A stretch of DNA of 64,000 bases from a virus: the IMG/VR virus record IMGVR_UViG_3300035698_010479, positions 124,001 to 188,000 of that record, one strand, 5' to 3'. Numbering within the stretch: position 1 is the first letter of the stretch; every line of letters starts with the position of its first letter. Shown piece after piece: positions 1 to 64,000 of this stretch. The position numbers were made by a program, and so were the translations under genes. The notes below the pieces were generated by a model, which was given only the letters and a program-made list of their open reading frames with translations, was not told the DNA's origin and did no database searches.

Positions 1-179
1 AATTCTGGTTTGAATTTAAGTAGTACTATCTCTAAATCTCTACTAAATAACAGTAGTCTAGCGGATCTTTGTAGTTTAGGACTTGTAACAATAACCCCCT
101 TAATAAAAGTTTTGCCATCACTTGTAAAACACCAACCAGTACAAGACGCTGACACGTCTAGACTTAATATGCTACACAT
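1..179 (-). CDS. RuvC-like Holliday junction resolvase, N-terminal part only
   Basis: A reading frame starts with ATG at 177-179 and stays open to the window edge, giving the first 59 residues of a larger protein. It begins [16 protein letters not shown], which matches the first strand of RuvC-like RNase H-fold resolvases: hydrophobic strand, catalytic Asp (D8), then a Ser/Thr-Gly turn. A beta hairpin ([11 protein letters not shown]) follows, then a helix leading into KFKPE, the place where RuvC proteins have KPD before their second acidic residue. RuvC-type enzymes cut four-way DNA junctions made by recombination, which fits the RecA and nuclease genes upstream in the same operon. The start overlaps the dnaJ stop by 8 bases, typical of coupling. 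The remaining catalytic residues lie outside the window, so a RuvC-fold nuclease of another kind remains possible. Confidence 0.6.
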
Positions 180-936
180 TACACACGTCTTTAATCACGT
201 TAAGCTGCTCAGGTGTTATCTTACTTGCTGTAGGCATTACTAAATTAAGCTGTATAAACACATTACCGTTAGGTCCACCGTTTCTACCTTTACCACCTTT
301 ACCTATAAACCTTAGTACAGTACCGTGGGTGGCTCCATCGGGTATGGCTATATCAATTTCCTTTTCCACAACTATATGGCCAGAATCACAGGCGGAACAC
401 TTTGTTTTAATCAAAAAACCTCTACCAGAACATGCTGTGCATGGTACTTGTGACATCATTCTAACGTTAAATTGACTAATAACTTGATCCTTACTACCTC
501 TTCCTTGACATTCCGAGCATGTAGTTCTGTCAGATGCACCAGTTCCTTCACAAATATCACAAGGTTCTACGATATTAAATTTAATATTTTTAGTTACACT
601 TGTTAATATGTCGTACAAATTAACTGCAAATTGTATGTTGACATCCTGCCCAGGCATAGCAAATGGTTGTCTATTGTTTCCACCACCCATACCAAAATGG
701 TTTTTAAAGAAATCATGTATATCAAAATTGTTGAAGCCAGACCTAGGGTGGTCATGTTGTTGTCTCTTGCCTGGATCTGATAGTATCTGGTAGGCATCGT
801 TTATTTCTTTAAACTTGGTGTCATCACCGTTATTTTTATCAGGGTGATACTGCAGTGCTAACTTTCTAAACGCTTTTTTAATGTCATCGTCGGAAGCACT
901 AGTAGGTACACCTAATATCTTATAATAATCTTTCAT
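172..936 (-). CDS. dnaJ: DnaJ (Hsp40) co-chaperone, shortened C-terminus
   Basis: A 254-residue type I J-protein that stimulates the ATPase of DnaK (Hsp70). Visible parts in order: J domain at residues 1-65 with the essential HPD at 31-33; a short Gly/Phe linker (about 66-92, including GMGGGNN); then a complete cysteine-rich zinc domain with four CxxC pairs (C126/C129, C140/C143, C166/C169, C180/C183), three of them in the CxxCxGxG form. A single substrate-binding beta domain follows ([20 protein letters not shown], residues 196-215) and the protein then stops. Bacterial DnaJ is about 375 residues, so the second beta domain and dimerisation tail are missing. No DnaK gene is in view, so it probably acts with host DnaK, perhaps in replisome remodelling or folding of the very large tail proteins. 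It lies 2 bases after the preceding gene's stop. Confidence 0.95.
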
Positions 937-938
937 AA

Positions 939-1289
939 TTAATCCTCTAACATTGTCACAACTTTACCGTCTATTACTACATTATCGCCCTTTATCGAAA
1001 AGCTCACAGGACAAAATAGCTGATTATCAGTTAGTTGTGGGTACTGCTTCATGCCAAAAAGAACTTTAGTAATTGTAGAAACATGAAAAACGTTATTATC
1101 AAAAATTGTAAAATCACCATCCTCTGCTGAAAAGAAGTCTGGGTCCAAGTTTAGATAAGTGCCTTTACGTGGTAAGGTAAACGAATACATATTTTCACTA
1201 ATACTTATTTTAAAATTATTAGCAGGTAGCATTGCCAGTGTAGGCATTGCGAACATAACTTCACCTTCCTTAAATTCAGTATCATTCAT
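939..1289 (-). CDS. Hypothetical protein, replication operon
   Basis: A 116-residue protein I do not recognise. It looks mostly beta-stranded, with alternating hydrophobic residues (for example [17 protein letters not shown] and [14 protein letters not shown]), no cysteine cluster, no membrane segment and a mildly acidic character. The start at 1289 is supported by a GGAGAGA Shine-Dalgarno a few bases upstream. It sits between the SSB-like gene (23 bases upstream) and dnaJ (2 bases downstream), so it is co-transcribed with the replication genes. A role in replication or its control can only be inferred from position. Confidence 0.75.
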
Positions 1290-1312
1290 AAAATCTCTCC
1301 TTTAATTAATAA

Positions 1313-1621
1313 TTATAGTACAATAAACGTATCAACCATCACATTTGTCCAATACACTTTAGATGGTCCTTGACAATACTTACATTTAGCGTCATAAGAG
1401 GTTTCCTCTATATGACCGAATAGTTTTATATAGGTGCCATTAGGCAGTTCTGCTAAGTCGTCAGCAATCTTACCCCAAGCGCCTATCTTTATATATTGGA
1501 ATTTCTCATCTACAGGCACGGCTAACTTACATTTAAAATTGGTAACATTACTGTAAGTATTTGTCTCTTTGTAAGATATTTTTCCAACCAGTTTAACAAT
1601 ATTTTCACCTGATATATTCAT
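1313..1621 (-). CDS. Single-stranded DNA-binding protein-like OB-fold protein
   Basis: A 102-residue protein with the strand order and spacing of an SSB OB fold: an opening strand NIVKLVGKIS, then FKCKLAVPV, then YIKIGAWGKIADDLAEL (the position of the SSB motif with a polar residue, W and G before a short helix), then GTYIKLFGHIEETSY and a final strand WTNVMVDTFIVL. SSBs coat single-stranded DNA at replication forks and organise primase, helicase and RecA. It is shorter than bacterial SSB and ends without the acidic DDDIPF-type tail, so it may not recruit host SSB partners. A CKYC motif near residues 80-83 is unusual. Its start overlaps the primase stop by 17 bases. The family call is by pattern only. 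Confidence 0.6.
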   Translation of the reverse strand: MNISGENIVKLVGKISYKETNTYSNVTNFKCKLAVPVDEKFQYIKIGAWGKIADDLAELPNGTYIKLFGHIEETSYDAKCKYCQGPSKVYWTNVMVDTFIVL

Positions 1622-2642
1622 TTAGGTACCCATATATTACTTCCATAGTTAACTCAGCAGGGCTATCTGTTTCGCGTTTAACAGACGGGGTTATATCAAT
1701 ATCTACAACAGGAATTCCTTCCTTAGTTAGAGATTTCACACCCATAGTTGCCGCCGCCCTCCCAGATTTATCTGCGTCATACATCATTATTACACCATTT
1801 AAGGCATATATCTTTAGTAGTTGTACTTGCCCAGGACTTAGAAAAGATCCCATTGTACAAACTACATTATATATCCCGTAATCATATAAGCGCCATACTG
1901 ATTTAAAACCCTCTACTACAACTATTGGTGCTATATTACCATATACTTTAGCATTATGCAAGTTATAAAGCACTGAATCTTTTATAAAGCCTGTAGTAAT
2001 AATATATTTAAAAGAGTCGTCTGGTGGGTTAAGTCTTGTATCTTTTAAAGAATAAGCTTTTAAAGCACCACTAACATCTCGTAATGGGATTATGTCTCTA
2101 AGTATACCAAATTCATCTGTAAGCCCTCCAGCTATCTCGAAGTAGTCCAAGGTAGTGTTAGAAAAACTGTCTTGCCTTAATATGGTATTAGAACGTAAAG
2201 GTCTGTAAGAGCGTAGATGATCTTCTGACACATATGCTGGTTTCTGTATAGTAGCATAACTCTTTATAAAACTATCTCTATCCTTAGAGAATAATCTATC
2301 CGTTTTAAAAGTATTTGATAAAACAGTATCCCCTACTAAATCTTGCAGGTACTTAACTGCATCTTTAAAATCTACCTTTAAAACTCCTTTTATTAAACCT
2401 ATTAAATCATAACCATAGGTTTCCTGACATTTTGTTGTAAAACACAGCCAGGTACGGGTCTGCTTGTTTAGTCTAAACGCACTTCTATTATCCCCACCAT
2501 GAACAGCACATGCTGCTCTTATTTGTTTTGAATTTTCATTAGTTATCTTAAAACCTAAAGAATGTAACAGTAGATGTAAATCTACACTTTCTTTAAGCAC
2601 CTGAATATCTGTATTATCATAAGAGTGAGTTGTTTTCTGCAA
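1605..2642 (-). CDS. DNA primase, DnaG type (CHC2 zinc finger plus TOPRIM)
   Basis: A 345-residue primase that makes RNA primers at the fork. The N-terminus carries a CHC2-like zinc finger (C45, H48, C67, C72, close to the DnaG CxxH...CxxC layout but with CxxxxC at the end). The catalytic TOPRIM core has VVVEGFKSVW (E244) and MMYDADKSG (D289, D291), the metal-binding acidic residues. There is no C-terminal helicase-binding domain and no fused helicase. The start is TTG at 2640-2642: no ATG lies near the zinc finger, and a GGGGG Shine-Dalgarno core at 2651-2655 stands 8 bases ahead. The gene overlaps the helicase end by 26 bases and the SSB start by 17, so translation is likely coupled. The stop is TGA. 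Confidence 0.9.
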   Translation of the reverse strand: MQKTTHSYDNTDIQVLKESVDLHLLLHSLGFKITNENSKQIRAACAVHGGDNRSAFRLNKQTRTWLCFTTKCQETYGYDLIGLIKGVLKVDFKDAVKYLQDLVGDTVLSNTFKTDRLFSKDRDSFIKSYATIQKPAYVSEDHLRSYRPLRSNTILRQDSFSNTTLDYFEIAGGLTDEFGILRDIIPLRDVSGALKAYSLKDTRLNPPDDSFKYIITTGFIKDSVLYNLHNAKVYGNIAPIVVVEGFKSVWRLYDYGIYNVVCTMGSFLSPGQVQLLKIYALNGVIMMYDADKSGRAAATMGVKSLTKEGIPVVDIDITPSVKRETDSPAELTMEVIYGYLNEYIR

Positions 2643-4086
2643 AGGTGTTACCCCCAGGTTGGCTGTTCCCTAAATCTATTTTTAAATCACTTAAATAATC
2701 AAATGTCTCAACTTGATCTTCCTGACCAACTTCTAAAATTCTAAGCTTTGTTTTCTTGAACTTAAAACCTATACCCCATTCACCAGTAGTACCACCACGT
2801 CTAGTATCTCTAATACATAAGCCATAATGCCCTGCAATGTCTAAATCTACGCCTTCTTCCTCTGCTTTTTTTAAATCCCTTAGCCCCCAAAAAGCAACTA
2901 TATCACCATACCTTGCCACTCTGTCTGAATCTGCTACGTCACCAGTTCTATTAACTTGCACCGCTGCCAAGAAAGGAATATCAAGTTGCCCTGATAAGTC
3001 TTTAAGTCTTGTTGTTACATCACCTAAAATCTGATACTCCTTTCTGCCTGCTTCCATACTAGAAGACTCAGGCTCTTTTATGTAATCAAAAACAGCAAGC
3101 TTAATGTCCTCTTTAAATTTATATTTCTTGTAAAGCGCTGAAATTTTTTCAAGATTATATCCTGGTAAATAATGATGAAATAGCTTACTTTTCTTCAAAT
3201 ATTTTGCAGCATCTTGTATACGTCTAAAAACCTCTTTATCATTTCTAAAGCCACCATGTTTAATTGTTCTTTCTTGAACACCACTTATTATTGCTAAAAC
3301 TCTATCACGCCACTCTTTAAAAGTCATCTCTGTATCAACATATAACGTAGGTAGGCCATCATTTACTGCAACGTGGGTAGCAATGTTAGTCAGTACAGTA
3401 GATTTACCCATTTTCTTTCTAGCAGCTACTATCATTAGTGTTCCTGGAATCAGTCCGTCTATAACTTTATCTAGAATTGGATAACCTGTAGATAGGCCAA
3501 TAACAGGTATATGGTCATCCATAATACTTTCTATATATTCATCAAGACCATCCGATATATGCTTAGGTTCTGCAATGGCTTCACTATGTATAGATAAAGA
3601 TATTAAATCTGCTTGTACATTATTAATTAAATCGTCACTGGACTTAGCTGCTAAAGAAGATGCGTGATTAAGCACAGTGTCTTTATGCATATTTAGTTTA
3701 CTAAAAAGTTTATATTTAGTACTATCATCAAGTAGCTTACTTATCAGATTAGGTAAATTAGCTTCTACTACTGGAACATTTAGTATAGCATCAATAAAAG
3801 CTTCACTACACAAATCCTCGAAGTTTAAGTCTATGGCTGTTTTAGTCAATAGTAACTTGCTAAACTTACTATATCCAGCCTTATTTAATAGGCTAAGTAT
3901 AGAAAAGTATGCTCTAGACTCTGGTGCTAAAAAATCATTCTCTTCAACTCTAGCCAGCACGTTAAAAAAGGCGTCTTCACTAAAAGACATTATAGAAAGT
4001 ATACCACGTTCATTATAAGCATCACAGAAAGTATGTGCAAATTTATCTACAGAGTTACTTATAGTGCCTTCTTTGGTATAATTCAT
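2617..4086 (-). CDS. Replicative DNA helicase, DnaB/RecA-core superfamily 4
   Basis: A 489-residue hexameric helicase that would unwind DNA at the fork in 5'-3' direction. The first 190 or so residues are helical and resemble a DnaB N-terminal domain plus linker. The RecA-like motor begins at GLSTGYPILDKVIDG (197-211). Walker A is AARKKMGKST (221-230, K228), followed by LYVDTEMT (248-255), which carries the catalytic Glu. Walker B is KLAVFDYI (D334). Later AAVQVNRTGD and the basic RDTRRGG match DnaB motif 4 and arginine-finger regions. The ATG at 4086 is preceded by AAGGAGA. It overlaps the upstream gene by 32 bases and the primase by 26. Separate helicase and primase genes in tandem resemble the T4 gp41/gp61 arrangement. 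Confidence 0.92.
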   Translation of the reverse strand: MNYTKEGTISNSVDKFAHTFCDAYNERGILSIMSFSEDAFFNVLARVEENDFLAPESRAYFSILSLLNKAGYSKFSKLLLTKTAIDLNFEDLCSEAFIDAILNVPVVEANLPNLISKLLDDSTKYKLFSKLNMHKDTVLNHASSLAAKSSDDLINNVQADLISLSIHSEAIAEPKHISDGLDEYIESIMDDHIPVIGLSTGYPILDKVIDGLIPGTLMIVAARKKMGKSTVLTNIATHVAVNDGLPTLYVDTEMTFKEWRDRVLAIISGVQERTIKHGGFRNDKEVFRRIQDAAKYLKKSKLFHHYLPGYNLEKISALYKKYKFKEDIKLAVFDYIKEPESSSMEAGRKEYQILGDVTTRLKDLSGQLDIPFLAAVQVNRTGDVADSDRVARYGDIVAFWGLRDLKKAEEEGVDLDIAGHYGLCIRDTRRGGTTGEWGIGFKFKKTKLRILEVGQEDQVETFDYLSDLKIDLGNSQPGGNTFAENNSLL

Positions 4087-4510
4087 TTTCTCTCCTTGTT
4101 AATTCACGCTTAAAAGCAGCTATAAGTTCCATAATTGTTTTATCAATACCATCAAGTAGTACTAATTCATCCTCTAGAGCTTCAATTTCTAGCTGTAATT
4201 TATTTAATACCTCGTTTGTGTATATTAAAGAAGCTCTGGCATCTTTCTTAGTTTTAAACTCCTTTATTACATCTGGAGTTATCAAACCAAATAGTACTCC
4301 TTCAATTATTCTTTCCTTTATAGTAACGTTTGCTTTAGTAGTATTATATTGTGACTTGAAATACACTAAATACTGAGATAATGCAAGTACACTTTTACTG
4401 ATAAACATATCATCAGTTTGTTCTAGTGTTCTAACATCATATGTAAATATCTGTTCTATTAGAGACTCTTCTGGTTTACTTTTTTGGTACAACAATAATC
4501 CAGCATCCAT
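4055..4510 (-). CDS. Helical protein, possible UvsY-like recombination mediator
   Basis: A 151-residue, almost entirely alpha-helical protein with a strongly heptad-like second half (NKLQLEIEALEDELVLLDGI, about residues 102-121) that predicts a coiled coil. No Walker motif, cysteine pair or membrane segment is visible. Size and layout recall T4 UvsY: a tyrosine/lysine-rich first helix (SQYLVYFKSQYN), a charged middle, then a long helix followed by an IDKTIMELIAAFKREL segment. Phage UvsY loads RecA onto SSB-coated DNA, and this gene lies between recA and the helicase gene. A helicase loader (T4 gp59-like role) is an alternative. The family call is weak. That it is a real gene is secure, from its overlaps with neighbours (1 base upstream, 32 bases downstream). 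Confidence 0.4.
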   Translation of the reverse strand: MDAGLLLYQKSKPEESLIEQIFTYDVRTLEQTDDMFISKSVLALSQYLVYFKSQYNTTKANVTIKERIIEGVLFGLITPDVIKEFKTKKDARASLIYTNEVLNKLQLEIEALEDELVLLDGIDKTIMELIAAFKRELTRRENELYQRRHYK

Positions 4511-4761
4511 TATGATACCTCTTTATCTTCATGTTTATTATCATCAGTAGCGTAATAACCAGTACAAAAATAATCGAAATCGTACTCCTTTGCTTCATAG
4601 TTAAAAAAATGGTACCAATCAGTTTTCATGCCTAGCTGTGTACAGTACTGACTTAAATCACAATATTTTGGGTCGCCAGTAGCAGTACCATCTTTCAAAG
4701 GTCTCCAGTCTAGACAATCCTTACAGTGCAGCTTTTTATTCACATTAATTAAATTAAACAT
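4510..4761 (-). CDS. Small cysteine-containing protein, unknown
   Basis: An 83-residue protein with five cysteines (C13, C16, C34, C40, C66). The first pair has the CxxC spacing of zinc ribbons (LHCKDCLDWRPL), so metal binding is plausible. It is rich in aromatic residues in the middle (WYHFFNY, YDFDYFCTGYY) and has an acidic tail. It starts 8 bases inside the end of the nuclease gene and its stop shares a base with the next start, so it belongs to the replication operon. I do not recognise the family. Confidence 0.7.
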   Translation of the reverse strand: MFNLINVNKKLHCKDCLDWRPLKDGTATGDPKYCDLSQYCTQLGMKTDWYHFFNYEAKEYDFDYFCTGYYATDDNKHEDKEVS

Positions 4762-5098
4762 TCATGGCCTCATATATTCTTTTTAAAACAAGCTCTGTAG
4801 TTATCTTGTCTATTGTATCAAATAACAAAACTAATGTCAAGTCGTTTTCCTCACAATATTCAACTTTAAGACTATCTCTTCTTTTTTGAGCATAAAAATT
4901 AGAGGCGTCCCCATGAAAATGCTTTACAAATTCAGTATGTTGACGCCCCTGACATTCAAATAATAAACCTAAAGACCTTATATAAAAGTCGAAAAACAGT
5001 TGTGTATTTTTAAATTTAACATAATGTTCTTTCTCTACATAAGAAAATTGAAACTCTTTAATTAGTATACTATAAACATCTTCGGCTATTTTACTCAT
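4754..5098 (-). CDS. PD-(D/E)XK-fold endonuclease
   Basis: A 114-residue protein with the core of the PD-(D/E)XK nuclease fold. FFDFYIRSLGLLFECQGRQH (residues 35-54) supplies the catalytic Asp (D37), then a hydrophobic strand ending in ExQ (E48, Q50) and a following Gly-x-Gln-His, as in small restriction-endonuclease-like and Vsr-like phage nucleases. The helix after it (FYAQKRRDSLKVEYCEEN) and the next strand (LTLVLLFD) also match the fold, in which RD..K..YC..N precedes the third core strand. Such enzymes cut DNA during repair, recombination or host DNA degradation. Here the neighbours are recA (2 bases upstream) and the possible recombination mediator, which favours repair or recombination. 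The exact substrate is unknown. Confidence 0.65.
   Translation of the reverse strand: MSKIAEDVYSILIKEFQFSYVEKEHYVKFKNTQLFFDFYIRSLGLLFECQGRQHTEFVKHFHGDASNFYAQKRRDSLKVEYCEENDLTLVLLFDTIDKITTELVLKRIYEAMNV
4812..4840 (-). promoter_or_regulatory. Possible internal sigma-70 promoter
   Basis: On the minus strand TTGACA (4840-4835) is followed after exactly 17 bases by TACAAT (4817-4812), an 11 of 12 match to the sigma-70 consensus. It lies inside the nuclease gene, about 50 bases before the next start at 4761, and could give extra transcription of the helicase-primase-SSB end of the operon. The same bases encode a normal-looking stretch of nuclease, and such matches do occur by chance in AT-rich DNA. 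Confidence 0.3.
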
Positions 5099-5100
5099 AA

Positions 5101-6198
5101 CTAAACAGTGGCTTCTTTGGCTTTATCGTATTCTGCTTGAGCTGTGTAATAAACATCTAAACCAAGTAGTTTTGTTATCTCTTCTTTTATTAACAAAAAT
5201 ATATCTGGGTTATCATCAAAAAATTTTCTTACGCCATTATCGCCCTGGCCAATATTTTCGTCGCAATATTTATACCAACTACCAGATTTTGATAATATAC
5301 CTAAGTCCGTGGAAATTTTTATAACCTCACCAACCATGTCGTAGCCTATACCATAAATAAGATCTGTTTCGGCTTTTACGAAAGGACATGCCAGTTTATT
5401 TTTAATAGTTTCAAACTCTGTCTTATGTCCTATAACCTTACCCTTTTCATCTATAATACGGTTAGCTTTTGCACCCACACCAGAAACCCTTATTCTTCCA
5501 GTGCAATAGAAAGGTAAAGCATCTCCTCCCGTAGTTGTTTCAGGGTTACCATATCCGCCGATCTTATTTCGTGTTTGGTTTATAAATATAACACAAGTAT
5601 TGGTCTCGGCAGCTATAGGTACAAATCTAAGTGTAGTCTTACTCATTAATCTAGCCAATAGTGCAATAGTATTATCTTCTAATTCATTATCAGCAGCGAC
5701 CTTGGGTATTAGAGATGTTACAGAGTCTATAACTAATAGGTCTACATTACCAGTTTTCATGAGCAATTCAGCAACAGCTAGATTATCTTCTCCTGTATAC
5801 ATCTCCACTACGTGTAATTTCTCAGTATCCACCCCCATACTACTGAATAATCTAGGATCTGCACTATGTTCGGCATCCACGAATACACAATTCATGTTTC
5901 TACGTTGTGCCTCAGCAATTACGGACATGGCCAAAGTAGTTTTACCTGCGCTAGGTGGTCCGTATATTTCATAAAGTCTACCTTTAGCTACGCCTCCCCT
6001 GTCTAGTGCAGCATCTAGCCCTATACTCCTTGTAGAAATAGTATTTATTATTAGGGGCTTGTCACACATATACTGTAATACATTTGGATGTTTTTTATTA
6101 ATCGCTTTAACTGCTATATCAAAAGATGATAATTTGCCTGCATTGTTACCAAAAGCTGTAACATCTAGTGATCCGTCTTTAGTTTTTTTATTCGCCAT
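5101..6198 (-). CDS. recA: RecA recombinase (bacterial type)
   Basis: A 365-residue RecA that forms filaments on single-stranded DNA and drives ATP-dependent strand exchange. Visible signatures: STRSIGLDAALDRGGVAKGR (55-74), Walker A GPPSAGKTT (80-88), FVDAEHSADP with the catalytic Glu E110, Walker B LLVIDSVTSL, the strand-end Gln in FINQTRNKIG and the L2-like GGYGNPETTTGGDALPFY region. The C-terminal domain is present (GQGDNGVRKFF, then the helix LLIKEEITKLLG), but the long acidic tail of bacterial RecA is missing. The N-terminus is a little longer than usual. It resembles cellular RecA more than T4 UvsX. It overlaps the upstream gene by 11 bases and lies 2 bases from the nuclease gene. Confidence 0.96.
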   Translation of the reverse strand: MANKKTKDGSLDVTAFGNNAGKLSSFDIAVKAINKKHPNVLQYMCDKPLIINTISTRSIGLDAALDRGGVAKGRLYEIYGPPSAGKTTLAMSVIAEAQRRNMNCVFVDAEHSADPRLFSSMGVDTEKLHVVEMYTGEDNLAVAELLMKTGNVDLLVIDSVTSLIPKVAADNELEDNTIALLARLMSKTTLRFVPIAAETNTCVIFINQTRNKIGGYGNPETTTGGDALPFYCTGRIRVSGVGAKANRIIDEKGKVIGHKTEFETIKNKLACPFVKAETDLIYGIGYDMVGEVIKISTDLGILSKSGSWYKYCDENIGQGDNGVRKFFDDNPDIFLLIKEEITKLLGLDVYYTAQAEYDKAKEATV

Positions 6199-6763
6199 GT
6201 ACTCTCCTTAAATTATCAAAATTAAATCCTGTATACTCATCTGTTCGTAACTCGTCTGCGTCTACCATCTTACTTATCTTATACTCATTAAGCATTTCAA
6301 CATTATTATTTAATATGTTTATAACCTTATCGGTCAACCACTTACATTTATCACTACCAAAAATCCAGGTACCTATAGGTAATGTTAAATTAAGTTCACT
6401 CTCATAAACAAACAAAGCATTAATGATGTTAGCACAATCTTGTAATCCATCTTCAAAAGTACATTGTAACTCTTCCTGCCTATTTGATATAAATCTAGAA
6501 AATAATGCGCTGTCTTTCTGCCTGTTGGATACCAAGGAACATACATCATTATGATAATATTCCATAAGAGTATAAAATAAATTTATCAGATCGTCAAGTT
6601 TTTTTATCTGCCTAGGTTGATTTTTATTAGCTACCTTATACCCTAGAGATTTTAGTAAAGCTACACAAGCCAGTTCCACTTCCTTCTCATAGACATTATC
6701 TTTAAAAAAACTAGGTGTCTCTAATTGCTTAATTTTAGTAACTAAAACCTCTAAAGTAGTCAT
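6188..6763 (-). CDS. Hypothetical helical protein between clamp and RecA
   Basis: A 191-residue, mostly helical soluble protein that I do not recognise. It contains an internal KKLDDLINLFYTLMEYYHND segment and a C-terminal FGSDKCKWLTDKVINILNN helix. Three cysteines are scattered, there is no nucleotide-binding motif and no membrane segment. Its ATG shares one base with the sliding-clamp stop (TAATG), so it is almost certainly translated by coupling to the clamp, and its end overlaps recA by 11 bases. The strict operon position suggests a replication or recombination accessory role. That is inference from context only. Confidence 0.75.
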   Translation of the reverse strand: MTTLEVLVTKIKQLETPSFFKDNVYEKEVELACVALLKSLGYKVANKNQPRQIKKLDDLINLFYTLMEYYHNDVCSLVSNRQKDSALFSRFISNRQEELQCTFEDGLQDCANIINALFVYESELNLTLPIGTWIFGSDKCKWLTDKVINILNNNVEMLNEYKISKMVDADELRTDEYTGFNFDNLRRVHGE

Positions 6764-7896
6764 TAGTGACGTCTTATAGGTGTAATTAATGCTTTTTGGT
6801 TACTAAATTGCGCGGAATCGAATATAACAGCACTTGTGTCATCCGAAAATTGCATTATAATCAAATCATCCATTATTGCAGTTAATGTTTGCAATAAATA
6901 AGTACCGTTTAAATCCACGATAAAACTGCCTTCAAATTTAATATCCTCTCCATACTCAGCATCAGCGAAGTCATTCTTTAATGACAATTTATTATTATCT
7001 AAGATTATAGTGAGCCTACTATGATCTTCCTGGTCTAAGGATGGTAATACGGGTGCCAAGCTGCTTAATAGTATATTTTTATTTAAAGTTATTGTATGTG
7101 TAAAATTATCAAAAGCTTTTAAATAATTAGGGTACTCTTCGCCAAGAATAAGCTGGCCATGTAGAGTGGTATTACCAAAATTAGCTTTAATTTTTCCACT
7201 ATCAATACAAAAATATACTACACTATCTGTATCTAGTATACGTTTTAAAGCAGTGACGAAAGCAAAAGTAACTATGTAGCTACCAGTAAGAAGCTTGCTT
7301 GTATTGGGTGTTTTGTATTCAGATAATTTTTGGGCGTCTGTGCCAGCAAAATAAATGAATTCTTTATCAAAATTTATGTTAATGCCTTGTAGGAAACCAC
7401 GTATAGATGATGGGTTTACGGCATACATTATTTTAGATAATGCCAGACGTAATGTAGCTGCATTTATTTCAAATAAACTTTGGTTAAACGGTGTTGGTAT
7501 TGCTATTTTTTGTGGTGGATAAAGCCTTAGTTTAAGTTTGTGGACGGTTTTTTTGTTATTAACAGCCATACTATCAATAGTTATAGATAAATCATTTTTT
7601 AATGCTTTAAATTTTACATTTTTAGCTCCAACTCCATCAGATAAGTAAGGAAATGCAAACAAGAAAGCACTTAATTTACCATAAAGAATAGCTACAGTAC
7701 CTGTAACTTTAACATCACACTTATTTACTATATGAGTTAACGATGTTAGCTTGTTACTACAAAGTATAACTAATTCACCAGTATCCCTTATGTCTATGAA
7801 TAGTTGCCCATCAGCCTCTTCGGAAGTTGGTTTAGCTACAGCACCAAATAACTTCATAGCTTTCTGAAGAGCTAATAAATCTACAGTAAATTCCAT
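6763..7896 (-). CDS. dnaN: DNA polymerase sliding clamp (beta subunit, DnaN)
   Basis: A 377-residue protein with the length and three-domain layout of bacterial DNA polymerase III beta, the ring that tethers polymerase to DNA. Diagnostic stretches are LQGININFDKEFIYFAGTDA then QKLSEY (second domain, equivalent to the VATDGHRLA region), LGEEYPNYLKAF (YPDY region) and the C-terminal ALITPIRRH, equivalent to the MPMRL end. Identity to host clamps looks low, so it is probably a diverged phage clamp. It is the first gene after the consensus promoter at 7940-7968, with AAAGGAGT (7901-7908) four bases before the ATG. A bacterial-type clamp implies a polymerase with a clamp-binding motif elsewhere in the genome or use of the host enzyme. 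Confidence 0.93.
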   Translation of the reverse strand: MEFTVDLLALQKAMKLFGAVAKPTSEEADGQLFIDIRDTGELVILCSNKLTSLTHIVNKCDVKVTGTVAILYGKLSAFLFAFPYLSDGVGAKNVKFKALKNDLSITIDSMAVNNKKTVHKLKLRLYPPQKIAIPTPFNQSLFEINAATLRLALSKIMYAVNPSSIRGFLQGININFDKEFIYFAGTDAQKLSEYKTPNTSKLLTGSYIVTFAFVTALKRILDTDSVVYFCIDSGKIKANFGNTTLHGQLILGEEYPNYLKAFDNFTHTITLNKNILLSSLAPVLPSLDQEDHSRLTIILDNNKLSLKNDFADAEYGEDIKFEGSFIVDLNGTYLLQTLTAIMDDLIIMQFSDDTSAVIFDSAQFSNQKALITPIRRH

Positions 7897-7939
7897 AAAT
7901 ACTCCTTTAGTTAATTTTTAAATTCTGAACTGTTTTTAT

Positions 7940-7968
7940 ATTATAATGTATATTATATATAATGTCAA
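7940..7968 (-). promoter_or_regulatory. Perfect sigma-70 promoter for the replication operon
   Basis: On the minus strand TTGACA (7968-7963) is followed after exactly 17 bases by TATAAT (7945-7940), a 12 of 12 consensus match with optimal spacing. Transcription should start near 7933 and run leftward into dnaN at 7896, leaving a leader of about 37 bases with an AAAGGAGT Shine-Dalgarno. The -35 box begins immediately after the stop codon (TAG, 7971-7969) of the last tail gene. The spacer holds a 12-base perfect palindrome (ATTATATATAAT, 7952-7963) that overlaps the end of the -35 box and could serve as an operator. It separates the tail region from the replication region. Confidence 0.88.
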
Positions 7969-10728
7969 CTATAAAATTAACTGTGGAGTAATATTACTTA
8001 GGATGTAGTTGTTATGATAAACATCTCCTTCACCTACTATAAAATAACTTGGTCTAAACGGTACCTCTAAGTAGTAGAAACCTAGTTCATTTGTAACGGT
8101 TGCCCCTAGTAAATCACCATTGGTTTGATCATATACTAAAATTAATGTACTTATCGCCTTGTTATATATAGTAGTATAGCCTCTTAAGAAGTAATTACTG
8201 AAGTCTATTAGGTTATCAGTTAAGCTAGCATTCATAAATTGAATAGTGTCTTCGGATACTTGCTTAGAAAAGAAAAAAATCTCAGATATTTTACCAATAA
8301 AACCTTGTTCTGGATCACCAAGTACTATAGGTAGTGTATTAACATTTACACCAGTAGAATTTCTATACAATATGTCTCGCTCAGAATTACCCAACAACGT
8401 GTTTAAGTCAGAAAATTCACTAGTTATACCAAACGTGTACGATGACCAATTACTAGACAAGGTGTATTCCCTTAAATCTAAACTATTAGAAAGCCCGTTA
8501 TGCCTATAATCCAGTGCTAATACATTATGTGCTTTTGACATTCGTCTGAAAAAGCAATTATTATACTTTACTACAAAGTTTGAAATATACACATAAGTTA
8601 AACCTGGTGTTTGTTTAAGACTATCAATCTCTATGCGTACATCTTGAAAACTTGTCATATTAAGTGTAGCAGCATTTACCCATACAGAATTATAAAGATA
8701 AGATATCTGCATGATAGTACCAGTTACCTTAACCTTTATACTTCCTGTAAAAAAATCAACTACCCCAGCAGTTAAACTCTTACCCCATAGTGCAGTATAG
8801 GTGCCACTGGTACATTGTTGCCAATACATACTGGTCAAATTATTAGAACGTAGAATACTATATAAATAATCCCTAGAGTTATCATCAAAAATAAATCTAA
8901 CAGCTATTCGCCAAAAATCACTTAGAGTACCCCCTGTTATATTAAAATCAAAAGAAAATTCAAATTCTTGGCCCAAGTAATAAGTTGTTCTAAGTCTAGA
9001 ATCACTAGCATCGGAAAATTTTAGTTTATCACCGTCCAAAAAAGCACCGCCTACAGGCATATACCAAAGATAACTATCGGGTAAACTACCAATAAGCCCA
9101 GAAAAAGTATCACTAAAACTATCCCTAGTTATTAAAGGTGTTTCTTGATGGTATAAAGTAGTAGTAGTTTCAGAATACAAACCTTTAGTCATAAATATAT
9201 TACCTGATGTTATTGTACCAAATAGTAATACCTGTGCTGTGTTAGTATAATCGTATCTGAAAGAATTACCTAGGTCAGCATAGCTAGTTAAACTGTTAAA
9301 TTTTATAGCATAACTACCTATATTATCTGAAGTAATAGATACATCACTTAAAAAACCAACTGGTGAATTTATATCCGCAGAGTTTACATAACCGAATGAA
9401 GGGTTAAAATGATGTACTGAGCTAAAAGAGCCTTTCCAAACATATTGTGATGGGGTACTAGGGGAGTCCAAAAATACTGAATCTACGCGTAACATATGAT
9501 CTTTGCTGTTCAAACTCCCACAGTATATGATTGTGTTATAAACAGAATCACCTTTAAAAATACAAAAACCACGCGTAGTAGTTAAGTCGTAAAAACCCTC
9601 TAGACCAAATTCAGCGAATACCTTTACACCACTAAAATTTATACCATCTAAGGATTTGCAAACTTTTAAAGTTGTACCCATAGCTACAGTACACGAAAAC
9701 CACATATAATAAATATCTTTTTCAAGATGTACTCGATGTATATCAATAAAATTATTAATAGACCCTACGTCTTCTGCACGTAATACTAAATTTGGGGTAG
9801 TCCAAACTTTACCATCTAACGATTCACTGTAAAATACACTATGTTTGTAAGTATTAGCAGCTCCTATACCAGTGAACCACATTTTGTATAGTGACCCTTC
9901 TTTACTTACTGAAGGAGATCTTTTACCTGATGAAGTACTATAGGCACCTGAGATATCCAAACCATCACATTTAGTAAAATTGTACCATAACTTACCATCA
10001 ATTGATTCACAATAGTATAATTGATGCAAATAAGAAGAGTTTGATTGATTACCTGAATACCACATTTTAAACAAACCATCTTCGTATATTACAGTACCAC
10101 CTGACTTATATTTAGAAGTTTCTACAGGTAGTGGATCAACACATATTGTAAAGTTAGAAAAACTATATAAGTCGTAAGATTCACAATAGTAAATAACCCC
10201 GTGCCAATACCCGCCTATAGGTGTTTGTGTTACGTACCACAGCATGTATAAATCACCAAGCTTAAGCAGTGTCATCGGTACACCACCATATAAGTCATAC
10301 TGAGTGTTAGAATCACTTGGAATCAGTGGGCTTATAGATAAATCTCCGGCTTCTGAAATAAATGATAAATTGGGTGTATGTTTTATATCATAGTAAAAAT
10401 AGAATATATTTACATACTTACTAGATATTTCAACAGGTCTAAACCAAAAAACTGCTTTAGCTGTAACGTGGTCCCACATATCTAGTTCAGCAAATAGTTG
10501 TATTTCTTCACCATTTACTAGTTGAGAAAAAGCTACCTTAGTTCTATTAGCATAGCTACTGCCAGCTACTGACATATAAGTAAATATATCACATATATCT
10601 TTTTTAGAGAATCCAGATATGTCTGATATCCTAAATAAAATAGGTACTAAGTCAATACTTTCACCAACTCTATCTTTAGGTATTGAAAATTGTAATCTCT
10701 TCGACCCACTCCAGCCAACTAGACTCAT
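7969..10728 (-). CDS. Tail fibre/adhesin with DUF2341-like and glycosidase-like beta-propeller domains
   Basis: A 919-residue tail protein. Residues 1-115 resemble a DUF2341 domain (an opening W, FSIPKD, FAELDMWDHVTAKAVFWF, IFYFYYD). Residues about 130-410 form a beta propeller whose blades repeat the pattern [LK]-x-MW[YF] then [IV]-x-Y-x-[ES]-S-x-DG-x-W (for example LFKMWYSGN, YYCESIDGKLW, LYKMWFTGIG, FYSESLDGKVW, IYYMWFSC), as in GH43/GH32-like five-bladed folds. LamG-like segments follow (about 480-860), and residues about 865-919 resemble a carboxypeptidase-regulatory-like module (TLILVYDQTNGDLLGA). It probably binds or trims a host surface polysaccharide. Catalytic acids cannot be assigned by eye, so enzyme activity is uncertain. 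Its ATG overlaps the upstream stop (ATGA). Confidence 0.7.
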   Translation of the reverse strand: MSLVGWSGSKRLQFSIPKDRVGESIDLVPILFRISDISGFSKKDICDIFTYMSVAGSSYANRTKVAFSQLVNGEEIQLFAELDMWDHVTAKAVFWFRPVEISSKYVNIFYFYYDIKHTPNLSFISEAGDLSISPLIPSDSNTQYDLYGGVPMTLLKLGDLYMLWYVTQTPIGGYWHGVIYYCESYDLYSFSNFTICVDPLPVETSKYKSGGTVIYEDGLFKMWYSGNQSNSSYLHQLYYCESIDGKLWYNFTKCDGLDISGAYSTSSGKRSPSVSKEGSLYKMWFTGIGAANTYKHSVFYSESLDGKVWTTPNLVLRAEDVGSINNFIDIHRVHLEKDIYYMWFSCTVAMGTTLKVCKSLDGINFSGVKVFAEFGLEGFYDLTTTRGFCIFKGDSVYNTIIYCGSLNSKDHMLRVDSVFLDSPSTPSQYVWKGSFSSVHHFNPSFGYVNSADINSPVGFLSDVSITSDNIGSYAIKFNSLTSYADLGNSFRYDYTNTAQVLLFGTITSGNIFMTKGLYSETTTTLYHQETPLITRDSFSDTFSGLIGSLPDSYLWYMPVGGAFLDGDKLKFSDASDSRLRTTYYLGQEFEFSFDFNITGGTLSDFWRIAVRFIFDDNSRDYLYSILRSNNLTSMYWQQCTSGTYTALWGKSLTAGVVDFFTGSIKVKVTGTIMQISYLYNSVWVNAATLNMTSFQDVRIEIDSLKQTPGLTYVYISNFVVKYNNCFFRRMSKAHNVLALDYRHNGLSNSLDLREYTLSSNWSSYTFGITSEFSDLNTLLGNSERDILYRNSTGVNVNTLPIVLGDPEQGFIGKISEIFFFSKQVSEDTIQFMNASLTDNLIDFSNYFLRGYTTIYNKAISTLILVYDQTNGDLLGATVTNELGFYYLEVPFRPSYFIVGEGDVYHNNYILSNITPQLIL

Positions 10729-11111
10729 ATATCATCTCCTGTAATCGGTGAAGGTACCAATCTTTTAACTATAAGATGGTTGTATTCTATGTTATCCGAT
10801 AGTACTACAATAAAACACGTACCGCTGGTAGTAACAGGTAAAACAAAATTACCAGTCAACACATCTGATGTGCAACTACCCACCATTCTATATGTACTAC
10901 TATCATACGCGTATATTTGAGATTCTTTCGGTAAGGTTAATTCACTGACATTGCCGCTAAAATAATAATATTTAGGCGTGTAGTATACTTTTTTTGTATA
11001 TTTATGCAGTACTTCTACACTAAAACTTGCTATCTTTATTGAGTTAGCATCAATATTAGGAGTACTTTCTAGTATTTCTAAAGTATAATTTGCTATTCTA
11101 AGATCAGTCAT
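10725..11111 (-). CDS. Small tail protein with carboxypeptidase-regulatory-like module
   Basis: A 128-residue protein. The second half, about residues 58-120, has the pattern SQIYAYDSSTYRMVGSCTSD ... GNFVLPV ... TCFIVVLSD ... YNHLIVKRLVP. This matches the short beta-sandwich found in many phage tail and fibre proteins, in which a residue pair such as [RA]-x-Y is followed by G-x-x-x-S-D and ends in [DK]-R-[VL]-x-P. The N-terminal half is unassigned and beta-rich. It sits 2 bases after the 550-residue tail protein and overlaps the 919-residue fibre by 4 bases (ATGA). Its likely role is as a structural adaptor or tip protein of the fibre complex. Confidence 0.6.
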   Translation of the reverse strand: MTDLRIANYTLEILESTPNIDANSIKIASFSVEVLHKYTKKVYYTPKYYYFSGNVSELTLPKESQIYAYDSSTYRMVGSCTSDVLTGNFVLPVTTSGTCFIVVLSDNIEYNHLIVKRLVPSPITGDDI

Positions 11112-11113
11112 GA

Positions 11114-12766
11114 TTAACCAGATATAGTAGTAAAACCAAATTCATGGGTATTTAAAAAGATATCTTGCCACTGTTCTGTATTACCTGGAGTACTTTCGTA
11201 AATAAATGATAAATTTTTATAATTTATACTTGGAAGTAATCCTGATGTATTATATACACTGCCGCCACTTACTACAGTCGCAGCTAATTTAAAATTAACA
11301 TCTAGGTCTCTTTTAGCTATAACATTCGCACTAATTGCAAGTATATTAGGTATATTAAATGTAGTGGTAAAATCGTAACTATCTGAGCTACCTATTGTAG
11401 AGGAATATATATATTTATTACCAGCTTCTTCTGGTAATTGCCAAGATACAAAAAATTTTGGTGAATTAATATGGTACGGATCATTATTAGCTTCATATGC
11501 GGAATAGCCTAGGCTAATATATGCTACAGTAGTCTCTTTGTAATATATATTTATAATAGCTAATATACTATTACTTGTAGCTTGCCAATTAGGTAAGTCT
11601 ACTAATTCCTGCACTAAATTTTTAATATCTCTATAAGCTAAATTATCACCTTGTTTTAGATAAGTTTTATTAAATGTTGGTGTCCTAGAAGACAAATCAG
11701 TATAAGAAGTTACCTGTGCTGCGGGTGTGCCTGAAAGTTGCAAAAAAAGTAATTGTTCATTTGTACTTGGTTGTTCTGGTATATGTAACTGATTCAATAT
11801 TAAATAAGCACTTATTATTTTGGCATTTTTTGGGATGTTAATATTTGAAAATCTAAACCAAAAATAATTATTTTTAGTGTTAATATCCATGTACAATGCT
11901 GTATTACCTGGTACGGTAACACTAGTATTATTAAACAACCATAATACAGTAGAGGTAGTTGACCGCATGTAACTACCATCATCTAACCCATCATATTCGT
12001 AATAAATTCCACTATATGTGGTGGTATTCAATGGGTAAGTACCATTGAGTATTATTTCAGAATTAACACTTCCTGAATAAGTAGTTTCTGGTACAAATTG
12101 TTGTAAACTTCCAGTAGTAGCAACATTGAGAGTAGAAATAGTACAATTACCTAAAAAAGCATTATTTATACTACCAAGTGTATTTAATATGTATAAATCT
12201 TCAATATATAAAAAACTGCCAGGTGTTGAAGAACTATCTTTTTTACCAAATTTAATATTATTTACCGTATAAGGTGCTGTTGTAGCAGTAGATATATCAC
12301 TGATAGTAAATACACTACTATCGTCAATACGTATGAAAAAATTGCCACCAGTATTACTAAATTTAACTTTTATTTCTAAGTAACTCCATTTGTTTAATAC
12401 AAATATTTTATTAATACCGTAATTACTATATACACTACCGGAATACCAATGTAATCCAGTAGGTGTTACAACTAGTCTGCATTGTTCGATATCATCATAA
12501 CAAAATGCTACATAAAAATGATCTGGAACATCCAATATACGAACGTACGCAAAACCAATAATAAGCTCATCGTAGTAGTTATGTAAAGACTTCTGTAAGT
12601 AATCACCTGAAATATAAGATGGTATACAATTAGCAGCTAGTACATTACCACCATTTCTACCTAAATGGCCCTCTTTTATAAAAAAGCCACAATTAGCCGT
12701 ACGTTCTTCCCACTTCAACGGTAAATGTAAATAATTTTTAAAACTATCAAAAAATAAAATGCTCAT
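11114..12766 (-). CDS. Tail fibre protein with LamG-like and DNRLRE-like domains
   Basis: A 550-residue protein. The N-terminus (about 1-200) reads as a concanavalin/LamG-like jelly roll common in phage tails: FFDSFKNYLHLPLKWE, then FAYVRILDVPDHFYVAF, WSYLEIKVKFSNTGGNFFIR and a closing FLYIEDLYILNT. The centre (about 255-450) has the layout of a DNRLRE/TGF-propeptide-like module (FWFRFSNINIPKNAKIISAY, then LVQELVDLPNW, then FFVSW). The remaining 100 residues are beta-rich and unassigned. Carbohydrate or receptor binding is the usual role. It lies 3 bases after the DLxAxI repeat protein and 2 bases before the next gene, so all are co-transcribed. Confidence 0.65.
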   Translation of the reverse strand: MSILFFDSFKNYLHLPLKWEERTANCGFFIKEGHLGRNGGNVLAANCIPSYISGDYLQKSLHNYYDELIIGFAYVRILDVPDHFYVAFCYDDIEQCRLVVTPTGLHWYSGSVYSNYGINKIFVLNKWSYLEIKVKFSNTGGNFFIRIDDSSVFTISDISTATTAPYTVNNIKFGKKDSSSTPGSFLYIEDLYILNTLGSINNAFLGNCTISTLNVATTGSLQQFVPETTYSGSVNSEIILNGTYPLNTTTYSGIYYEYDGLDDGSYMRSTTSTVLWLFNNTSVTVPGNTALYMDINTKNNYFWFRFSNINIPKNAKIISAYLILNQLHIPEQPSTNEQLLFLQLSGTPAAQVTSYTDLSSRTPTFNKTYLKQGDNLAYRDIKNLVQELVDLPNWQATSNSILAIINIYYKETTVAYISLGYSAYEANNDPYHINSPKFFVSWQLPEEAGNKYIYSSTIGSSDSYDFTTTFNIPNILAISANVIAKRDLDVNFKLAATVVSGGSVYNTSGLLPSINYKNLSFIYESTPGNTEQWQDIFLNTHEFGFTTISG

Positions 12767-12769
12767 AGA

Positions 12770-14938
12770 TTATTCCTTCCAAAAATCTTCTGCTTGAATA
12801 TGTGACCAATTCATATTATTATATGAACCTGGCGGCACATAAGTAAGGTGCTTAAACTTAAGATGTACATCTGTAGGTAATGGTGGTTCATAAGCTTTTC
12901 CTACTATTATGGTAGTTAGATTATTGCTACTATTAATCCTTTTAGGCGTAATAGATGCTGATAAACTCTTAAAATTATTAAGTACACCTGTTATAGTGGC
13001 TTTACATGATATGGACCAGTGCTTAACTTTATGAACAGTTATATAGGCATTCAAATCATTTGATGGATATGTAGTAGCTGATATATACGCCTCTAGGTTG
13101 GTATGCCTGCTGACGGATACTCTATCAATTAAATCATTGAGTGCTTGGTCAAATGTATCATAGTTTTTTATGTTGAAAATAAATAGCTTTTTGACTTTTA
13201 TCCTTGAATATAGTTTATTAGGATCGTTTGAAAAACCAGATACCTGCACTTTCCAAGTTCTTTTTCTATCAACCTTATAGACTTTATTTTCTTGTGGCAC
13301 AAAGAAAAAATGATAGTCTTCTTCGGAATTTGTAAAAAACATCATCTCAACGAATCGTCTCCAGTATTCTTCAAATCTATCTAAATTTACTACAACCTCT
13401 AAAGTTTTAGGATTGACCCAAGTAGGTACAGTAGTAAAGTTAGCTAACGGTTTTGCAATTATTGATGCACTTAAGTCTTTAGAATATAAAATACCAGTAA
13501 TAGTTGCTTTTAAAATATTAGTTGCCTTAGACCCTAATAACATAAACGTGTCAAATACTTTATGAGTGTTTGGTTTAAGGTTACTAGTAATATTTAAGGT
13601 AACATATGGTTGTGTTGCTTCATAAATATTTCCCACACAACTTATATAGTTAGTTTGTACATGGTTTACTACGTTTATATACGCGGATAAATCTAACACA
13701 TTATCAGCCCCGCCTGCGTACCAGCCTATAATAAAGGCCCCCAGGTCTAATCTTTTAATTGTATATAGATGGGCAGCTAAATTCACATAACTTGATTGAA
13801 GACAGTTGTAATTAATTACTGCTCTCAAATCCTTATGTTCTAAAAGTGATATAGATATGATTCTCTTTATATTAATAGTTTTTGGTACTATTTCAGCTTT
13901 TAGATCTAGATATTTACCGGTGGCATTTATATAAGCAAGAAAAAAAGACGACCCTATAGCATTTATATAGGCATTTAAATCTTGTGTATCAAGACCTATT
14001 ATACTAGCATATAAATCATATGACATATTTTGCGCCTGCATACCGTAAATATAAGCAGGCATATCTTTAGGTTTTACAGCGTTAATATTGGCTGGTAGGT
14101 CGTAAGGCTGATAACCAACTATTGTTATAGCACTTAAGTTAGCTGCAGCGTAGCCATGTAAATGGGCACTTAAATCTACAGGAGTAACACATTTAAGGTA
14201 TGCATTTAAATTTTTATATATTTTAAACGCTCCAGCGAATATAGTGGCTTTCAAATCATATACTGAAAAGGAGTGAATAAAAGCAGCTAAATCACTTATT
14301 TGCCATCCAATAATAGTAGACTTGATATCTGACTTGCTCTTAAATGTAATTTTACCAAAATTTACAGCTAAGTCTGAAGATCCTTTAAATAATACGCCAG
14401 AAATAAATGAGCTTAAATCCCTCAACTCAATGATATTTAGTAGTGCCTGTAGGTTCACCGCTGGAATGGTCTGTAATAAAGAAGATATATCATTATAATT
14501 ACTATATAAAACTTTAATTGCTGCTGGCAAATCATAAAATAAATCGGTTTCACCAAAAATGTCTGCGTGTAAATCAATAAAACCAGAAAGATTAAACCTA
14601 CCACAAGTTATAAAAGAACCTAAATCTCGTATGCCTCCAAAAACGCATGGCAGTTCCAGCACTTGTATACCATTATTACTATAACCTACAACCACTTTTT
14701 TACATGTTTTTACGTAGGTGTATGTTGAATCCTGAAATAAAGGCCATACCTCTACGGATGCTTCCAGATCCTGAGTACCATGATAGTAGAATTTAAGTAC
14801 AGATATAGCGGCTTGTAAATCACTAGTACTAAGTGCATTAGCTAAAAAATCAATATTAACAAAATCCGGGGAAGTGTAGCCTTCATCTGTAAAATTAAAT
14901 AATACACTACTACCTTTAGGTGGGCGATAACTAGACAT
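12770..14938 (-). CDS. DLxAxI repeat protein of the tail (unrecognised family)
   Basis: A 722-residue protein built largely from degenerate repeats of about 15-35 residues with the core [DN]-L-x-A-x-[ILV]-x-[GA], for example ISDLAAFIHSF, VYDLKATIFAG, YKNLNAYLKC, PVDLSAHLHGY, PYDLPANINAV, PKDMPAYIYGM, TQDLNAYINAIG. The main block covers about residues 100-500, and a second block follows from about 610 (TNLEAYISA, NDLNAYITV, KSLSASITP). Between them, about residues 505-605, is a non-repeat domain (RFEEYWRRFVEMMFFTN, DYHFFFVPQENKVYKVDRKR). Alternating L and I at fixed spacing suggests a beta-solenoid stalk. It is not a family I can name. Context in the fibre block makes it a tail or baseplate structural protein. 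Confidence 0.75.
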   Translation of the reverse strand: MSSYRPPKGSSVLFNFTDEGYTSPDFVNIDFLANALSTSDLQAAISVLKFYYHGTQDLEASVEVWPLFQDSTYTYVKTCKKVVVGYSNNGIQVLELPCVFGGIRDLGSFITCGRFNLSGFIDLHADIFGETDLFYDLPAAIKVLYSNYNDISSLLQTIPAVNLQALLNIIELRDLSSFISGVLFKGSSDLAVNFGKITFKSKSDIKSTIIGWQISDLAAFIHSFSVYDLKATIFAGAFKIYKNLNAYLKCVTPVDLSAHLHGYAAANLSAITIVGYQPYDLPANINAVKPKDMPAYIYGMQAQNMSYDLYASIIGLDTQDLNAYINAIGSSFFLAYINATGKYLDLKAEIVPKTINIKRIISISLLEHKDLRAVINYNCLQSSYVNLAAHLYTIKRLDLGAFIIGWYAGGADNVLDLSAYINVVNHVQTNYISCVGNIYEATQPYVTLNITSNLKPNTHKVFDTFMLLGSKATNILKATITGILYSKDLSASIIAKPLANFTTVPTWVNPKTLEVVVNLDRFEEYWRRFVEMMFFTNSEEDYHFFFVPQENKVYKVDRKRTWKVQVSGFSNDPNKLYSRIKVKKLFIFNIKNYDTFDQALNDLIDRVSVSRHTNLEAYISATTYPSNDLNAYITVHKVKHWSISCKATITGVLNNFKSLSASITPKRINSSNNLTTIIVGKAYEPPLPTDVHLKFKHLTYVPPGSYNNMNWSHIQAEDFWKE
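13450..14610 (-). repeat. Degenerate DLxAxI protein repeats (more than 15 copies)
   Basis: This is the main repeat block of the 722-residue tail protein. Copies are visible at protein level as [DN]L-x-[AS]-x-[ILV]. Spacing is commonly 14-17 residues, with some doubled intervals. The DNA repeats have diverged: they show on the + strand as recurring gcatttaaatc / gcacttaaatc type words rather than exact copies. Boundaries are approximate. Confidence 0.65.
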
Positions 14939-14999
14939 TAGTTATACCTTTGTCTGGATAATTACCTAAGTTTTTAATACTATGTGTATAAATGTTCAT
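14931..14999 (-). CDS. Possible 22-residue leader peptide before the repeat protein
   Basis: An ATG at 14997-14999 opens a 22-codon frame, encoding MNIYTHSIKNLGNYPDKGIT plus two residues. It ends with TAG at 14931-14933, overlapping the start of the 722-residue gene by 8 bases. A GAGG Shine-Dalgarno stands 9 bases upstream. It fills most of the roughly 108-base gap between two large fibre genes, otherwise one of the few sizeable gaps in this block. It may act by translational coupling. Chance occurrence is quite possible for so short a frame. Confidence 0.35.
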   Translation of the reverse strand: MNIYTHSIKNLGNYPDKGITNV

Positions 15000-15046
15000 C
15001 TATATAAACCTCATATACTTAAATTAAATATTAAAAACTAAATAGT

Positions 15047-18000
15047 TTATTGCTCATCCCACCAAACTTTAATTCGTGTATCTAATTGCGTAAAACCTGC
15101 TCCGGTAGGAATGTTAGACCGGATAAAAAATGGTTTACTTTGTTGTGGATGTATATCAGGTATCTCAATAGCTGGGGCCATTATTATCCTAGTAACAGTT
15201 GGTGTAGAAATACCATCAAAATTCCATAATGTAAGTTTTACTTGGTGATATTTATTTTTAGTTAAAAAATAACCATCCTTATCTACCTCTTTCCAAGGTA
15301 AAGACAGCTGCCCACTGCCCCATAAACTCTCGTAACTCTGAGGTATTAATTTAGGCCCTTGTAGATCAAGTTGTTGATTTTCCAACGTATATGAAAATAG
15401 ATTTGGGGGAAAACAATCTGTATAACTAGATAATCCAAAGTAATCAGTATAAAACTTAGTCCAACTAACAGCACCACTTTTTAAAGGTATATATTTAACC
15501 CTTTTTAATGTGGATGAATATACAAGTACACCAAGCTCTGCACCGCTTAAGTAATCGTTATTACTTAAACCAGTAACAGTCATAGTTAGACTCCCTTCTT
15601 TGTCGTAATGGCAAACCCTTTGATTGTTAGCTGTATCTAAAGTGTAAAAGCCCCCCATTAAATCAGGTGATATAATTGTAAATGAATAACTAACTGGGAC
15701 TGTAATAAGTAGTTCGCCTGAGGAGCTATATTTTTTTATGGTTTTTTTATACACTAAATCCAGATGGTCTATAACCCAACAACTATTTTCATTCGATATA
15801 GCTATCTCGAATGGAGCTGCTATGGCAACTGTTGATACAACCTCCCCAGCTGCGTTTAAATGTACTAAAGATTTAGCTATATTATTAGTATACCAAACAC
15901 CATCTGAAATAAAATCCACGGCTAGGCCACACAAACCGGCAAGAGAAACTTCCACTATCAAATTAAATGTGCTATCAAAATGTCTTATATAGTTTAGTGT
16001 GTTGTCGTATGACCAAAAGCCTCCTGAAAAGTCAAAACCACAGTATTTAGTATTACCAAAATATGATGTTATATTTAAATTTTTAGCTGTATAAACTATG
16101 CTATTATAATCATAAATCAGCGCATATGAACCGACTGTAGAAGTATAGTATGTCATTATATAAAGTTGTTTTCCATTACGTTTATTAACTGATGAAGCAT
16201 GTAAACTTATAGAAGATGCAAAACTTACTGTTGTTTGGGTAGTAGTACTAGTTGAACTAGTGCAATCAAAATTAGTCATAGCATAGTAAGTATGAGTTGT
16301 GGCGCGCATAAGCCAAGACATCATAACTACCGGTACTGGACTAATATCACTGCTTCTAACCTCTATAACACCGTCTTGCAGGTCCTTATACTTACTAACA
16401 TTTGTTTTTCCTATTGTAGATATTGTGTCAACTTTAAAATAACTAGCTTTATTAGAATAAGGTAATGATAAAATTGGTGTGATGTAATTACCACTTATAT
16501 GAAGTAAATTAGGTATGTTATTGTTTAAAACTTGTGGTAAGTTATAACCGAAGAACGCATATTCATTAGTAAAACCACTAAGTACAATCAGAGATACATC
16601 TGCTTCCAGGCTTAAAGGAGCAAACGCATGGATCTTGTTTACTACGCCCGTTTTTGTTAAAATATTTACAGGTAGTGTTGCGACTATATCTGTATTTAGA
16701 TTGTAACTATATATTTTCCCATTATATTCAGCTGCCTGAAAATATAATTTTTCATTGAAACAACTTATATGTATATCTGAGTAAGTAAGTGATATACGAG
16801 CGCCATAATTAAAATATTGATTTGTCCATGTATTTGTGGCTATATCATACATTTCTAAGTAATAATTGTTAGCTGCACTTAAGGTCCAGCAACTATGACT
16901 AAGTACATATATACGATTACGTATGTCATCATGAACAAGTGTATTCAAGTTTTGGCTTGTCTGTACCTGAAAAAAAGCATTATCCATTACAGTTAATACG
17001 CCTGTAGTAGTATTTATTTTTGCGAATTGTCTGGCACTATCATTTTGGTATATACCATGATTTTTCAACCATATATTACCATTAAAATCAGCAACCATAA
17101 AATAATCATAGATACTTAAGTACAAGGCCACGAATGTAGTAAATGTGGTTAGATTAGCTAAAGCACCTGTAGTAGAATGCCTTAGTATAGTACGAGTTGT
17201 ATCACTACCTGGAATAAGTGCCATAAAATATACATAAGCATTATCACAACACATACTAAAAGTTGTTACATCCCAAAGAGTACTTACAAGATCTCCCCTA
17301 AAAGCCCAAACATTAGTTTGTACGTTATAGCACCATAATTTAACAACGGAACTTTGCGCTACGGTACCTTCCCAAAAAGCTACATAAAGTTTATTATTAA
17401 CTTTATCATAGGCGGTAGATTTTTTAAGACCGAAAGGTTTACTTGGGTATGTACAAGAAACATTTGGTAGCACACCAATATAATCTGGTTCTAAATTCTC
17501 ATAAGGAGTTGTTTTAGATATAACTAACGAGGCTCCATCTGATGTGCCAATGACCTTCGTATTATTATGTGTACCCCTAGACCACATAGTTTTTATAATA
17601 TCACCATCCATAATATTATAAAATGGACCTGTTTGATTTGCTGAAATATCTATATAAGCATCCCCTGGTTGCCCAGTATAATCCACACATACATAAGCAT
17701 TTGCTGGTTTATCATTAGAACTATTATTGTATATATCTAATGCTTGTAGTTCACCATAAGAACCTTCAGGTGTGTCGTTTATAAATGCGTCTGTAACACT
17801 ACCATCCTGGCCAAAAGCTATTATATTATCATTATTGAGTACCTGTAGCTCATGTAATAATATGTCTGTACCACTAACTACACATCGTACATATCTTGGT
17901 GCACTTGGGTTAGGTACTGTACCAATATAAGATGTTGCGGATACACTTTCGGTGCAAATTGTAAATTCTTCTTCGTATATATTTTTGTAAAAAAAAGAAA

Positions 18001-18235
18001 TATTTGATAACTTTGTTAAATCATCTGCGTAGAGAAGTATACTGTCAATTTTTAATCTATACCCCAAATCAATATCTAAACATATAGTGTTCAGGTTTGT
18101 AACCTGAACGCCCCCAGTGTATAAATTGTTGTCTATTAAAGAGTTTAATTCCTCTATAGTTAGTACACGATTACCAATACCACTAGTAGTATTAGAAATA
18201 AATGAACTATTTCTTATCATATTATATTTTGACAT
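15047..18235 (-). CDS. Tail fibre with discoidin-like and kelch/NHL-type propeller domains
   Basis: A protein of about 1,062 residues. I place the start at the ATG at 18233-18235 (MSKYNMIRNSS), because AGGGG (18241-18245) lies 5 bases ahead. A longer frame from a TTG at 18262 has no such support. Domains by eye: a discoidin/F5-8C-like N-terminus (about 35-145: LRIDSILLYADDLTK-type strands, then PRYVRCVVSG and LHELQVLNND). A kelch-like propeller follows (about 265-530: KLYVAFWEG, LWCYNVQTNVWAF, LEMYDIATNTWTN), then an NHL/YVTN-like propeller (about 690-900: GGFWSYDNTLNYIRHFDSTF, GVWYTNNIAKSLVHLNAAGE, GGFYTLDTANNQRVCHYDKE). A beta-rich tail closes it. These folds usually bind host glycans or proteins. 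Confidence 0.7.
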   Translation of the reverse strand: MSKYNMIRNSSFISNTTSGIGNRVLTIEELNSLIDNNLYTGGVQVTNLNTICLDIDLGYRLKIDSILLYADDLTKLSNISFFYKNIYEEEFTICTESVSATSYIGTVPNPSAPRYVRCVVSGTDILLHELQVLNNDNIIAFGQDGSVTDAFINDTPEGSYGELQALDIYNNSSNDKPANAYVCVDYTGQPGDAYIDISANQTGPFYNIMDGDIIKTMWSRGTHNNTKVIGTSDGASLVISKTTPYENLEPDYIGVLPNVSCTYPSKPFGLKKSTAYDKVNNKLYVAFWEGTVAQSSVVKLWCYNVQTNVWAFRGDLVSTLWDVTTFSMCCDNAYVYFMALIPGSDTTRTILRHSTTGALANLTTFTTFVALYLSIYDYFMVADFNGNIWLKNHGIYQNDSARQFAKINTTTGVLTVMDNAFFQVQTSQNLNTLVHDDIRNRIYVLSHSCWTLSAANNYYLEMYDIATNTWTNQYFNYGARISLTYSDIHISCFNEKLYFQAAEYNGKIYSYNLNTDIVATLPVNILTKTGVVNKIHAFAPLSLEADVSLIVLSGFTNEYAFFGYNLPQVLNNNIPNLLHISGNYITPILSLPYSNKASYFKVDTISTIGKTNVSKYKDLQDGVIEVRSSDISPVPVVMMSWLMRATTHTYYAMTNFDCTSSTSTTTQTTVSFASSISLHASSVNKRNGKQLYIMTYYTSTVGSYALIYDYNSIVYTAKNLNITSYFGNTKYCGFDFSGGFWSYDNTLNYIRHFDSTFNLIVEVSLAGLCGLAVDFISDGVWYTNNIAKSLVHLNAAGEVVSTVAIAAPFEIAISNENSCWVIDHLDLVYKKTIKKYSSSGELLITVPVSYSFTIISPDLMGGFYTLDTANNQRVCHYDKEGSLTMTVTGLSNNDYLSGAELGVLVYSSTLKRVKYIPLKSGAVSWTKFYTDYFGLSSYTDCFPPNLFSYTLENQQLDLQGPKLIPQSYESLWGSGQLSLPWKEVDKDGYFLTKNKYHQVKLTLWNFDGISTPTVTRIIMAPAIEIPDIHPQQSKPFFIRSNIPTGAGFTQLDTRIKVWWDEQ

Positions 18236-18240
18236 ATATT

Positions 18241-18245
18241 CCCCT
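18241..18245 (-). promoter_or_regulatory. Ribosome binding site deciding the start at 18235
   Basis: AGGGG on the minus strand stands 5 bases before the ATG at 18233-18235 and overlaps the stop codon (TAG, 18246-18244) of the 2,268-residue gene. It favours this ATG over the in-frame TTG at 18262 and implies termination-reinitiation coupling. Confidence 0.7.
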
Positions 18246-21200
18246 AAATAGTTGTTAACCAATCTACTATTATTTGTGCATTACTACCCATAGATCGACG
18301 ATTACTGCCCTTAACTGTCCTAACATATACAATCTCGAAAGACCCGCTTGGGACTTGCTCAAATACTATAGGCAAATTTTCAGAGCCTGGTCCGTAAAAG
18401 GCTATATTATCTTTTGATAGTTCTATAAAATTCTCAGGTGTATATAAAAATTCGCCTTCTATGTTTTGAGTATTTACTAAAAAATCCTCCTTACAATAGT
18501 TGTATACTTTTATATTCTCATAAACAAAGGCACTATGGTCATTGTAAACCTGGGCTGTTTGTGTAATACCACCACCAAGCTTAAAGAAGGCTAATTTAGT
18601 GTCAGATACTTCCCAAGTTGACAAACTATTTAAGGTTAATATACCGTTTATAAATAGTTTAATAGTATAACCACCGGTTATGTCTGATCCATCATTACTC
18701 CAGACAAGTCCAATATGTGCTATTTTATTTCTACCTATAAAAGTATGTGCAGGTAACTCAGTAGTACTAAATAAACTTTGTTTTCTTATATTACCAGCGA
18801 ATACCTCAAACCAGTTTCCAGGTTTTATTCTGAGAGATATTATATCATTAGTATTACTACTTAGCGTGAATAATGTCGCAGCATGAATCTCCCCAAAAGC
18901 ATCTCTCCCTAGAGAGTCAACACCCATCTTTACCCAAAACTCAATTGAACCTCTATCTAAGTTAATGTTAGATAAAGGCATCATTAAATAATCATTATAT
19001 GTTAAACATACGCCGTTTGAGTATTTAACTGGTGTGTCAAAATAATTTCTAACGATAGAAAAATTATCAAATAATAATATTAAAGGATTACCAAGGCCTC
19101 TAAATTGTACATAAAGTGTAGTAAGATTTCTTTCATTACTTTGTAGACTTAATATAGTTTCTAAAAATTCAGTAGACCCGCTAGTTCTGGTTGGATGTAC
19201 ACTAGAGTAATCATAAAAATTCAGATGTACATCATTCCAACCAGTAGTAAGAGGTATATCAGCTATGTTCCATACATAATAAAAATCTTTCGTATCACTT
19301 CCTATAACTCCTAAAACAACCTTACCAAAAGATGTATCAAGATTTTCTATATTATCTATATATAAGAAGAAATGAAAGGCATCAGATATTGACCATAATA
19401 AGTCTTGGCCAAAATGATCTGCCTCTGATAGAGTAAGAGTTTCTATAAGACTGGAAGCTGGATAAGCTACTTTTAATGAACGTTTACCTACTTTAGTATT
19501 TGTACTATCATTAGATAATATAGATATATTTGATAGCCACCACCACCAATAAGCCGTTGGTATATATTTGTCACCACCATACACTTCAATTTTGTCTAAG
19601 TAATCCTTGCTAGACATATCGTCTAGAAATGTATAGGAGTAATTAGTGGCAGTGTCTCTTACAATAGCTACCCATTTTGTTAAATCATATAGTCTATATA
19701 TTTTTAAATTTCTTAGTCCCCAAGAATTTTCAATGTCTATATGTTGTCTTGCATATATATTAAAATAACCATCGTACTCTACGAAAAATTCATGTTTCTG
19801 TTTCTGCCATCCGCTACCATATACATTAGCATAAATAACGATAGTACTATTCCCTTCAAAATCAACACTAATTTCGTCCACATTTTGTGGGTAGTATGCA
19901 TCCCAATCTATATAGTGATGTCCTTGTGCTAAAAATAAAGAGGTCACTAATAAATACTCCATTGAGTACTTAAGATCATCTGTACTAAAATCACTATTAT
20001 ATTCTATAGTGTAGTCCTGTCCTTTGATAAAGGATGCTTTATTAGGGTCAGATGTTAAACTATCGGAGTAACTTATAAACTCACTAGAGTTGTCCCATTT
20101 CGTGTTACTGACCTGTGTAAGTAAAGGAGATCCTTGTCTAAAAGAATTATAAAGTTTCACATCAACAACATTAAACTTGTCTCGTAAATCTAAACATACT
20201 ATCGGAAAATCCTCACTATTTATATAAGGAACGTTTGTCTTTGCAAATATTTCTATTTCTCTTAAAAAACCTAAACTAGCATTCAAATGTGTGGAATTAA
20301 AAGCATCTGTAGGTACGTCTATAGTTTCAAAAGAGGTTATTTCAAATTTGGCTCTTCTAGCATATATAAAATCAAACTCATGTGTTTGAGTTACTGAGTT
20401 TTTTATATTAGCGGCTGTGTACACTAGTACCCAAGTTCTATTAGACCCATCCACTGTATTATCAATATACAACTTATAGGCCTTGTTATAACCTAGTGCC
20501 ACATTTGGTGAATAACCGTTATGTACACTAAATGATCCTACAAAATATTCTGAGTCAAACTCTATATACAGGATAGGATTGGTACCCTTCTCATACGCCC
20601 AGCAATATTCTGTACCATATTTTGAAGATGTACCATCAACAGCTTTGCTTGGTAAATTATCACCATAAAAAGTTGTACCCGATACAGTAGTATCTAAAGC
20701 TATGTTTTTTAATGGCGTATACTGTGTTAGAGAAGCATCTAAAGGTAGCCAAGAATTATTTAAGCCACCATCCTTACAAAAAACATTGGTTATATCCGTA
20801 TAAATTCCTAATTTTTCTATTGATTTTATTAAATTATCTGAACAATCCATCTGAATACCTAACCATCTGCAATCCGAAAATGAAGAATTAAAAATAGCAT
20901 CATCTATATTACCATAACTATTAGAGTACTGTGTTTTCAATTGTAGTGACACATCAAACAAATTACCTATACCGTAATGGCGTACTATTGATAAACTATG
21001 TCTTTTTTCAAGATCAAGAACAAAAGCTATAAACAGATCTTGTCTTTGAAGTGTACTTATAGAGTTTAAAGAGTAGTTATTGTTATTTACACCAGATAGT
21101 ATATTTATAGTTAATTCGTTACCTGTCGCTATTATGTTTAAACTGTCAATAGGTGTCAACTCTGCCAGTTCTATACCTAACCAAGTTCCTGAGGTAATCA

Positions 21201-24200
21201 TTGGTCTATAATTAAAACTTACATTATATATATCGACCTCAAGTAGTACTTTAGAGGCTCTAAAATAAAAAGATGATATTTTACCAGAAAAACTTAAAAT
21301 AAATGTAGCTATATGTATATGCTTTCCTAGGTATAATGAAATAGTTCTACCAGCTTTTCTTATACAGATATTATTAATCTGCAACATATTAAAATAACAT
21401 CCTAAGCTACTGCTGGAAAATAGTATATTGTCCCCTTCAAATATTTTTATAAAATGACCGGAAACGCAACTTGTTAAATAGGCACCAACTGGTACGGACC
21501 AATTTAACCAGAATATTTTTTCAGCGCCGCTATAGAACTCAAAATTACATTCAGCTCCAGAAAATATGTAAGAGGGATGTGTAGTGCTGAAATAGTAGTC
21601 AAAAATAAATTCAAAGTTATCTGAATTATTAAACCTATAAGTACTTAGATTAATAGTACCAGATTTACCACGTATATGTAAATATTTATTATCCACAACA
21701 ATAGCTTCTGGTGATTTTGTACCGAAAATTGAAAATTCATCAAAAGTACCTTCAGAAAATGAGTCTTTAAAAGTATAATAATTTTGAATATTAACACCAT
21801 CAGATACGATATAATCAGACGATGTATTTGGTATAATATCAGGTAATAGCACTTTACGTATTTTTGTACGTTTACCTTCGAAAGAAACTATTATATCATT
21901 CACTACACTAACTCTATCAGAGTTAATAACTTGAAACCTCCAATATTTGCTTGATACAGGGTTTATATAACCGCTGAACTTGTACATATGCATGAAGCGT
22001 TCATTAGAAAAATTAATAGCCACACCAGAACTTACTGTTCCAAACTTAAACCAGTCAAAGGTATTATAAGAGTAATATGCCTCTTTATTATCCGCCAGGT
22101 TAGCTAGGCCATAACTAAAGCAGTTTGTAGCACACTGTCCCCTGCTATATTTTATTGGAAAATCATCGCTTTTATATAAAAAGCACGTAGGGCCTAATTC
22201 TGAATCCTTAATAGACTCCATGGAGTTTAATTTATTCCACATTATAATATTCTTACTACTAATTAAATCTCTTGGTATATCTACAGTAAGGTCAAAAGCT
22301 TTATTATAAATATTAGTTATGGTTATCTCTTTACTATCGTTAATTATACCATTTTTAGCCTCACTTAATAATACCAATGAATCTTCTGTGTAAGCTTGTT
22401 CTGTAGTGGTTATCGAAATTTCTCGCATATTAAACGCAGTTTGTGATTCAAAAGATACCCTAAAGTATCTCGGTGTACTTCCTACAAAAGCAGATGTTGT
22501 AGTTTCGTCTAATGTTTTAAAACCTGTTGTGCGCCACTTATCTTTATAATCAGAAAAATGAAGGATAGTATTATCTACCATAGATACATCATTTGGTATT
22601 CTGGAATATACTTCCATCTCGGTAACCTTTGTGCTATTATGCTTATCACAAAAAATTCTAAACCCTTTACATGATATAGGTTCAAATTCATGTCCTAAAA
22701 TACTCCAATCTACAAAATATGTAGATATATGATCTGAACATGTTTCCGGGTTATCATAATCAGCGCTGTACAAATTCGTTGTGGCTGGATTCTTAAATAA
22801 ATATCTATCTATGTTATCATTATCACCTAAATTATATCTAACACCGTTTAGATATAAATGTTTATACTCTGGCACTAAGTCATATTCAACAGCATCGGCA
22901 TTACCTGAGTAGTGGTATGAACCACCATATGTAGATAAGGCTATGTTTCTAAAATTATTCTCTTCTTTAAAATAAATTACACTTTTATGTACATCAAATT
23001 TATGCTCTGCAGGGAAAAGGAGCGTAAATGCTATGGGATCAGTAGTATAATTAATTGAACCGCTTGTTGGCTTCTTTGCTCCACAGTACTCCGTTAAACC
23101 ATTACATACTGTTGCGTAGGGCCATTCAAAGTCACCATTTACATAAAAATAAGCATGATCTCCAAAAGTAGCTATTCCGTTATCTTGGGTGTATATATCA
23201 CCCTCTTTACCATTGTCAGCTGTTATTACCAAGTCATCGAGACAATCTTTACCATAGTATATATTATTATGTGTATCATACCATAGACCGCCATAAACTG
23301 TTAAGTATACTCCAGCATGATTGTGTGTTTCATTAAATAAGTTAACATTCCAGGTTACATCCAAGCAAGAAGCTAGATTAAATTCATAAAAACCTTCAAG
23401 TTCTTCACCGGATACTATGAAGTCAGATACGTTTAACCTAAAACCTATGTCAATATCTAGAATTGTATTATTTTGTTTTAGGTCCCCTCTAGCGTATATA
23501 GCAAAACCGCCTACACCATACGAATATGAAGTGCTATCTAAAACACTATGTTCTATATCACCATTTACTTGTATAAAAGTAGCGTCGGGTAAACCTGTAG
23601 ATGTCTTTCCAACGTATAAATTAGCATTATAGATACCTAGTACATCACCTTTATTGACCAGAACATCATAATCTACTCTAGAAACTATAGGATTGGCAGT
23701 ATATAATGTATTTGCCTTGTCCATCGGTAAGGGTATTGAGTGTACAAGAGAAAAGCTGCCGTCATTATGTGGTCTTAATATTTTTAAAGCAGCTCCACTA
23801 TAAAGAACGCCGTAGACCCAGAAATGTTTTAATTTACCATTATTATCAATTCGTTTAGAAAGATCAATAATTGTCTTACCTGTGTTATCAAAAGAAGCAT
23901 AACCTGTTACATCTTCCAACTCTGAAATAAGCTTTGATGTACCAATTTCATTAAAGTCTCTTCTACCGCCTTCAACAGAATATTGAGATGGGTTATGTAC
24001 ATAAGCTATGTCACCGTCCCCATCAACAAGTGCATTTATTTCAAATGTTTGTAGAAGCCTAGTACTGGCGTAGTCAAACCCAGTAGCTGGATCGGAACCA
24101 GTAACGCTCTCGTATGTAGGTTCCATGTCCGAATTAAAGAAGCCTAATTCTTCCGCAGCTTTTGAATATTTTATTACAACACTACTAGTGTTTCTATTAG

Positions 24201-25050
24201 TACCACTAGATATTTTAATTACATCATCTTCAGTATATTCAACTTTTACAAAAGAATATCCTCCTATATTTATAGTACTTATACTGTTACCAAGTACTTT
24301 GGCAATATCATTACCAGACATTAAGGTATTATTACCTAATTCTATATGCTCTATACCGTAGTCATCTATATCTAGTAATAAATCACTACTCTCATTGCTC
24401 ACTAAGGAGTAGTTAAGTTTTTTTGTATTAGCTTTACAATAGGCCCTATTTCCAGCACCTGGACATGGATGAGAATAGTATTGATAATACGAACAATCGG
24501 TGTTAATACACATCCAAAAATCTTCAGAAGTTATACGTAGTGATTTAAGAAAAAATTTGTCTCCGGTGTGTCCATCTATGAATGGATAGAATCTAAGATT
24601 ATTTATATCTCCTTGCCACCATTTGTACGGGCCCATGTTCAATTTATAATATTCCCAAGTACCTATACCTGTTATATCAAACTCTATAGTACGGTCAACT
24701 GACCAAGCAATGTCATCGGTCCTCAACCACATTATCTTACCTTTTGTTAAGCCCTTAACCGTTCTATCTGTATTTTCGTCTATAACTTTTAATATAAATT
24801 CTATAAAAAAGTATTCTTCAGCACTAACAGACAAAAAAACCTCTGTTCTACTTATGTGGCAGTCTGGTAAGTAAGCAGAGCCAAATAGTATATTATTCCA
24901 ACAACCATACATATACACATTATTATATATATCCCAACCATCTACATTACCGTTATTAGAAAAATCAGTAAAATACCCATTAGTTGAGTCGTATCTACAA
25001 AGTTCGGAATTGCTTATATACTTAGCATCTCTTAAGAAATTATGCTTCAT
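18244..25050 (-). CDS. Giant multidomain tail/adhesin protein (about 2,268 residues)
   Basis: One of the largest proteins in the window. I prefer the ATG at 25048-25050 (MKHNFLRDAK); an in-frame TTG at 25062 is possible, and neither has a strong Shine-Dalgarno. Recognisable parts: an N-terminal jelly-roll/CBM-like domain (about 20-170); a cysteine cluster (CINTDCSYYQYYSHPCPGAG, then CKA, near 180-210), likely metal-binding; a second cluster near residue 975 (CFLYKSDD, CATNCFSYG). A discoidin-like domain (about 1,445-1,590) shows SKAVDGTSSKYGT, AYKLYIDNT and ARRAKFEITSF. A LamG-like domain near 2,020-2,185 shows RGSIEFWVKMG, IAHIGLVWSND and IKLFINGILTL. The rest is beta-rich and unassigned. 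Predicted role: a large receptor-binding or baseplate appendage. It overlaps the upstream zinc protein by 11 bases. Confidence 0.7.
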   Translation of the reverse strand: MKHNFLRDAKYISNSELCRYDSTNGYFTDFSNNGNVDGWDIYNNVYMYGCWNNILFGSAYLPDCHISRTEVFLSVSAEEYFFIEFILKVIDENTDRTVKGLTKGKIMWLRTDDIAWSVDRTIEFDITGIGTWEYYKLNMGPYKWWQGDINNLRFYPFIDGHTGDKFFLKSLRITSEDFWMCINTDCSYYQYYSHPCPGAGNRAYCKANTKKLNYSLVSNESSDLLLDIDDYGIEHIELGNNTLMSGNDIAKVLGNSISTINIGGYSFVKVEYTEDDVIKISSGTNRNTSSVVIKYSKAAEELGFFNSDMEPTYESVTGSDPATGFDYASTRLLQTFEINALVDGDGDIAYVHNPSQYSVEGGRRDFNEIGTSKLISELEDVTGYASFDNTGKTIIDLSKRIDNNGKLKHFWVYGVLYSGAALKILRPHNDGSFSLVHSIPLPMDKANTLYTANPIVSRVDYDVLVNKGDVLGIYNANLYVGKTSTGLPDATFIQVNGDIEHSVLDSTSYSYGVGGFAIYARGDLKQNNTILDIDIGFRLNVSDFIVSGEELEGFYEFNLASCLDVTWNVNLFNETHNHAGVYLTVYGGLWYDTHNNIYYGKDCLDDLVITADNGKEGDIYTQDNGIATFGDHAYFYVNGDFEWPYATVCNGLTEYCGAKKPTSGSINYTTDPIAFTLLFPAEHKFDVHKSVIYFKEENNFRNIALSTYGGSYHYSGNADAVEYDLVPEYKHLYLNGVRYNLGDNDNIDRYLFKNPATTNLYSADYDNPETCSDHISTYFVDWSILGHEFEPISCKGFRIFCDKHNSTKVTEMEVYSRIPNDVSMVDNTILHFSDYKDKWRTTGFKTLDETTTSAFVGSTPRYFRVSFESQTAFNMREISITTTEQAYTEDSLVLLSEAKNGIINDSKEITITNIYNKAFDLTVDIPRDLISSKNIIMWNKLNSMESIKDSELGPTCFLYKSDDFPIKYSRGQCATNCFSYGLANLADNKEAYYSYNTFDWFKFGTVSSGVAINFSNERFMHMYKFSGYINPVSSKYWRFQVINSDRVSVVNDIIVSFEGKRTKIRKVLLPDIIPNTSSDYIVSDGVNIQNYYTFKDSFSEGTFDEFSIFGTKSPEAIVVDNKYLHIRGKSGTINLSTYRFNNSDNFEFIFDYYFSTTHPSYIFSGAECNFEFYSGAEKIFWLNWSVPVGAYLTSCVSGHFIKIFEGDNILFSSSSLGCYFNMLQINNICIRKAGRTISLYLGKHIHIATFILSFSGKISSFYFRASKVLLEVDIYNVSFNYRPMITSGTWLGIELAELTPIDSLNIIATGNELTINILSGVNNNNYSLNSISTLQRQDLFIAFVLDLEKRHSLSIVRHYGIGNLFDVSLQLKTQYSNSYGNIDDAIFNSSFSDCRWLGIQMDCSDNLIKSIEKLGIYTDITNVFCKDGGLNNSWLPLDASLTQYTPLKNIALDTTVSGTTFYGDNLPSKAVDGTSSKYGTEYCWAYEKGTNPILYIEFDSEYFVGSFSVHNGYSPNVALGYNKAYKLYIDNTVDGSNRTWVLVYTAANIKNSVTQTHEFDFIYARRAKFEITSFETIDVPTDAFNSTHLNASLGFLREIEIFAKTNVPYINSEDFPIVCLDLRDKFNVVDVKLYNSFRQGSPLLTQVSNTKWDNSSEFISYSDSLTSDPNKASFIKGQDYTIEYNSDFSTDDLKYSMEYLLVTSLFLAQGHHYIDWDAYYPQNVDEISVDFEGNSTIVIYANVYGSGWQKQKHEFFVEYDGYFNIYARQHIDIENSWGLRNLKIYRLYDLTKWVAIVRDTATNYSYTFLDDMSSKDYLDKIEVYGGDKYIPTAYWWWWLSNISILSNDSTNTKVGKRSLKVAYPASSLIETLTLSEADHFGQDLLWSISDAFHFFLYIDNIENLDTSFGKVVLGVIGSDTKDFYYVWNIADIPLTTGWNDVHLNFYDYSSVHPTRTSGSTEFLETILSLQSNERNLTTLYVQFRGLGNPLILLFDNFSIVRNYFDTPVKYSNGVCLTYNDYLMMPLSNINLDRGSIEFWVKMGVDSLGRDAFGEIHAATLFTLSSNTNDIISLRIKPGNWFEVFAGNIRKQSLFSTTELPAHTFIGRNKIAHIGLVWSNDGSDITGGYTIKLFINGILTLNSLSTWEVSDTKLAFFKLGGGITQTAQVYNDHSAFVYENIKVYNYCKEDFLVNTQNIEGEFLYTPENFIELSKDNIAFYGPGSENLPIVFEQVPSGSFEIVYVRTVKGSNRRSMGSNAQIIVDWLTTI

Positions 25051-25438
25051 GTTTTTTAACAAAGGGACATACAGCTATTATATCTTTATAACAGTTACCT
25101 TTGTTATCAACACCATCGCATATATTACAATAAACTAAACCATTGTCAGGATTTATACTGCCAGGATTTACTATATGTTTAAAAACATGTATCTTTCTAA
25201 ATCTTTTTACATCTGCCCTAACACTTTCTTGTCGTTTAAGTTCATATTCTTTAAATGTATATTTAAATATACTCATACAGTTAATACATTTGTATATTAG
25301 CGGAGTTTTTAAAGCGATTTCCTCTATAACATGAACTTCATCATTTATATAATCTACCTTAGATATATACTCAGCTATAGAAGAGTCATAGTCAAACTCT
25401 AATGTATGTTTGCAGTTATCACATTGTATGTTAAACAT
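25040..25438 (-). CDS. Small zinc-ribbon-like protein in the tail operon
   Basis: A 132-residue protein with three cysteine pairs: FNIQCDNCKHTL (C6, C9), YKCINCMSIFKY and VYCNICDGVDNKGNC, plus a final VCPFV. Two CxxC pairs separated by about 43 residues look like a zinc ribbon at the N-terminus. The rest is charged and helical (ELKRQESVRADVKRFRKIHV). Cys pairs appear again near the N-terminus of the next protein in transcription, the 2,268-residue adhesin, so it may assist its folding or assembly. It lies 11 bases after the 1,844-residue protein. I cannot name the family. Confidence 0.65.
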   Translation of the reverse strand: MFNIQCDNCKHTLEFDYDSSIAEYISKVDYINDEVHVIEEIALKTPLIYKCINCMSIFKYTFKEYELKRQESVRADVKRFRKIHVFKHIVNPGSINPDNGLVYCNICDGVDNKGNCYKDIIAVCPFVKKHEA

Positions 25439-25449
25439 TTATTACCTCA

Positions 25450-28400
25450 TTATAATGATGCTAATCTTTCAGCTATGGCCATATCTGGATTCGCCAACCT
25501 TGTTAATGCATCAGATAAACCATAAGAATACAGATCTAATATATCTCTTTCATGTACAAAGCCATATATCCCCGAAACTCGCCCCCACTTATAGCTGAAA
25601 ATAGTAACTACTTGTCTTAGTCCACCACCACCACAGTTGAAGAAGTCTCTGAAACTGTTATTATCCCAAGTCCAGTTATGCCCCTCCGGGTAGTATAATT
25701 GTTTAGATGGTACAGCTCTTAAAGGCACCATTGAATTATTTTTAAATGTACATATCCATTCAGGAAAAGAAGTAACTCCTGTATTACTCAAGGTTTCTTT
25801 AAACACATCCTTAGCTATAGAATTATAAGAAATTACTTCAGCACCTCTTAGGGCTATATCGTCGTACAATTCCTTTTGCTTCAATTCAAAATCTAAATAT
25901 GATCCATATATATTTTCAGCATCCTGTTGAATACTACCGCAATGTCTAGACTGTGTCTTACCTACACACGAAAATTCACCTGAGCTATTAGACATACCAA
26001 CCATCCCCCAAGCATTATCATATTGATATGTAGTAGATAGTTCCTTAGTACTTGGGTATAGTAATGACCCCTCGTTCTCAAAACCATGTATTGGATAAGT
26101 ACCATATTCCCCAACAGAGATATTAAATTTTCTTTCATGTACTTGAACAGTTTCTTCTTGTTTTGTAAAAAGAACTTTGCTAAACTTTATGGAATCTAAA
26201 AGTATATAATGAAAAAACTTTATGTTATCATCAACAAAATTAATTTTATCAATAGAGTAATTGAATGTGACGCTGAATCCTAAACTAAGTTCCGACATAT
26301 ATGTTTGGTCAAGGTTCGTTATTTTATACCTTTTAGAAAATGGTGCCAAAGGTTCGTCTATATCAGCGGAAATAAAATCAAATTTTTCTACATCTTTGAA
26401 AACTACACCATCAACTGATCTCTTCAATACCACTTCAGGTATATGAAAGTAGTTAAATAATTCTATAGGCTCAGCTGTATTATTTTCAGATTCTTCATTT
26501 TGTACCTCTTTCCCTTTAAGAAAAGAAATATCTAATTGTCCTATATTAACTGGTTGTTCAAACCTGAATGTTATAGTAAAAGAGGAACTTTGAAAAAAAT
26601 ATTTCATACCAAAAGATTCTGATGCTGGGTAAAATTCTGTTATGTCTAAAATGGAATAATCTGAGTCGTCTGATGACTGTTTAGACAATTTAAATTCATA
26701 AGGTAAAGCTAAAGGTTCAAAAATTTTAGGTATGTACTTTATAAGGCTGGAATTTAACATAACGTATAGCCCCCTATTAAAATACATATCATACTGATCA
26801 CCATCTTTGTATATAGATACCATACGTTTAGCATCTTTAGCATTACTCATAGCTAATTCTAACGAGTCCACTACTTCTGTTTCACCGTCGTAAAGAATAA
26901 AACCGCTGCCAATCATAGTTTCTATAGCCATTACTTCAAGGTCTGCTTCACTTGAAATAGAATTTAACCAGTTAGTTTCGTAGCATAATTTGTAAAAATC
27001 AATATGCTTTTTAATATCTTCTGTAGATATTGAATCAAAAATTATACCCTCTTCTAAAATGGCTGTATCTGTAATTATTTCAAGTTTAGTATTAAGTAGA
27101 CGTACAGGACCATTATCCCCTAGCCTAACTATAAAATAGGTAGGAAGCGGATTTTCTATATTGTATTTTGACGGTTCCCATATAATCTTATGAAACCCTT
27201 CTTCCGGTATACGTCTGAATTCATCTATTCTAAAATCATAGGTGTAATTAGTATAATAGATATCTAAAAAACGTAAATAATTTGAATGCATATCACTAGT
27301 ATCACATAAATAAAAGTCCATATCCATAAGTACAGTACGTATATCTATGATTTCCCTCTCCAGTGGCTTCCAACGCTCACGCCAAGCCCATTGTATAGCT
27401 CCTGGTGATAACCCACCACTCTCATCAGCTGGTACGTCCTTATAAGTAAGCCACGCAGTTATCGGTCTAGGTGTCAGTTTACCTTGGTAATAGGCTTTCC
27501 TAGGTGAAGGATAAACCATACCTGTAGTAGTACTGTGGGCAAGAAAAATTTCAGAAAATCTATAACGTTTTAGAGAACCTTCTGAAAATTCATCAGTACT
27601 TTTAAGTAACTCTTCACTAATAGAAGTATTATCAACATTTCTAGCTGCTAGTAAGCCCATCTGATGAACGTAAGTTGTTGTAATATCAGACTCATTGAAA
27701 TAATTTTTCCATGGGAACTCTGTAAAATTACTACTAAGTGCCATATCAGAAAATGCCTCGTATATAGGCAACCATTTTTTATCCATGGACACACCACCAT
27801 AGTCATTTACAATTGGAAAGTGTAGTGCCGCTATTGATCTAAAACTATGTAGGTATGGTCTATGTTTATTACCAAATTTTGGGGGCGTGCCACCATTCTG
27901 TATCATATAATATAATGTTTCCCCTTCCACCCCAGCGCGTATTCTTGCGAAACCCCCAAACCACGGTGTAGATATCATATCATTATTATGATACACGTAA
28001 TCACAACCACAAGCCCATACTGTAGCATGTGTATCTACTGTAAAACCGTAGTGTTTTGCTGGCCCTAGCATTCTAAGGTCCTCAGAGCCGTGCTCAGTGT
28101 CGAAGTTCGGTTTGCCTACATCATCTAACCAGAATTCTAAAAAACCCTCGTCATTCTCATAATTACCACTGCTTAAGGCATACTTACCGTAAGGGTCACA
28201 AGCCGTATAAGGATACCACATAAGAGAGGGCCTACGTGAAATACTCCCAAAACTATGATCACCACACCTTGGGGTAGATCCACCTATTCCTGTATCAACT
28301 GGTGCAGCGCCTATATGTGCTACAAAACAATAACCCGTTGGTAATAATAAAGTCTCTTGATAATTGGCCTTCCAAGAGTACATTATTTCAACATCGCTAC

Positions 28401-30984
28401 AGTATGGTTTTTTTGCCCAGACGACTAGGTCTGATTTTGCTTGACCTTTTATTCTACCAGTAATACCGCCAGCGAAAATTACAGATGCTATTATTGGGGA
28501 TGTTGGTAAATTTTCTATAGTATAATCACCACTATCCAAACTTGAACCAAACATACTAGCTATTGACCTTATAAGTGTAACATCTTCCTCAGGCCAACCA
28601 TCTCGTATTTCGGTATAAGTACCTGTAGGTTTTCTATCAAAACTCCATCGTTCATATACATATAGACCTTCTTCAAACTCTATTACAGGGTCGTATAATC
28701 TAACATATTTATCGGGTTCTTTTGGTTTTATTATTAATTGATTAACTTCCATTCTACTAGAACAGTGTTCCACTACTTCCATCTCTATTGAGATCTCCGT
28801 TTCAGAAGAATCTTTACCTCTCAGGAATAGTTTTAAAGCTACTGGATTTCCTGCTGTGTCTATTTCACCTGTATCCCATTTCCTAATAACGGAATGAAGC
28901 TTAAAGTTATCAGCTATAATGAGCAGCATGTAACCTTCATTACCTAAAAACATCATAGAACTATTTTCGTAACTTGAACTGCAAGTACTATCAATATAAA
29001 AACGATCCATAACCTTTACTTTATACATATAGTAGCCTAAGAAATATGTTGTATTGACCTCTGACATTAGTGTGCCATAAGAAGGCACCACAACCTTAGT
29101 ATCAATATAAGTATGTATAGGCACAGCAGCAGAAGCACTTTCTTTACTTTTAAATGGTAGAAACTTGTAGTTTATTTTTGGGGAGTACCTAGGGAAACAA
29201 ATTTCCTGCTCGTAATTAACCAAACCCGATACTTCTGTTTCTACGGTTGTTACTTCAAAAGAAGTTTGTGCAATAATACCTCCACAAAATATTTTATTAA
29301 TAATTATAGTTGAAAAGGTGTATATATCACTGCTCGTATCAAATACAATTATTTTATTTATACCAAAAAATGTATTAACGCCTATAGCAAATGCGCCACA
29401 GGTAGTGGGCCATTCATTTGTATATAACTTATTTGGTGCTAGTTCATCAAGCAACTTAAAATAACATTTTAATTGTACTAATCTATTTTTAAATCTTTCC
29501 TCTGCATATTCGGGGTCCGTACCAACACCTAGAGCAAATTCCCTAAAAGAGTACATATTTTTAAATTTTAGTATATCATTAAATGGGAAGTCAAACTCTG
29601 GATCGCTGGTATTTATGGCAAATAGGTTATTATTATAACCAAAATATTCTCCTAAAATTAGAATTGTTGTGTGGTCAGAAAATGATGTTTCAAATACATA
29701 TTGATTGACACCTGTGGCATCCCCACTGTAACTAGGCATTATATCGAATACTGAACGTATTATTGGTTCAAAAAGTATGTCATTTAATTCTTTTATAAGT
29801 GATGGGAAACTTGGTATCAAATTATCTGAGCTGGTACCCTTTGTTAATAGTACTTGTTTCCTATCAATAGAGAAGCAAGTAAAGTCTGTGATTTTAGTTT
29901 CTATAGCTTTTAAAGTGTAGTCAACTATATTATTAGGCCCGTCATATATTATCTCTGGGGTTGTGCCTTCATTTGCAAATAAGATTGCCTCTTGCCCAAA
30001 GTAGTTAGAGTACTCCTCTATATCCCAAGTCTCTTTCTTTAGGTTGTAACGTATTTCTAAAATTTGTTCGGCTAGGATCTTATCACCACCACGTAGGTAT
30101 ATAGAGCTTAGATAAGGCATAAAACCAGTGCTTGCTAAATTACCCGTATATTTAGGACAATCTGGCATAGCTCCATTACAGGGGGGTCTAAGGTTAATAC
30201 CTTCTTTATCCTCAAAAAAGTTAGAAAATGGTGTAACAAGTGGTGATGTATTTGTACACTTAAACTCTGGGGCCTCTACAGATAATTTACCTGTGTTAGA
30301 ATCCTGTTTTAATGTGAAATCATAATTCTCACTTTTCCACCACTTACATCTACCTAAAAGTGCCCGTTTATTTAATACATCATATTTCATAGGTAGATGT
30401 GACCCACTTGGAAAACCAGTGGAAGTAGAGGTACCAGAAGTCGTAACACCAGAAACTGTGCAAACATCCTGTATTGGCGCAGTGCCAAAACCAGTATGGT
30501 GTGGTGCAAATCCAGAGCATGTTACTGCGGTGCCTCCAGTAAGTACATTACCAGATGAGAAGTTACAATTTCCATCGTTATAACCATTTATTTTAGAATA
30601 ATCCAATGGTATAGCTGTACCAGAAGAAGTGGTTAGTGTATTTGGAGCAGTAACCCATTTGGGGCAATTAGGTGACATAGATACATGTCTATATGGATCT
30701 GGAAGTACACATCTAGGTAAGACATCCGCTGCTGTAGGAGGAGTACCTTCAGTATTAGTGGCATATTTTGTACAAGAAAATCTAGCAGTACCAATATAAT
30801 TACAAAATGGGTATAAATCACCCCGTTGTATAAAAGAAGTTTCAACATTGTTTACCTCTGAAGTAATTTCTTCTTCAAAAGTACAAATGGTATTTGTGTT
30901 ATCCCAGTGTATACATTGGATTGGTTCTTTTTCCAACCAATATTGGCATCTATTTATAGGTCTGGGATTTCTTGTATATGCCAT
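25450..30984 (-). CDS. Large tail protein with duplicated cysteine-rich N-terminal module (1,844 residues)
   Basis: A very large structural protein that I cannot assign to a family. The first 280 residues are rich in cysteine and show what looks like an internal duplication. NRCQYWLEKEPIQC (C13, C24) with C34, C61, C71, C92 and PNCPKW (C107) is echoed by GRCKWWKSENYDF with a later FKC, PPC and PDCPKY. Paired Cys with CPK[WY] endings suggests metal-bound knots. The rest is beta-rich with strongly hydrophobic strands and another Cys region near residues 900-1,040 (RRPSLMWYPYTACDP, WACGCDY). Its ATG shares a base with the stop of the 28-codon gene upstream (TAATG), so translation should be coupled. 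Position among fibre genes suggests a baseplate or adhesin component. Confidence 0.65.
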   Translation of the reverse strand: MAYTRNPRPINRCQYWLEKEPIQCIHWDNTNTICTFEEEITSEVNNVETSFIQRGDLYPFCNYIGTARFSCTKYATNTEGTPPTAADVLPRCVLPDPYRHVSMSPNCPKWVTAPNTLTTSSGTAIPLDYSKINGYNDGNCNFSSGNVLTGGTAVTCSGFAPHHTGFGTAPIQDVCTVSGVTTSGTSTSTGFPSGSHLPMKYDVLNKRALLGRCKWWKSENYDFTLKQDSNTGKLSVEAPEFKCTNTSPLVTPFSNFFEDKEGINLRPPCNGAMPDCPKYTGNLASTGFMPYLSSIYLRGGDKILAEQILEIRYNLKKETWDIEEYSNYFGQEAILFANEGTTPEIIYDGPNNIVDYTLKAIETKITDFTCFSIDRKQVLLTKGTSSDNLIPSFPSLIKELNDILFEPIIRSVFDIMPSYSGDATGVNQYVFETSFSDHTTILILGEYFGYNNNLFAINTSDPEFDFPFNDILKFKNMYSFREFALGVGTDPEYAEERFKNRLVQLKCYFKLLDELAPNKLYTNEWPTTCGAFAIGVNTFFGINKIIVFDTSSDIYTFSTIIINKIFCGGIIAQTSFEVTTVETEVSGLVNYEQEICFPRYSPKINYKFLPFKSKESASAAVPIHTYIDTKVVVPSYGTLMSEVNTTYFLGYYMYKVKVMDRFYIDSTCSSSYENSSMMFLGNEGYMLLIIADNFKLHSVIRKWDTGEIDTAGNPVALKLFLRGKDSSETEISIEMEVVEHCSSRMEVNQLIIKPKEPDKYVRLYDPVIEFEEGLYVYERWSFDRKPTGTYTEIRDGWPEEDVTLIRSIASMFGSSLDSGDYTIENLPTSPIIASVIFAGGITGRIKGQAKSDLVVWAKKPYCSDVEIMYSWKANYQETLLLPTGYCFVAHIGAAPVDTGIGGSTPRCGDHSFGSISRRPSLMWYPYTACDPYGKYALSSGNYENDEGFLEFWLDDVGKPNFDTEHGSEDLRMLGPAKHYGFTVDTHATVWACGCDYVYHNNDMISTPWFGGFARIRAGVEGETLYYMIQNGGTPPKFGNKHRPYLHSFRSIAALHFPIVNDYGGVSMDKKWLPIYEAFSDMALSSNFTEFPWKNYFNESDITTTYVHQMGLLAARNVDNTSISEELLKSTDEFSEGSLKRYRFSEIFLAHSTTTGMVYPSPRKAYYQGKLTPRPITAWLTYKDVPADESGGLSPGAIQWAWRERWKPLEREIIDIRTVLMDMDFYLCDTSDMHSNYLRFLDIYYTNYTYDFRIDEFRRIPEEGFHKIIWEPSKYNIENPLPTYFIVRLGDNGPVRLLNTKLEIITDTAILEEGIIFDSISTEDIKKHIDFYKLCYETNWLNSISSEADLEVMAIETMIGSGFILYDGETEVVDSLELAMSNAKDAKRMVSIYKDGDQYDMYFNRGLYVMLNSSLIKYIPKIFEPLALPYEFKLSKQSSDDSDYSILDITEFYPASESFGMKYFFQSSSFTITFRFEQPVNIGQLDISFLKGKEVQNEESENNTAEPIELFNYFHIPEVVLKRSVDGVVFKDVEKFDFISADIDEPLAPFSKRYKITNLDQTYMSELSLGFSVTFNYSIDKINFVDDNIKFFHYILLDSIKFSKVLFTKQEETVQVHERKFNISVGEYGTYPIHGFENEGSLLYPSTKELSTTYQYDNAWGMVGMSNSSGEFSCVGKTQSRHCGSIQQDAENIYGSYLDFELKQKELYDDIALRGAEVISYNSIAKDVFKETLSNTGVTSFPEWICTFKNNSMVPLRAVPSKQLYYPEGHNWTWDNNSFRDFFNCGGGGLRQVVTIFSYKWGRVSGIYGFVHERDILDLYSYGLSDALTRLANPDMAIAERLASL

Positions 30985-31070
30985 TATAAGTATCTTTCTA
31001 TTGGTGTATGGGTTGGTAGAACTTTTTTAGATAACCCTATTATTTCTTCTATTGACTTCTTTTTAGACAT
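30984..31070 (-). CDS. 28-residue small protein, coupled to the 1,844-residue gene
   Basis: A short gene starting with ATG at 31068-31070 and ending TAA at 30984-30986, where the stop shares one base with the ATG of the next gene (TAATG). A GGGAGT Shine-Dalgarno lies 5 bases upstream, one of the better ones in this area. The peptide (MSKKKSIEEIIGLSKKVLPT, then 8 more residues) is basic at the N-terminus and amphipathic. It could be a true small protein or a leader whose translation sets the level of the large gene downstream. The perfect stop-start junction argues that it is translated. Confidence 0.6.
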   Translation of the reverse strand: MSKKKSIEEIIGLSKKVLPTHTPIERYL

Positions 31071-31178
31071 TATTTACTCCCTATTAAAGTTTAAAATAAA
31101 GTGGTTAGGAAAAATGTAATAGGCAAATTTCCAATCTCCGTCGAGACTGTCCCACAGTTTTGTAGTAATTACAAGTAC
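31071..31178 (-). other. Gap that stays open in frame with the upstream gene (possible readthrough tail)
   Basis: These 108 bases follow the TAA of the 517-residue gene. In the same frame they encode 34 sense codons (starting VLVITTKLWDSLDGDWKFAY) before a TAA at 31074-31076 that touches the Shine-Dalgarno of the 28-residue gene. The gap also holds a 5-bp stem with 3-base loop (31146-31158). I see no promoter and no T-rich terminator. It may be a readthrough extension, a decayed 3' end of the gene, or a plain spacer. Confidence 0.35.
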
Positions 31179-31215
31179 TTATGAGTAGTCAAAAAAAGTA
31201 CGGTAATTACAAGTA
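31165..31215. repeat. 13-bp direct repeat spanning a stop codon
   Basis: The word gtaattacaagta occurs at 31165-31177 and again at 31203-31215, on either side of the TAA (31179-31181) that ends the 517-residue gene. The spacing is 38 bases. A small duplication or strand-slippage event may have created or moved the stop. Confidence 0.6.
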
Positions 31216-32732
31216 GATGCTCCTGTTTCTGAACTTCCCAATTTAATATTAAACCAAACAGGGTCAGCTATAAGAAACTTATTACCTATCGCTTGTGAAT
31301 CATCAGCAGTAGATACTACCATAAGATTAGCTTTTGTGCTATATAAATATGTTGGTGGTATGTCACTATCAATATCCCCAGGAATTATTCCTGGATACCA
31401 TTCTACACCAGTTTCAGTACCAGAGCCAGCTTTATTTCCTGGGCCTGTTGTACCAAATCGAAACATTGTATCGTTGTTACCAGCGTAATGATGTTGAAAA
31501 GAACCATGACTCTGTAAACCAAATTTAACAGAACTCAGTTGGTAAGCACCTGATTCAATTTCAAATGTTACGCAACGTACAGTTGATTCTGTGGATACAG
31601 TAACGTTACCAAAGTTTACACTGGATATATTATAACTTGCTGGTTTAGGCCCTTGACACATAACGTAAAACTCATCCCGTATACCTAAATAATCAGAACC
31701 ACTGGCTGGAACAAATTGTAGAGCTAGTCCCCTTGTACCCAATGGTATATTTGTACCGGATGCTGGTGTAACTACAGCGGCAGCCATATCCCCTTTTGTA
31801 GAGCTATATGACATAAGAGCACTACCAGCTGCATCTGTTACGTTGGTACCACTGGTGTAGTCTGGTTTATAACAAGGGATGTTCCAGTAACCTGCAGCAA
31901 AAACTGCGTCGGTAAATTTAACCATTAGGCCTCTTGTACCTATATTATACCAGTATCCTGGATATAACAATTCAGTAGATACACTAGAATCATCTACTGA
32001 TGGTGATGCTGTCCAAGTAAGTGTTGGGACGTTGCCCGACCCACCGGCTAATGTAGTACCATTTGTAACATCAATGGTAATTGTATAAGTGGTATCTGTA
32101 CTATAGTTATATACCCCACCAGTTGTCATAACACCATCATATGTTATGCTTTTTATAGGTACACCTATACCTCTAGGTGAATCATTATCATTAGTAATAA
32201 CTATCTTATAGACTTCTGGTTCCATACCTTTAAAATCACCGGTAATGTTCAAAGTGCCAGCGAAGTTATTTGTTGATGCAGCGCCACCTACCTCAGATAC
32301 AGTGGCAAAGCCTAATACAGCATGTGCACTTTCGGCACCTATTGTGGTTACTGCTACGGAAGACGCAACACCTAGGGTTCCAGAATATATCTTAAATCTA
32401 TTACCTTGTCCAGGGGTATTAACCCAAGTACATTGCGCATCGTTCCATCTTGCATCATTTTTACCTAGATTTCGCATCTTTTCAGTTATATCTTTTGCTA
32501 CAAATCTGGGATCTAGATCTATACCCTGATATAAAGTTATAAAAGGACCTGGGTCACCGTCTATACTCATGTATAACTTATTTGTTGTTGGTCCTATTGT
32601 AAAGGTATCACTAACACTAGAAGTACCTATAGAGTAACCTCTTTTACCTTTACATCCTGCGTTTCTACCACTACCTATAGTACCTGTAGATGCGGGGTCA
32701 TATTGGACCCAGCGAGTAATTGCGGCGCACAT
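31179..32732 (-). CDS. Tail structural protein (517 residues)
   Basis: A Gly/Ser/Thr-rich, beta-rich protein typical of tail or fibre shafts. Residues about 85-160 read LYQGIDLDPRFVAKDITEKM ... FKIYSGTLGVASSVAVTTIG ... AHAVLGFATVSE. This shares its layout (G[IV]x, helix, F-x-I-x-SG, SSV-x-V, A-x-LGF) with residues of the 321-residue protein at 41004-41969, so the two probably carry the same domain. The start is secure: AAGGAGG lies just before the ATG, the strongest Shine-Dalgarno in the region, suggesting high expression. The C-terminus ends at CNYRTFFDYS; a run of seven T precedes the stop, and the frame continues open after it. The function is structural by context. I cannot name the family. 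Confidence 0.65.
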   Translation of the reverse strand: MCAAITRWVQYDPASTGTIGSGRNAGCKGKRGYSIGTSSVSDTFTIGPTTNKLYMSIDGDPGPFITLYQGIDLDPRFVAKDITEKMRNLGKNDARWNDAQCTWVNTPGQGNRFKIYSGTLGVASSVAVTTIGAESAHAVLGFATVSEVGGAASTNNFAGTLNITGDFKGMEPEVYKIVITNDNDSPRGIGVPIKSITYDGVMTTGGVYNYSTDTTYTITIDVTNGTTLAGGSGNVPTLTWTASPSVDDSSVSTELLYPGYWYNIGTRGLMVKFTDAVFAAGYWNIPCYKPDYTSGTNVTDAAGSALMSYSSTKGDMAAAVVTPASGTNIPLGTRGLALQFVPASGSDYLGIRDEFYVMCQGPKPASYNISSVNFGNVTVSTESTVRCVTFEIESGAYQLSSVKFGLQSHGSFQHHYAGNNDTMFRFGTTGPGNKAGSGTETGVEWYPGIIPGDIDSDIPPTYLYSTKANLMVVSTADDSQAIGNKFLIADPVWFNIKLGSSETGASTCNYRTFFDYS

Positions 32733-32803
32733 ATAAAATCCTCCTTAATTGTTACTATTTTTTAGGTGTAAACCAAAACAACACCTTATCATTATCTTTT
32801 CAC

Positions 32804-33418
32804 TCACTGTGGTTTACTCCCTAAAGAAAATTCAAAAGTTTTAACTGGTAAAATATTACCAGAAAAGTCTTTTACCCCAGAAATTGTAATACTATAAGAT
32901 TTACCATACATAAAATACTTACTTTGTGGTTTAACAGCTGCTGATATATTATACTGGCCTGATCCCTCTACAGATACATAAGCTCCAAGGTCGTACTCTT
33001 TATAAGTAGAAGTCTTAAAAAAAGTAGAAAAATAAGTAGTATTAGGATTAAACACATTATTAACTGCCGAAACTGAAACAGGTATTTCACTGTTAACAGG
33101 CCACCTAATCACTTTCTCCCACAGTACTTCATAACCATACTGTAATAAATATGTCCTACTAGTATTATCATCATTACTATTACTACCAAAAACCTCTAAA
33201 ACCATTGTACCACTTGGGACTGTAGAATATGATAATGTATAACCATTAACTAATGGTGTTGTTGTGCAATTTACAGTATACCCATTATTAACCATGAATG
33301 TACCGGATAGAGTAACACTATGTTCATCATCCAGTACGTCAACACGGAAATCTACTAAAGATGTACAATATACTGTAGAATCTTTAGGTATAGAAAAATT
33401 TGTTATGTATAGTGCCAT
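32804..33418 (-). CDS. Ig-like tail protein (204 residues)
   Basis: A beta-sandwich protein with two apparent Ig-like repeats. The first has the opening strand STVYCTSLVDFRVDVLDDE and ends in a GSN turn. The second ends KYFMYGKSYSITISGVKDFS then GNILPVKTFEFSLG, the usual closing strands (Y-x-[IVL]-x-[IV]-x-G-[VI]-x-D-x-x-GN) of bacterial Ig-like domains (Big_5/SbsA type). Such domains decorate phage tails and bind weakly to cell surface sugars. It lies 35 bases after the 869-residue fibre gene and ends with TGA, 71 bases before the 517-residue gene. Only a weak AGG Shine-Dalgarno precedes its start. Confidence 0.6.
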   Translation of the reverse strand: MALYITNFSIPKDSTVYCTSLVDFRVDVLDDEHSVTLSGTFMVNNGYTVNCTTTPLVNGYTLSYSTVPSGTMVLEVFGSNSNDDNTSRTYLLQYGYEVLWEKVIRWPVNSEIPVSVSAVNNVFNPNTTYFSTFFKTSTYKEYDLGAYVSVEGSGQYNISAAVKPQSKYFMYGKSYSITISGVKDFSGNILPVKTFEFSLGSKPQ

Positions 33419-33453
33419 ATAACGTTACCTATATTAAATCGTAGTTAGATTAA

Positions 33454-36063
33454 TTATAATATCCTCTTAATTATAGGAGTTACATTATGTTCTCTTATAA
33501 CATTATCAACTAATAATTCTATACTACTTTCTTTTAAACCATTTCCGCCATCAAAAACAGCGAATTTAATTTTGGTTGTTCTAGTGTTTAGTCCACGAAC
33601 ACATGCTCTTGGTAAAAAGCTAGTAGGATCTACAAAGGGCTCTAGGCTATCAGATAACCTAAATCTCCACATGTCATAAAGTATGTTTTTTTGCCCAGAT
33701 GAGTCATTTATTTGAATTGAAATTTCAACTACTTGACCATAGTAGAATATATTTTCATTTAAATATGTTATATTATAACCGTTAGGTATTACTGTGAAGT
33801 TGAATATCTTTATTCTATTATTTACATATAAATCTAAAGAAGTAATATCAACACCTACTTCACTATCAAGAATATCAAAACTTATATTAGTACCGAGAGG
33901 TATATCTACTGAATCACGTATAGGGAATTCGTTTACTATATAAGGTGGTTTGTAATCTGGTATTACAGTAAACCAATAGTCGAACTCTATCTTATTTGGT
34001 GGTATGGCATTATCATACACTGAAAGATATACATAAACAATCGCGTCATTATGAAAATATTCTGGTGGTGTAAATAACACATCTAGCCCAATCAAACCTC
34101 CCCCGGCGTCAAATTCAGTAACAACTAATAAACTACTTTCTGAAAAATCTATAAATTCAGTGTCGCCCACATAAGAAATTTCACGTACTCTAAATACTAA
34201 TGTACTTTTATTTAAATCAAAGCCGTAAGGAGCTAACCGTAACCATATGGTTGCATTTACATTATTTTTACTTGAGAATGGTACAGGTACTGCATCTATT
34301 AAAAACCTAAACTGGGCTATGAAAACATTATCAGTATTACTTCCTACTGGAAGGTGTCTACTTATGTATGTTTGACTTAAAGCACAGGAGCCTAAATGAG
34401 TAGTTAGTTGTTTAAAAGCAGAACTACTAGATTTTTGTGCTTTTTGTGGTATATCAAAATCTCCATCGAAATTCTGAAGCTGTCTTACAATTGCAACCTT
34501 AGGTAGATTATCAAATACTTCATGGCCACCAGGCATCTTAAATTTACTGTAACTTTTTAATATAAATTTGGATAAGAAAGATACTAGTTGTTTAATAATA
34601 TTAGTAGTAGCTTTAGAGTCTATTTTTTGTGTAATTATAGGTGCACCAAAACCAGCTATATCTAGCCTATCGAATAAAAACTTAGCATCTAGGTATAGTA
34701 GTATAGATGCAAATACATAGATACTGCCTGTTAGTATATTTGACCCATCAGTATAGGCTACTATTTTTATATCACCATTTATATTAGATATCAAAGATGA
34801 GTTATACCAAGTACTAGTATATGTTATGCTGCCTACACCATTCAAATCTGTTGTGGCTTCTTTATTTACATCACCCCATACGCCACCAGTATCTCCGTAT
34901 TCCTTATCAAAATGAATTGTCTTATTGGATATACCCATACCGTATTGGTCAGTTACTTTGGCATATATAGTTATAGTATCCTGGTTTGCAATTCTACGGG
35001 TGTCTGTATATAAGATTAAACAATCTGAATACCTATAAGGGCTGTCTTCATGATAATTGTAAGTTGTCCAAGTAATTTCAGCAAATGTGCCAGTATTAGA
35101 GCGCATCATTTTACTTTTCTGTAAACGATACATTGAAGATACAGTAAAAGCTATAGCAGACACATCTAAAACAGTACTACTATTTAATTTTGTAACATTT
35201 AGTCTACTGGATTTCATTATACTGTAATCTAGTATATCAATATAAATTAATTCTGAGTTTTTAATTATGGCTACTGAACCATAAAAAGGTAATCCGTAAT
35301 TCGCAGTTTTAATATTGTTATACAAGGCACTCTCGTGATGCCCTTTGGTTGCTCCTGTAAAATTATCTAATACAAGCATGGCACCCCTAGTTGTGTCTAC
35401 ACCATAACCAATATCACTGAATAAATATATATCGCCTAGGTAAGTAACAGGGTCCCCAACATTAAAATAGCTTTTAAGTGGTGTACCTGAGGAAGATTTA
35501 ATGTATACAGTAGTACCAGATACGGATGTGGCTGTTACCTCTTCAAAAGCACCAAGATAAGAGGTATTACTACTTGGACCTATGTATAATCTTGTACCAG
35601 AAACTACATTATCTATATTATTAAGCAGTATATTACCGGTACCTGTTATAGTTGTAAGTGATAAATTTGTGTAGTACCTACCCAAGGCCATGGACCTACT
35701 TACTATAGTATCATACCCACTAGATGCTTTAGTTATAGTATAATCTAAATCTAATCTAGTATTTGTTTTATTCAAATTCCATTTTTTTATAGACACAGAA
35801 GAAGTTAGATTACTTTCCATAGTAAAAAATACCATACCTGATTGTAAAGCACTTAAATCTCTTGGGCCTATATAATCTAAATAGTAAATTTTTGTATCTT
35901 GTGTGATATTAGGATTAAAAGTATATGATACAGTTGTCACACCAGTACTATTTTTTATTAACAACCTGGCTGTAGCCGTAGTAGTATCTACTGTAGCGAA
36001 AGTACCTAATAAAGGTGCTAAACAAAAATTAGACTGTGCTGCATTTATATTTTCCTGTGCCAT
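33454..36063 (-). CDS. Tail fibre paralogue 3 (869 residues) with Ig-like domains
   Basis: This is the third of three tandem related fibre genes. The N-terminal 290 residues follow the same order as the other two: a short head (MAQENINAAQSNFCLA), FFTMESNLTSSVSIKKWNLN (like WTMESPSTTIFIKRWRIDN), LYIGPSSN, VTATSVSGTTVYIKS, NVGDPVTYLGDIYLFSD, RGAMLVLDNFTGATKG. An invasin/Big-type Ig domain follows (about 360-450: DTITIYAKVTDQYGMGISNK, then GVGSITYTS). C-terminal Ig-like repeats (about 630-869) show KPPYIVNEFPIRDSVDIPLG, similar to PPTLKNFSPVGINVPITEHI in the 165-residue protein at 40507-41004. Likely a host-surface-binding fibre. It starts 2 bases after the previous paralogue. Confidence 0.7.
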   Translation of the reverse strand: MAQENINAAQSNFCLAPLLGTFATVDTTTATARLLIKNSTGVTTVSYTFNPNITQDTKIYYLDYIGPRDLSALQSGMVFFTMESNLTSSVSIKKWNLNKTNTRLDLDYTITKASSGYDTIVSRSMALGRYYTNLSLTTITGTGNILLNNIDNVVSGTRLYIGPSSNTSYLGAFEEVTATSVSGTTVYIKSSSGTPLKSYFNVGDPVTYLGDIYLFSDIGYGVDTTRGAMLVLDNFTGATKGHHESALYNNIKTANYGLPFYGSVAIIKNSELIYIDILDYSIMKSSRLNVTKLNSSTVLDVSAIAFTVSSMYRLQKSKMMRSNTGTFAEITWTTYNYHEDSPYRYSDCLILYTDTRRIANQDTITIYAKVTDQYGMGISNKTIHFDKEYGDTGGVWGDVNKEATTDLNGVGSITYTSTWYNSSLISNINGDIKIVAYTDGSNILTGSIYVFASILLYLDAKFLFDRLDIAGFGAPIITQKIDSKATTNIIKQLVSFLSKFILKSYSKFKMPGGHEVFDNLPKVAIVRQLQNFDGDFDIPQKAQKSSSSAFKQLTTHLGSCALSQTYISRHLPVGSNTDNVFIAQFRFLIDAVPVPFSSKNNVNATIWLRLAPYGFDLNKSTLVFRVREISYVGDTEFIDFSESSLLVVTEFDAGGGLIGLDVLFTPPEYFHNDAIVYVYLSVYDNAIPPNKIEFDYWFTVIPDYKPPYIVNEFPIRDSVDIPLGTNISFDILDSEVGVDITSLDLYVNNRIKIFNFTVIPNGYNITYLNENIFYYGQVVEISIQINDSSGQKNILYDMWRFRLSDSLEPFVDPTSFLPRACVRGLNTRTTKIKFAVFDGGNGLKESSIELLVDNVIREHNVTPIIKRIL

Positions 36064-36065
36064 TT

Positions 36066-38636
36066 TTAATCCACCTGTGTTACAGTAGCATCTATAGTAA
36101 CTACCCTTAAAGCAGTACCAGAGGTATACCCTGTATCTGCTCTTCCTGTATTATAAAAAATATCCGTATTTACTAATTTAGTAGTTACAAAACCTATAGG
36201 ATCATCATCTTTAAAAGTAACAGGCCTGTTTACAACACCTTGACCGTATTGGTCTAAAGTTACTGAAGTAATAACAGCGGTATTTCTACCTGTAGCTGGT
36301 AATATATGTGTTGATGCATCTACTGATATAAAGTCTATAAAAGATCTTATAGGTGATATTTGATAGTTGTAAGTAGGCCATGTATAATCAGTGCCATAAT
36401 ATGAGGCTTCTAGTTGAAGTCTATATAAGTTATCTCCATCTATGTCTATGTCATATACCGATATTATAGTAGATTGATTTTTTCGTACATTATCTATAGA
36501 CATTGTACCATAATACATATTAGAATTTGTTGGATACCTTAGGTAACCGTTGGAAAAAATTAAATCATTAAAATATGCTCCAGATATAGTGGTGAGGGAA
36601 GAATGTAGGCCTAAAGATATAGCACATTCCTGTACATTAACGGTTAAAGACGTAAAATCAATCCAAGAACTTTCAATACCTGAAACTGTTGTTTTATAAC
36701 TTAGTCTTAAATCTGTACCAATTTTAGATGCTTTAAACTTATATGATAGCTCAGGTAACTCTTGTAAAGTAGGTGCATACTGAGTTAGTGTACCATTTAC
36801 TGTTATACCAATTAAACTGGTGTTATTTATATTAGTAAAATAACCAGTTGTATTATTATAAAAATCATTTATTTCGTATATGGATAATGCTCTACTGAAC
36901 ATTTTAAATTCATCTAAATTAAAATTCCTACCTGGATATTGTGTGCTAGTACCAAAATAAAGGGCGGCTCCTGTGTCTATTGTCGTGTTAGCAGCAAGTA
37001 CAAAAGTACCTTTTAACTCCTTGTTGTAATAGACATATAACATATTGTCTTTTTTTATAAATGCTACATTAAACCATATATCTATTGGTGAATTAGTAAC
37101 AACTACTGTCTGATTAGAGTTAGTGGCTGTAGTAGTCACACCGAAAGTTAAAGTATTAGCACCATTTAAAAACCATATATAGGGTGACCTAAAGGAACCA
37201 GAACTCTTTTGTAATATGGAATGAACTGCGGCATCATAACCGCCAACTAATTTTAACCAGAAAATCAAAGAAAAATCTTTGCCGTCTTTACCTACATCTA
37301 GTAAACTAGTACCTGCCACATTAACACTTGTAGCAGGTATGAAATTTGCTGCTCCAGATACAGTGGTATCGTAACCAACTACATAAGTAGGTGGTATTGT
37401 TTTATTGGTTATAAAGCTATTACCGGAGTAGTCATCAAAATTATTATTTAATGGGAAATAAAGTAACAATCCTGAATTATTAATACTATTTGAGAAGTCG
37501 GAGGATCTTCTATAACCAATCTCTATTTTAGTATTAGATGTTTTAAAATCAAACCCCATATAATGATTATACTGTCTAAGGTCTACCCCTGAAAAGGTGG
37601 TTACTCCCCATAGAGTACCTGAAACCTGTACTTCAAAGTTATTCAATAGTAAATAAGTAGAATCTAATTTATCATAACCATTACCATAAGTTGACATGAA
37701 TAAGTTATTATTTTGTATTTTTGGGTCACCCGAATATACAGACCATTTATTACTATTAGGTAGAGCGTTGTCAATATCAATAAAATCATCACTAGCTCGT
37801 ACATCTGCGCTATATCTGTATAGGTCCCTCTGGTCCCTTAGTTTAAGATTTGTGCCTTTAACGTATGCTAGAGTAAATACATCTGGAAAATTATGTAATA
37901 TATTATTCAATCTGGTAAATTTTGAAGCAGTAATGTTTTTATATTCTACATCCTGAAACTTACCTATTTCTACACCGGTATAAGGATTTAGTACTATTAA
38001 TGCACCATTATTATCTGATATGTAGTTAGCGTAGTTATTAAAAACATACACTGATGATATGATACTTACAGGATCTCCAGCAAAATAATTGTTTTTAAGT
38101 GGTGTAGTTAAGTATATATTTTGTCCAGTTATACCACTAACTGTAACTAACTCTCTTTGATTAAATTTATTAAAACCCAAACCAATTATTGTACCAGGTA
38201 TTACAGCGAATTCAACGTGTTCATTCATAGATATAACTAAGTCCCCATCACTTGCATCATTAGTTAAATCAGAGTTATAATGTTCTATAGATATTGTGTT
38301 TATATCATATTTTATAAATCCTGATATGTTGGATAGTACAAATTGATTTACCATTACACAAACAAAGTTTTCTAGATTCCAGCATCTTATAACATAGCTT
38401 AATCCATCTGTAAATTTTTGTAATGACCAAAAATTATACCCATCATATTGAAGACAAATCACATCCCCAACAACATAGTTTACAAAATTATTAGGTATAT
38501 CAACTGGGTACTGAAATGTAGTGGCCCCAGCTGATGATTTCTGCGAAAGAATTCTAGGAGTATAGTCTAATAAATAGAAATAGCCATCCCGAACGACCAT
38601 ATGTTTTTGATGGAATTTAATATTCTCATAAGCCAT
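36066..38636 (-). CDS. Tail fibre paralogue 2 (856 residues) with LamG-like insert
   Basis: This is the second of three tandem related fibre genes. The N-terminal 280 residues share the sister proteins' layout: head MAYENIKFHQKHMVVRDGYF, LQYDGYNFWSLQKFTDGLSY, FIKYDINTISIEHYNSDLT, VYVFNNYANYISDNNGALIV. A LamG-like domain, about residues 390-600, is inserted here: LLLYFPLNNNFDDYSGNSFI, FSLIFWLKLVGGYDAAVH, WFNVAFIKKDNMLYVYYNKE, FNLDEFKMFSRALSIYEIND. The C-terminus (about 770-856) is an invasin/Big-like Ig domain (TAVITSVTLDQYGQGVVNRP, VTFKDDDP) with a truncated end. The paralogues thus keep the anchor and vary the binding modules. It lies 8 bases after the first paralogue and 2 before the third. 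Confidence 0.75.
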   Translation of the reverse strand: MAYENIKFHQKHMVVRDGYFYLLDYTPRILSQKSSAGATTFQYPVDIPNNFVNYVVGDVICLQYDGYNFWSLQKFTDGLSYVIRCWNLENFVCVMVNQFVLSNISGFIKYDINTISIEHYNSDLTNDASDGDLVISMNEHVEFAVIPGTIIGLGFNKFNQRELVTVSGITGQNIYLTTPLKNNYFAGDPVSIISSVYVFNNYANYISDNNGALIVLNPYTGVEIGKFQDVEYKNITASKFTRLNNILHNFPDVFTLAYVKGTNLKLRDQRDLYRYSADVRASDDFIDIDNALPNSNKWSVYSGDPKIQNNNLFMSTYGNGYDKLDSTYLLLNNFEVQVSGTLWGVTTFSGVDLRQYNHYMGFDFKTSNTKIEIGYRRSSDFSNSINNSGLLLYFPLNNNFDDYSGNSFITNKTIPPTYVVGYDTTVSGAANFIPATSVNVAGTSLLDVGKDGKDFSLIFWLKLVGGYDAAVHSILQKSSGSFRSPYIWFLNGANTLTFGVTTTATNSNQTVVVTNSPIDIWFNVAFIKKDNMLYVYYNKELKGTFVLAANTTIDTGAALYFGTSTQYPGRNFNLDEFKMFSRALSIYEINDFYNNTTGYFTNINNTSLIGITVNGTLTQYAPTLQELPELSYKFKASKIGTDLRLSYKTTVSGIESSWIDFTSLTVNVQECAISLGLHSSLTTISGAYFNDLIFSNGYLRYPTNSNMYYGTMSIDNVRKNQSTIISVYDIDIDGDNLYRLQLEASYYGTDYTWPTYNYQISPIRSFIDFISVDASTHILPATGRNTAVITSVTLDQYGQGVVNRPVTFKDDDPIGFVTTKLVNTDIFYNTGRADTGYTSGTALRVVTIDATVTQVD

Positions 38637-38644
38637 ATAATCTC

Positions 38645-40501
38645 CTAGTTGGTTTGTTGTACTGTAGCTGTTACCAACACATCTTGGGCAAGTACACCGG
38701 CTTTATAGACTGTTTGTACAAAACCATTTGCGTCTGTATTTAATTCAGTACCACCAGTGATAGAGCCATCTCCACCTCCACCTTCTGAGAATGTCACACG
38801 CCTATTTTTTATCGGTTGAAGAAACTGGTCTTTTACCCAAGCATTTATATTAGTTGTACTTAAACCATTGGCTGCTATAATAGCTGGAGAAGCTGATAAG
38901 GAAATAGATGTTACAAAAGATTCTAGAGGTGATAAAAAGTAATCAAATGCGGATGATCCCTGTAGTCTATACAGATTATTCCTATCCACCGCCATATCCT
39001 GGAGTATAATTGCTACGTTACTTGATATATTGTCCATAACCATAGAGCCATAATAAGGTAACGCAGTAGCACCTGTATATACCATTACAGTACCTTCTAC
39101 GAATGTTAGATTATCAAAAGTATTTATAATATCAGTGTCAGTAGCATTTTTAGAAGATATTACTAGTTGTGCATCTGAATTAAACATTTCAACAACTCCT
39201 AAATACCTCCAAGGTGTGAACTCAGTTGAGCTAGTGGTTTTATAATAGAAATGTACATCCGAAGCAACACGTTTGATTCTAAGACCGTATATATCAATAT
39301 TGGTTAAAGGATCTTCTTCTATACCAGAAACCGTCGTCAAAATACCATCAGTAGCTTTTCTATATATTACAGAAAAATTCTGATGCTCACCTGAGCCAAA
39401 CTCTGTACTATAGCCTCTTGATAACTTACAAAATCTATTCTGTTCGTTAGGAAAAATTAACTTAATGGAATTCTCCATAAAACCAATACCACTATAAGTA
39501 GCATCATAAGCAAGTAATCTACCATCTATTGTGACATCAAAATCCTCTGGTAAGTAGTATTTTGATTGGATACATTCTTCAGACTGTGGTGAGTGTAGTG
39601 GGTTTAAGTAAAGTGTACTACTTTGTATAGTAGGTGTACCACTAATAGTAGTCCATCGGTTAGAATCAATTGTATTAAAGGTATCATTAAATACATCAGC
39701 ATCATAAATATTGCGCTTATATATTGAAGTGTTTACAAATAATGTATTTGTACCTTTAGCATATAATAACATATCCTTACTACCCAAATCTTGGAATGAT
39801 CCTATCTTATAGAATGTACAAGCAGTAATAGCCTTGTATGCACCACCAGAAAACTTGGTTTTAAATGTACCATCTATGGAGCTGAATTTATATAAAGCAC
39901 CAGTAGTACCATCAATACCATTATAATTATTAAATAACCAGATATTTTTATGAAAATTTATTTCAGCACCTACTGCATAACCATAGCTAACTGGAGTACT
40001 TAAAACTACACCTCCGAACACAGTATCAACTATAGCAATATCCTCTTCCTCACCGTTGGCATTAGGTCCTATATGTAAGACAGCTCCTGTGATAACCTCT
40101 GGATTATTTGTATACTCATCCAAATACAATACTAAATCTCCTGGTATAACCAACTCAGTTAATTTTGTATGGTAGTGTTCAATAGTGAAACAATCCGAGT
40201 TGTATGTTAAGCTACCTGAAGAATTTAAAGTTATAGTTTGCTGTAATTTAGCTAAATAATTATCAATTCGCCATCTTTTTATAAATATAGTAGTTGATGG
40301 TGATTCCATAGTCCAAAAATTAACACCATCATATTCTAAGGACTTCACTGTATTATCTAGTAGAATATCGCATGGATATGAAAACGCTGTATTACCATCA
40401 TCCGTTTTTTGAAGTAGTGCATCCTGGTCCTCATCGAACGTATAAAAGTAACCATTACTTACCGTAAAATTGGACTTTCTTATATTAATATTTGTTGCCA
40501 T
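38645..40501 (-). CDS. Tail fibre paralogue 1 (618 residues) with Ig-like C-terminus
   Basis: This is the first and shortest of three tandem related fibre genes. The start is the ATG at 40499-40501 (MATNINIRKSNFTVSNGYFY), which aligns with the heads of the two paralogues. A longer frame from TTG at 40534 would overlap the upstream gene. The shared anchor runs to about residue 270 (LEYDGVNFWTMESPSTTIF, LTYNSDCFTIEHYHTK, AVLHIGPNANGEEEDIAIVD, NIWLFNNYNGIDGTTGALYK). The middle has a beta-sandwich (DVFNDTFNTIDSNRWTTISG ... GIGFMENSIKLIF) also seen in paralogue 2. It ends in an Ig/Big domain (NINAWVKDQFLQPIKNRRVT, GSITGGTELNTDANGFVQTV). Likely a receptor-binding fibre. Confidence 0.75.
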   Translation of the reverse strand: MATNINIRKSNFTVSNGYFYTFDEDQDALLQKTDDGNTAFSYPCDILLDNTVKSLEYDGVNFWTMESPSTTIFIKRWRIDNYLAKLQQTITLNSSGSLTYNSDCFTIEHYHTKLTELVIPGDLVLYLDEYTNNPEVITGAVLHIGPNANGEEEDIAIVDTVFGGVVLSTPVSYGYAVGAEINFHKNIWLFNNYNGIDGTTGALYKFSSIDGTFKTKFSGGAYKAITACTFYKIGSFQDLGSKDMLLYAKGTNTLFVNTSIYKRNIYDADVFNDTFNTIDSNRWTTISGTPTIQSSTLYLNPLHSPQSEECIQSKYYLPEDFDVTIDGRLLAYDATYSGIGFMENSIKLIFPNEQNRFCKLSRGYSTEFGSGEHQNFSVIYRKATDGILTTVSGIEEDPLTNIDIYGLRIKRVASDVHFYYKTTSSTEFTPWRYLGVVEMFNSDAQLVISSKNATDTDIINTFDNLTFVEGTVMVYTGATALPYYGSMVMDNISSNVAIILQDMAVDRNNLYRLQGSSAFDYFLSPLESFVTSISLSASPAIIAANGLSTTNINAWVKDQFLQPIKNRRVTFSEGGGGDGSITGGTELNTDANGFVQTVYKAGVLAQDVLVTATVQQTN

Positions 40502-40506
40502 ATATA

Positions 40507-41004
40507 TTATCCATATAAAATTGTGGGTATCCAATGAAAATCATATTCATAAGGGTCCCCTTTAACGATCACTTCCGATGTTATATCAAAATCTACTTCG
40601 CCATTATTTAAGGTTACCACCATATCTGATAAGTCTATACCTGATGATGGGTGCTTCTCTTCTATAACAAAACGTATATGTTCTGTTATAGGTACATTAA
40701 TACCCACGGGGGAAAAATTTTTTAAAGTCGGTGGGTATCTATCTACATCAAAATCCTGCCAATCTATTATGCTACACATATCAGCAATAGCTTTATTTAT
40801 TTCAGGCTCTATAAAGTCTTCTGTAACTTTGTGTACAAATCTTGGTACTATCTTATTACCACTAGAGTCCAGAGATGCGGTTCCTATCTCTAGCAACCAC
40901 ACCATTTCACCCTCTTCATCCTTTAAAGCATATTTACGTAAGTTTAAATTAAACTTTACTGCTTTTCTAGGATTTAAAGTATGCTTTACAATTATATCAG
41001 ACAT
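40507..41004 (-). CDS. Tail protein with C-terminal Ig-like domain (165 residues)
   Basis: A 165-residue protein. Residues 1-90 (NPRKAVKFNLNLRKYALKDE, EGEMVWLLEIGTA, INKAIADMCSIIDWQDFDVD) are unassigned and could be an attachment domain. Residues about 91-165 are an Ig-like module (PPTLKNFSPVGINVPITEHI, VTLNNGEVDFDITSE) resembling those at the end of the 869-residue fibre. It lies directly before the three fibre paralogues, with 5 bases between, and its ATG shares one base with the stop of the 321-residue protein (TAATG). It may be an adaptor joining the fibres to the tail tip. Confidence 0.6.
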   Translation of the reverse strand: MSDIIVKHTLNPRKAVKFNLNLRKYALKDEEGEMVWLLEIGTASLDSSGNKIVPRFVHKVTEDFIEPEINKAIADMCSIIDWQDFDVDRYPPTLKNFSPVGINVPITEHIRFVIEEKHPSSGIDLSDMVVTLNNGEVDFDITSEVIVKGDPYEYDFHWIPTILYG

Positions 41005-41969
41005 TAAGAAAAGTCAATTTGATTTATCATAATTTTTGCCATATATCTTAATAATTCATCTATATCATTGTAGTAACTATCAGGTGAGTTATCTGGATCT
41101 ACCTTCTGTAGAATCTGAACATATGCTCCTGAAGCTACAGTGTAACTGTTAGGTATACCTATAAAACTATTAGTAGCAGTTGTAGCTACAGTTATATTAG
41201 TAGTGTTGACTGCCAATGCAGTAAAATAGTTACTCTTAGTTCCATCAGTAATAACAAGTGCATCACCAACATTAACACCGGTAGTCATATTTATAACTAA
41301 TGTATCCGCGTTCGCAGTATAATCAGATAATAGGGGTGCTTCCAATATAGTTATATCAGATAGTACTTCACTCATAACAGGCTGGTCAAAACCCAACATT
41401 GCCGCACAATCGTTTACAGGGCTATTTCCAACTCTAACAGATGACCTTGCAGGGCCTGTAAAATAGTTAGATATTGTACCTGAGGATATAAAAAATTTAT
41501 TATCCGAAAACTTTACTGAACAGTTTTTATAAGCCAGTTTAAAACCGGCATCAACTCCAGAAGCAGTAACCACACGTAGTTTGGCCTGTATATCCATAGC
41601 AATTTCTTCACCACGTTTTAATACGCCATTATTATGATCTAGTGTTATATTATAATAACCATTAGAAGTACCACTAACTGTAGCGTCCATTTTTACACCG
41701 AGAACGCAATGTGTGGAGTCTAATGCAAATTTACCATTTGTGCCTTTAAACCCTGAGCTTTTAACCCAACCTATCTTGCCCCCAGCTATATAAAGACTCT
41801 GAATAGATGTCCTAGCTGTAGTATCTGAATAAGCTGATGTCGATGCAGATATTAAATATTTTTCATCACCTTCTGAACCTGAAGGTACTAAAATAGTTGT
41901 GTCCAATGTAACTTTTTTTGTCACACCAGGAAAATTTTCTAAATCTTGTACGTCTAAGCTAATGGACAT
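41004..41969 (-). CDS. Tail structural protein (321 residues) sharing a domain with the 517-residue protein
   Basis: A beta-rich protein. Residues about 105-210 (YYNITLDHNNGVLKRGEEIA, then a helix DIQAKLRV, FKLAYKNCSVKFSDNKFFIS, SGTISN, SSVRVGNSPVNDCAAMLGFD) have the same arrangement as residues about 85-160 of the protein at 31179-32732. They also recall the F-T-I-x-S-x-x-x-G-x-S-S motif of sheath-like and baseplate phage proteins. The last third (DILEAPLLSDYTANADTLVI, GDALVITDG, IPNSYTVASGAYVQILQKVD) resembles the beta module before an attachment helix. It probably forms part of the tail-tip shell to which fibres attach. It lies 30 bases after the small Cys protein. Confidence 0.6.
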   Translation of the reverse strand: MSISLDVQDLENFPGVTKKVTLDTTILVPSGSEGDEKYLISASTSAYSDTTARTSIQSLYIAGGKIGWVKSSGFKGTNGKFALDSTHCVLGVKMDATVSGTSNGYYNITLDHNNGVLKRGEEIAMDIQAKLRVVTASGVDAGFKLAYKNCSVKFSDNKFFISSGTISNYFTGPARSSVRVGNSPVNDCAAMLGFDQPVMSEVLSDITILEAPLLSDYTANADTLVINMTTGVNVGDALVITDGTKSNYFTALAVNTTNITVATTATNSFIGIPNSYTVASGAYVQILQKVDPDNSPDSYYNDIDELLRYMAKIMINQIDFS

Positions 41970-41999
41970 TATTATATCCTCCGTTATTGAATTATTATA

Positions 42000-42287
42000 T
42001 TATACATAAAAAAAAGCTAATCCGGTATTTAAAAGGTACTGACACCCACTATAGGTGCATTGATAACCCCAAGTACCCCCAACATTAATCGGACGCATAT
42101 AATAGTGTTTGTTATCATCTCCTATGTGTGCTGCTTTTGCTGGCAAAGTACCTGATACAGAGATATCTAATAAGTGTCTAGTCCTTATATCTGTAGCTTC
42201 TATATCGAAAGGGCAAGGTGCATAACACTTACCGACATGATCAAATACTTTATATTCTGGAAAATTTCCACATGTATAGTCTGCCAT
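42000..42287 (-). CDS. Small cysteine-containing tail-tip protein (95 residues)
   Basis: A 95-residue protein with cysteines near both ends (C6, C21, C25 in YTCGNFPEYK and GKCYAPCPFD; then YQCTYSGCQY near residue 80). The pattern suggests a metal site or, less likely in a cytoplasmically made phage protein, disulfides. No membrane segment or enzyme motif is visible. It lies 2 bases after the 142-residue gene and 30 bases before the 321-residue gene. I do not recognise the family. A structural role follows only from its place among tail-tip genes. Confidence 0.65.
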   Translation of the reverse strand: MADYTCGNFPEYKVFDHVGKCYAPCPFDIEATDIRTRHLLDISVSGTLPAKAAHIGDDNKHYYMRPINVGGTWGYQCTYSGCQYLLNTGLAFFYV

Positions 42288-42289
42288 TG

Positions 42290-42718
42290 TTATCCTATAA
42301 AATTATATATTTGTAAATCTTTATTAGAAACATACGTCTTATATGAAGTATAAAAATCATGCGTTTCTCTTTCGTGTTGTTTACAATCAATAACTAACGT
42401 GTCACTATCTTCCAACTTAGGTACCTTATGTATTTCAGAGTCGTGTGTAATATAGCAATCGGATAATAACACTTTATTAGCAACATAGGTTACTTCCCCC
42501 CATGCTAGTTTACCTATATATACATTGTCTACTAAAATAAAGTACTGTTTAAAAAAATCAAGAAACATAAAGTTATTACTTTCAATTTTTTCGGCAAACT
42601 GTAAAACAGGTCCAGAAAAATAAGCATTTAGTAAACTACACGTATTATCTGAATATATCGCTTTTTCCCAGCATAACTCTAATCTATATTTCTCACCAAG
42701 TAAAAATAAATCACGCAT
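42290..42718 (-). CDS. Hypothetical tail-module protein (142 residues)
   Basis: A 142-residue soluble protein with mixed alpha/beta character (LNAYFSGPVLQFAEKIESNN, then FKQYFILVDNVYIGKLAWGE) and no recognisable motif. It lacks the Gly/Thr-rich look of the fibre proteins around it. It could be an assembly chaperone or an adaptor of the tail tip; nothing in the sequence decides this. It lies 11 bases after the 221-residue gene and 2 bases before the small Cys protein. Confidence 0.6.
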   Translation of the reverse strand: MRDLFLLGEKYRLELCWEKAIYSDNTCSLLNAYFSGPVLQFAEKIESNNFMFLDFFKQYFILVDNVYIGKLAWGEVTYVANKVLLSDCYITHDSEIHKVPKLEDSDTLVIDCKQHERETHDFYTSYKTYVSNKDLQIYNFIG

Positions 42719-42729
42719 AAAAGCTCCAA

Positions 42730-43395
42730 TTATAAGTATAAAGGATTATAAGGCATAGAACAGTTACCAGTACCGATATCACCTGAACCGCCCGTAGATG
42801 AACCAACTGCAGCTATAACACCATTGTATATAAAATCTGATCTACCAATTTGTCCAGCTGATACACTACCAGTTGTACCTTGGTCAGTAGCTCCAGTAAA
42901 AGTTATACCAACTACATTTTCTGCTGTACCAACTGGATCAGAACTAGTGATGGAACCTTCTGATATACCCCGTAGTACATATGTAGGCAAAACAACATTA
43001 GCATCACCTAAAGTAACGTAATTCATCAACGACCAAGACTCTGTACCTGGCGATCTAGCATCCCCTTTTGAATAGTTATAACTACTGACATACCATGTAG
43101 TGGATGTTGGCCCAGATGAACCTGCACCACATCCTGCTGGTGATACTGTGGCAGCTAGTTGATTCGCATTTGCGCAAGTTGTTGTAGGAGTTGTTGTATA
43201 CGAAGGTCCTGGAGAATACACAGTAACGTTTAAAGTTTCTGTTGGGCTTTTCAACTCTGCCGCAGTATAAGGGTCCCAACTACCAAGAACGTATGCTCTC
43301 TGTATATTAGGACTAATACTCCAGGAAACTTGTGTAGCGTGACTACCAGCCCCGCCGAAGGATATTGTTGTAACTGAACCTATTATAACACCCAT
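42730..43395 (-). CDS. Gly/Thr-rich tail-tip structural protein (221 residues)
   Basis: A 221-residue, beta-rich protein with low-complexity Ser/Gly/Thr stretches (VYSPGPSYTTTPTTTCANAN, CGAGSSGPTSTTWYVSSYNY). The opening GVIIGSVTTISFGGAGSHAT resembles a strand-turn-strand start of a tube- or tip-like beta barrel. The C-terminus (GTGNCSMPYNPLYL) contains a last Cys. It sits between two small Cys proteins. It is similar in size and composition to the 201-residue protein at 44153-44758, and the two may be distant relatives, but I cannot show homology by eye. Role: probably tail tip. Confidence 0.6.
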   Translation of the reverse strand: MGVIIGSVTTISFGGAGSHATQVSWSISPNIQRAYVLGSWDPYTAAELKSPTETLNVTVYSPGPSYTTTPTTTCANANQLAATVSPAGCGAGSSGPTSTTWYVSSYNYSKGDARSPGTESWSLMNYVTLGDANVVLPTYVLRGISEGSITSSDPVGTAENVVGITFTGATDQGTTGSVSAGQIGRSDFIYNGVIAAVGSSTGGSGDIGTGNCSMPYNPLYL

Positions 43396-43397
43396 AT

Positions 43398-43604
43398 TTA
43401 GTCCCCTTTTTTACATATTAAGAAAGAAGCATAGTCGCATTCGTATCTTTTTTCACATTCTGGGCAATTATGCCTTTTATATGATGCCAGTCTAGCCTCT
43501 ATTTGGGCGTTGGAAAGATACTTATATTCCCCAAAAAGCTCCTTACTTACATCATTGACCTTGTTAGTATATTTACTTCTTTTTGAGCAGCTTCCGCAAG
43601 TCAT
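43398..43604 (-). CDS. Small zinc-finger-like protein in the tail module (68 residues)
   Basis: A 68-residue basic protein with cysteines arranged as CxxC at the start (MTCGSCSKRSKY, C3 and C6) and NCPECEKRYEC plus LIC in the second half, enough for one or two zinc sites. A helix (SNAQIEARLASYKRH) lies between them. It is soluble and unlike the beta-rich neighbours, so it is more likely an assembly factor or regulator than a fibre. It ends 2 bases before the next gene. The family is not recognised. Confidence 0.65.
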   Translation of the reverse strand: MTCGSCSKRSKYTNKVNDVSKELFGEYKYLSNAQIEARLASYKRHNCPECEKRYECDYASFLICKKGD

Positions 43605-43614
43605 ATTAGTATTC

Positions 43615-43869
43615 CTAATTAGTTGTTGTTATTAAAGTAACATGTGTTTCATACCAACCATTGGTACCAATAATTTGGTTCAATGACATAGCAGTAACTT
43701 CACCATCAAATGTTCTACCACCAGCATCAATTGACGTGGTATAACAAAAATTAGCTGTTTGATGCACAGTTGTATAAGACACAGTGGCTCTACCCATTAT
43801 ATCATAGCTAATAGATAATGAAGTACACTCTATAAAACCACAAGGTAAATTTATTGTGGAATTGCCCAT
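43615..43869 (-). CDS. Small beta-rich tail protein (84 residues)
   Basis: An 84-residue all-beta protein. It opens STINLPCGFIECTSLSISYD and continues GRATVSYTTVHQT, a strand pattern (C-x-x-x-x-C, S-x-S-I-x-x-x, x-T-V-S-Y) that loosely mirrors the end of the 201-residue protein two genes upstream (CKLQNINIQCVPGQIPVVNM). It may be a small tail-tip barrel. The ATG shares its last position with the stop of the 91-residue gene. The family is not recognised. Confidence 0.6.
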   Translation of the reverse strand: MGNSTINLPCGFIECTSLSISYDIMGRATVSYTTVHQTANFCYTTSIDAGGRTFDGEVTAMSLNQIIGTNGWYETHVTLITTTN

Positions 43870-44144
43870 TAGCTTCTTTCCTCTACAAAATCTGGATTTT
43901 CCACAGTACTACCAGAAAAAACATCTCCACTAACATCTAGTAGTCTGGAAAAAGAACCAGACATCAAATCTCCACCCTGGCCTCTAAAGTCACCACTACC
44001 AGGAAGATTTTCTGTATATAAATAGTTAACTACAGTTGATTCTTCACCCATAAAAGTCTGCAGTATAAACTCAGAACCACCTACTGGCATTGGTGACCCA
44101 GCACGAAGCCTATATGTTCTACCAATTACTTTAACGTCTGCCAT
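43869..44144 (-). CDS. Small tail-module protein (91 residues)
   Basis: A 91-residue protein beginning MADVKVIGRTYRLRAGSPMP, with a glycine-rich middle (GSGDFRGQGGDLMSGSFSRL) and an acidic end. There are no cysteines. It could be an extended strand-swapping or linker component of the tail tip. It lies between the 201- and 84-residue proteins with an 8-base gap upstream and a 1-base overlap downstream. I do not recognise it. Confidence 0.6.
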   Translation of the reverse strand: MADVKVIGRTYRLRAGSPMPVGGSEFILQTFMGEESTVVNYLYTENLPGSGDFRGQGGDLMSGSFSRLLDVSGDVFSGSTVENPDFVEERS

Positions 44145-44152
44145 AATTTATC

Positions 44153-44758
44153 CTAACTTATTGAGTAAATGAAACTCATATTAACTACCGGAATTTGCCC
44201 TGGAACACACTGTATGTTAATATTCTGTAGTTTACAACTACCGTATCCCCCTATACCATATGAGGTTAGATTAATTGTACAACCGGCTTCCGTAGTAGTA
44301 TTTATATCCCACGGGTTTCCACTGTAGATCAACCCATAGCCATCTTTTTGTGTTGAGTTTTCGTACAAAGAAGCTGGTCCTGAACCAGCTGTGGCACTTA
44401 CTACTTGATACTCACTTATAGGATTGGGAACACCATTTATAGAGGGAAATTTTGCATACCCACCTACCTCACCAGATACATAGGATCTTCCAGCCCCTCC
44501 AAATAAATACATATTTTCTTCACAATTACTTTTTATAATCCAGGGGATAGTAACACCAGCTCTACCTGGGCAACCTACATATCGTTCTTTTGAAGCATAC
44601 GCAGTAATAGATACAGTACCAGTGCTTGGTGACACTGTATAAGCATTAGTTCCACCGGCGCTTATTAAATTCATCTGTGTAGACCCTTGAGAGGTTACGG
44701 AAATAATACCTTGAGCAGTTATATTAAAATTTCCAACTAAATTACAACAAGAAGTCAT
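44153..44758 (-). CDS. Tail-tip beta protein with cysteines (201 residues)
   Basis: A 201-residue beta-rich protein. The N-terminus MTSCCNLVGNFNITAQGIIS and the C-terminus GSCKLQNINIQCVPGQIPVV, followed by NMSFIYSIS, are strand pairs; further cysteines lie in RYVGCPGRAGVTIPWIIKSN and EAGCTINL. The last 40 residues resemble the 84-residue protein at 43615-43869. A tail-tube-like or baseplate barrel is plausible but unproven. It lies 11 bases after the 131-residue gene. Confidence 0.6.
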   Translation of the reverse strand: MTSCCNLVGNFNITAQGIISVTSQGSTQMNLISAGGTNAYTVSPSTGTVSITAYASKERYVGCPGRAGVTIPWIIKSNCEENMYLFGGAGRSYVSGEVGGYAKFPSINGVPNPISEYQVVSATAGSGPASLYENSTQKDGYGLIYSGNPWDINTTTEAGCTINLTSYGIGGYGSCKLQNINIQCVPGQIPVVNMSFIYSIS

Positions 44759-44769
44759 TATAGTTCTCC

Positions 44770-45165
44770 TTAGGGTGTAGTAGGTGTAGTAGTTGGAATA
44801 TCTGCCATATACGTACCATAAGCAGGGCCACCTTGCTCTATAGATCCATGTGTGTGAATTGGTATGGATATGATAGAAATTATATGCTCTTCATTATTAG
44901 CTGTAAAAAAATGAATTCTATTTTCTCTACTTTGTAAATGTGTATATCTTACTTTTAGTACAGGCTCGTCTAATTTAGTTATACTACCTACTAACTCATC
45001 CTCTGAAACAAAGCCGTATATATGTAACCTAGGCTCTCCATGAATTTTTACCATATCCGCAGATTTTTTAGGAAAAGTGCCCTGTCTTTCTTTAGGAAAT
45101 ACTGGTACTGATATATCTACATAATGTCCAGCAGGTATTGATATAGTAGCTGCATTGTATGCCAT
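44770..45165 (-). CDS. Possible central spike or tip protein with HxH motif (131 residues)
   Basis: A 131-residue protein with a beta-rich body (SIPAGHYVDISVPVFPKE, RLHIYGFVSEDELVGSITKL). Near the C-terminus comes SIPIHTHGSIEQGGPAYGTY, followed by a Pro/Thr-rich end. The His-x-His motif resembles the metal-binding tips of phage spikes (P2 gpV-like) and fibre ends, where a buried iron is held. Position right after the hub-like genes would suit a spike that plugs the tube. The call rests on one short motif and the position. It shares one base with the hub gene stop (TAATG). Confidence 0.4.
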   Translation of the reverse strand: MAYNAATISIPAGHYVDISVPVFPKERQGTFPKKSADMVKIHGEPRLHIYGFVSEDELVGSITKLDEPVLKVRYTHLQSRENRIHFFTANNEEHIISIISIPIHTHGSIEQGGPAYGTYMADIPTTTPTTP

Positions 45166-45764
45166 TATGGGGTTACTCCTGCAGTAGTATCTACTAAGGT
45201 TATCGCACTGAAACTAAAATTTAAAGACATATCAGAGTTGGCTAAATTAGTAACACCAAAAGCGTTAAGATCAGAAGAGTTATTACTTTTATTATTTTTC
45301 TCTTTAGCACTGGTAACATCTTGGTCTGTATATTGTACATTAGCATTTACTAAAGCAAATTGGCCTCCTTTTTCAGCTGCCCTAACTACACTTTCTATAA
45401 TAGCCCAACGTGCCTTAGAGTCCATCTGACGTCTAGTGTATTTCTCACCCTCTAGTCTATAAAGAACATCGCTACCTGAAATATTCAATACAGTATAATT
45501 AGGATCATCAAAACATATACTAGGTCTGGAAGATAGAATTAAACCAGTAAATATTTTACTTTCTCTACCTTTCTCACCAGCATATATAATCACCTCATTA
45601 TTATCAATAGATCTAAGGTGTGAAGATAGTACTTTAACAGACGCAGAAAAAGTAGATTTACTATTTCTAGTTTTTGTCACATTAAAAGATAGTATATACG
45701 GCGTTGCAACAGAAATACCACCGAAAGATATAGTAGCTCTAATTTTTACACTTTCTATTGACAT
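45165..45764 (-). CDS. Baseplate hub-like protein, small component (199 residues)
   Basis: A 199-residue protein whose first 135 residues match the first barrel of baseplate hub proteins (gpD/gp27 family): ISFNVTKTRNSKSTFSASVK (curved strands with S-x-F-x-A-x-V), NNEVIIYAGEKGRESKIFTG (I-x-[IV]-Y-x-G...[IF]-F-x-G), then a tandem strand pattern YTVLNISGSDVLYRLEGEKY before RRQ. A charged linker (DVTSAKEKNNKSNNSSDLNA) follows. The larger 667-residue gene immediately upstream seems to hold the rest of the hub, so the hub may be split over two polypeptides. It overlaps that gene by 1 base. Confidence 0.55.
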   Translation of the reverse strand: MSIESVKIRATISFGGISVATPYILSFNVTKTRNSKSTFSASVKVLSSHLRSIDNNEVIIYAGEKGRESKIFTGLILSSRPSICFDDPNYTVLNISGSDVLYRLEGEKYTRRQMDSKARWAIIESVVRAAEKGGQFALVNANVQYTDQDVTSAKEKNNKSNNSSDLNAFGVTNLANSDMSLNFSFSAITLVDTTAGVTP

Positions 45765-47767
45765 TACCCCTCCACAGCATTATTATGAATAGTTATAGAA
45801 ACCCTATCTCTTATGGCCAGTACACTAGCACAACCATTAATACACATTATTGGCCCTATACCATCAACATGTACAACATACTGTACATGATTTCCTAGAT
45901 CTTGTATAATAGTTCCTTTGGAGGATACTTCTTCGGTTTGTTTGTAATAAATTCCGCCATCTATACCAGCAAAATCTCCAAAATATTCTGGGCCTTCAGT
46001 TACATTTATTAAATAAGAGCCTTGGTCTGTGTATGAATACTCCACTACGTTTACAATACCACCGTTTATACCCCTATCACCTACTTTTGGGTTATCTGTA
46101 GGTGGACATGTATGTGTAAAAACCTCACCATTATCTGCCTTTAGTAAGTCATATAATTTACGTGATAATATTCTAGTATGTCCTTCATCTAGTGAAGCTA
46201 ATGTGAGGCTTAAAGTCCTACCGGAACTCATGGTTGATAAGGCCCTCTCCATAGCAGTATCTTGTAGTTCTTGAACGGTTGTTGGATCATTATCCACAAT
46301 GCCATCTGTTTGGTCAATTATATCACCATTTATAGCAATTGGTGATGGTAGATCTCTTATGGCCATTCCTAGAATTTCCACTGTAAGATTTTGAGCTATC
46401 TCAGACGCTCTGCCTGTAGGATCTGTAACAATAAAACATGGAGAGTCTAGATTTATTTGGGCCCATATTTGTTCTACAAGAACACCATTATTGTTTTCAA
46501 GCGGCAATATTGTACCTTGTGCTGGATCAGCACCTTGAAATAATTCTATTAAATCCTCACTTGCATCATCAATATAGAAATTAACGCCAGTACCAACAGT
46601 AGCGAAGTCATTATATCTTAGATTATCGACAAACTGAATACATGGAAGATTTTCAAAAGTATTATCCTCTTTATTATATAATGTTGCATAGTGTATACTT
46701 TCATTTAGTTTTATAATGTTCCTGTATATATTTCTGGAAAACACACATAATACTGTGTTTGTTATATCATTTTCAGAAATAGCAGCTGCGTCGTCAACAG
46801 GAACGCCCCAACAACTTACCAATGGTATACCTACAACAAATACACCCTGTATACCTAAAAACTTACTAACCACTGAACCTCTAATATCATCGTAAGTAAG
46901 CCCCTCAATACTAGGTATAACTAAAGGTATAGATGATGATGAACAATTCATTACAGTTGTGTCGAACGTTGTACAACCACTTAATGATTCATCATTAAAA
47001 ACAGATATCTTTCTTTTTACTAATGTACCAATATTTGGGTGTGGTCCTGGTCCGATCTTTGCTTCTGGGTCTGAAAGTATTACAGGAATAGATGACTGAC
47101 TTTGCTGATAAATCTTAGTAAATGGTGTAACCAAGTCTGCCGGTGGTGTAATTTTCCATGAAAAGCCTATAAATCTCTCAAATGGTGAGGTTAATTCAAA
47201 ACCTATATCATTTATACCATTATTCCAATTACTATTTGGTGAATTTCTAAATGGATCATTATAAGTCACAGTAGCGTGTGTGGTAAAATTACTAAAAAGG
47301 CAACTAGAATTTAATTTTGTAGTATCATGTACTGTACTATTACTTGATTCGGACCCTATAATTTCGTACCACTCATACATTATACGTTCTTGTTTAGGTT
47401 TAGCCCCTGTTATTTGAACGCCAACATCAGGTCTTACATAACTTCTTGAACCTATACTATAATAAGGACTTATATCAGCATTACTATCACCAACTTCATA
47501 AAATTCAGCTTTTCCATCTGCATTTATTCTCACTTCAAATAAGTTGGAACTTTCATTCTTAGCGTATTCCTCCAGCAAAGATGTTTTCAATGTTGATAAT
47601 GCATCAGCTCTCTTTATATCTACATTATTTAAAGGACCTCCCCCGTTACCTTCATAACTAATACCAAAAGTTGCTAGTACATCTTCAGCTACGCTGGATT
47701 TTTCAGGTACTTCATAGATATCTTGAAGTACCTGAAAACCTGGCCACACAAAATTTTCTGTTGCCAT
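45764..47767 (-). CDS. Baseplate hub / tail-tip protein, large component (667 residues)
   Basis: A 667-residue protein translated right after the tape measure (1-base gap), where siphoviruses place Dit/Tal and myoviruses the hub. Early residues ADALSTLKTSLLEEYAKNES followed by NLFEVRINADGKAEFYEVGD (about 54-95) resemble the hub segment in which a helix is followed by F-x-x-x-[IV]-x-x-[DN]-G-x-x-x-[FV]. Later parts include SFVRPDVGVQITGAKPKQE-like strands and a C-terminal OB-like barrel (GNHVQYVVHVDGIGPIMCIN, LAIRDRVSITIHNN). No lysozyme or peptidase motif is evident by eye. It probably closes the distal end of the tube, binds the tape measure C-terminus and holds the fibres. Confidence 0.6.
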   Translation of the reverse strand: MATENFVWPGFQVLQDIYEVPEKSSVAEDVLATFGISYEGNGGGPLNNVDIKRADALSTLKTSLLEEYAKNESSNLFEVRINADGKAEFYEVGDSNADISPYYSIGSRSYVRPDVGVQITGAKPKQERIMYEWYEIIGSESSNSTVHDTTKLNSSCLFSNFTTHATVTYNDPFRNSPNSNWNNGINDIGFELTSPFERFIGFSWKITPPADLVTPFTKIYQQSQSSIPVILSDPEAKIGPGPHPNIGTLVKRKISVFNDESLSGCTTFDTTVMNCSSSSIPLVIPSIEGLTYDDIRGSVVSKFLGIQGVFVVGIPLVSCWGVPVDDAAAISENDITNTVLCVFSRNIYRNIIKLNESIHYATLYNKEDNTFENLPCIQFVDNLRYNDFATVGTGVNFYIDDASEDLIELFQGADPAQGTILPLENNNGVLVEQIWAQINLDSPCFIVTDPTGRASEIAQNLTVEILGMAIRDLPSPIAINGDIIDQTDGIVDNDPTTVQELQDTAMERALSTMSSGRTLSLTLASLDEGHTRILSRKLYDLLKADNGEVFTHTCPPTDNPKVGDRGINGGIVNVVEYSYTDQGSYLINVTEGPEYFGDFAGIDGGIYYKQTEEVSSKGTIIQDLGNHVQYVVHVDGIGPIMCINGCASVLAIRDRVSITIHNNAVEG

Positions 47768-47768
47768 A

Positions 47769-50700
47769 TTATACTCTCTTTATTGAATATATATGAGTCA
47801 TTGCATTGTTCTGGCTTTCTTTTAATTCATTTATAGACACATTAAGTACTTGTTTCAATGTTATTATTGATGAGGTTAGCCCAGATACCTCTGAAGAAGT
47901 AGCTAGCATATCTTTCTTAAGTCCAGCTATTTCAGATTTCTGATTAATATCTAGTACGGGCAATTCAGCAACAATATCCTTTACGGTAGTTTTAATTAAA
48001 GATATCTGATCGGCAGAACTTTTCTCTAAATTACCTACACGAGAATCAAAATCTTTTAAAGTACTAGCGAACATATCACCCATATCAGCTCCCACAGAAC
48101 TTGTTTTAACATTAATATCCTTCAACTCATCTAAACCTAATATCTTAATATCTCTTAAATTCTCTAGGCCTGTTATTGATATATTTTTCAATTGGTCTAT
48201 ATTTTCAATTCTAATATTAGCTAATTTTTCTAATCCCTCAACTTTTATATCTCTTATACTATCTATACCAGTTATCTTAATATCATGTAGGTCATTTATA
48301 CCTTCAATTTTGATATTCTTAAGCTCACTCAAACCTTCTATCTTTATATCTTTTAGGTCACTCAAACCTTCTATCTTTATATCACGTAAGTCGCTCAAAC
48401 CTTCTATCTTTATATCGGTTAGTTTATCAATACCTTCAATTTTTATATTGGTTAATTTATTTAAAGACTTCTCAAGGTTACTTACAATTTTCTCAAAAGC
48501 ATCTAAACCTTCTATTTCAACTGTCTGCTTTGCTGGTGCTTGTGTATTAATACTAGCTGAGTTATTTTGAGTAGTGTTATTACCAAAGTAATTTTTGTCC
48601 AGTATTACTTCCCCACCTTCTAAAAAGTAACTGCCGGATTTATGTGCAACACCACCATTATGTCTAACCTGTCTACTTAAATTGTTAGAGTTAACATCAC
48701 CGCCTGCTAGGAAATTATTTTTAGTGTTATCACCTCTTGTAAGTATCTCCCCTTGTTTTTGTTTAGTCAGCCTGCTTATTATTTCTATCAACATTTTTTC
48801 AGGAATGGTGCCTGACATAGACTGCATATATTTCTTATAAAAATCTGGGTCGTTACCTGCACGTGTAGTGAAACCATTTAGTTGTTCATTATATGTACGT
48901 AAACCATCTATATTTCGTTCACTTCGTTTTTTAAATGTACCTTTACCATACTTTTCATCCACTAGTTTAGCCATGTCTGATTTACGCTTATCTAAGTAAA
49001 AACTCTCAAAATTACTAGAATGTTGAAAAGCTTCAGACATCATAAAATTAGCTTTTTGATTTGTAGCTACAGCAGCCATACCACCAGCACTGGCCAAAGT
49101 TTTTACATTTCGGTCAGTTATAGATAAACTTTTAAAAAACGATTCTCTACCTTTATCATCTAATGTAGAAAGATACGCTTTTCTTTCTGGAGTATCGGCG
49201 CTTGCCAGATTAACTCTTTTTTGTAGTTCAGATAAAGCATCTGGACCTTTATTTAAATTATCAGCAACGAATGGGGTCCCTTTACCTGTACCATTCATAA
49301 CTGTAAGACCCTTTATATCACTCCAACGTTTTGTAGGTAGATTAACACTAGCACCAGCTCTAGTTGCATCAATTTGCTTTGCTATTAGTTTAGTAGTAGG
49401 TTCTTTCATAGCATTTTCGTAGTATGCAGTATTACCCCTACTTATATTACCTAGTTTAGTAATTTCATCAGTTAATTGTTTTTTGCCCTCTTCTTCTTCA
49501 GGTGTAACTGCATGAGTTAGATTAGCATCCTGTAAGCTAAGATGTAAACCCCTACTGTCTATTGAGTTGCTATCTCTAAATTTAGCTAAAGAACTTATTT
49601 TATTTATTAATTGTTCAGTAGTTTCCTCGGAGTTAATAATATTATTACTAGAAGTACTATTATCTAGACTGGCAGCAACGCGTTCTTTTAAAGATACACC
49701 AGAAGTGTTCTGATTACTAGGTGTTAAGCTAGTATTGTTTTGCCATACACCTTTATTATCTTTATAAACATCTGTTGTATAAACTTGTTTAGGTTCACTA
49801 GGGTAAGAAACTATAGCGTCTTTACTGTACATATCAAATAGCTGCTTTCTTAACTTTTCTTGTTCATCTACAGAGCCGCCTTTCGCAAAGCCTTTGGTGG
49901 CTATGGAGTCAACCATATTTTTTAAGCCTATAGGTCCAGTGCGTGTAACTATATTAATCAGTGAAGCACTATCACCATATATGGCTTGACCTTTACTCAT
50001 AACTTCTTTCAATAATGCTTTGTTATTCATTATTTCTTTAGTATATTTAGAAACATCCAAATTCGTTCCCATAATACCTTGGGCTTCTTTTAGATAACCA
50101 GATAGTCCTGATTTTGTTGTTACATTAGTAGCTTTAGATACTACATTTTTAAATAAGGCAGCAGAACCAAAGCCCGATAAGATATCTACTGGGTCTATCA
50201 TTGGTGTTTCTAAACCACCTATCTGCTGTGAATAGTCTTTCTCATTGGCAAAGCCGTGGTTATTATAATCTTCTTTGGACCATGAAGATCTTATGGTAGC
50301 ATCATCTGGTAATCTACCGCTGTTAAAGGCATCAGCAGTTGCTGTCCCACCAATTTTTGCGACCTCTTCAGGAGTTAATAGTAACTCACCATTACTAACA
50401 TTGATGGGTACTTGGCCACCTTTTGCAAACGAATTAAGCCTGCTTTTGGTAGCTTGAGCATATTTAGCCTGTATAACATATGAACCAGAAGGTACAGCCA
50501 TTGATATATCATCTGAAGTACCAGTACCAGCACCCCTGATTATAGATCCTACAGTTCCACCAGAAGCAAGGCCTGTTGGGTCAGAGAATGACCTAGAAAG
50601 TATATCACCCACCTTACTTAACTCTTCCATAAAAGTAGGTGATTTATCCACCTTTAATACACCTAAAGCCTCTACTAGTTGTGAACTTGTCAACAGGGTA

Positions 50701-53700
50701 TTAATTATTTTATCCGTCTGTGCATTAAGCGCAGATACTACTGGATTAGAAGAAACAGAACTAAGAGCATTCTTTAATTCATCCTTACTAGCACCACCCA
50801 AACTTTCAGTTGTTTGAGAAGATACTTCACGCATGGAATTAAAATCTTGTTCATTTATGGGCGTTCCACGGTCAACTAAACTATTCATTAAATCGTTTAA
50901 TTTTTTGTAACCATTATCTAGACTAACTATAGCAGATCTATCAGATTCCTTATTTTTGGATACTCCAGCAGTATCAAAATCGGTATAATTGTTATCAGCT
51001 ATGCGCTCTTGTATTTTTATACGGGAAGAAGCAATTGCTGCCTGATAATCTTGTCCTGGCCTAATCGCGTCACGTATAGCTTGCGAAGAACGTAATCTCT
51101 CTTCATGTTGTTTGTATTCTTCTTGTTTCTTTGGTAGATTAGCATTTCCTAGTTTGGCCTGCATCCATTCCTGAGGAGAAGTACTTTGCCCATGCATAGT
51201 TTTAAGATACTGTGCCTTCTCTATATCAAACTGGTTGGACTTACCGCTTATTAAAGTACCTCCACCATTTCTAGCAAAATCCTCACGCTGATTTATATCT
51301 ATTTGTTGAGGTGCAAATGGACTTGAACCTCCATATAAACTATCCAATTTACTTTGCAGACCGGATGCCCCCATAGAGGCAGCATACATTGAAGTTTTTA
51401 CACTAACAATAGCAGTTTCAAATTGTTTTGCTGCATCGGTGGCTTCCATAAAATTACTCATCTTCATACTAGCAACTTCTAGTGCATGTCCAGTTTCTTC
51501 TAACTCCTTTTTAGCTGCAGCAAGTGCTAAAGTTTTTGTAACAATATCACCTGATACTATACTAGCTTGAGCACCCTTACCAAAGTAACCGTTATTAGAT
51601 GTTTGAGGGTCTTCTAATTTAAGATTATTTAAGGTATCTTCTAACTCTTTAACTTTCTGTAATTGTCCATCATATAAATTAGTATTTACTTTATATTGTG
51701 ACATAGTATCTTTCATACCAGCACTTGCTTGAAGATGTGCATATTGTGTGTTACTTATACTATCCACACTATTAGGTATTAAAGATATATCATTTGTAGC
51801 ACCTCTTAGTCTACCACCCATACCTCTATTATTAACATTATACAATGCATCAGTACGTACACTGGTAATAGTAGCAAGTTTATTTTTAATATTCTCTATA
51901 GTTCTAGCTGCTGCGTCTGTCTCTTTAATTACAGAATGTAATGCTACCCTATAGCCATCTTGTTTTTCTGTAACATTTTCAAGTTCTTTACCTATGTCTT
52001 TTAAAAAATCGTCCCATTTTTCAAGTTCATCAGCATCAGTAGCTTGTGATCTATTCTGCAAACCAGCATTCATCCTCGAAGTAAGACCTACTTTTTTATC
52101 TTCTAAAGCTGAGTACTCTTTTAAAACATTCTGTCCTCTATATTTATGGTTCAGAGAGTCCTCTGGATTAACAGAGTTTATAACCCTTAAAGAGAAATTT
52201 TTAAAATCCTCGGCCCAATCTGTTGGCCCGTAAATACCTTTTTGATCTTCTTTTCTTTTTTGAACTAGTTGGTAAAGTTCCATACTATTTAAATCGGTAA
52301 CCCCTTTGGTTTCTATATTTAAATCTTTAGGTCCAGAGAAGCCCTCAAAAGCACCAGTACCAAGTTTAAGAGAATTCTTAAAATTTTCAGCAAAATTAGC
52401 ATCAGCTATTGACTTATTCATAGCCTCAATCTGCATTAAGAATTTTTCAGCAATATCTGCCTTTCTCATCTCTTCTTTTAGTGTGGCTATCTCTTTATTA
52501 TACTTGTCATGCTCAGATATTAAAGAACTTTCAATAGCCGCAGTATCATCAAGTGCTTTATTATATTCTTTCGCAGTATCAAAAATTCTGGATACTTCTT
52601 CAGTGGGTACCTCTGCCCCGTTGTTACCGTCAGCCATTGGGTTACGTGTAGTATCATAAACTTTTTGAGCTGCCTCTGAATTAGCAAGTATAGCATCATA
52701 TATTGCAGTGTTTTCACCCTCGGCTAAATTACCTAAGTCTGTTGCTTTGGTTTTATCAGCTGATTTCTCTGCAGCGTACCTTGATAAAGTAAATGCTGAA
52801 GCAGCAGCTGCCGCTTGAGCGAACCTATTCACACTATCTTGGTCAAGTGATACAACAGACGCTGGTAAACTAGAAACTTCACCACCATTGGTATATCCCC
52901 TAACTACACCACCATTAGCAAAAGAAGTCTTTTGTCCGTGTTGTAATTTTTTTAGGTTTGTCTCACCTATTTTAGAAGCGTCTTCAGGTGATATAAAGTA
53001 TTCCCCATTACTTACACGTATATCTGATTTTGCTGACCCGCCGGATGCAAACTCGATCTGTTCTTTAGCATTCTGTGCATACTTAGAAGGTACTATAAAA
53101 GAACCGTCTGGCACGTCATTCATATTGATAGAGTCAGATGTACCTGTTCCAGGACCTTTAATCATACCTGAACCTACAGTACCACCGCCAGCATGTCCAG
53201 CTAAAGAGTCGTTATACTTATCGTAAATGTCTTCATCTTCATTTAAATTTGCATATAATAGTGAGCCTCCAGCAGCTCCTAAAGTTCCTGTAGCAAGCGC
53301 CTCATACATTTTAGGATTTGCCTTCTTAAATGCCTCATAGGCACTAGGGGAAGCCGTAGCGGTTGCTTTAATTGCAGCTGTAGTTTTTCGAGCACCTGTT
53401 ACTAAATTTTTATTTTGTAAAATTTTCCCTATTTCGGCCAAACCAGAGGCAGCTGCTCCTATACCTAAACCAACGCCTGTACCAGTTAATTTTAATAAAC
53501 CCTTAAGCCCTGTAGATATAAAACCACCACTAGCGTAAGATTCCTCTTCATTGTTAAGCAAGGAATAAGCACCTAAAGATCCTGCGGCAATTGCAGAATA
53601 TTTTAATTTTGACATTTTAGATAGTTTATCCTGCAAGCCAGCTTTTGTATTTTTTATATCTTCTAAATTAGGTGCTTTACTAGATATAAAATCCTTACCC

Positions 53701-56700
53701 ATAAGTGCACCATCAATTAAGAAACTGGCAGCTGTACCAACACCAGGAATGTTACTAACTAATCCAGAAGCCATTTCCATACCGGCACCTAGATAGTCAC
53801 CTATGGCTGCTCTTTCAGCAGCAAATCCTGCGGCGGCTACTGTACCTATGCCTGGTATCTTTTTAAGGCCTATCTTACTTGCAGCCTTAGCTGTATATTT
53901 ACCTATAGTGCCTTTTGTGTTACTTATAGCATCCCCTAAAAACATTTTAGTTACTTCAGAATTAAAACCAGCTTTCTTACCAAAAGAAGCTGCAATATCA
54001 GCTCCTTTTGTTTCAGCAGTAGCTTGGAAAGCTTTAAGCTTGTCTAAGGTATCAGCCCCAAACCCCGTGGCCTTACTGTAGCCTAATGGGTCTGATACTG
54101 CACCTTTTAAAAGAGTAGCTTGATAACGAGCTTTTTCTAAAGTATCCCCTAAAAACATTTTAGTTACTTCAGAATTAAAACCAGCTTTCTTACCAAAAGA
54201 AGCTGCAATATCAGCTCCTTTTGTTTCAGCAGTAGCTTGGAAAGCTTTAAGCTTGTCTAATCTGTCATTAACGTAGCCGCCGTCAGCGTACATAACTGGT
54301 GGACCATTTTTTAAAGCGTCTAATACTGGTTTTAACTTTTTACGCTGTTCTTCAGTTAAAACTTCCTCACCTGCAGTAAGTAGGGATGGTTGTACATCAC
54401 CTGTACCTGGTACTATTTGTTTAACGGTACCACCAGTAGAAAACTTTTGTATGAAACCTCCAGCAGCATTACCTGGAGTAGATTCAGAACTACCATTAAC
54501 TGCATCTGTATTGTTTTTTAATGCTTCAACTAAGGCGTCCAATGCGCCTAAAGATGCTGTAGCTGCGTAATCAGCTGCTTTACCTGTAAATTCTCCGGCT
54601 GAAGACATTTTACCTTTTATATCTTCGTAAGACTCACCAGTTTTTATCTTAGCACCCTCATATACTTTTGAAGCTTCTTCTTTGAGGTTGACCTCCTCAC
54701 CACGTGCCATTTTATCCGCAGAAGATTTAATAGCATCTTGGCTTGTGGTTTTAACATACTCTTTTAACTCAGCTAATTTATCTTTTAAATCTTGTGCACC
54801 TTGATTAACAGATTCCTTTGTATTTTCGCGTAAGTCTGCATTTGGATTTTCTACTTTACGTTTAAATTCTTTAGCTTTCCATTCAGCGTCAAATACAACG
54901 TTATCTTTTGTATTACTAAATGATTTTGATGCAGCTGAATATTTTGCATCTCTATCATCATTTTCCTTATTAGGTGTTACCTTAAGGTCTAAGGTTTCTT
55001 CTGTAAACTGCTTCATAAAACCTTCAGAGGCATCCTTAAATCTACTAGCAGCTTTACCTTGTTTTAGTGTACTGAATATACCATCGTCTTTCATTGCTGC
55101 AGCAAATATCGTAACTTCTTTACCAAAATCTTTTACCAACGGTGGCAAATCATCACCGGTCATACCTTGATTTAATTTAGCTGCACCATAAACACCAAGA
55201 GCTGCCCCGCCTGCACCAATTCGTTTGATATTGTCTTCGGACATTCCTAAATTACGCGCTAAAAGCATACCGCCAGAAGTACCACCGGCAGCATATCGCA
55301 TAGTACCATACATTCTAGCTTTCTTCTCTTCTGCAGCTTTGGCAGTTGTGAGTGACTCCATCTGAGGAGCATAGTCAATGAAGCCTACTTCGTTCTCTCT
55401 CTTTTTTAGATCTTGAATTTCTTTTTCATAATTTTCAATCTTCTTATTTGAGAAGTTGCTATTAAAGGCTTGGTATACACCAAAACCAGTAGCGGCTCCG
55501 GCTATATTTTTTGAGTTTAGTATTGTGCTCTCTTTTGACTTAGCTATATTTTCAGCTTGTATGCTCTGTACACCCTCTACAGTTTTATCGAAAGTAGGTG
55601 TACCTTTCTTGGTTACTAAACCAAACCAAGATTTTTCGTCAGGCATATTAGCTTTCATTTCTGAAGATAATGTTTTGAAATCCAAACCACCAAAAGCTCT
55701 CTGAATAAGTTCTTCACCTTTGAAGTCGCCTGAACCAAATATACCACTATTTACTTTATTAGTAGCACCAACTATACCCATACGGTCTACCAACTGCTTA
55801 GTAAGGTTATCTAAAGCAGCATTTGCTTTAGTAGTTTTATCAACATCTCCAGCAGAAGCTGCCTCATTTCTAATAGATGCTACCCGGTCTAATGCCTCGC
55901 TTAAACGTTCATTTTTAGTAATATTTGGCGATGGTAACATGAAATCCAATGCGTCCATAAAACTAGTTTGCATAGCTTCAGAACCAGCCGTATCCGATAG
56001 ATTATTTAGTATTTCATCTAATTTATCTACAGTTTTAGCAGTGTTCTCCGCAGTATTACTAGTATCTATCTTAAGTTCTGCAATACCTAAATCACCTGTC
56101 TTAGCTACTATGTCTGTGTATTTAGCAAAATCCTTATCACCTATAGTCGAACCAAAACCACCTGATAGATTTTTTATACTTTCTAGAGCTACTTTTGATC
56201 TTTCTACAGTATACATCTGTTCAGCTTTACCAGATTTTCTAATTTCTAACTCTTTAAGTTTTTTGGAGTTTTCTTCAAATTTAGAAGACTTTATTAATAA
56301 TCGTTCTTGTGAAGATAAATCTGCCTTATTATATTTACCTAAATCTACGTTGGCTAATGAAGCATCTCTACCTTTTAATAGACCAGAAGTTTCTTTTGAT
56401 AAAGGAGATCTTGTCTTCTCTACTGCTATGTTTTCCTTAACAGCACGAGTATTAGCTTCCATAGTTTTAGTCAAATCAGCGAATACTGCACGATACTGTA
56501 AAACTACTTGATTATTTCTAAGTATATTTTGAAGCTTCATTAGAGACTCGTAAAGACCAGTCGACATTTCAACACTACTTGTGTCCAAACCGTCAAGATG
56601 CATTTTTTCCAACTGCTCTAAACTAGTTTTGTATTCATGGAGAGGTTTATTGTAATATTTTTCAAAATCATCAGCCCAACCTTTCTGAAAAGGTGACTCA

Positions 56701-59700
56701 CCAAAACCTTCAGTAGGATTAAAACCTTTATCTCCTTGAATAATAGTAGATGTACTAATGTCGCTAAAGAAACGTTCTCCAAGATTGAAGTCTGTTTTGA
56801 ACCCCTTCTTAGCTAGACCTACTAACCCTGCACTGGCACCAGTAATAATAGTACCTAACGCATCTATTCTTTCGGACATATCTTGTTCTATAACTTTAGT
56901 TGGTAATATAGATTCAACTAAATCCTGCATATTATTATCAAATTTACGTTCGTCTATTTTTAAAGTCTTAGAGTTAAAGTAAGTAGCTACCCATTCAAAT
57001 ATACCATCTGAAGTTTCCTTAAGTTTTACAATGGCTTGTTGTCCTGCCATATTGAAACCTTTGGCAGCGTCATCTGTAAAAGTAACTAGGTCACCGCTTA
57101 ATACTTTACCCTCTCTTTTTGATACACCAGCAGTTTCTGTATTAGCTACACTAAGTGCTTTAGTAGCACCAAGATTATTACTTTCAGGGAACAAACGTTT
57201 CATTACCTCTGCTCCTAATACATCCTCTTTTGTAACCTTTCCTTTCACACCTTTAACATTAAACTGGGGCTCAACGTCTATCATCAACTGATAGCCCGCC
57301 TGTAATTCGTCAGCACCCATTATACTAGCTACTTCGTCTTTACCAAAACCAGCTGTTGGTATGTTTGATAATGATCTTTTAAATTCAGAATATGTAACAT
57401 TAAAAGTATCTTTAATCTTAGCCAATTTACCCTGTAGATTTTTTATATCGTCATCATAAACTGTGGACATGGGCGAAGCGTTTTTCTTTGCAACTAAATT
57501 ATTAAGCTTTCCTGTAAGTATTTCAAGACTTTTAGCAGGTGCTACACTTATCTGATTACTTATTAATTCACCTATAATAGGTATCTCTTTAGTAAGGTCT
57601 TTAAGTTCACTCTTCCACGTTTCAGAACCATCTGTTTTTGTTAGTGCCTCTATATGTCTAGCAGCAACACTAGAATCCTTTGCGGCTAAATCTCTAACTT
57701 TAGACCTCTCAAAAGTATTTAAAAGTGTTTGATAATTATCAGAAGTTCTTAGGATAACATTACCAAGCTTGTCGTAACCAGAGATCATATTTGTATTTTC
57801 TCTAGCTATTTTTTCACCTAATTTTAATGCGTCTGTCTGTACAGATGATAGGGCATTTAAAGGATTAACATAGGTACCAAGATACTTCTGTCTATCAGCA
57901 GTTGCTGGGTCTTCACTTTTAGCTACATCCTTTAACTTTCTCTTAATATCCCCTGTAGATTTTTCAGTATCTCTGATACTAAACAAATCTGTCTCATCTT
58001 TTGTTATGGCACCATACATAGAATCAGCAAAATCTTTAGAAGATCTTGTCGTCTTCATGAATTCAGCGCCAAGTGTTTTTATAGCGGGTGTCAACAAACC
58101 CAAAGTTAATAACATTGGTGCCATAGATTTTATAACACCTGCGTTATCTTTGGCCCAGTTTTTAAATATATCCCCACCGGCACCTAATTTTTTTGAAAAC
58201 TCATCTATAAAGATACCAGCAGCAGCACCACCTAATCCAGCCACCTCTGTTGCCACACCTAGGAAAGATGAAGCAACTTTACCTATACCTTTCATACCGC
58301 CTAAAGCAAATGCACCTTTTACGCCTTCTGATTTAGAATATTTTGATGCTGCCCCACCTGCCAAATCTTTATATGTAACATCTTCGTCTTTTCCATATTT
58401 ACCACCGCCTAGCGATGATACAACGGCACTCAACCAAGAGCTACCTCTAACCATAGATTGTCCAAAACCCTGACCAGCTTTACCAGTACCTTGTAAACCC
58501 CCTCCTACTGTGTCATTAAAAGATTTTCCAGCTGATACTAACATGTAAGCAGCCTTTCCTAAAGCTGATTCAAAATCTCTAATACCTTTACCCTGGCCTC
58601 TGCCTTCTACTTGGTCAGCTACTAATGTTTTCAAACCTCTTGAAGATGGGTCAGTAGCCCCTGCACCCATTATTTCAAAAGAAGCTGTTTTAAGTTCATC
58701 TTTTATAGAACCTATTAAATTACCAACTATAGGTGTACCACCAGAAAAGAAGTTAGATATAGTATCTAGAATTTTAGCGCCTTTAGATAAATAGGTAAAT
58801 AACCCTAACGCGGCTACACTGGCTATCTTAAAAGAGGCTGGTATAGCAGAGACAGTTTCAGCCATAGCTCGCATACCCTGAAGACCAAACTTGGCTGCTG
58901 GGAAAGCTATTTTACCAAAAGCCAACTGTAATTCTAGGGAAGCTGACTTGGTCTGTTCAACTTGTTTCGAGTAAGTCTGCATTAACTCTGCATTTCTTCT
59001 TGAAGCCGAACCTTGTGAATTCATACTATCTTGCACGCCGTCCAATGCTTCCTGCCAGTTATCCATAAGAACAAGTAAAGAGTTATATTGTCTAGTACCA
59101 CCTATAGCCTGTGCTACAGTTAGTTTCTGGGCACTATTTAACTCTTTCCATTTCTCTGCTAGGCCGCTAAGAATATCAAAGCCGCCACGTAACTCACCTG
59201 CACCGGTTATAGTAGGAACATTAAGCTTAGCCAACTCATTAGGTCCTTTCTCAGAAGATAATCTTCTCATTATAAATCTCAAGGAAGTACCTACCTCTTT
59301 ACCAGACTGTCTAGTAACAGAACCTATAGAGGCCACAATACCGTTTAACTGGTCAAAAGTAATACCAGCTGTGCTAGCAGCTGCTGCTGACTTTTTAATA
59401 GCTTCAGCCATATCACCTGCTGTAATAGCATGTTTAGATTCAACTTCAGACCATGAATCTAAGAAACGCATAGATCTATCACCCTCAGTTCTAAACACCT
59501 TCATAGCTGCGGTAAGAGCTTCTGTAGCATCTTTTGCTTTTAACGTAGTAACGTTAGCAGCCAACATAGATGTGTTAGTTCTATCGGTAACTTCTGATTG
59601 AGACAAGCCCTGTTGCGCGTATACAACCATAGCATCTATAACACCAGTAGTACCGGTGCCATACTCTTTGGCCATACCAACAGCCGATTTCTGTAAACCG

Positions 59701-62700
59701 GAAAAATCTGTAGTTTTAGCTGGCATAACCATTTTTAATCTTGCCATACCTACTTCTACTTCTGCTACTGTTTCAACTGCCTCTTTTAATTTATCTACGC
59801 CGCCATAAATTAATGAAGAAGCTGCGCCCCATTTTACAGCTCTCTCAATAGCCCCTAAGAAGCCTCTATTGGCACCAGCTAGAGAAGCTGCCATATCTTC
59901 TTGTTTTGCTGTAAAAATACCTACTGTTTGTCCTGCAGTATCTACAGACTCACTTAATTTATGAAAAAGAACTCGTTGATTTTCGATAGGTTTACCAGAA
60001 TCATCAAATACCTTAGCATCATAAGTATAACGCTCTCCTACCTTTGCACCACCCTCTTCGTTACCTTTACCGTAGTATTCCCGTAATTTTGATATATTGC
60101 GTTTATGTAAGTTAGCTTGCATTTCTGGATCGGCCCATTTAGGTACCTGTACAACACCCGTGTCACCCCATACACCTGGTCCACCAGGTTGTGTTTTTCT
60201 TCCCATATCAACTTTAGAGAGCTTATTTTCTGCGTCTTTTAAAAGTTTAATAGTAGTTTCTAAATTCTTACTTTCTACAGATAGTGGGCTATCAGAGACA
60301 TTAAACTGTTTAAATAACTCTAAAGCACTTCTAAGTCTTGTTACTCTCTCTGCGGCACCCTCAAAATTCCAGGCCTCAGCAATCTCAGGTCCTAGTCTTT
60401 CCAGTAATCTACCATTACTCATGAGAGCTATGGATTCATCGTTCATTTCTGTAAGGTCTTTTATAGCATTTCTTGCTTTGTCTGTAGGTGCAGTTATATT
60501 ACCTCTATTTTTACCAGAAAGATCTCCTGTTATATCATCAAATACTTTTTTAAGTAAGTCACTATCTGGATCAGTTATATCACCTAAATCCCTATTTGAT
60601 TTTCTTTGTATATCTACAGGAGCTTGATATACACCAGCTGCTTTAGCTATATCTGGAAAAGCCCAAACTTTATTAGCAGTATATATGTCGCTTCTTTTAC
60701 CAGTATCATCCGTTATTTTTTTCTGTACAGCAGTAACAGCTGATTCTAGTCTATTATAAGCCTTACCTTCTTCATTACCACCCATACCTTTAACACTTTC
60801 ATAAGCTATTTGGGCTTCCTCTGCCTTATCCATTAAATACCCTACTACAGCGTCTTTATATAGCCGCCACGCAGTAGATATGTCTTTACCCGACATACCC
60901 TGTGCAGGATCTTGTTGATTCAATATACGGGCATTTTTAGTGAAATCTAGGAATTCTGATACATCTATACCTCCACGGTCTTTTGCCCCTTCGATATAAT
61001 CCTGAGCTTCTGTTGTAAGTTTCTTAGCTTCATTATTAAAATCCATACCCCTAGCTTCATACAAAGATTTGGAAGCGTCCCTTAATAATTGTAAATTAGA
61101 CAACTCTACTGACGGGCCTGTTCCTTCATGTGGTTGTAATGTTTGTGCTCTACCCGCAGCTGATTTACGTTGTTCTTCCGTAGTTTTAAATTTATCTACA
61201 GTTTGATTTATATTTCCTATACCTGAGTCATCATCTTTAAACGCACCTGTGGTATAAGCAGAATTACCTGTATTGCCAAGATTAGCGGAGTCTATTAATT
61301 GGCCTAATAATTTTACAGGGAATACTAGACTAGCATTAATACCTTCAATGAATACTGGAATTACTCCTCCAGTTGTTGGTATAGCTAGTTTAGTACCTTC
61401 TGGTGGACTAGGTGGTAAGTTGCCTCCTGTTACGCCTGTATTAAATGCTGGGTGTGGTGGCTCTTCACCTCTATTAGTATTGTACTCAACCCCAGTTTGA
61501 TTTTGTGGTGTAATAGTAGGTATAACACTTGCTGATTCTTGAGTTTTAAATACTCCAAGAGATGCGTTAGCTATAGCATCTTTATCTTCAGTAACACCTA
61601 TAGATATATCTCTTCCAGCTGTTGGTAATGGATCTTTTCTGTATCCTGATACTTCTGAAATTCTAGACATCCTGGCACGAAGTATTTCCAAGTCTCCTAG
61701 TTTATCATTATACTTAGAAATACTATCTATCTCTTCAGATTTAGCATTCTCAGGGATATCCGATAATTTAGCTACATGTTCAGGAGAAGTAAGTATACTA
61801 TTTTGCTTTCTATCACTTATAGGTGCTAAACCTAAAGTATTTTCCATGGAGCCTATTAATTCTTTTATAGGTCCCATAGGTGCTTTACCTAAGGCAAACT
61901 GTTCACTAGTTGTTCCATATAGCAAACTACTAGCTTTAGAATAATCTTTTTGATTAACACCTTCTTTCCCTAGAGAATCAAAAGTCTTTACAAGCTCAGC
62001 GTAAGCGCCTTTACTTCTAAATGTCTTAGCTACTGAGTCCAAACCATCTTTAAATTGTTCATCGAAGGTATCATCTACTTGGAAACCACCAGTTCTAAAT
62101 TTATACATAGGGTCATTAATATTAGTGACCATACTAGATACATCTATACCCTTAGGTGGGTTACCATCTTTAGGCTCATAACGTTTACTTAATATTTTAT
62201 AAGCCACCTCAGCGCTCATTGGTTTTTCACTTTTAGCTTGAATACCCTTTATTGCTAACTGTTCAATAGTACTTTGAAGATCTCTTAAAAACCCATCAAA
62301 GCCTAGATTCTTTACTAAAGTGTCAGTTAAGTCAGATCTATTCATATCAGAAACATTACCTATGTTAGCACCTGTTGCTGCTACTTGATCTTTCAACTCT
62401 TGTGTAGAAAACTTACCAAAAGTATTTCTTAATGACTCCTCATTTATATTCTTAAACTTCTTTAAATCATCATAACTTTTATTTTTGTCAAGTTTCTGCA
62501 TTAAGTCTGCTAAACCACTAGGACCTGTAGTAACACCTTTGACCAATTCACCAGCTATTGGTCTCTCACCAGCATGTTTTACATCCATACCTTTTTGAAT
62601 AGTAAATCTAAAGAACTCATTTAATTGAGTATTTCGTTCTCGTGTAACAAAGTCGTTATCTATTTTTCCTGATTTAGTCTTATCAGAAAGAGCTATCTCA

Positions 62701-64000
62701 CCTTCACCAAAACCACGTTTACTTTCATATGCACGCATAAGTTTAGTCATACTTTCAGTATCTGTACCAGTGTTTATTTTAAATAACTGGGCATTTACTG
62801 CTGTATCTAACTTCATATTAGCTAACTCTTCTTTCAAGTGTCCTTCAATTAAAGATTTGATATTTATATCTTTTATTGTGTCAAGCTGTAATGAAGCTGC
62901 TTGTGAAGCATCACCAAGATCTTCAATATCTTTTATAGAACTATCATCAAATTTGGCTCCTGCTTTATCAAAAATTGCTCTCATAACACGACTTACCGAC
63001 TCACCGCCAGAAGTCATATTTAGATCTTGTTCTTTACTAGCCAAAATACCAACCTTCTCCTTAGGATTTAAATAAGATAAGTCTTCAGTTGTAAAGGGTT
63101 TATCAAGAAAAGAGTAACCTTTCGAGCTATCAAATTTTTTACTAAATGCTTGAGACATATAAGATAGTGGTAAATCACCTTGTGAAGGTTGTTTAGAATC
63201 ATAGGAATAAAAATCACCAAATTTACCAGCTGTAGAGTCTATATCTTCTGTAAGCATTTTAAAATGCTTATAAATATCATTTCTAGCTTCAGATGTTTTA
63301 GCGGTATGGAGCTCAATCTGGTCGCCGTCATAATCAAGTTTCTGTGCATGAGCCACATATTTTGGAAGTACTGCAGATATCGCCTCGTTTAATCTATCAA
63401 TTGTATTGGTTAACTCATCGGCTTTAGGGTCATCTCCGGTATCTCTTGCAGATTCTCTTTCTATAGACAAGGTTTTTACTTTATCTTTTATAGAATTATA
63501 AACCTCTTCAAAAGCACCCATATCCATCTCAGGTGTTCCAGGTACCATTAAGGAATCATCCCCTATACCACCTGCAGTTTGTACAAGTTTAGCTTTGTAG
63601 GGTTTTAGTGAGGAAGTTCCAGTAAATGGAAAACGTACGCTCTCTATATAAGGAGATAATTCTTCGTTAACATACCGCTTGATATCTTCAGCCCTGTCGC
63701 CACCGTTTACTTTTTTAGCAGTGTTTTCTAGTTTATCTGAGTAGACCAACAAATCTTTTAAAGAGCCCTCAACTTGATTACCTTTATCACCATTTAATAA
63801 AAAGCCTTTATCGGCATCGTATTTCTTGGTAAAATTTACTCTAAGTTTTTCAGCTAACTTACTAGACACACCCAACTCATGTTGTTTTAATACGGGCATA
63901 CCAATTTCTTTGTACTTAGCAACATTGTCTGAATGTTCTGCAGTAAGTTTGTCAATTTTAGAAATTTCACTAGTGAGGTCTAATCCATCGATCCCACGTA
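47769..64000 (-). CDS. Giant tail tape measure protein, 5' end outside the window
   Basis: The tape measure that fixes tail length. At least 5,409 codons are in view. The frame runs open past the Met at 63899 to the edge, with coding-like residues (GIDGLDLTSEISKIDKLTAE) and no Shine-Dalgarno at that Met, so the true start is upstream. A TP901-type core (residues about 1,365-1,670 from that Met) shows VEVGMARLKMVMP, GITFDQLNGIVASIGSVTRQ, EVGTSLRFIMRRLSS and LTVAQAIGGTRQYNSLLVLM. Three Gly-rich cassettes follow (VPGTGDVQPSLLTAGEEVLT; GPGTGTSDSI; GAGTGTSDDI), as in other tape measures. There are many coiled-coil stretches, several hydrophobic Gly/Ala helices, a 117-bp internal duplication and ten 11-residue C-terminal repeats. 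The largest tape measure I can recall is about 5,000 residues. Confidence 0.93.
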   Translation of the reverse strand, partial: RGIDGLDLTSEISKIDKLTAEHSDNVAKYKEIGMPVLKQHELGVSSKLAEKLRVNFTKKYDADKGFLLNGDKGNQVEGSLKDLLVYSDKLENTAKKVNGGDRAEDIKRYVNEELSPYIESVRFPFTGTSSLKPYKAKLVQTAGGIGDDSLMVPGTPEMDMGAFEEVYNSIKDKVKTLSIERESARDTGDDPKADELTNTIDRLNEAISAVLPKYVAHAQKLDYDGDQIELHTAKTSEARNDIYKHFKMLTEDIDSTAGKFGDFYSYDSKQPSQGDLPLSYMSQAFSKKFDSSKGYSFLDKPFTTEDLSYLNPKEKVGILASKEQDLNMTSGGESVSRVMRAIFDKAGAKFDDSSIKDIEDLGDASQAASLQLDTIKDINIKSLIEGHLKEELANMKLDTAVNAQLFKINTGTDTESMTKLMRAYESKRGFGEGEIALSDKTKSGKIDNDFVTRERNTQLNEFFRFTIQKGMDVKHAGERPIAGELVKGVTTGPSGLADLMQKLDKNKSYDDLKKFKNINEESLRNTFGKFSTQELKDQVAATGANIGNVSDMNRSDLTDTLVKNLGFDGFLRDLQSTIEQLAIKGIQAKSEKPMSAEVAYKILSKRYEPKDGNPPKGIDVSSMVTNINDPMYKFRTGGFQVDDTFDEQFKDGLDSVAKTFRSKGAYAELVKTFDSLGKEGVNQKDYSKASSLLYGTTSEQFALGKAPMGPIKELIGSMENTLGLAPISDRKQNSILTSPEHVAKLSDIPENAKSEEIDSISKYNDKLGDLEILRARMSRISEVSGYRKDPLPTAGRDISIGVTEDKDAIANASLGVFKTQESASVIPTITPQNQTGVEYNTNRGEEPPHPAFNTGVTGGNLPPSPPEGTKLAIPTTGGVIPVFIEGINASLVFPVKLLGQLIDSANLGNTGNSAYTTGAFKDDDSGIGNINQTVDKFKTTEEQRKSAAGRAQTLQPHEGTGPSVELSNLQLLRDASKSLYEARGMDFNNEAKKLTTEAQDYIEGAKDRGGIDVSEFLDFTKNARILNQQDPAQGMSGKDISTAWRLYKDAVVGYLMDKAEEAQIAYESVKGMGGNEEGKAYNRLESAVTAVQKKITDDTGKRSDIYTANKVWAFPDIAKAAGVYQAPVDIQRKSNRDLGDITDPDSDLLKKVFDDITGDLSGKNRGNITAPTDKARNAIKDLTEMNDESIALMSNGRLLERLGPEIAEAWNFEGAAERVTRLRSALELFKQFNVSDSPLSVESKNLETTIKLLKDAENKLSKVDMGRKTQPGGPGVWGDTGVVQVPKWADPEMQANLHKRNISKLREYYGKGNEEGGAKVGERYTYDAKVFDDSGKPIENQRVLFHKLSESVDTAGQTVGIFTAKQEDMAASLAGANRGFLGAIERAVKWGAASSLIYGGVDKLKEAVETVAEVEVGMARLKMVMPAKTTDFSGLQKSAVGMAKEYGTGTTGVIDAMVVYAQQGLSQSEVTDRTNTSMLAANVTTLKAKDATEALTAAMKVFRTEGDRSMRFLDSWSEVESKHAITAGDMAEAIKKSAAAASTAGITFDQLNGIVASIGSVTRQSGKEVGTSLRFIMRRLSSEKGPNELAKLNVPTITGAGELRGGFDILSGLAEKWKELNSAQKLTVAQAIGGTRQYNSLLVLMDNWQEALDGVQDSMNSQGSASRRNAELMQTYSKQVEQTKSASLELQLAFGKIAFPAAKFGLQGMRAMAETVSAIPASFKIASVAALGLFTYLSKGAKILDTISNFFSGGTPIVGNLIGSIKDELKTASFEIMGAGATDPSSRGLKTLVADQVEGRGQGKGIRDFESALGKAAYMLVSAGKSFNDTVGGGLQGTGKAGQGFGQSMVRGSSWLSAVVSSLGGGKYGKDEDVTYKDLAGGAASKYSKSEGVKGAFALGGMKGIGKVASSFLGVATEVAGLGGAAAGIFIDEFSKKLGAGGDIFKNWAKDNAGVIKSMAPMLLTLGLLTPAIKTLGAEFMKTTRSSKDFADSMYGAITKDETDLFSIRDTEKSTGDIKRKLKDVAKSEDPATADRQKYLGTYVNPLNALSSVQTDALKLGEKIARENTNMISGYDKLGNVILRTSDNYQTLLNTFERSKVRDLAAKDSSVAARHIEALTKTDGSETWKSELKDLTKEIPIIGELISNQISVAPAKSLEILTGKLNNLVAKKNASPMSTVYDDDIKNLQGKLAKIKDTFNVTYSEFKRSLSNIPTAGFGKDEVASIMGADELQAGYQLMIDVEPQFNVKGVKGKVTKEDVLGAEVMKRLFPESNNLGATKALSVANTETAGVSKREGKVLSGDLVTFTDDAAKGFNMAGQQAIVKLKETSDGIFEWVATYFNSKTLKIDERKFDNNMQDLVESILPTKVIEQDMSERIDALGTIITGASAGLVGLAKKGFKTDFNLGERFFSDISTSTIIQGDKGFNPTEGFGESPFQKGWADDFEKYYNKPLHEYKTSLEQLEKMHLDGLDTSSVEMSTGLYESLMKLQNILRNNQVVLQYRAVFADLTKTMEANTRAVKENIAVEKTRSPLSKETSGLLKGRDASLANVDLGKYNKADLSSQERLLIKSSKFEENSKKLKELEIRKSGKAEQMYTVERSKVALESIKNLSGGFGSTIGDKDFAKYTDIVAKTGDLGIAELKIDTSNTAENTAKTVDKLDEILNNLSDTAGSEAMQTSFMDALDFMLPSPNITKNERLSEALDRVASIRNEAASAGDVDKTTKANAALDNLTKQLVDRMGIVGATNKVNSGIFGSGDFKGEELIQRAFGGLDFKTLSSEMKANMPDEKSWFGLVTKKGTPTFDKTVEGVQSIQAENIAKSKESTILNSKNIAGAATGFGVYQAFNSNFSNKKIENYEKEIQDLKKRENEVGFIDYAPQMESLTTAKAAEEKKARMYGTMRYAAGGTSGGMLLARNLGMSEDNIKRIGAGGAALGVYGAAKLNQGMTGDDLPPLVKDFGKEVTIFAAAMKDDGIFSTLKQGKAASRFKDASEGFMKQFTEETLDLKVTPNKENDDRDAKYSAASKSFSNTKDNVVFDAEWKAKEFKRKVENPNADLRENTKESVNQGAQDLKDKLAELKEYVKTTSQDAIKSSADKMARGEEVNLKEEASKVYEGAKIKTGESYEDIKGKMSSAGEFTGKAADYAATASLGALDALVEALKNNTDAVNGSSESTPGNAAGGFIQKFSTGGTVKQIVPGTGDVQPSLLTAGEEVLTEEQRKKLKPVLDALKNGPPVMYADGGYVNDRLDKLKAFQATAETKGADIAASFGKKAGFNSEVTKMFLGDTLEKARYQATLLKGAVSDPLGYSKATGFGADTLDKLKAFQATAETKGADIAASFGKKAGFNSEVTKMFLGDAISNTKGTIGKYTAKAASKIGLKKIPGIGTVAAAGFAAERAAIGDYLGAGMEMASGLVSNIPGVGTAASFLIDGALMGKDFISSKAPNLEDIKNTKAGLQDKLSKMSKLKYSAIAAGSLGAYSLLNNEEESYASGGFISTGLKGLLKLTGTGVGLGIGAAASGLAEIGKILQNKNLVTGARKTTAAIKATATASPSAYEAFKKANPKMYEALATGTLGAAGGSLLYANLNEDEDIYDKYNDSLAGHAGGGTVGSGMIKGPGTGTSDSINMNDVPDGSFIVPSKYAQNAKEQIEFASGGSAKSDIRVSNGEYFISPEDASKIGETNLKKLQHGQKTSFANGGVVRGYTNGGEVSSLPASVVSLDQDSVNRFAQAAAAASAFTLSRYAAEKSADKTKATDLGNLAEGENTAIYDAILANSEAAQKVYDTTRNPMADGNNGAEVPTEEVSRIFDTAKEYNKALDDTAAIESSLISEHDKYNKEIATLKEEMRKADIAEKFLMQIEAMNKSIADANFAENFKNSLKLGTGAFEGFSGPKDLNIETKGVTDLNSMELYQLVQKRKEDQKGIYGPTDWAEDFKNFSLRVINSVNPEDSLNHKYRGQNVLKEYSALEDKKVGLTSRMNAGLQNRSQATDADELEKWDDFLKDIGKELENVTEKQDGYRVALHSVIKETDAAARTIENIKNKLATITSVRTDALYNVNNRGMGGRLRGATNDISLIPNSVDSISNTQYAHLQASAGMKDTMSQYKVNTNLYDGQLQKVKELEDTLNNLKLEDPQTSNNGYFGKGAQASIVSGDIVTKTLALAAAKKELEETGHALEVASMKMSNFMEATDAAKQFETAIVSVKTSMYAASMGASGLQSKLDSLYGGSSPFAPQQIDINQREDFARNGGGTLISGKSNQFDIEKAQYLKTMHGQSTSPQEWMQAKLGNANLPKKQEEYKQHEERLRSSQAIRDAIRPGQDYQAAIASSRIKIQERIADNNYTDFDTAGVSKNKESDRSAIVSLDNGYKKLNDLMNSLVDRGTPINEQDFNSMREVSSQTTESLGGASKDELKNALSSVSSNPVVSALNAQTDKIINTLLTSSQLVEALGVLKVDKSPTFMEELSKVGDILSRSFSDPTGLASGGTVGSIIRGAGTGTSDDISMAVPSGSYVIQAKYAQATKSRLNSFAKGGQVPINVSNGELLLTPEEVAKIGGTATADAFNSGRLPDDATIRSSWSKEDYNNHGFANEKDYSQQIGGLETPMIDPVDILSGFGSAALFKNVVSKATNVTTKSGLSGYLKEAQGIMGTNLDVSKYTKEIMNNKALLKEVMSKGQAIYGDSASLINIVTRTGPIGLKNMVDSIATKGFAKGGSVDEQEKLRKQLFDMYSKDAIVSYPSEPKQVYTTDVYKDNKGVWQNNTSLTPSNQNTSGVSLKERVAASLDNSTSSNNIINSEETTEQLINKISSLAKFRDSNSIDSRGLHLSLQDANLTHAVTPEEEEGKKQLTDEITKLGNISRGNTAYYENAMKEPTTKLIAKQIDATRAGASVNLPTKRWSDIKGLTVMNGTGKGTPFVADNLNKGPDALSELQKRVNLASADTPERKAYLSTLDDKGRESFFKSLSITDRNVKTLASAGGMAAVATNQKANFMMSEAFQHSSNFESFYLDKRKSDMAKLVDEKYGKGTFKKRSERNIDGLRTYNEQLNGFTTRAGNDPDFYKKYMQSMSGTIPEKMLIEIISRLTKQKQGEILTRGDNTKNNFLAGGDVNSNNLSRQVRHNGGVAHKSGSYFLEGGEVILDKNYFGNNTTQNNSASINTQAPAKQTVEIEGLDAFEKIVSNLEKSLNKLTNIKIEGIDKLTDIKIEGLSDLRDIKIEGLSDLKDIKIEGLSELKNIKIEGINDLHDIKITGIDSIRDIKVEGLEKLANIRIENIDQLKNISITGLENLRDIKILGLDELKDINVKTSSVGADMGDMFASTLKDFDSRVGNLEKSSADQISLIKTTVKDIVAELPVLDINQKSEIAGLKKDMLATSSEVSGLTSSIITLKQVLNVSINELKESQNNAMTHIYSIKRV
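48117..48446 (-). repeat. Ten tandem 33-bp (11-residue) repeats at the tape measure C-terminus
   Basis: Ten uninterrupted 11-residue units of consensus I-[KR]-I-x-G-[LI]-x-x-[LI]-x-[DN] (for example IKIEGLSDLRD, IKIEGLSDLKD, IKIEGLSELKN, IKILGLDELKD). At DNA level the units at about 48310-48420 are nearly identical, sharing caaaccttctatctttatat on the + strand, while outer units have diverged. Read as L-x-x-L-x-x-I-x-I-x-G, the unit equals the conserved half of a leucine-rich repeat without its variable half, so a thin beta-solenoid or a hendecad coil is possible. Confidence 0.9.
53931..54047 (-). repeat. 117-bp exact repeat in the tape measure gene, downstream copy
   Basis: These 117 bases are identical to 54144-54260, with an offset of 213 bases (71 codons), so the frame is kept. 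They encode a 39-residue stretch including DKLKAFQATAETKGADIAAS and FGKKAGFNSEVTKMFLGD. The absence of any mismatch implies a recent duplication. Confidence 0.95.
54144..54260 (-). repeat. 117-bp exact repeat in the tape measure gene, upstream copy
   Basis: Identical partner of 53931-54047. The 96 bases between the copies encode a Gly/Ala-containing stretch (TLEKARYQATLLKGAVSDPL, then GYSKATGFGA) that has no second copy, so one further repeat event would lengthen the protein by 71 residues. Confidence 0.95.

Follow-up and report, generated by a model that had tools for sequence, protein, structure and literature searches.

Layout of the locus

The window analyzed here is the whole stretch of 64,000 nucleotides at positions 124001-188000 of the 228,458-bp virus record IMGVR_UViG_3300035698_010479. 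On its minus strand, an open reading frame (ORF) at 12770-14938, located in the tail module, encodes a 722-aa protein with DLxAxI repeats, for which 48 distinct relatives were collected. An N-terminal tag delimited from the alignments (residues 1-37, YRPPKGSSVLFNFTDEGYTSPDFVNIDF; 14828-14938), whose pattern YxPP..FxF..GYxxPD is kept in many relatives, is followed by a first repeat block of about 20 units (residues ~40-423; 13670-14821). This block is broken at residues 74-106 (14621-14719) by a conserved insert (YVKTCKKVVVGYSNNGIQVLELPCVFGGIRDL), which was recognized from the alignment and the AlphaFold model and is the sole part near pLDDT 70 in the full-length model. Two units starting at residues 475 and 488 (residues 475-495; 13454-13516) stand just ahead of a central non-repeat domain of ~115 aa (residues 500-616, RRFVEMMFF..FFFVPQENKVYKVDRKRTWKV..DQALNDLIDRV; 13091-13441), and a second repeat block (residues 614-680; 12899-13099) and a C-terminal tail delimited from the alignment (residues 684-722; 12773-12889) complete the protein, all on the minus strand. 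The tail has the pattern PP..LKF...Y.PP and, as judged by eye, resembles the N-terminal tag. The initial annotation had described two repeat blocks around a distinct central domain, and this was the arrangement found, with units at residues ~40-425 plus 475-495 and then at ~614-680, and ~115 aa of non-repeat sequence between them.

All the neighbors described below are likewise encoded on the minus strand. Immediately upstream lies the gene for a 1071-aa tail-module protein (15047-18262), which several relatives likewise have close to the repeat gene and which gave sub-threshold Kelch matches only. It is preceded by the gene for a 2272-aa tail-module protein (18244-25062) with a discoidin-like (F5_F8_type_C_2) galactose-binding domain (E = 8e-6, just below the curated cut-off). 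Other tail proteins of the neighborhood carry a LamG domain (36066-38636, E = 1.6e-11) and a bacterial Ig-like Big_1 domain (38645-40534, E = 6e-9). A contractile sheath (PF04984) was not found in the 228-kb record.

Downstream, the start codon of a gene for a 550-aa protein (11114-12766), assigned to phrog_2448 (function unknown, E = 9e-22), lies a few bases past the stop of the repeat gene. The last tail-module gene here encodes a 919-aa protein (7969-10728), and is followed by the genes for the beta clamp (6763-7896), a small protein of ~190 aa lacking a Pfam match (6188-6763), and RecA (5101-6198). Pfam confirmed RecA and the beta clamp, as well as a DnaB-type helicase, a primase-like Toprim protein and DnaJ. 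Among relatives with enough flanking sequence, the repeat gene comes after large tail proteins and stands mostly directly ahead of the beta clamp, ~190-aa gene and RecA cassette, the order of which is conserved in the lineage; in the window, three more tail genes separate the repeat gene from this cassette.

At this boundary of the tail module, a perfect sigma-70 consensus promoter (TTGACA-17-TATAAT, 7968-7940, minus strand) was observed between the last tail gene, which ends at 7969, and the beta clamp gene, which starts at 7896. It was the only 12/12 match among the matches listed for 17.9 kb.

The repeat unit and its family

The six-residue core [DN][LM]xAx[ILV] occurs 21 times in the 722-aa protein, whereas 2000 shuffled versions of its sequence contain 0.2 copies on average and never more than 3. 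With an 8-position unit profile built from the relatives, leaving out the window protein and its closest homologue, 25 units scored above the cut-off of 5 bits (shuffles: mean 0.3, maximum 3). The repeat is therefore confirmed as real. The initial count of more than 20 copies of [DN]L-x-A-x-[ILV]-x-[GA] applies to the core, but not to the whole 8-mer, since with [GA] at the last place there are about a dozen copies (12 even when A, S or T is allowed at the fourth place). From 561 units of 23 proteins, the unit consensus was [D/N]-L-[G/P/S]-A-[S/Y/T]-[I/L/V]-x-[G/A/P], with a variable stretch after it. Throughout these 23 members L, A and I are kept and the loop positions vary freely, and the three residues alternate with presumably exposed positions in a manner resembling a beta-strand.

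Units in the window protein are spaced by 12, 14-18 and 25 residues, without a single fixed period. Across the 23 members the intervals were 12 (150 cases), 13 (75), 14 (39), 16 (30) and 15 (17), or were doubled to near 25, spacings of 24-28 being common. A Fourier test of residues 201-425 gave a peak at 13.1, which exceeds the 95% shuffle level and stays below the shuffle maximum because the spacing varies.

A whole-protein search returned one homologue, L002 (958 aa, on a 161-kb contig), with the same neighboring genes. Two DNA-pattern scans and three alignment searches with the central domain in IMG/VR brought together 48 distinct ORFs that have both the central domain and the repeats, on contigs of ~7 kb to 298 kb, part of them cut by contig ends. 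The search for the repeat in metagenomic phages, proposed in the initial annotation, was thus productive, and the layout of repeats, central domain and repeats is common to all the relatives. Identity among them is ~20-58% over the aligned C-terminal part. Judged from the alignments, the central domain is the part that unites the family; one of its columns is invariant across all 48 relatives, and charged and aromatic residues are invariant within the main branch.

The assignment to an unknown family also held, as no model of Pfam-A or NCBIfam and no PDB chain matched the window protein, no family match was common across the members of the 23-row alignment, and the central domain by itself matched neither a family nor a solved chain. 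A tblastn search with five whole members against 50,697 deposited phages gave no significant match, and no true member emerged when 84,980 genomes of bacteria and archaea were scanned once for the pattern. That scan did return a Treponema protein (L110), which scores 56 bits against the family profile but was rejected as an Asp-rich coincidence. The DLxAxI protein represents a previously undescribed family, of a known functional kind, from about 50 uncultivated, mostly large phages. Its repeat class is missing from curated domain libraries, none of which recognizes the family, and whole-protein searches of deposited phages miss it.

Members differ in the length of the array and in added domains. 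L002 is 55% identical to the window protein in shared columns and 236 aa longer, with an extra stretch of units of ~240 aa ahead of the central domain. Its DNA contains 162-nt direct repeats (54 aa, four units) that are 70-78% identical, so the array grows through the tandem duplication of blocks. Among the members counted as complete, 14-49 units precede the central domain, which is always kept. In L114 (6809-10516), the first ~800 aa consist of repeated domains of ~130 aa with long Ser/Glu-rich linkers between them; a shortened array with 15 DLxAxI units comes next, and then the central domain. In L084, L144, L146, L147 and L158 the protein runs on into two C-terminal stretches of Laminin_G_3, a ConA-like lectin domain (E = 3e-26 to 7e-33). 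The window protein itself has no recognized binding domain. Free variation in the length of a defined repeat offers a simple handle on the evolution of fiber reach.

Ser/Gly-type repeats in SP-15 and other phages

A generic consensus query, modeled on a Paenibacillus repeat, matched gp64 of Bacillus phage SP-15 (AMM44863.1, 4401 aa, annotated "pectate lyase"), proteins of Brevibacillus phages Jenst and SecTim467, and a protein of a Paenibacillus plasmid; a query with the SecTim467 repeat added Listeria phage LIS04. The same generic query also matched Aeromonas phage AVP3, which was rejected, its tail protein carrying a different repeat (APYGLQPGVIADLT). Klebsiella/Raoultella plasmid matches to a DLPASI-like consensus (H26-H39) were likewise discarded, as the matching frame opposes the annotated gene and lies beside a RepB gene; they are probably origin repeats.

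SP-15 gp64 and SecTim467 gp52 belong to phrog_11333 (function unknown). The window protein gave no direct match to the phrog_11333 profile, and one of the 23 family members matched it (5e-6). The statement in the initial annotation that no named phage family with this signature is known has to be qualified, as a Ser/Gly version of the unit fills long arrays in phrog_11333 and in related proteins. These arrays, in SP-15 gp64 and in gp52 of Jenst and SecTim467, follow [D/N/S][L/I]x[S/G/A]x[I/L]x[V/I] with a spacing of mainly 12 and 14, so that, as in the window protein, tandem units of 12 or 14 residues have a small residue flanked by large hydrophobic ones; their genes, too, are located where the tail module ends or close to it. 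The SP-15 gene closes the tail region and directly follows a gene for an RCC1 beta-propeller, and the order of RCC1 and then repeat gene is also found in SecTim467 and LIS04. In contrast to the DLxAxI family, the small position has Ser or Gly in place of Ala, and two places after Ile there is Val in place of Gly, Ala or Pro. CBM96 (DNRLRE) domains are interspersed in the SP-15 and SecTim467 proteins, whereas none was present in the window protein or the 23 aligned members; SP-15 gp64 starts with an N-terminal pectate-lyase-like beta-helix, and the central domain of the family was not seen in the SP-15 and SecTim467 proteins. A search by terms did not bring up gp64 in the main text of the SP-15 genome paper (PMC5977210).

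LIS04 gp86 and WP_190299717.1, a DNRLRE protein of Paenibacillus peoriae plasmid pPlas1, have a Ser-type repeat with 12/14 spacing as well. The latter shares a LamG domain with some DLxAxI relatives and differs from them in having a CBM96 domain; both come from other host groups, and the central domain was not seen in either. In SP-15 gp64, SecTim467 gp52 and the Paenibacillus plasmid protein, such units link CBM96, LamG and pectate-lyase-like modules.

With the family profile, SP-15 gp64 scored 102 bits, LIS04 gp86 100 bits, WP_190299717.1 84 bits and SecTim467 gp52 70 bits, and shuffled sequences scored below 3 bits. Low-complexity decoys selected by the motif reached 56 bits with the same profile; part of the score therefore comes from the motif itself, and profile scores alone are insufficient for common descent with the SP-15 repeats. 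Kinship is further supported by the spacing, the position of the gene and the domain partners that the two have in common. On these grounds the DLxAxI and SP-15-type repeats are treated as being of one kind, and common descent is likely. We tentatively suggest, with less than even confidence, that DLxAxI and DLxSxI units belong to one undescribed superfamily of beta-strand shafts with a fold of its own, in which 12- and 14-residue units are in register, and which serves in uncultivated large phages and in phages of Bacillota as a rigid arm of tunable length carrying carbohydrate-binding modules. SP-15 and the Brevibacillus phages are cultured systems in which the repeat is testable.

Possible fold and role of the array

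Two AlphaFold models were made. The one of the entire protein, based on an alignment of 23 rows, had a mean pLDDT of 38, and the one of the last 253 residues, based on 48 aligned rows, reached 48. Both values are too low for a fold to be assigned, and fold searches with these low-confidence models gave no usable match. The full-length model, at its low confidence, has one strand of ~8 residues per unit and is otherwise all-beta, helices being limited to the central domain and the C-terminal end. The array had initially been read as a beta-solenoid. A short beta-strand in every unit is supported, but neither a confident solenoid nor a two-unit period was obtained. In the autocorrelation of unit order, the similarity of units two apart was no higher than after shuffling (lag 2, z = -3.0), so the two-unit period expected of a two-sided solenoid is absent; the signal at lag 4 (z = 6.0) was raised mainly in members with duplicated blocks. 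A beta-meander or a trimeric beta-spiral would fit the sequence equally well as a solenoid.

Two of these geometries deserve separate consideration, and both are rivals on geometry and not on the role as a shaft. A strict beta-solenoid, monomeric and with each coil made of two units (24-28 residues), is favored by the alternation of large and small inward residues, by the one strand per unit and by the frequent double spacings of 24-28; it is held to be doubtful, as two-unit periodicity is missing while lag 4 is raised, AlphaFold gave no confident solenoid, no solenoid repeat family in Pfam or PDB matched by sequence, and, on geometric reasoning, a 12-residue unit with a strand of 7-8 residues would be too short for one coil. 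An intertwined trimeric shaft is possible to the same limited degree. In the triple beta-spiral shafts of adenovirus fiber and reovirus sigma-1, one strand plus turn is formed per ~15 residues, and short strand-turn repeats build a long shaft of variable length. A strand plus turn every 12-16 residues with a variable turn length agrees with such a structure, and obligate trimers would be expected to give low monomer confidence; however, the unit has 12 and not 15 residues, its Asp-Leu-x-Ala signature is unlike known beta-spirals, and no such shaft in the PDB matched the DLxAxI protein by sequence. Since both AlphaFold runs were of low confidence, neither a solenoid nor a trimeric shaft is claimed here, and with them the shaft geometry and the oligomeric state stay at the level of what may be proposed.

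The protein is interpreted as a virion adhesin or fiber component, a stiff all-beta shaft of variable length from the end of the tail module of a large-phage lineage, which would hold binding modules away from the particle (probability about 0.6). Each DLxAxIxG unit would form one beta-strand of ~7-8 residues plus a turn, with L, A and I facing one side and the invariant small residue permitting tight packing; units in tandem would then give an elongated, stiff all-beta shaft, the length of which would evolve via duplication of unit blocks. Together with the short second block, the central domain of ~115 aa may serve as a terminal or assembly module. As part of the virion, the shaft would keep carbohydrate-binding or other modules off the particle for contact with, and presumably binding to, the cell surface, these modules being fused in some relatives and encoded nearby in the window. 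Modules of binding-like type are N-terminal in some proteins (Paenibacillus) and C-terminal in others. The length variation, the Ser-rich linkers and the lectin fusions fit a spacer or shaft in an adhesin. Against a fiber, none of the named homologues is annotated as one. The earlier suggestion of a rigid stalk presenting the adjacent adhesins is partly supported: the spacer role is favored, given that the unit number varies between close homologues, that L114 has Ser-rich linkers, that lectin domains are added and that discoidin-like, LamG and Ig-like proteins are neighbors, but the AlphaFold confidence is too low for the shaft geometry.

Instead of a spacer, the protein could be a tailspike with an enzymatic central domain, e.g., a depolymerase, for which the repeats would provide no more than a scaffold. 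The conservation of the central domain, with its invariant charged and aromatic residues in the main branch, and the pectate-lyase-like beta-helix at the start of SP-15 gp64 speak for this, but the domain is without a family or solved-chain match and no catalytic-looking cluster is conserved across the 48 relatives, in which a single column is invariant; we regard the tailspike as unlikely. Far less probable still, to the point of being negligible, is a low-complexity or coincidental repeat with no defined structure. The unrelated low-complexity ORFs L110, L053 and L046 match the same DNA pattern and score up to 56 bits, but the order of units and the central domain are kept in 48 relatives at ~20-58% identity, and L, A and I persist while the loop positions vary freely.

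Units and other repeats were also observed elsewhere in the window. A 204-aa tail-module protein (32804-33418, minus strand) has one DLxAxV unit (DLGAYVSVEGSGQYNISAAVKP), and roughly five units are present in its 684-aa relatives in L038 and L039; the repeat is thus not confined to the main family. A 5376-aa ORF (47769-63899, minus strand), which probably encodes the tape measure protein, has a tandem array of some ten "I[ED]GLxxLxDIKI" units close to the C-terminal end.
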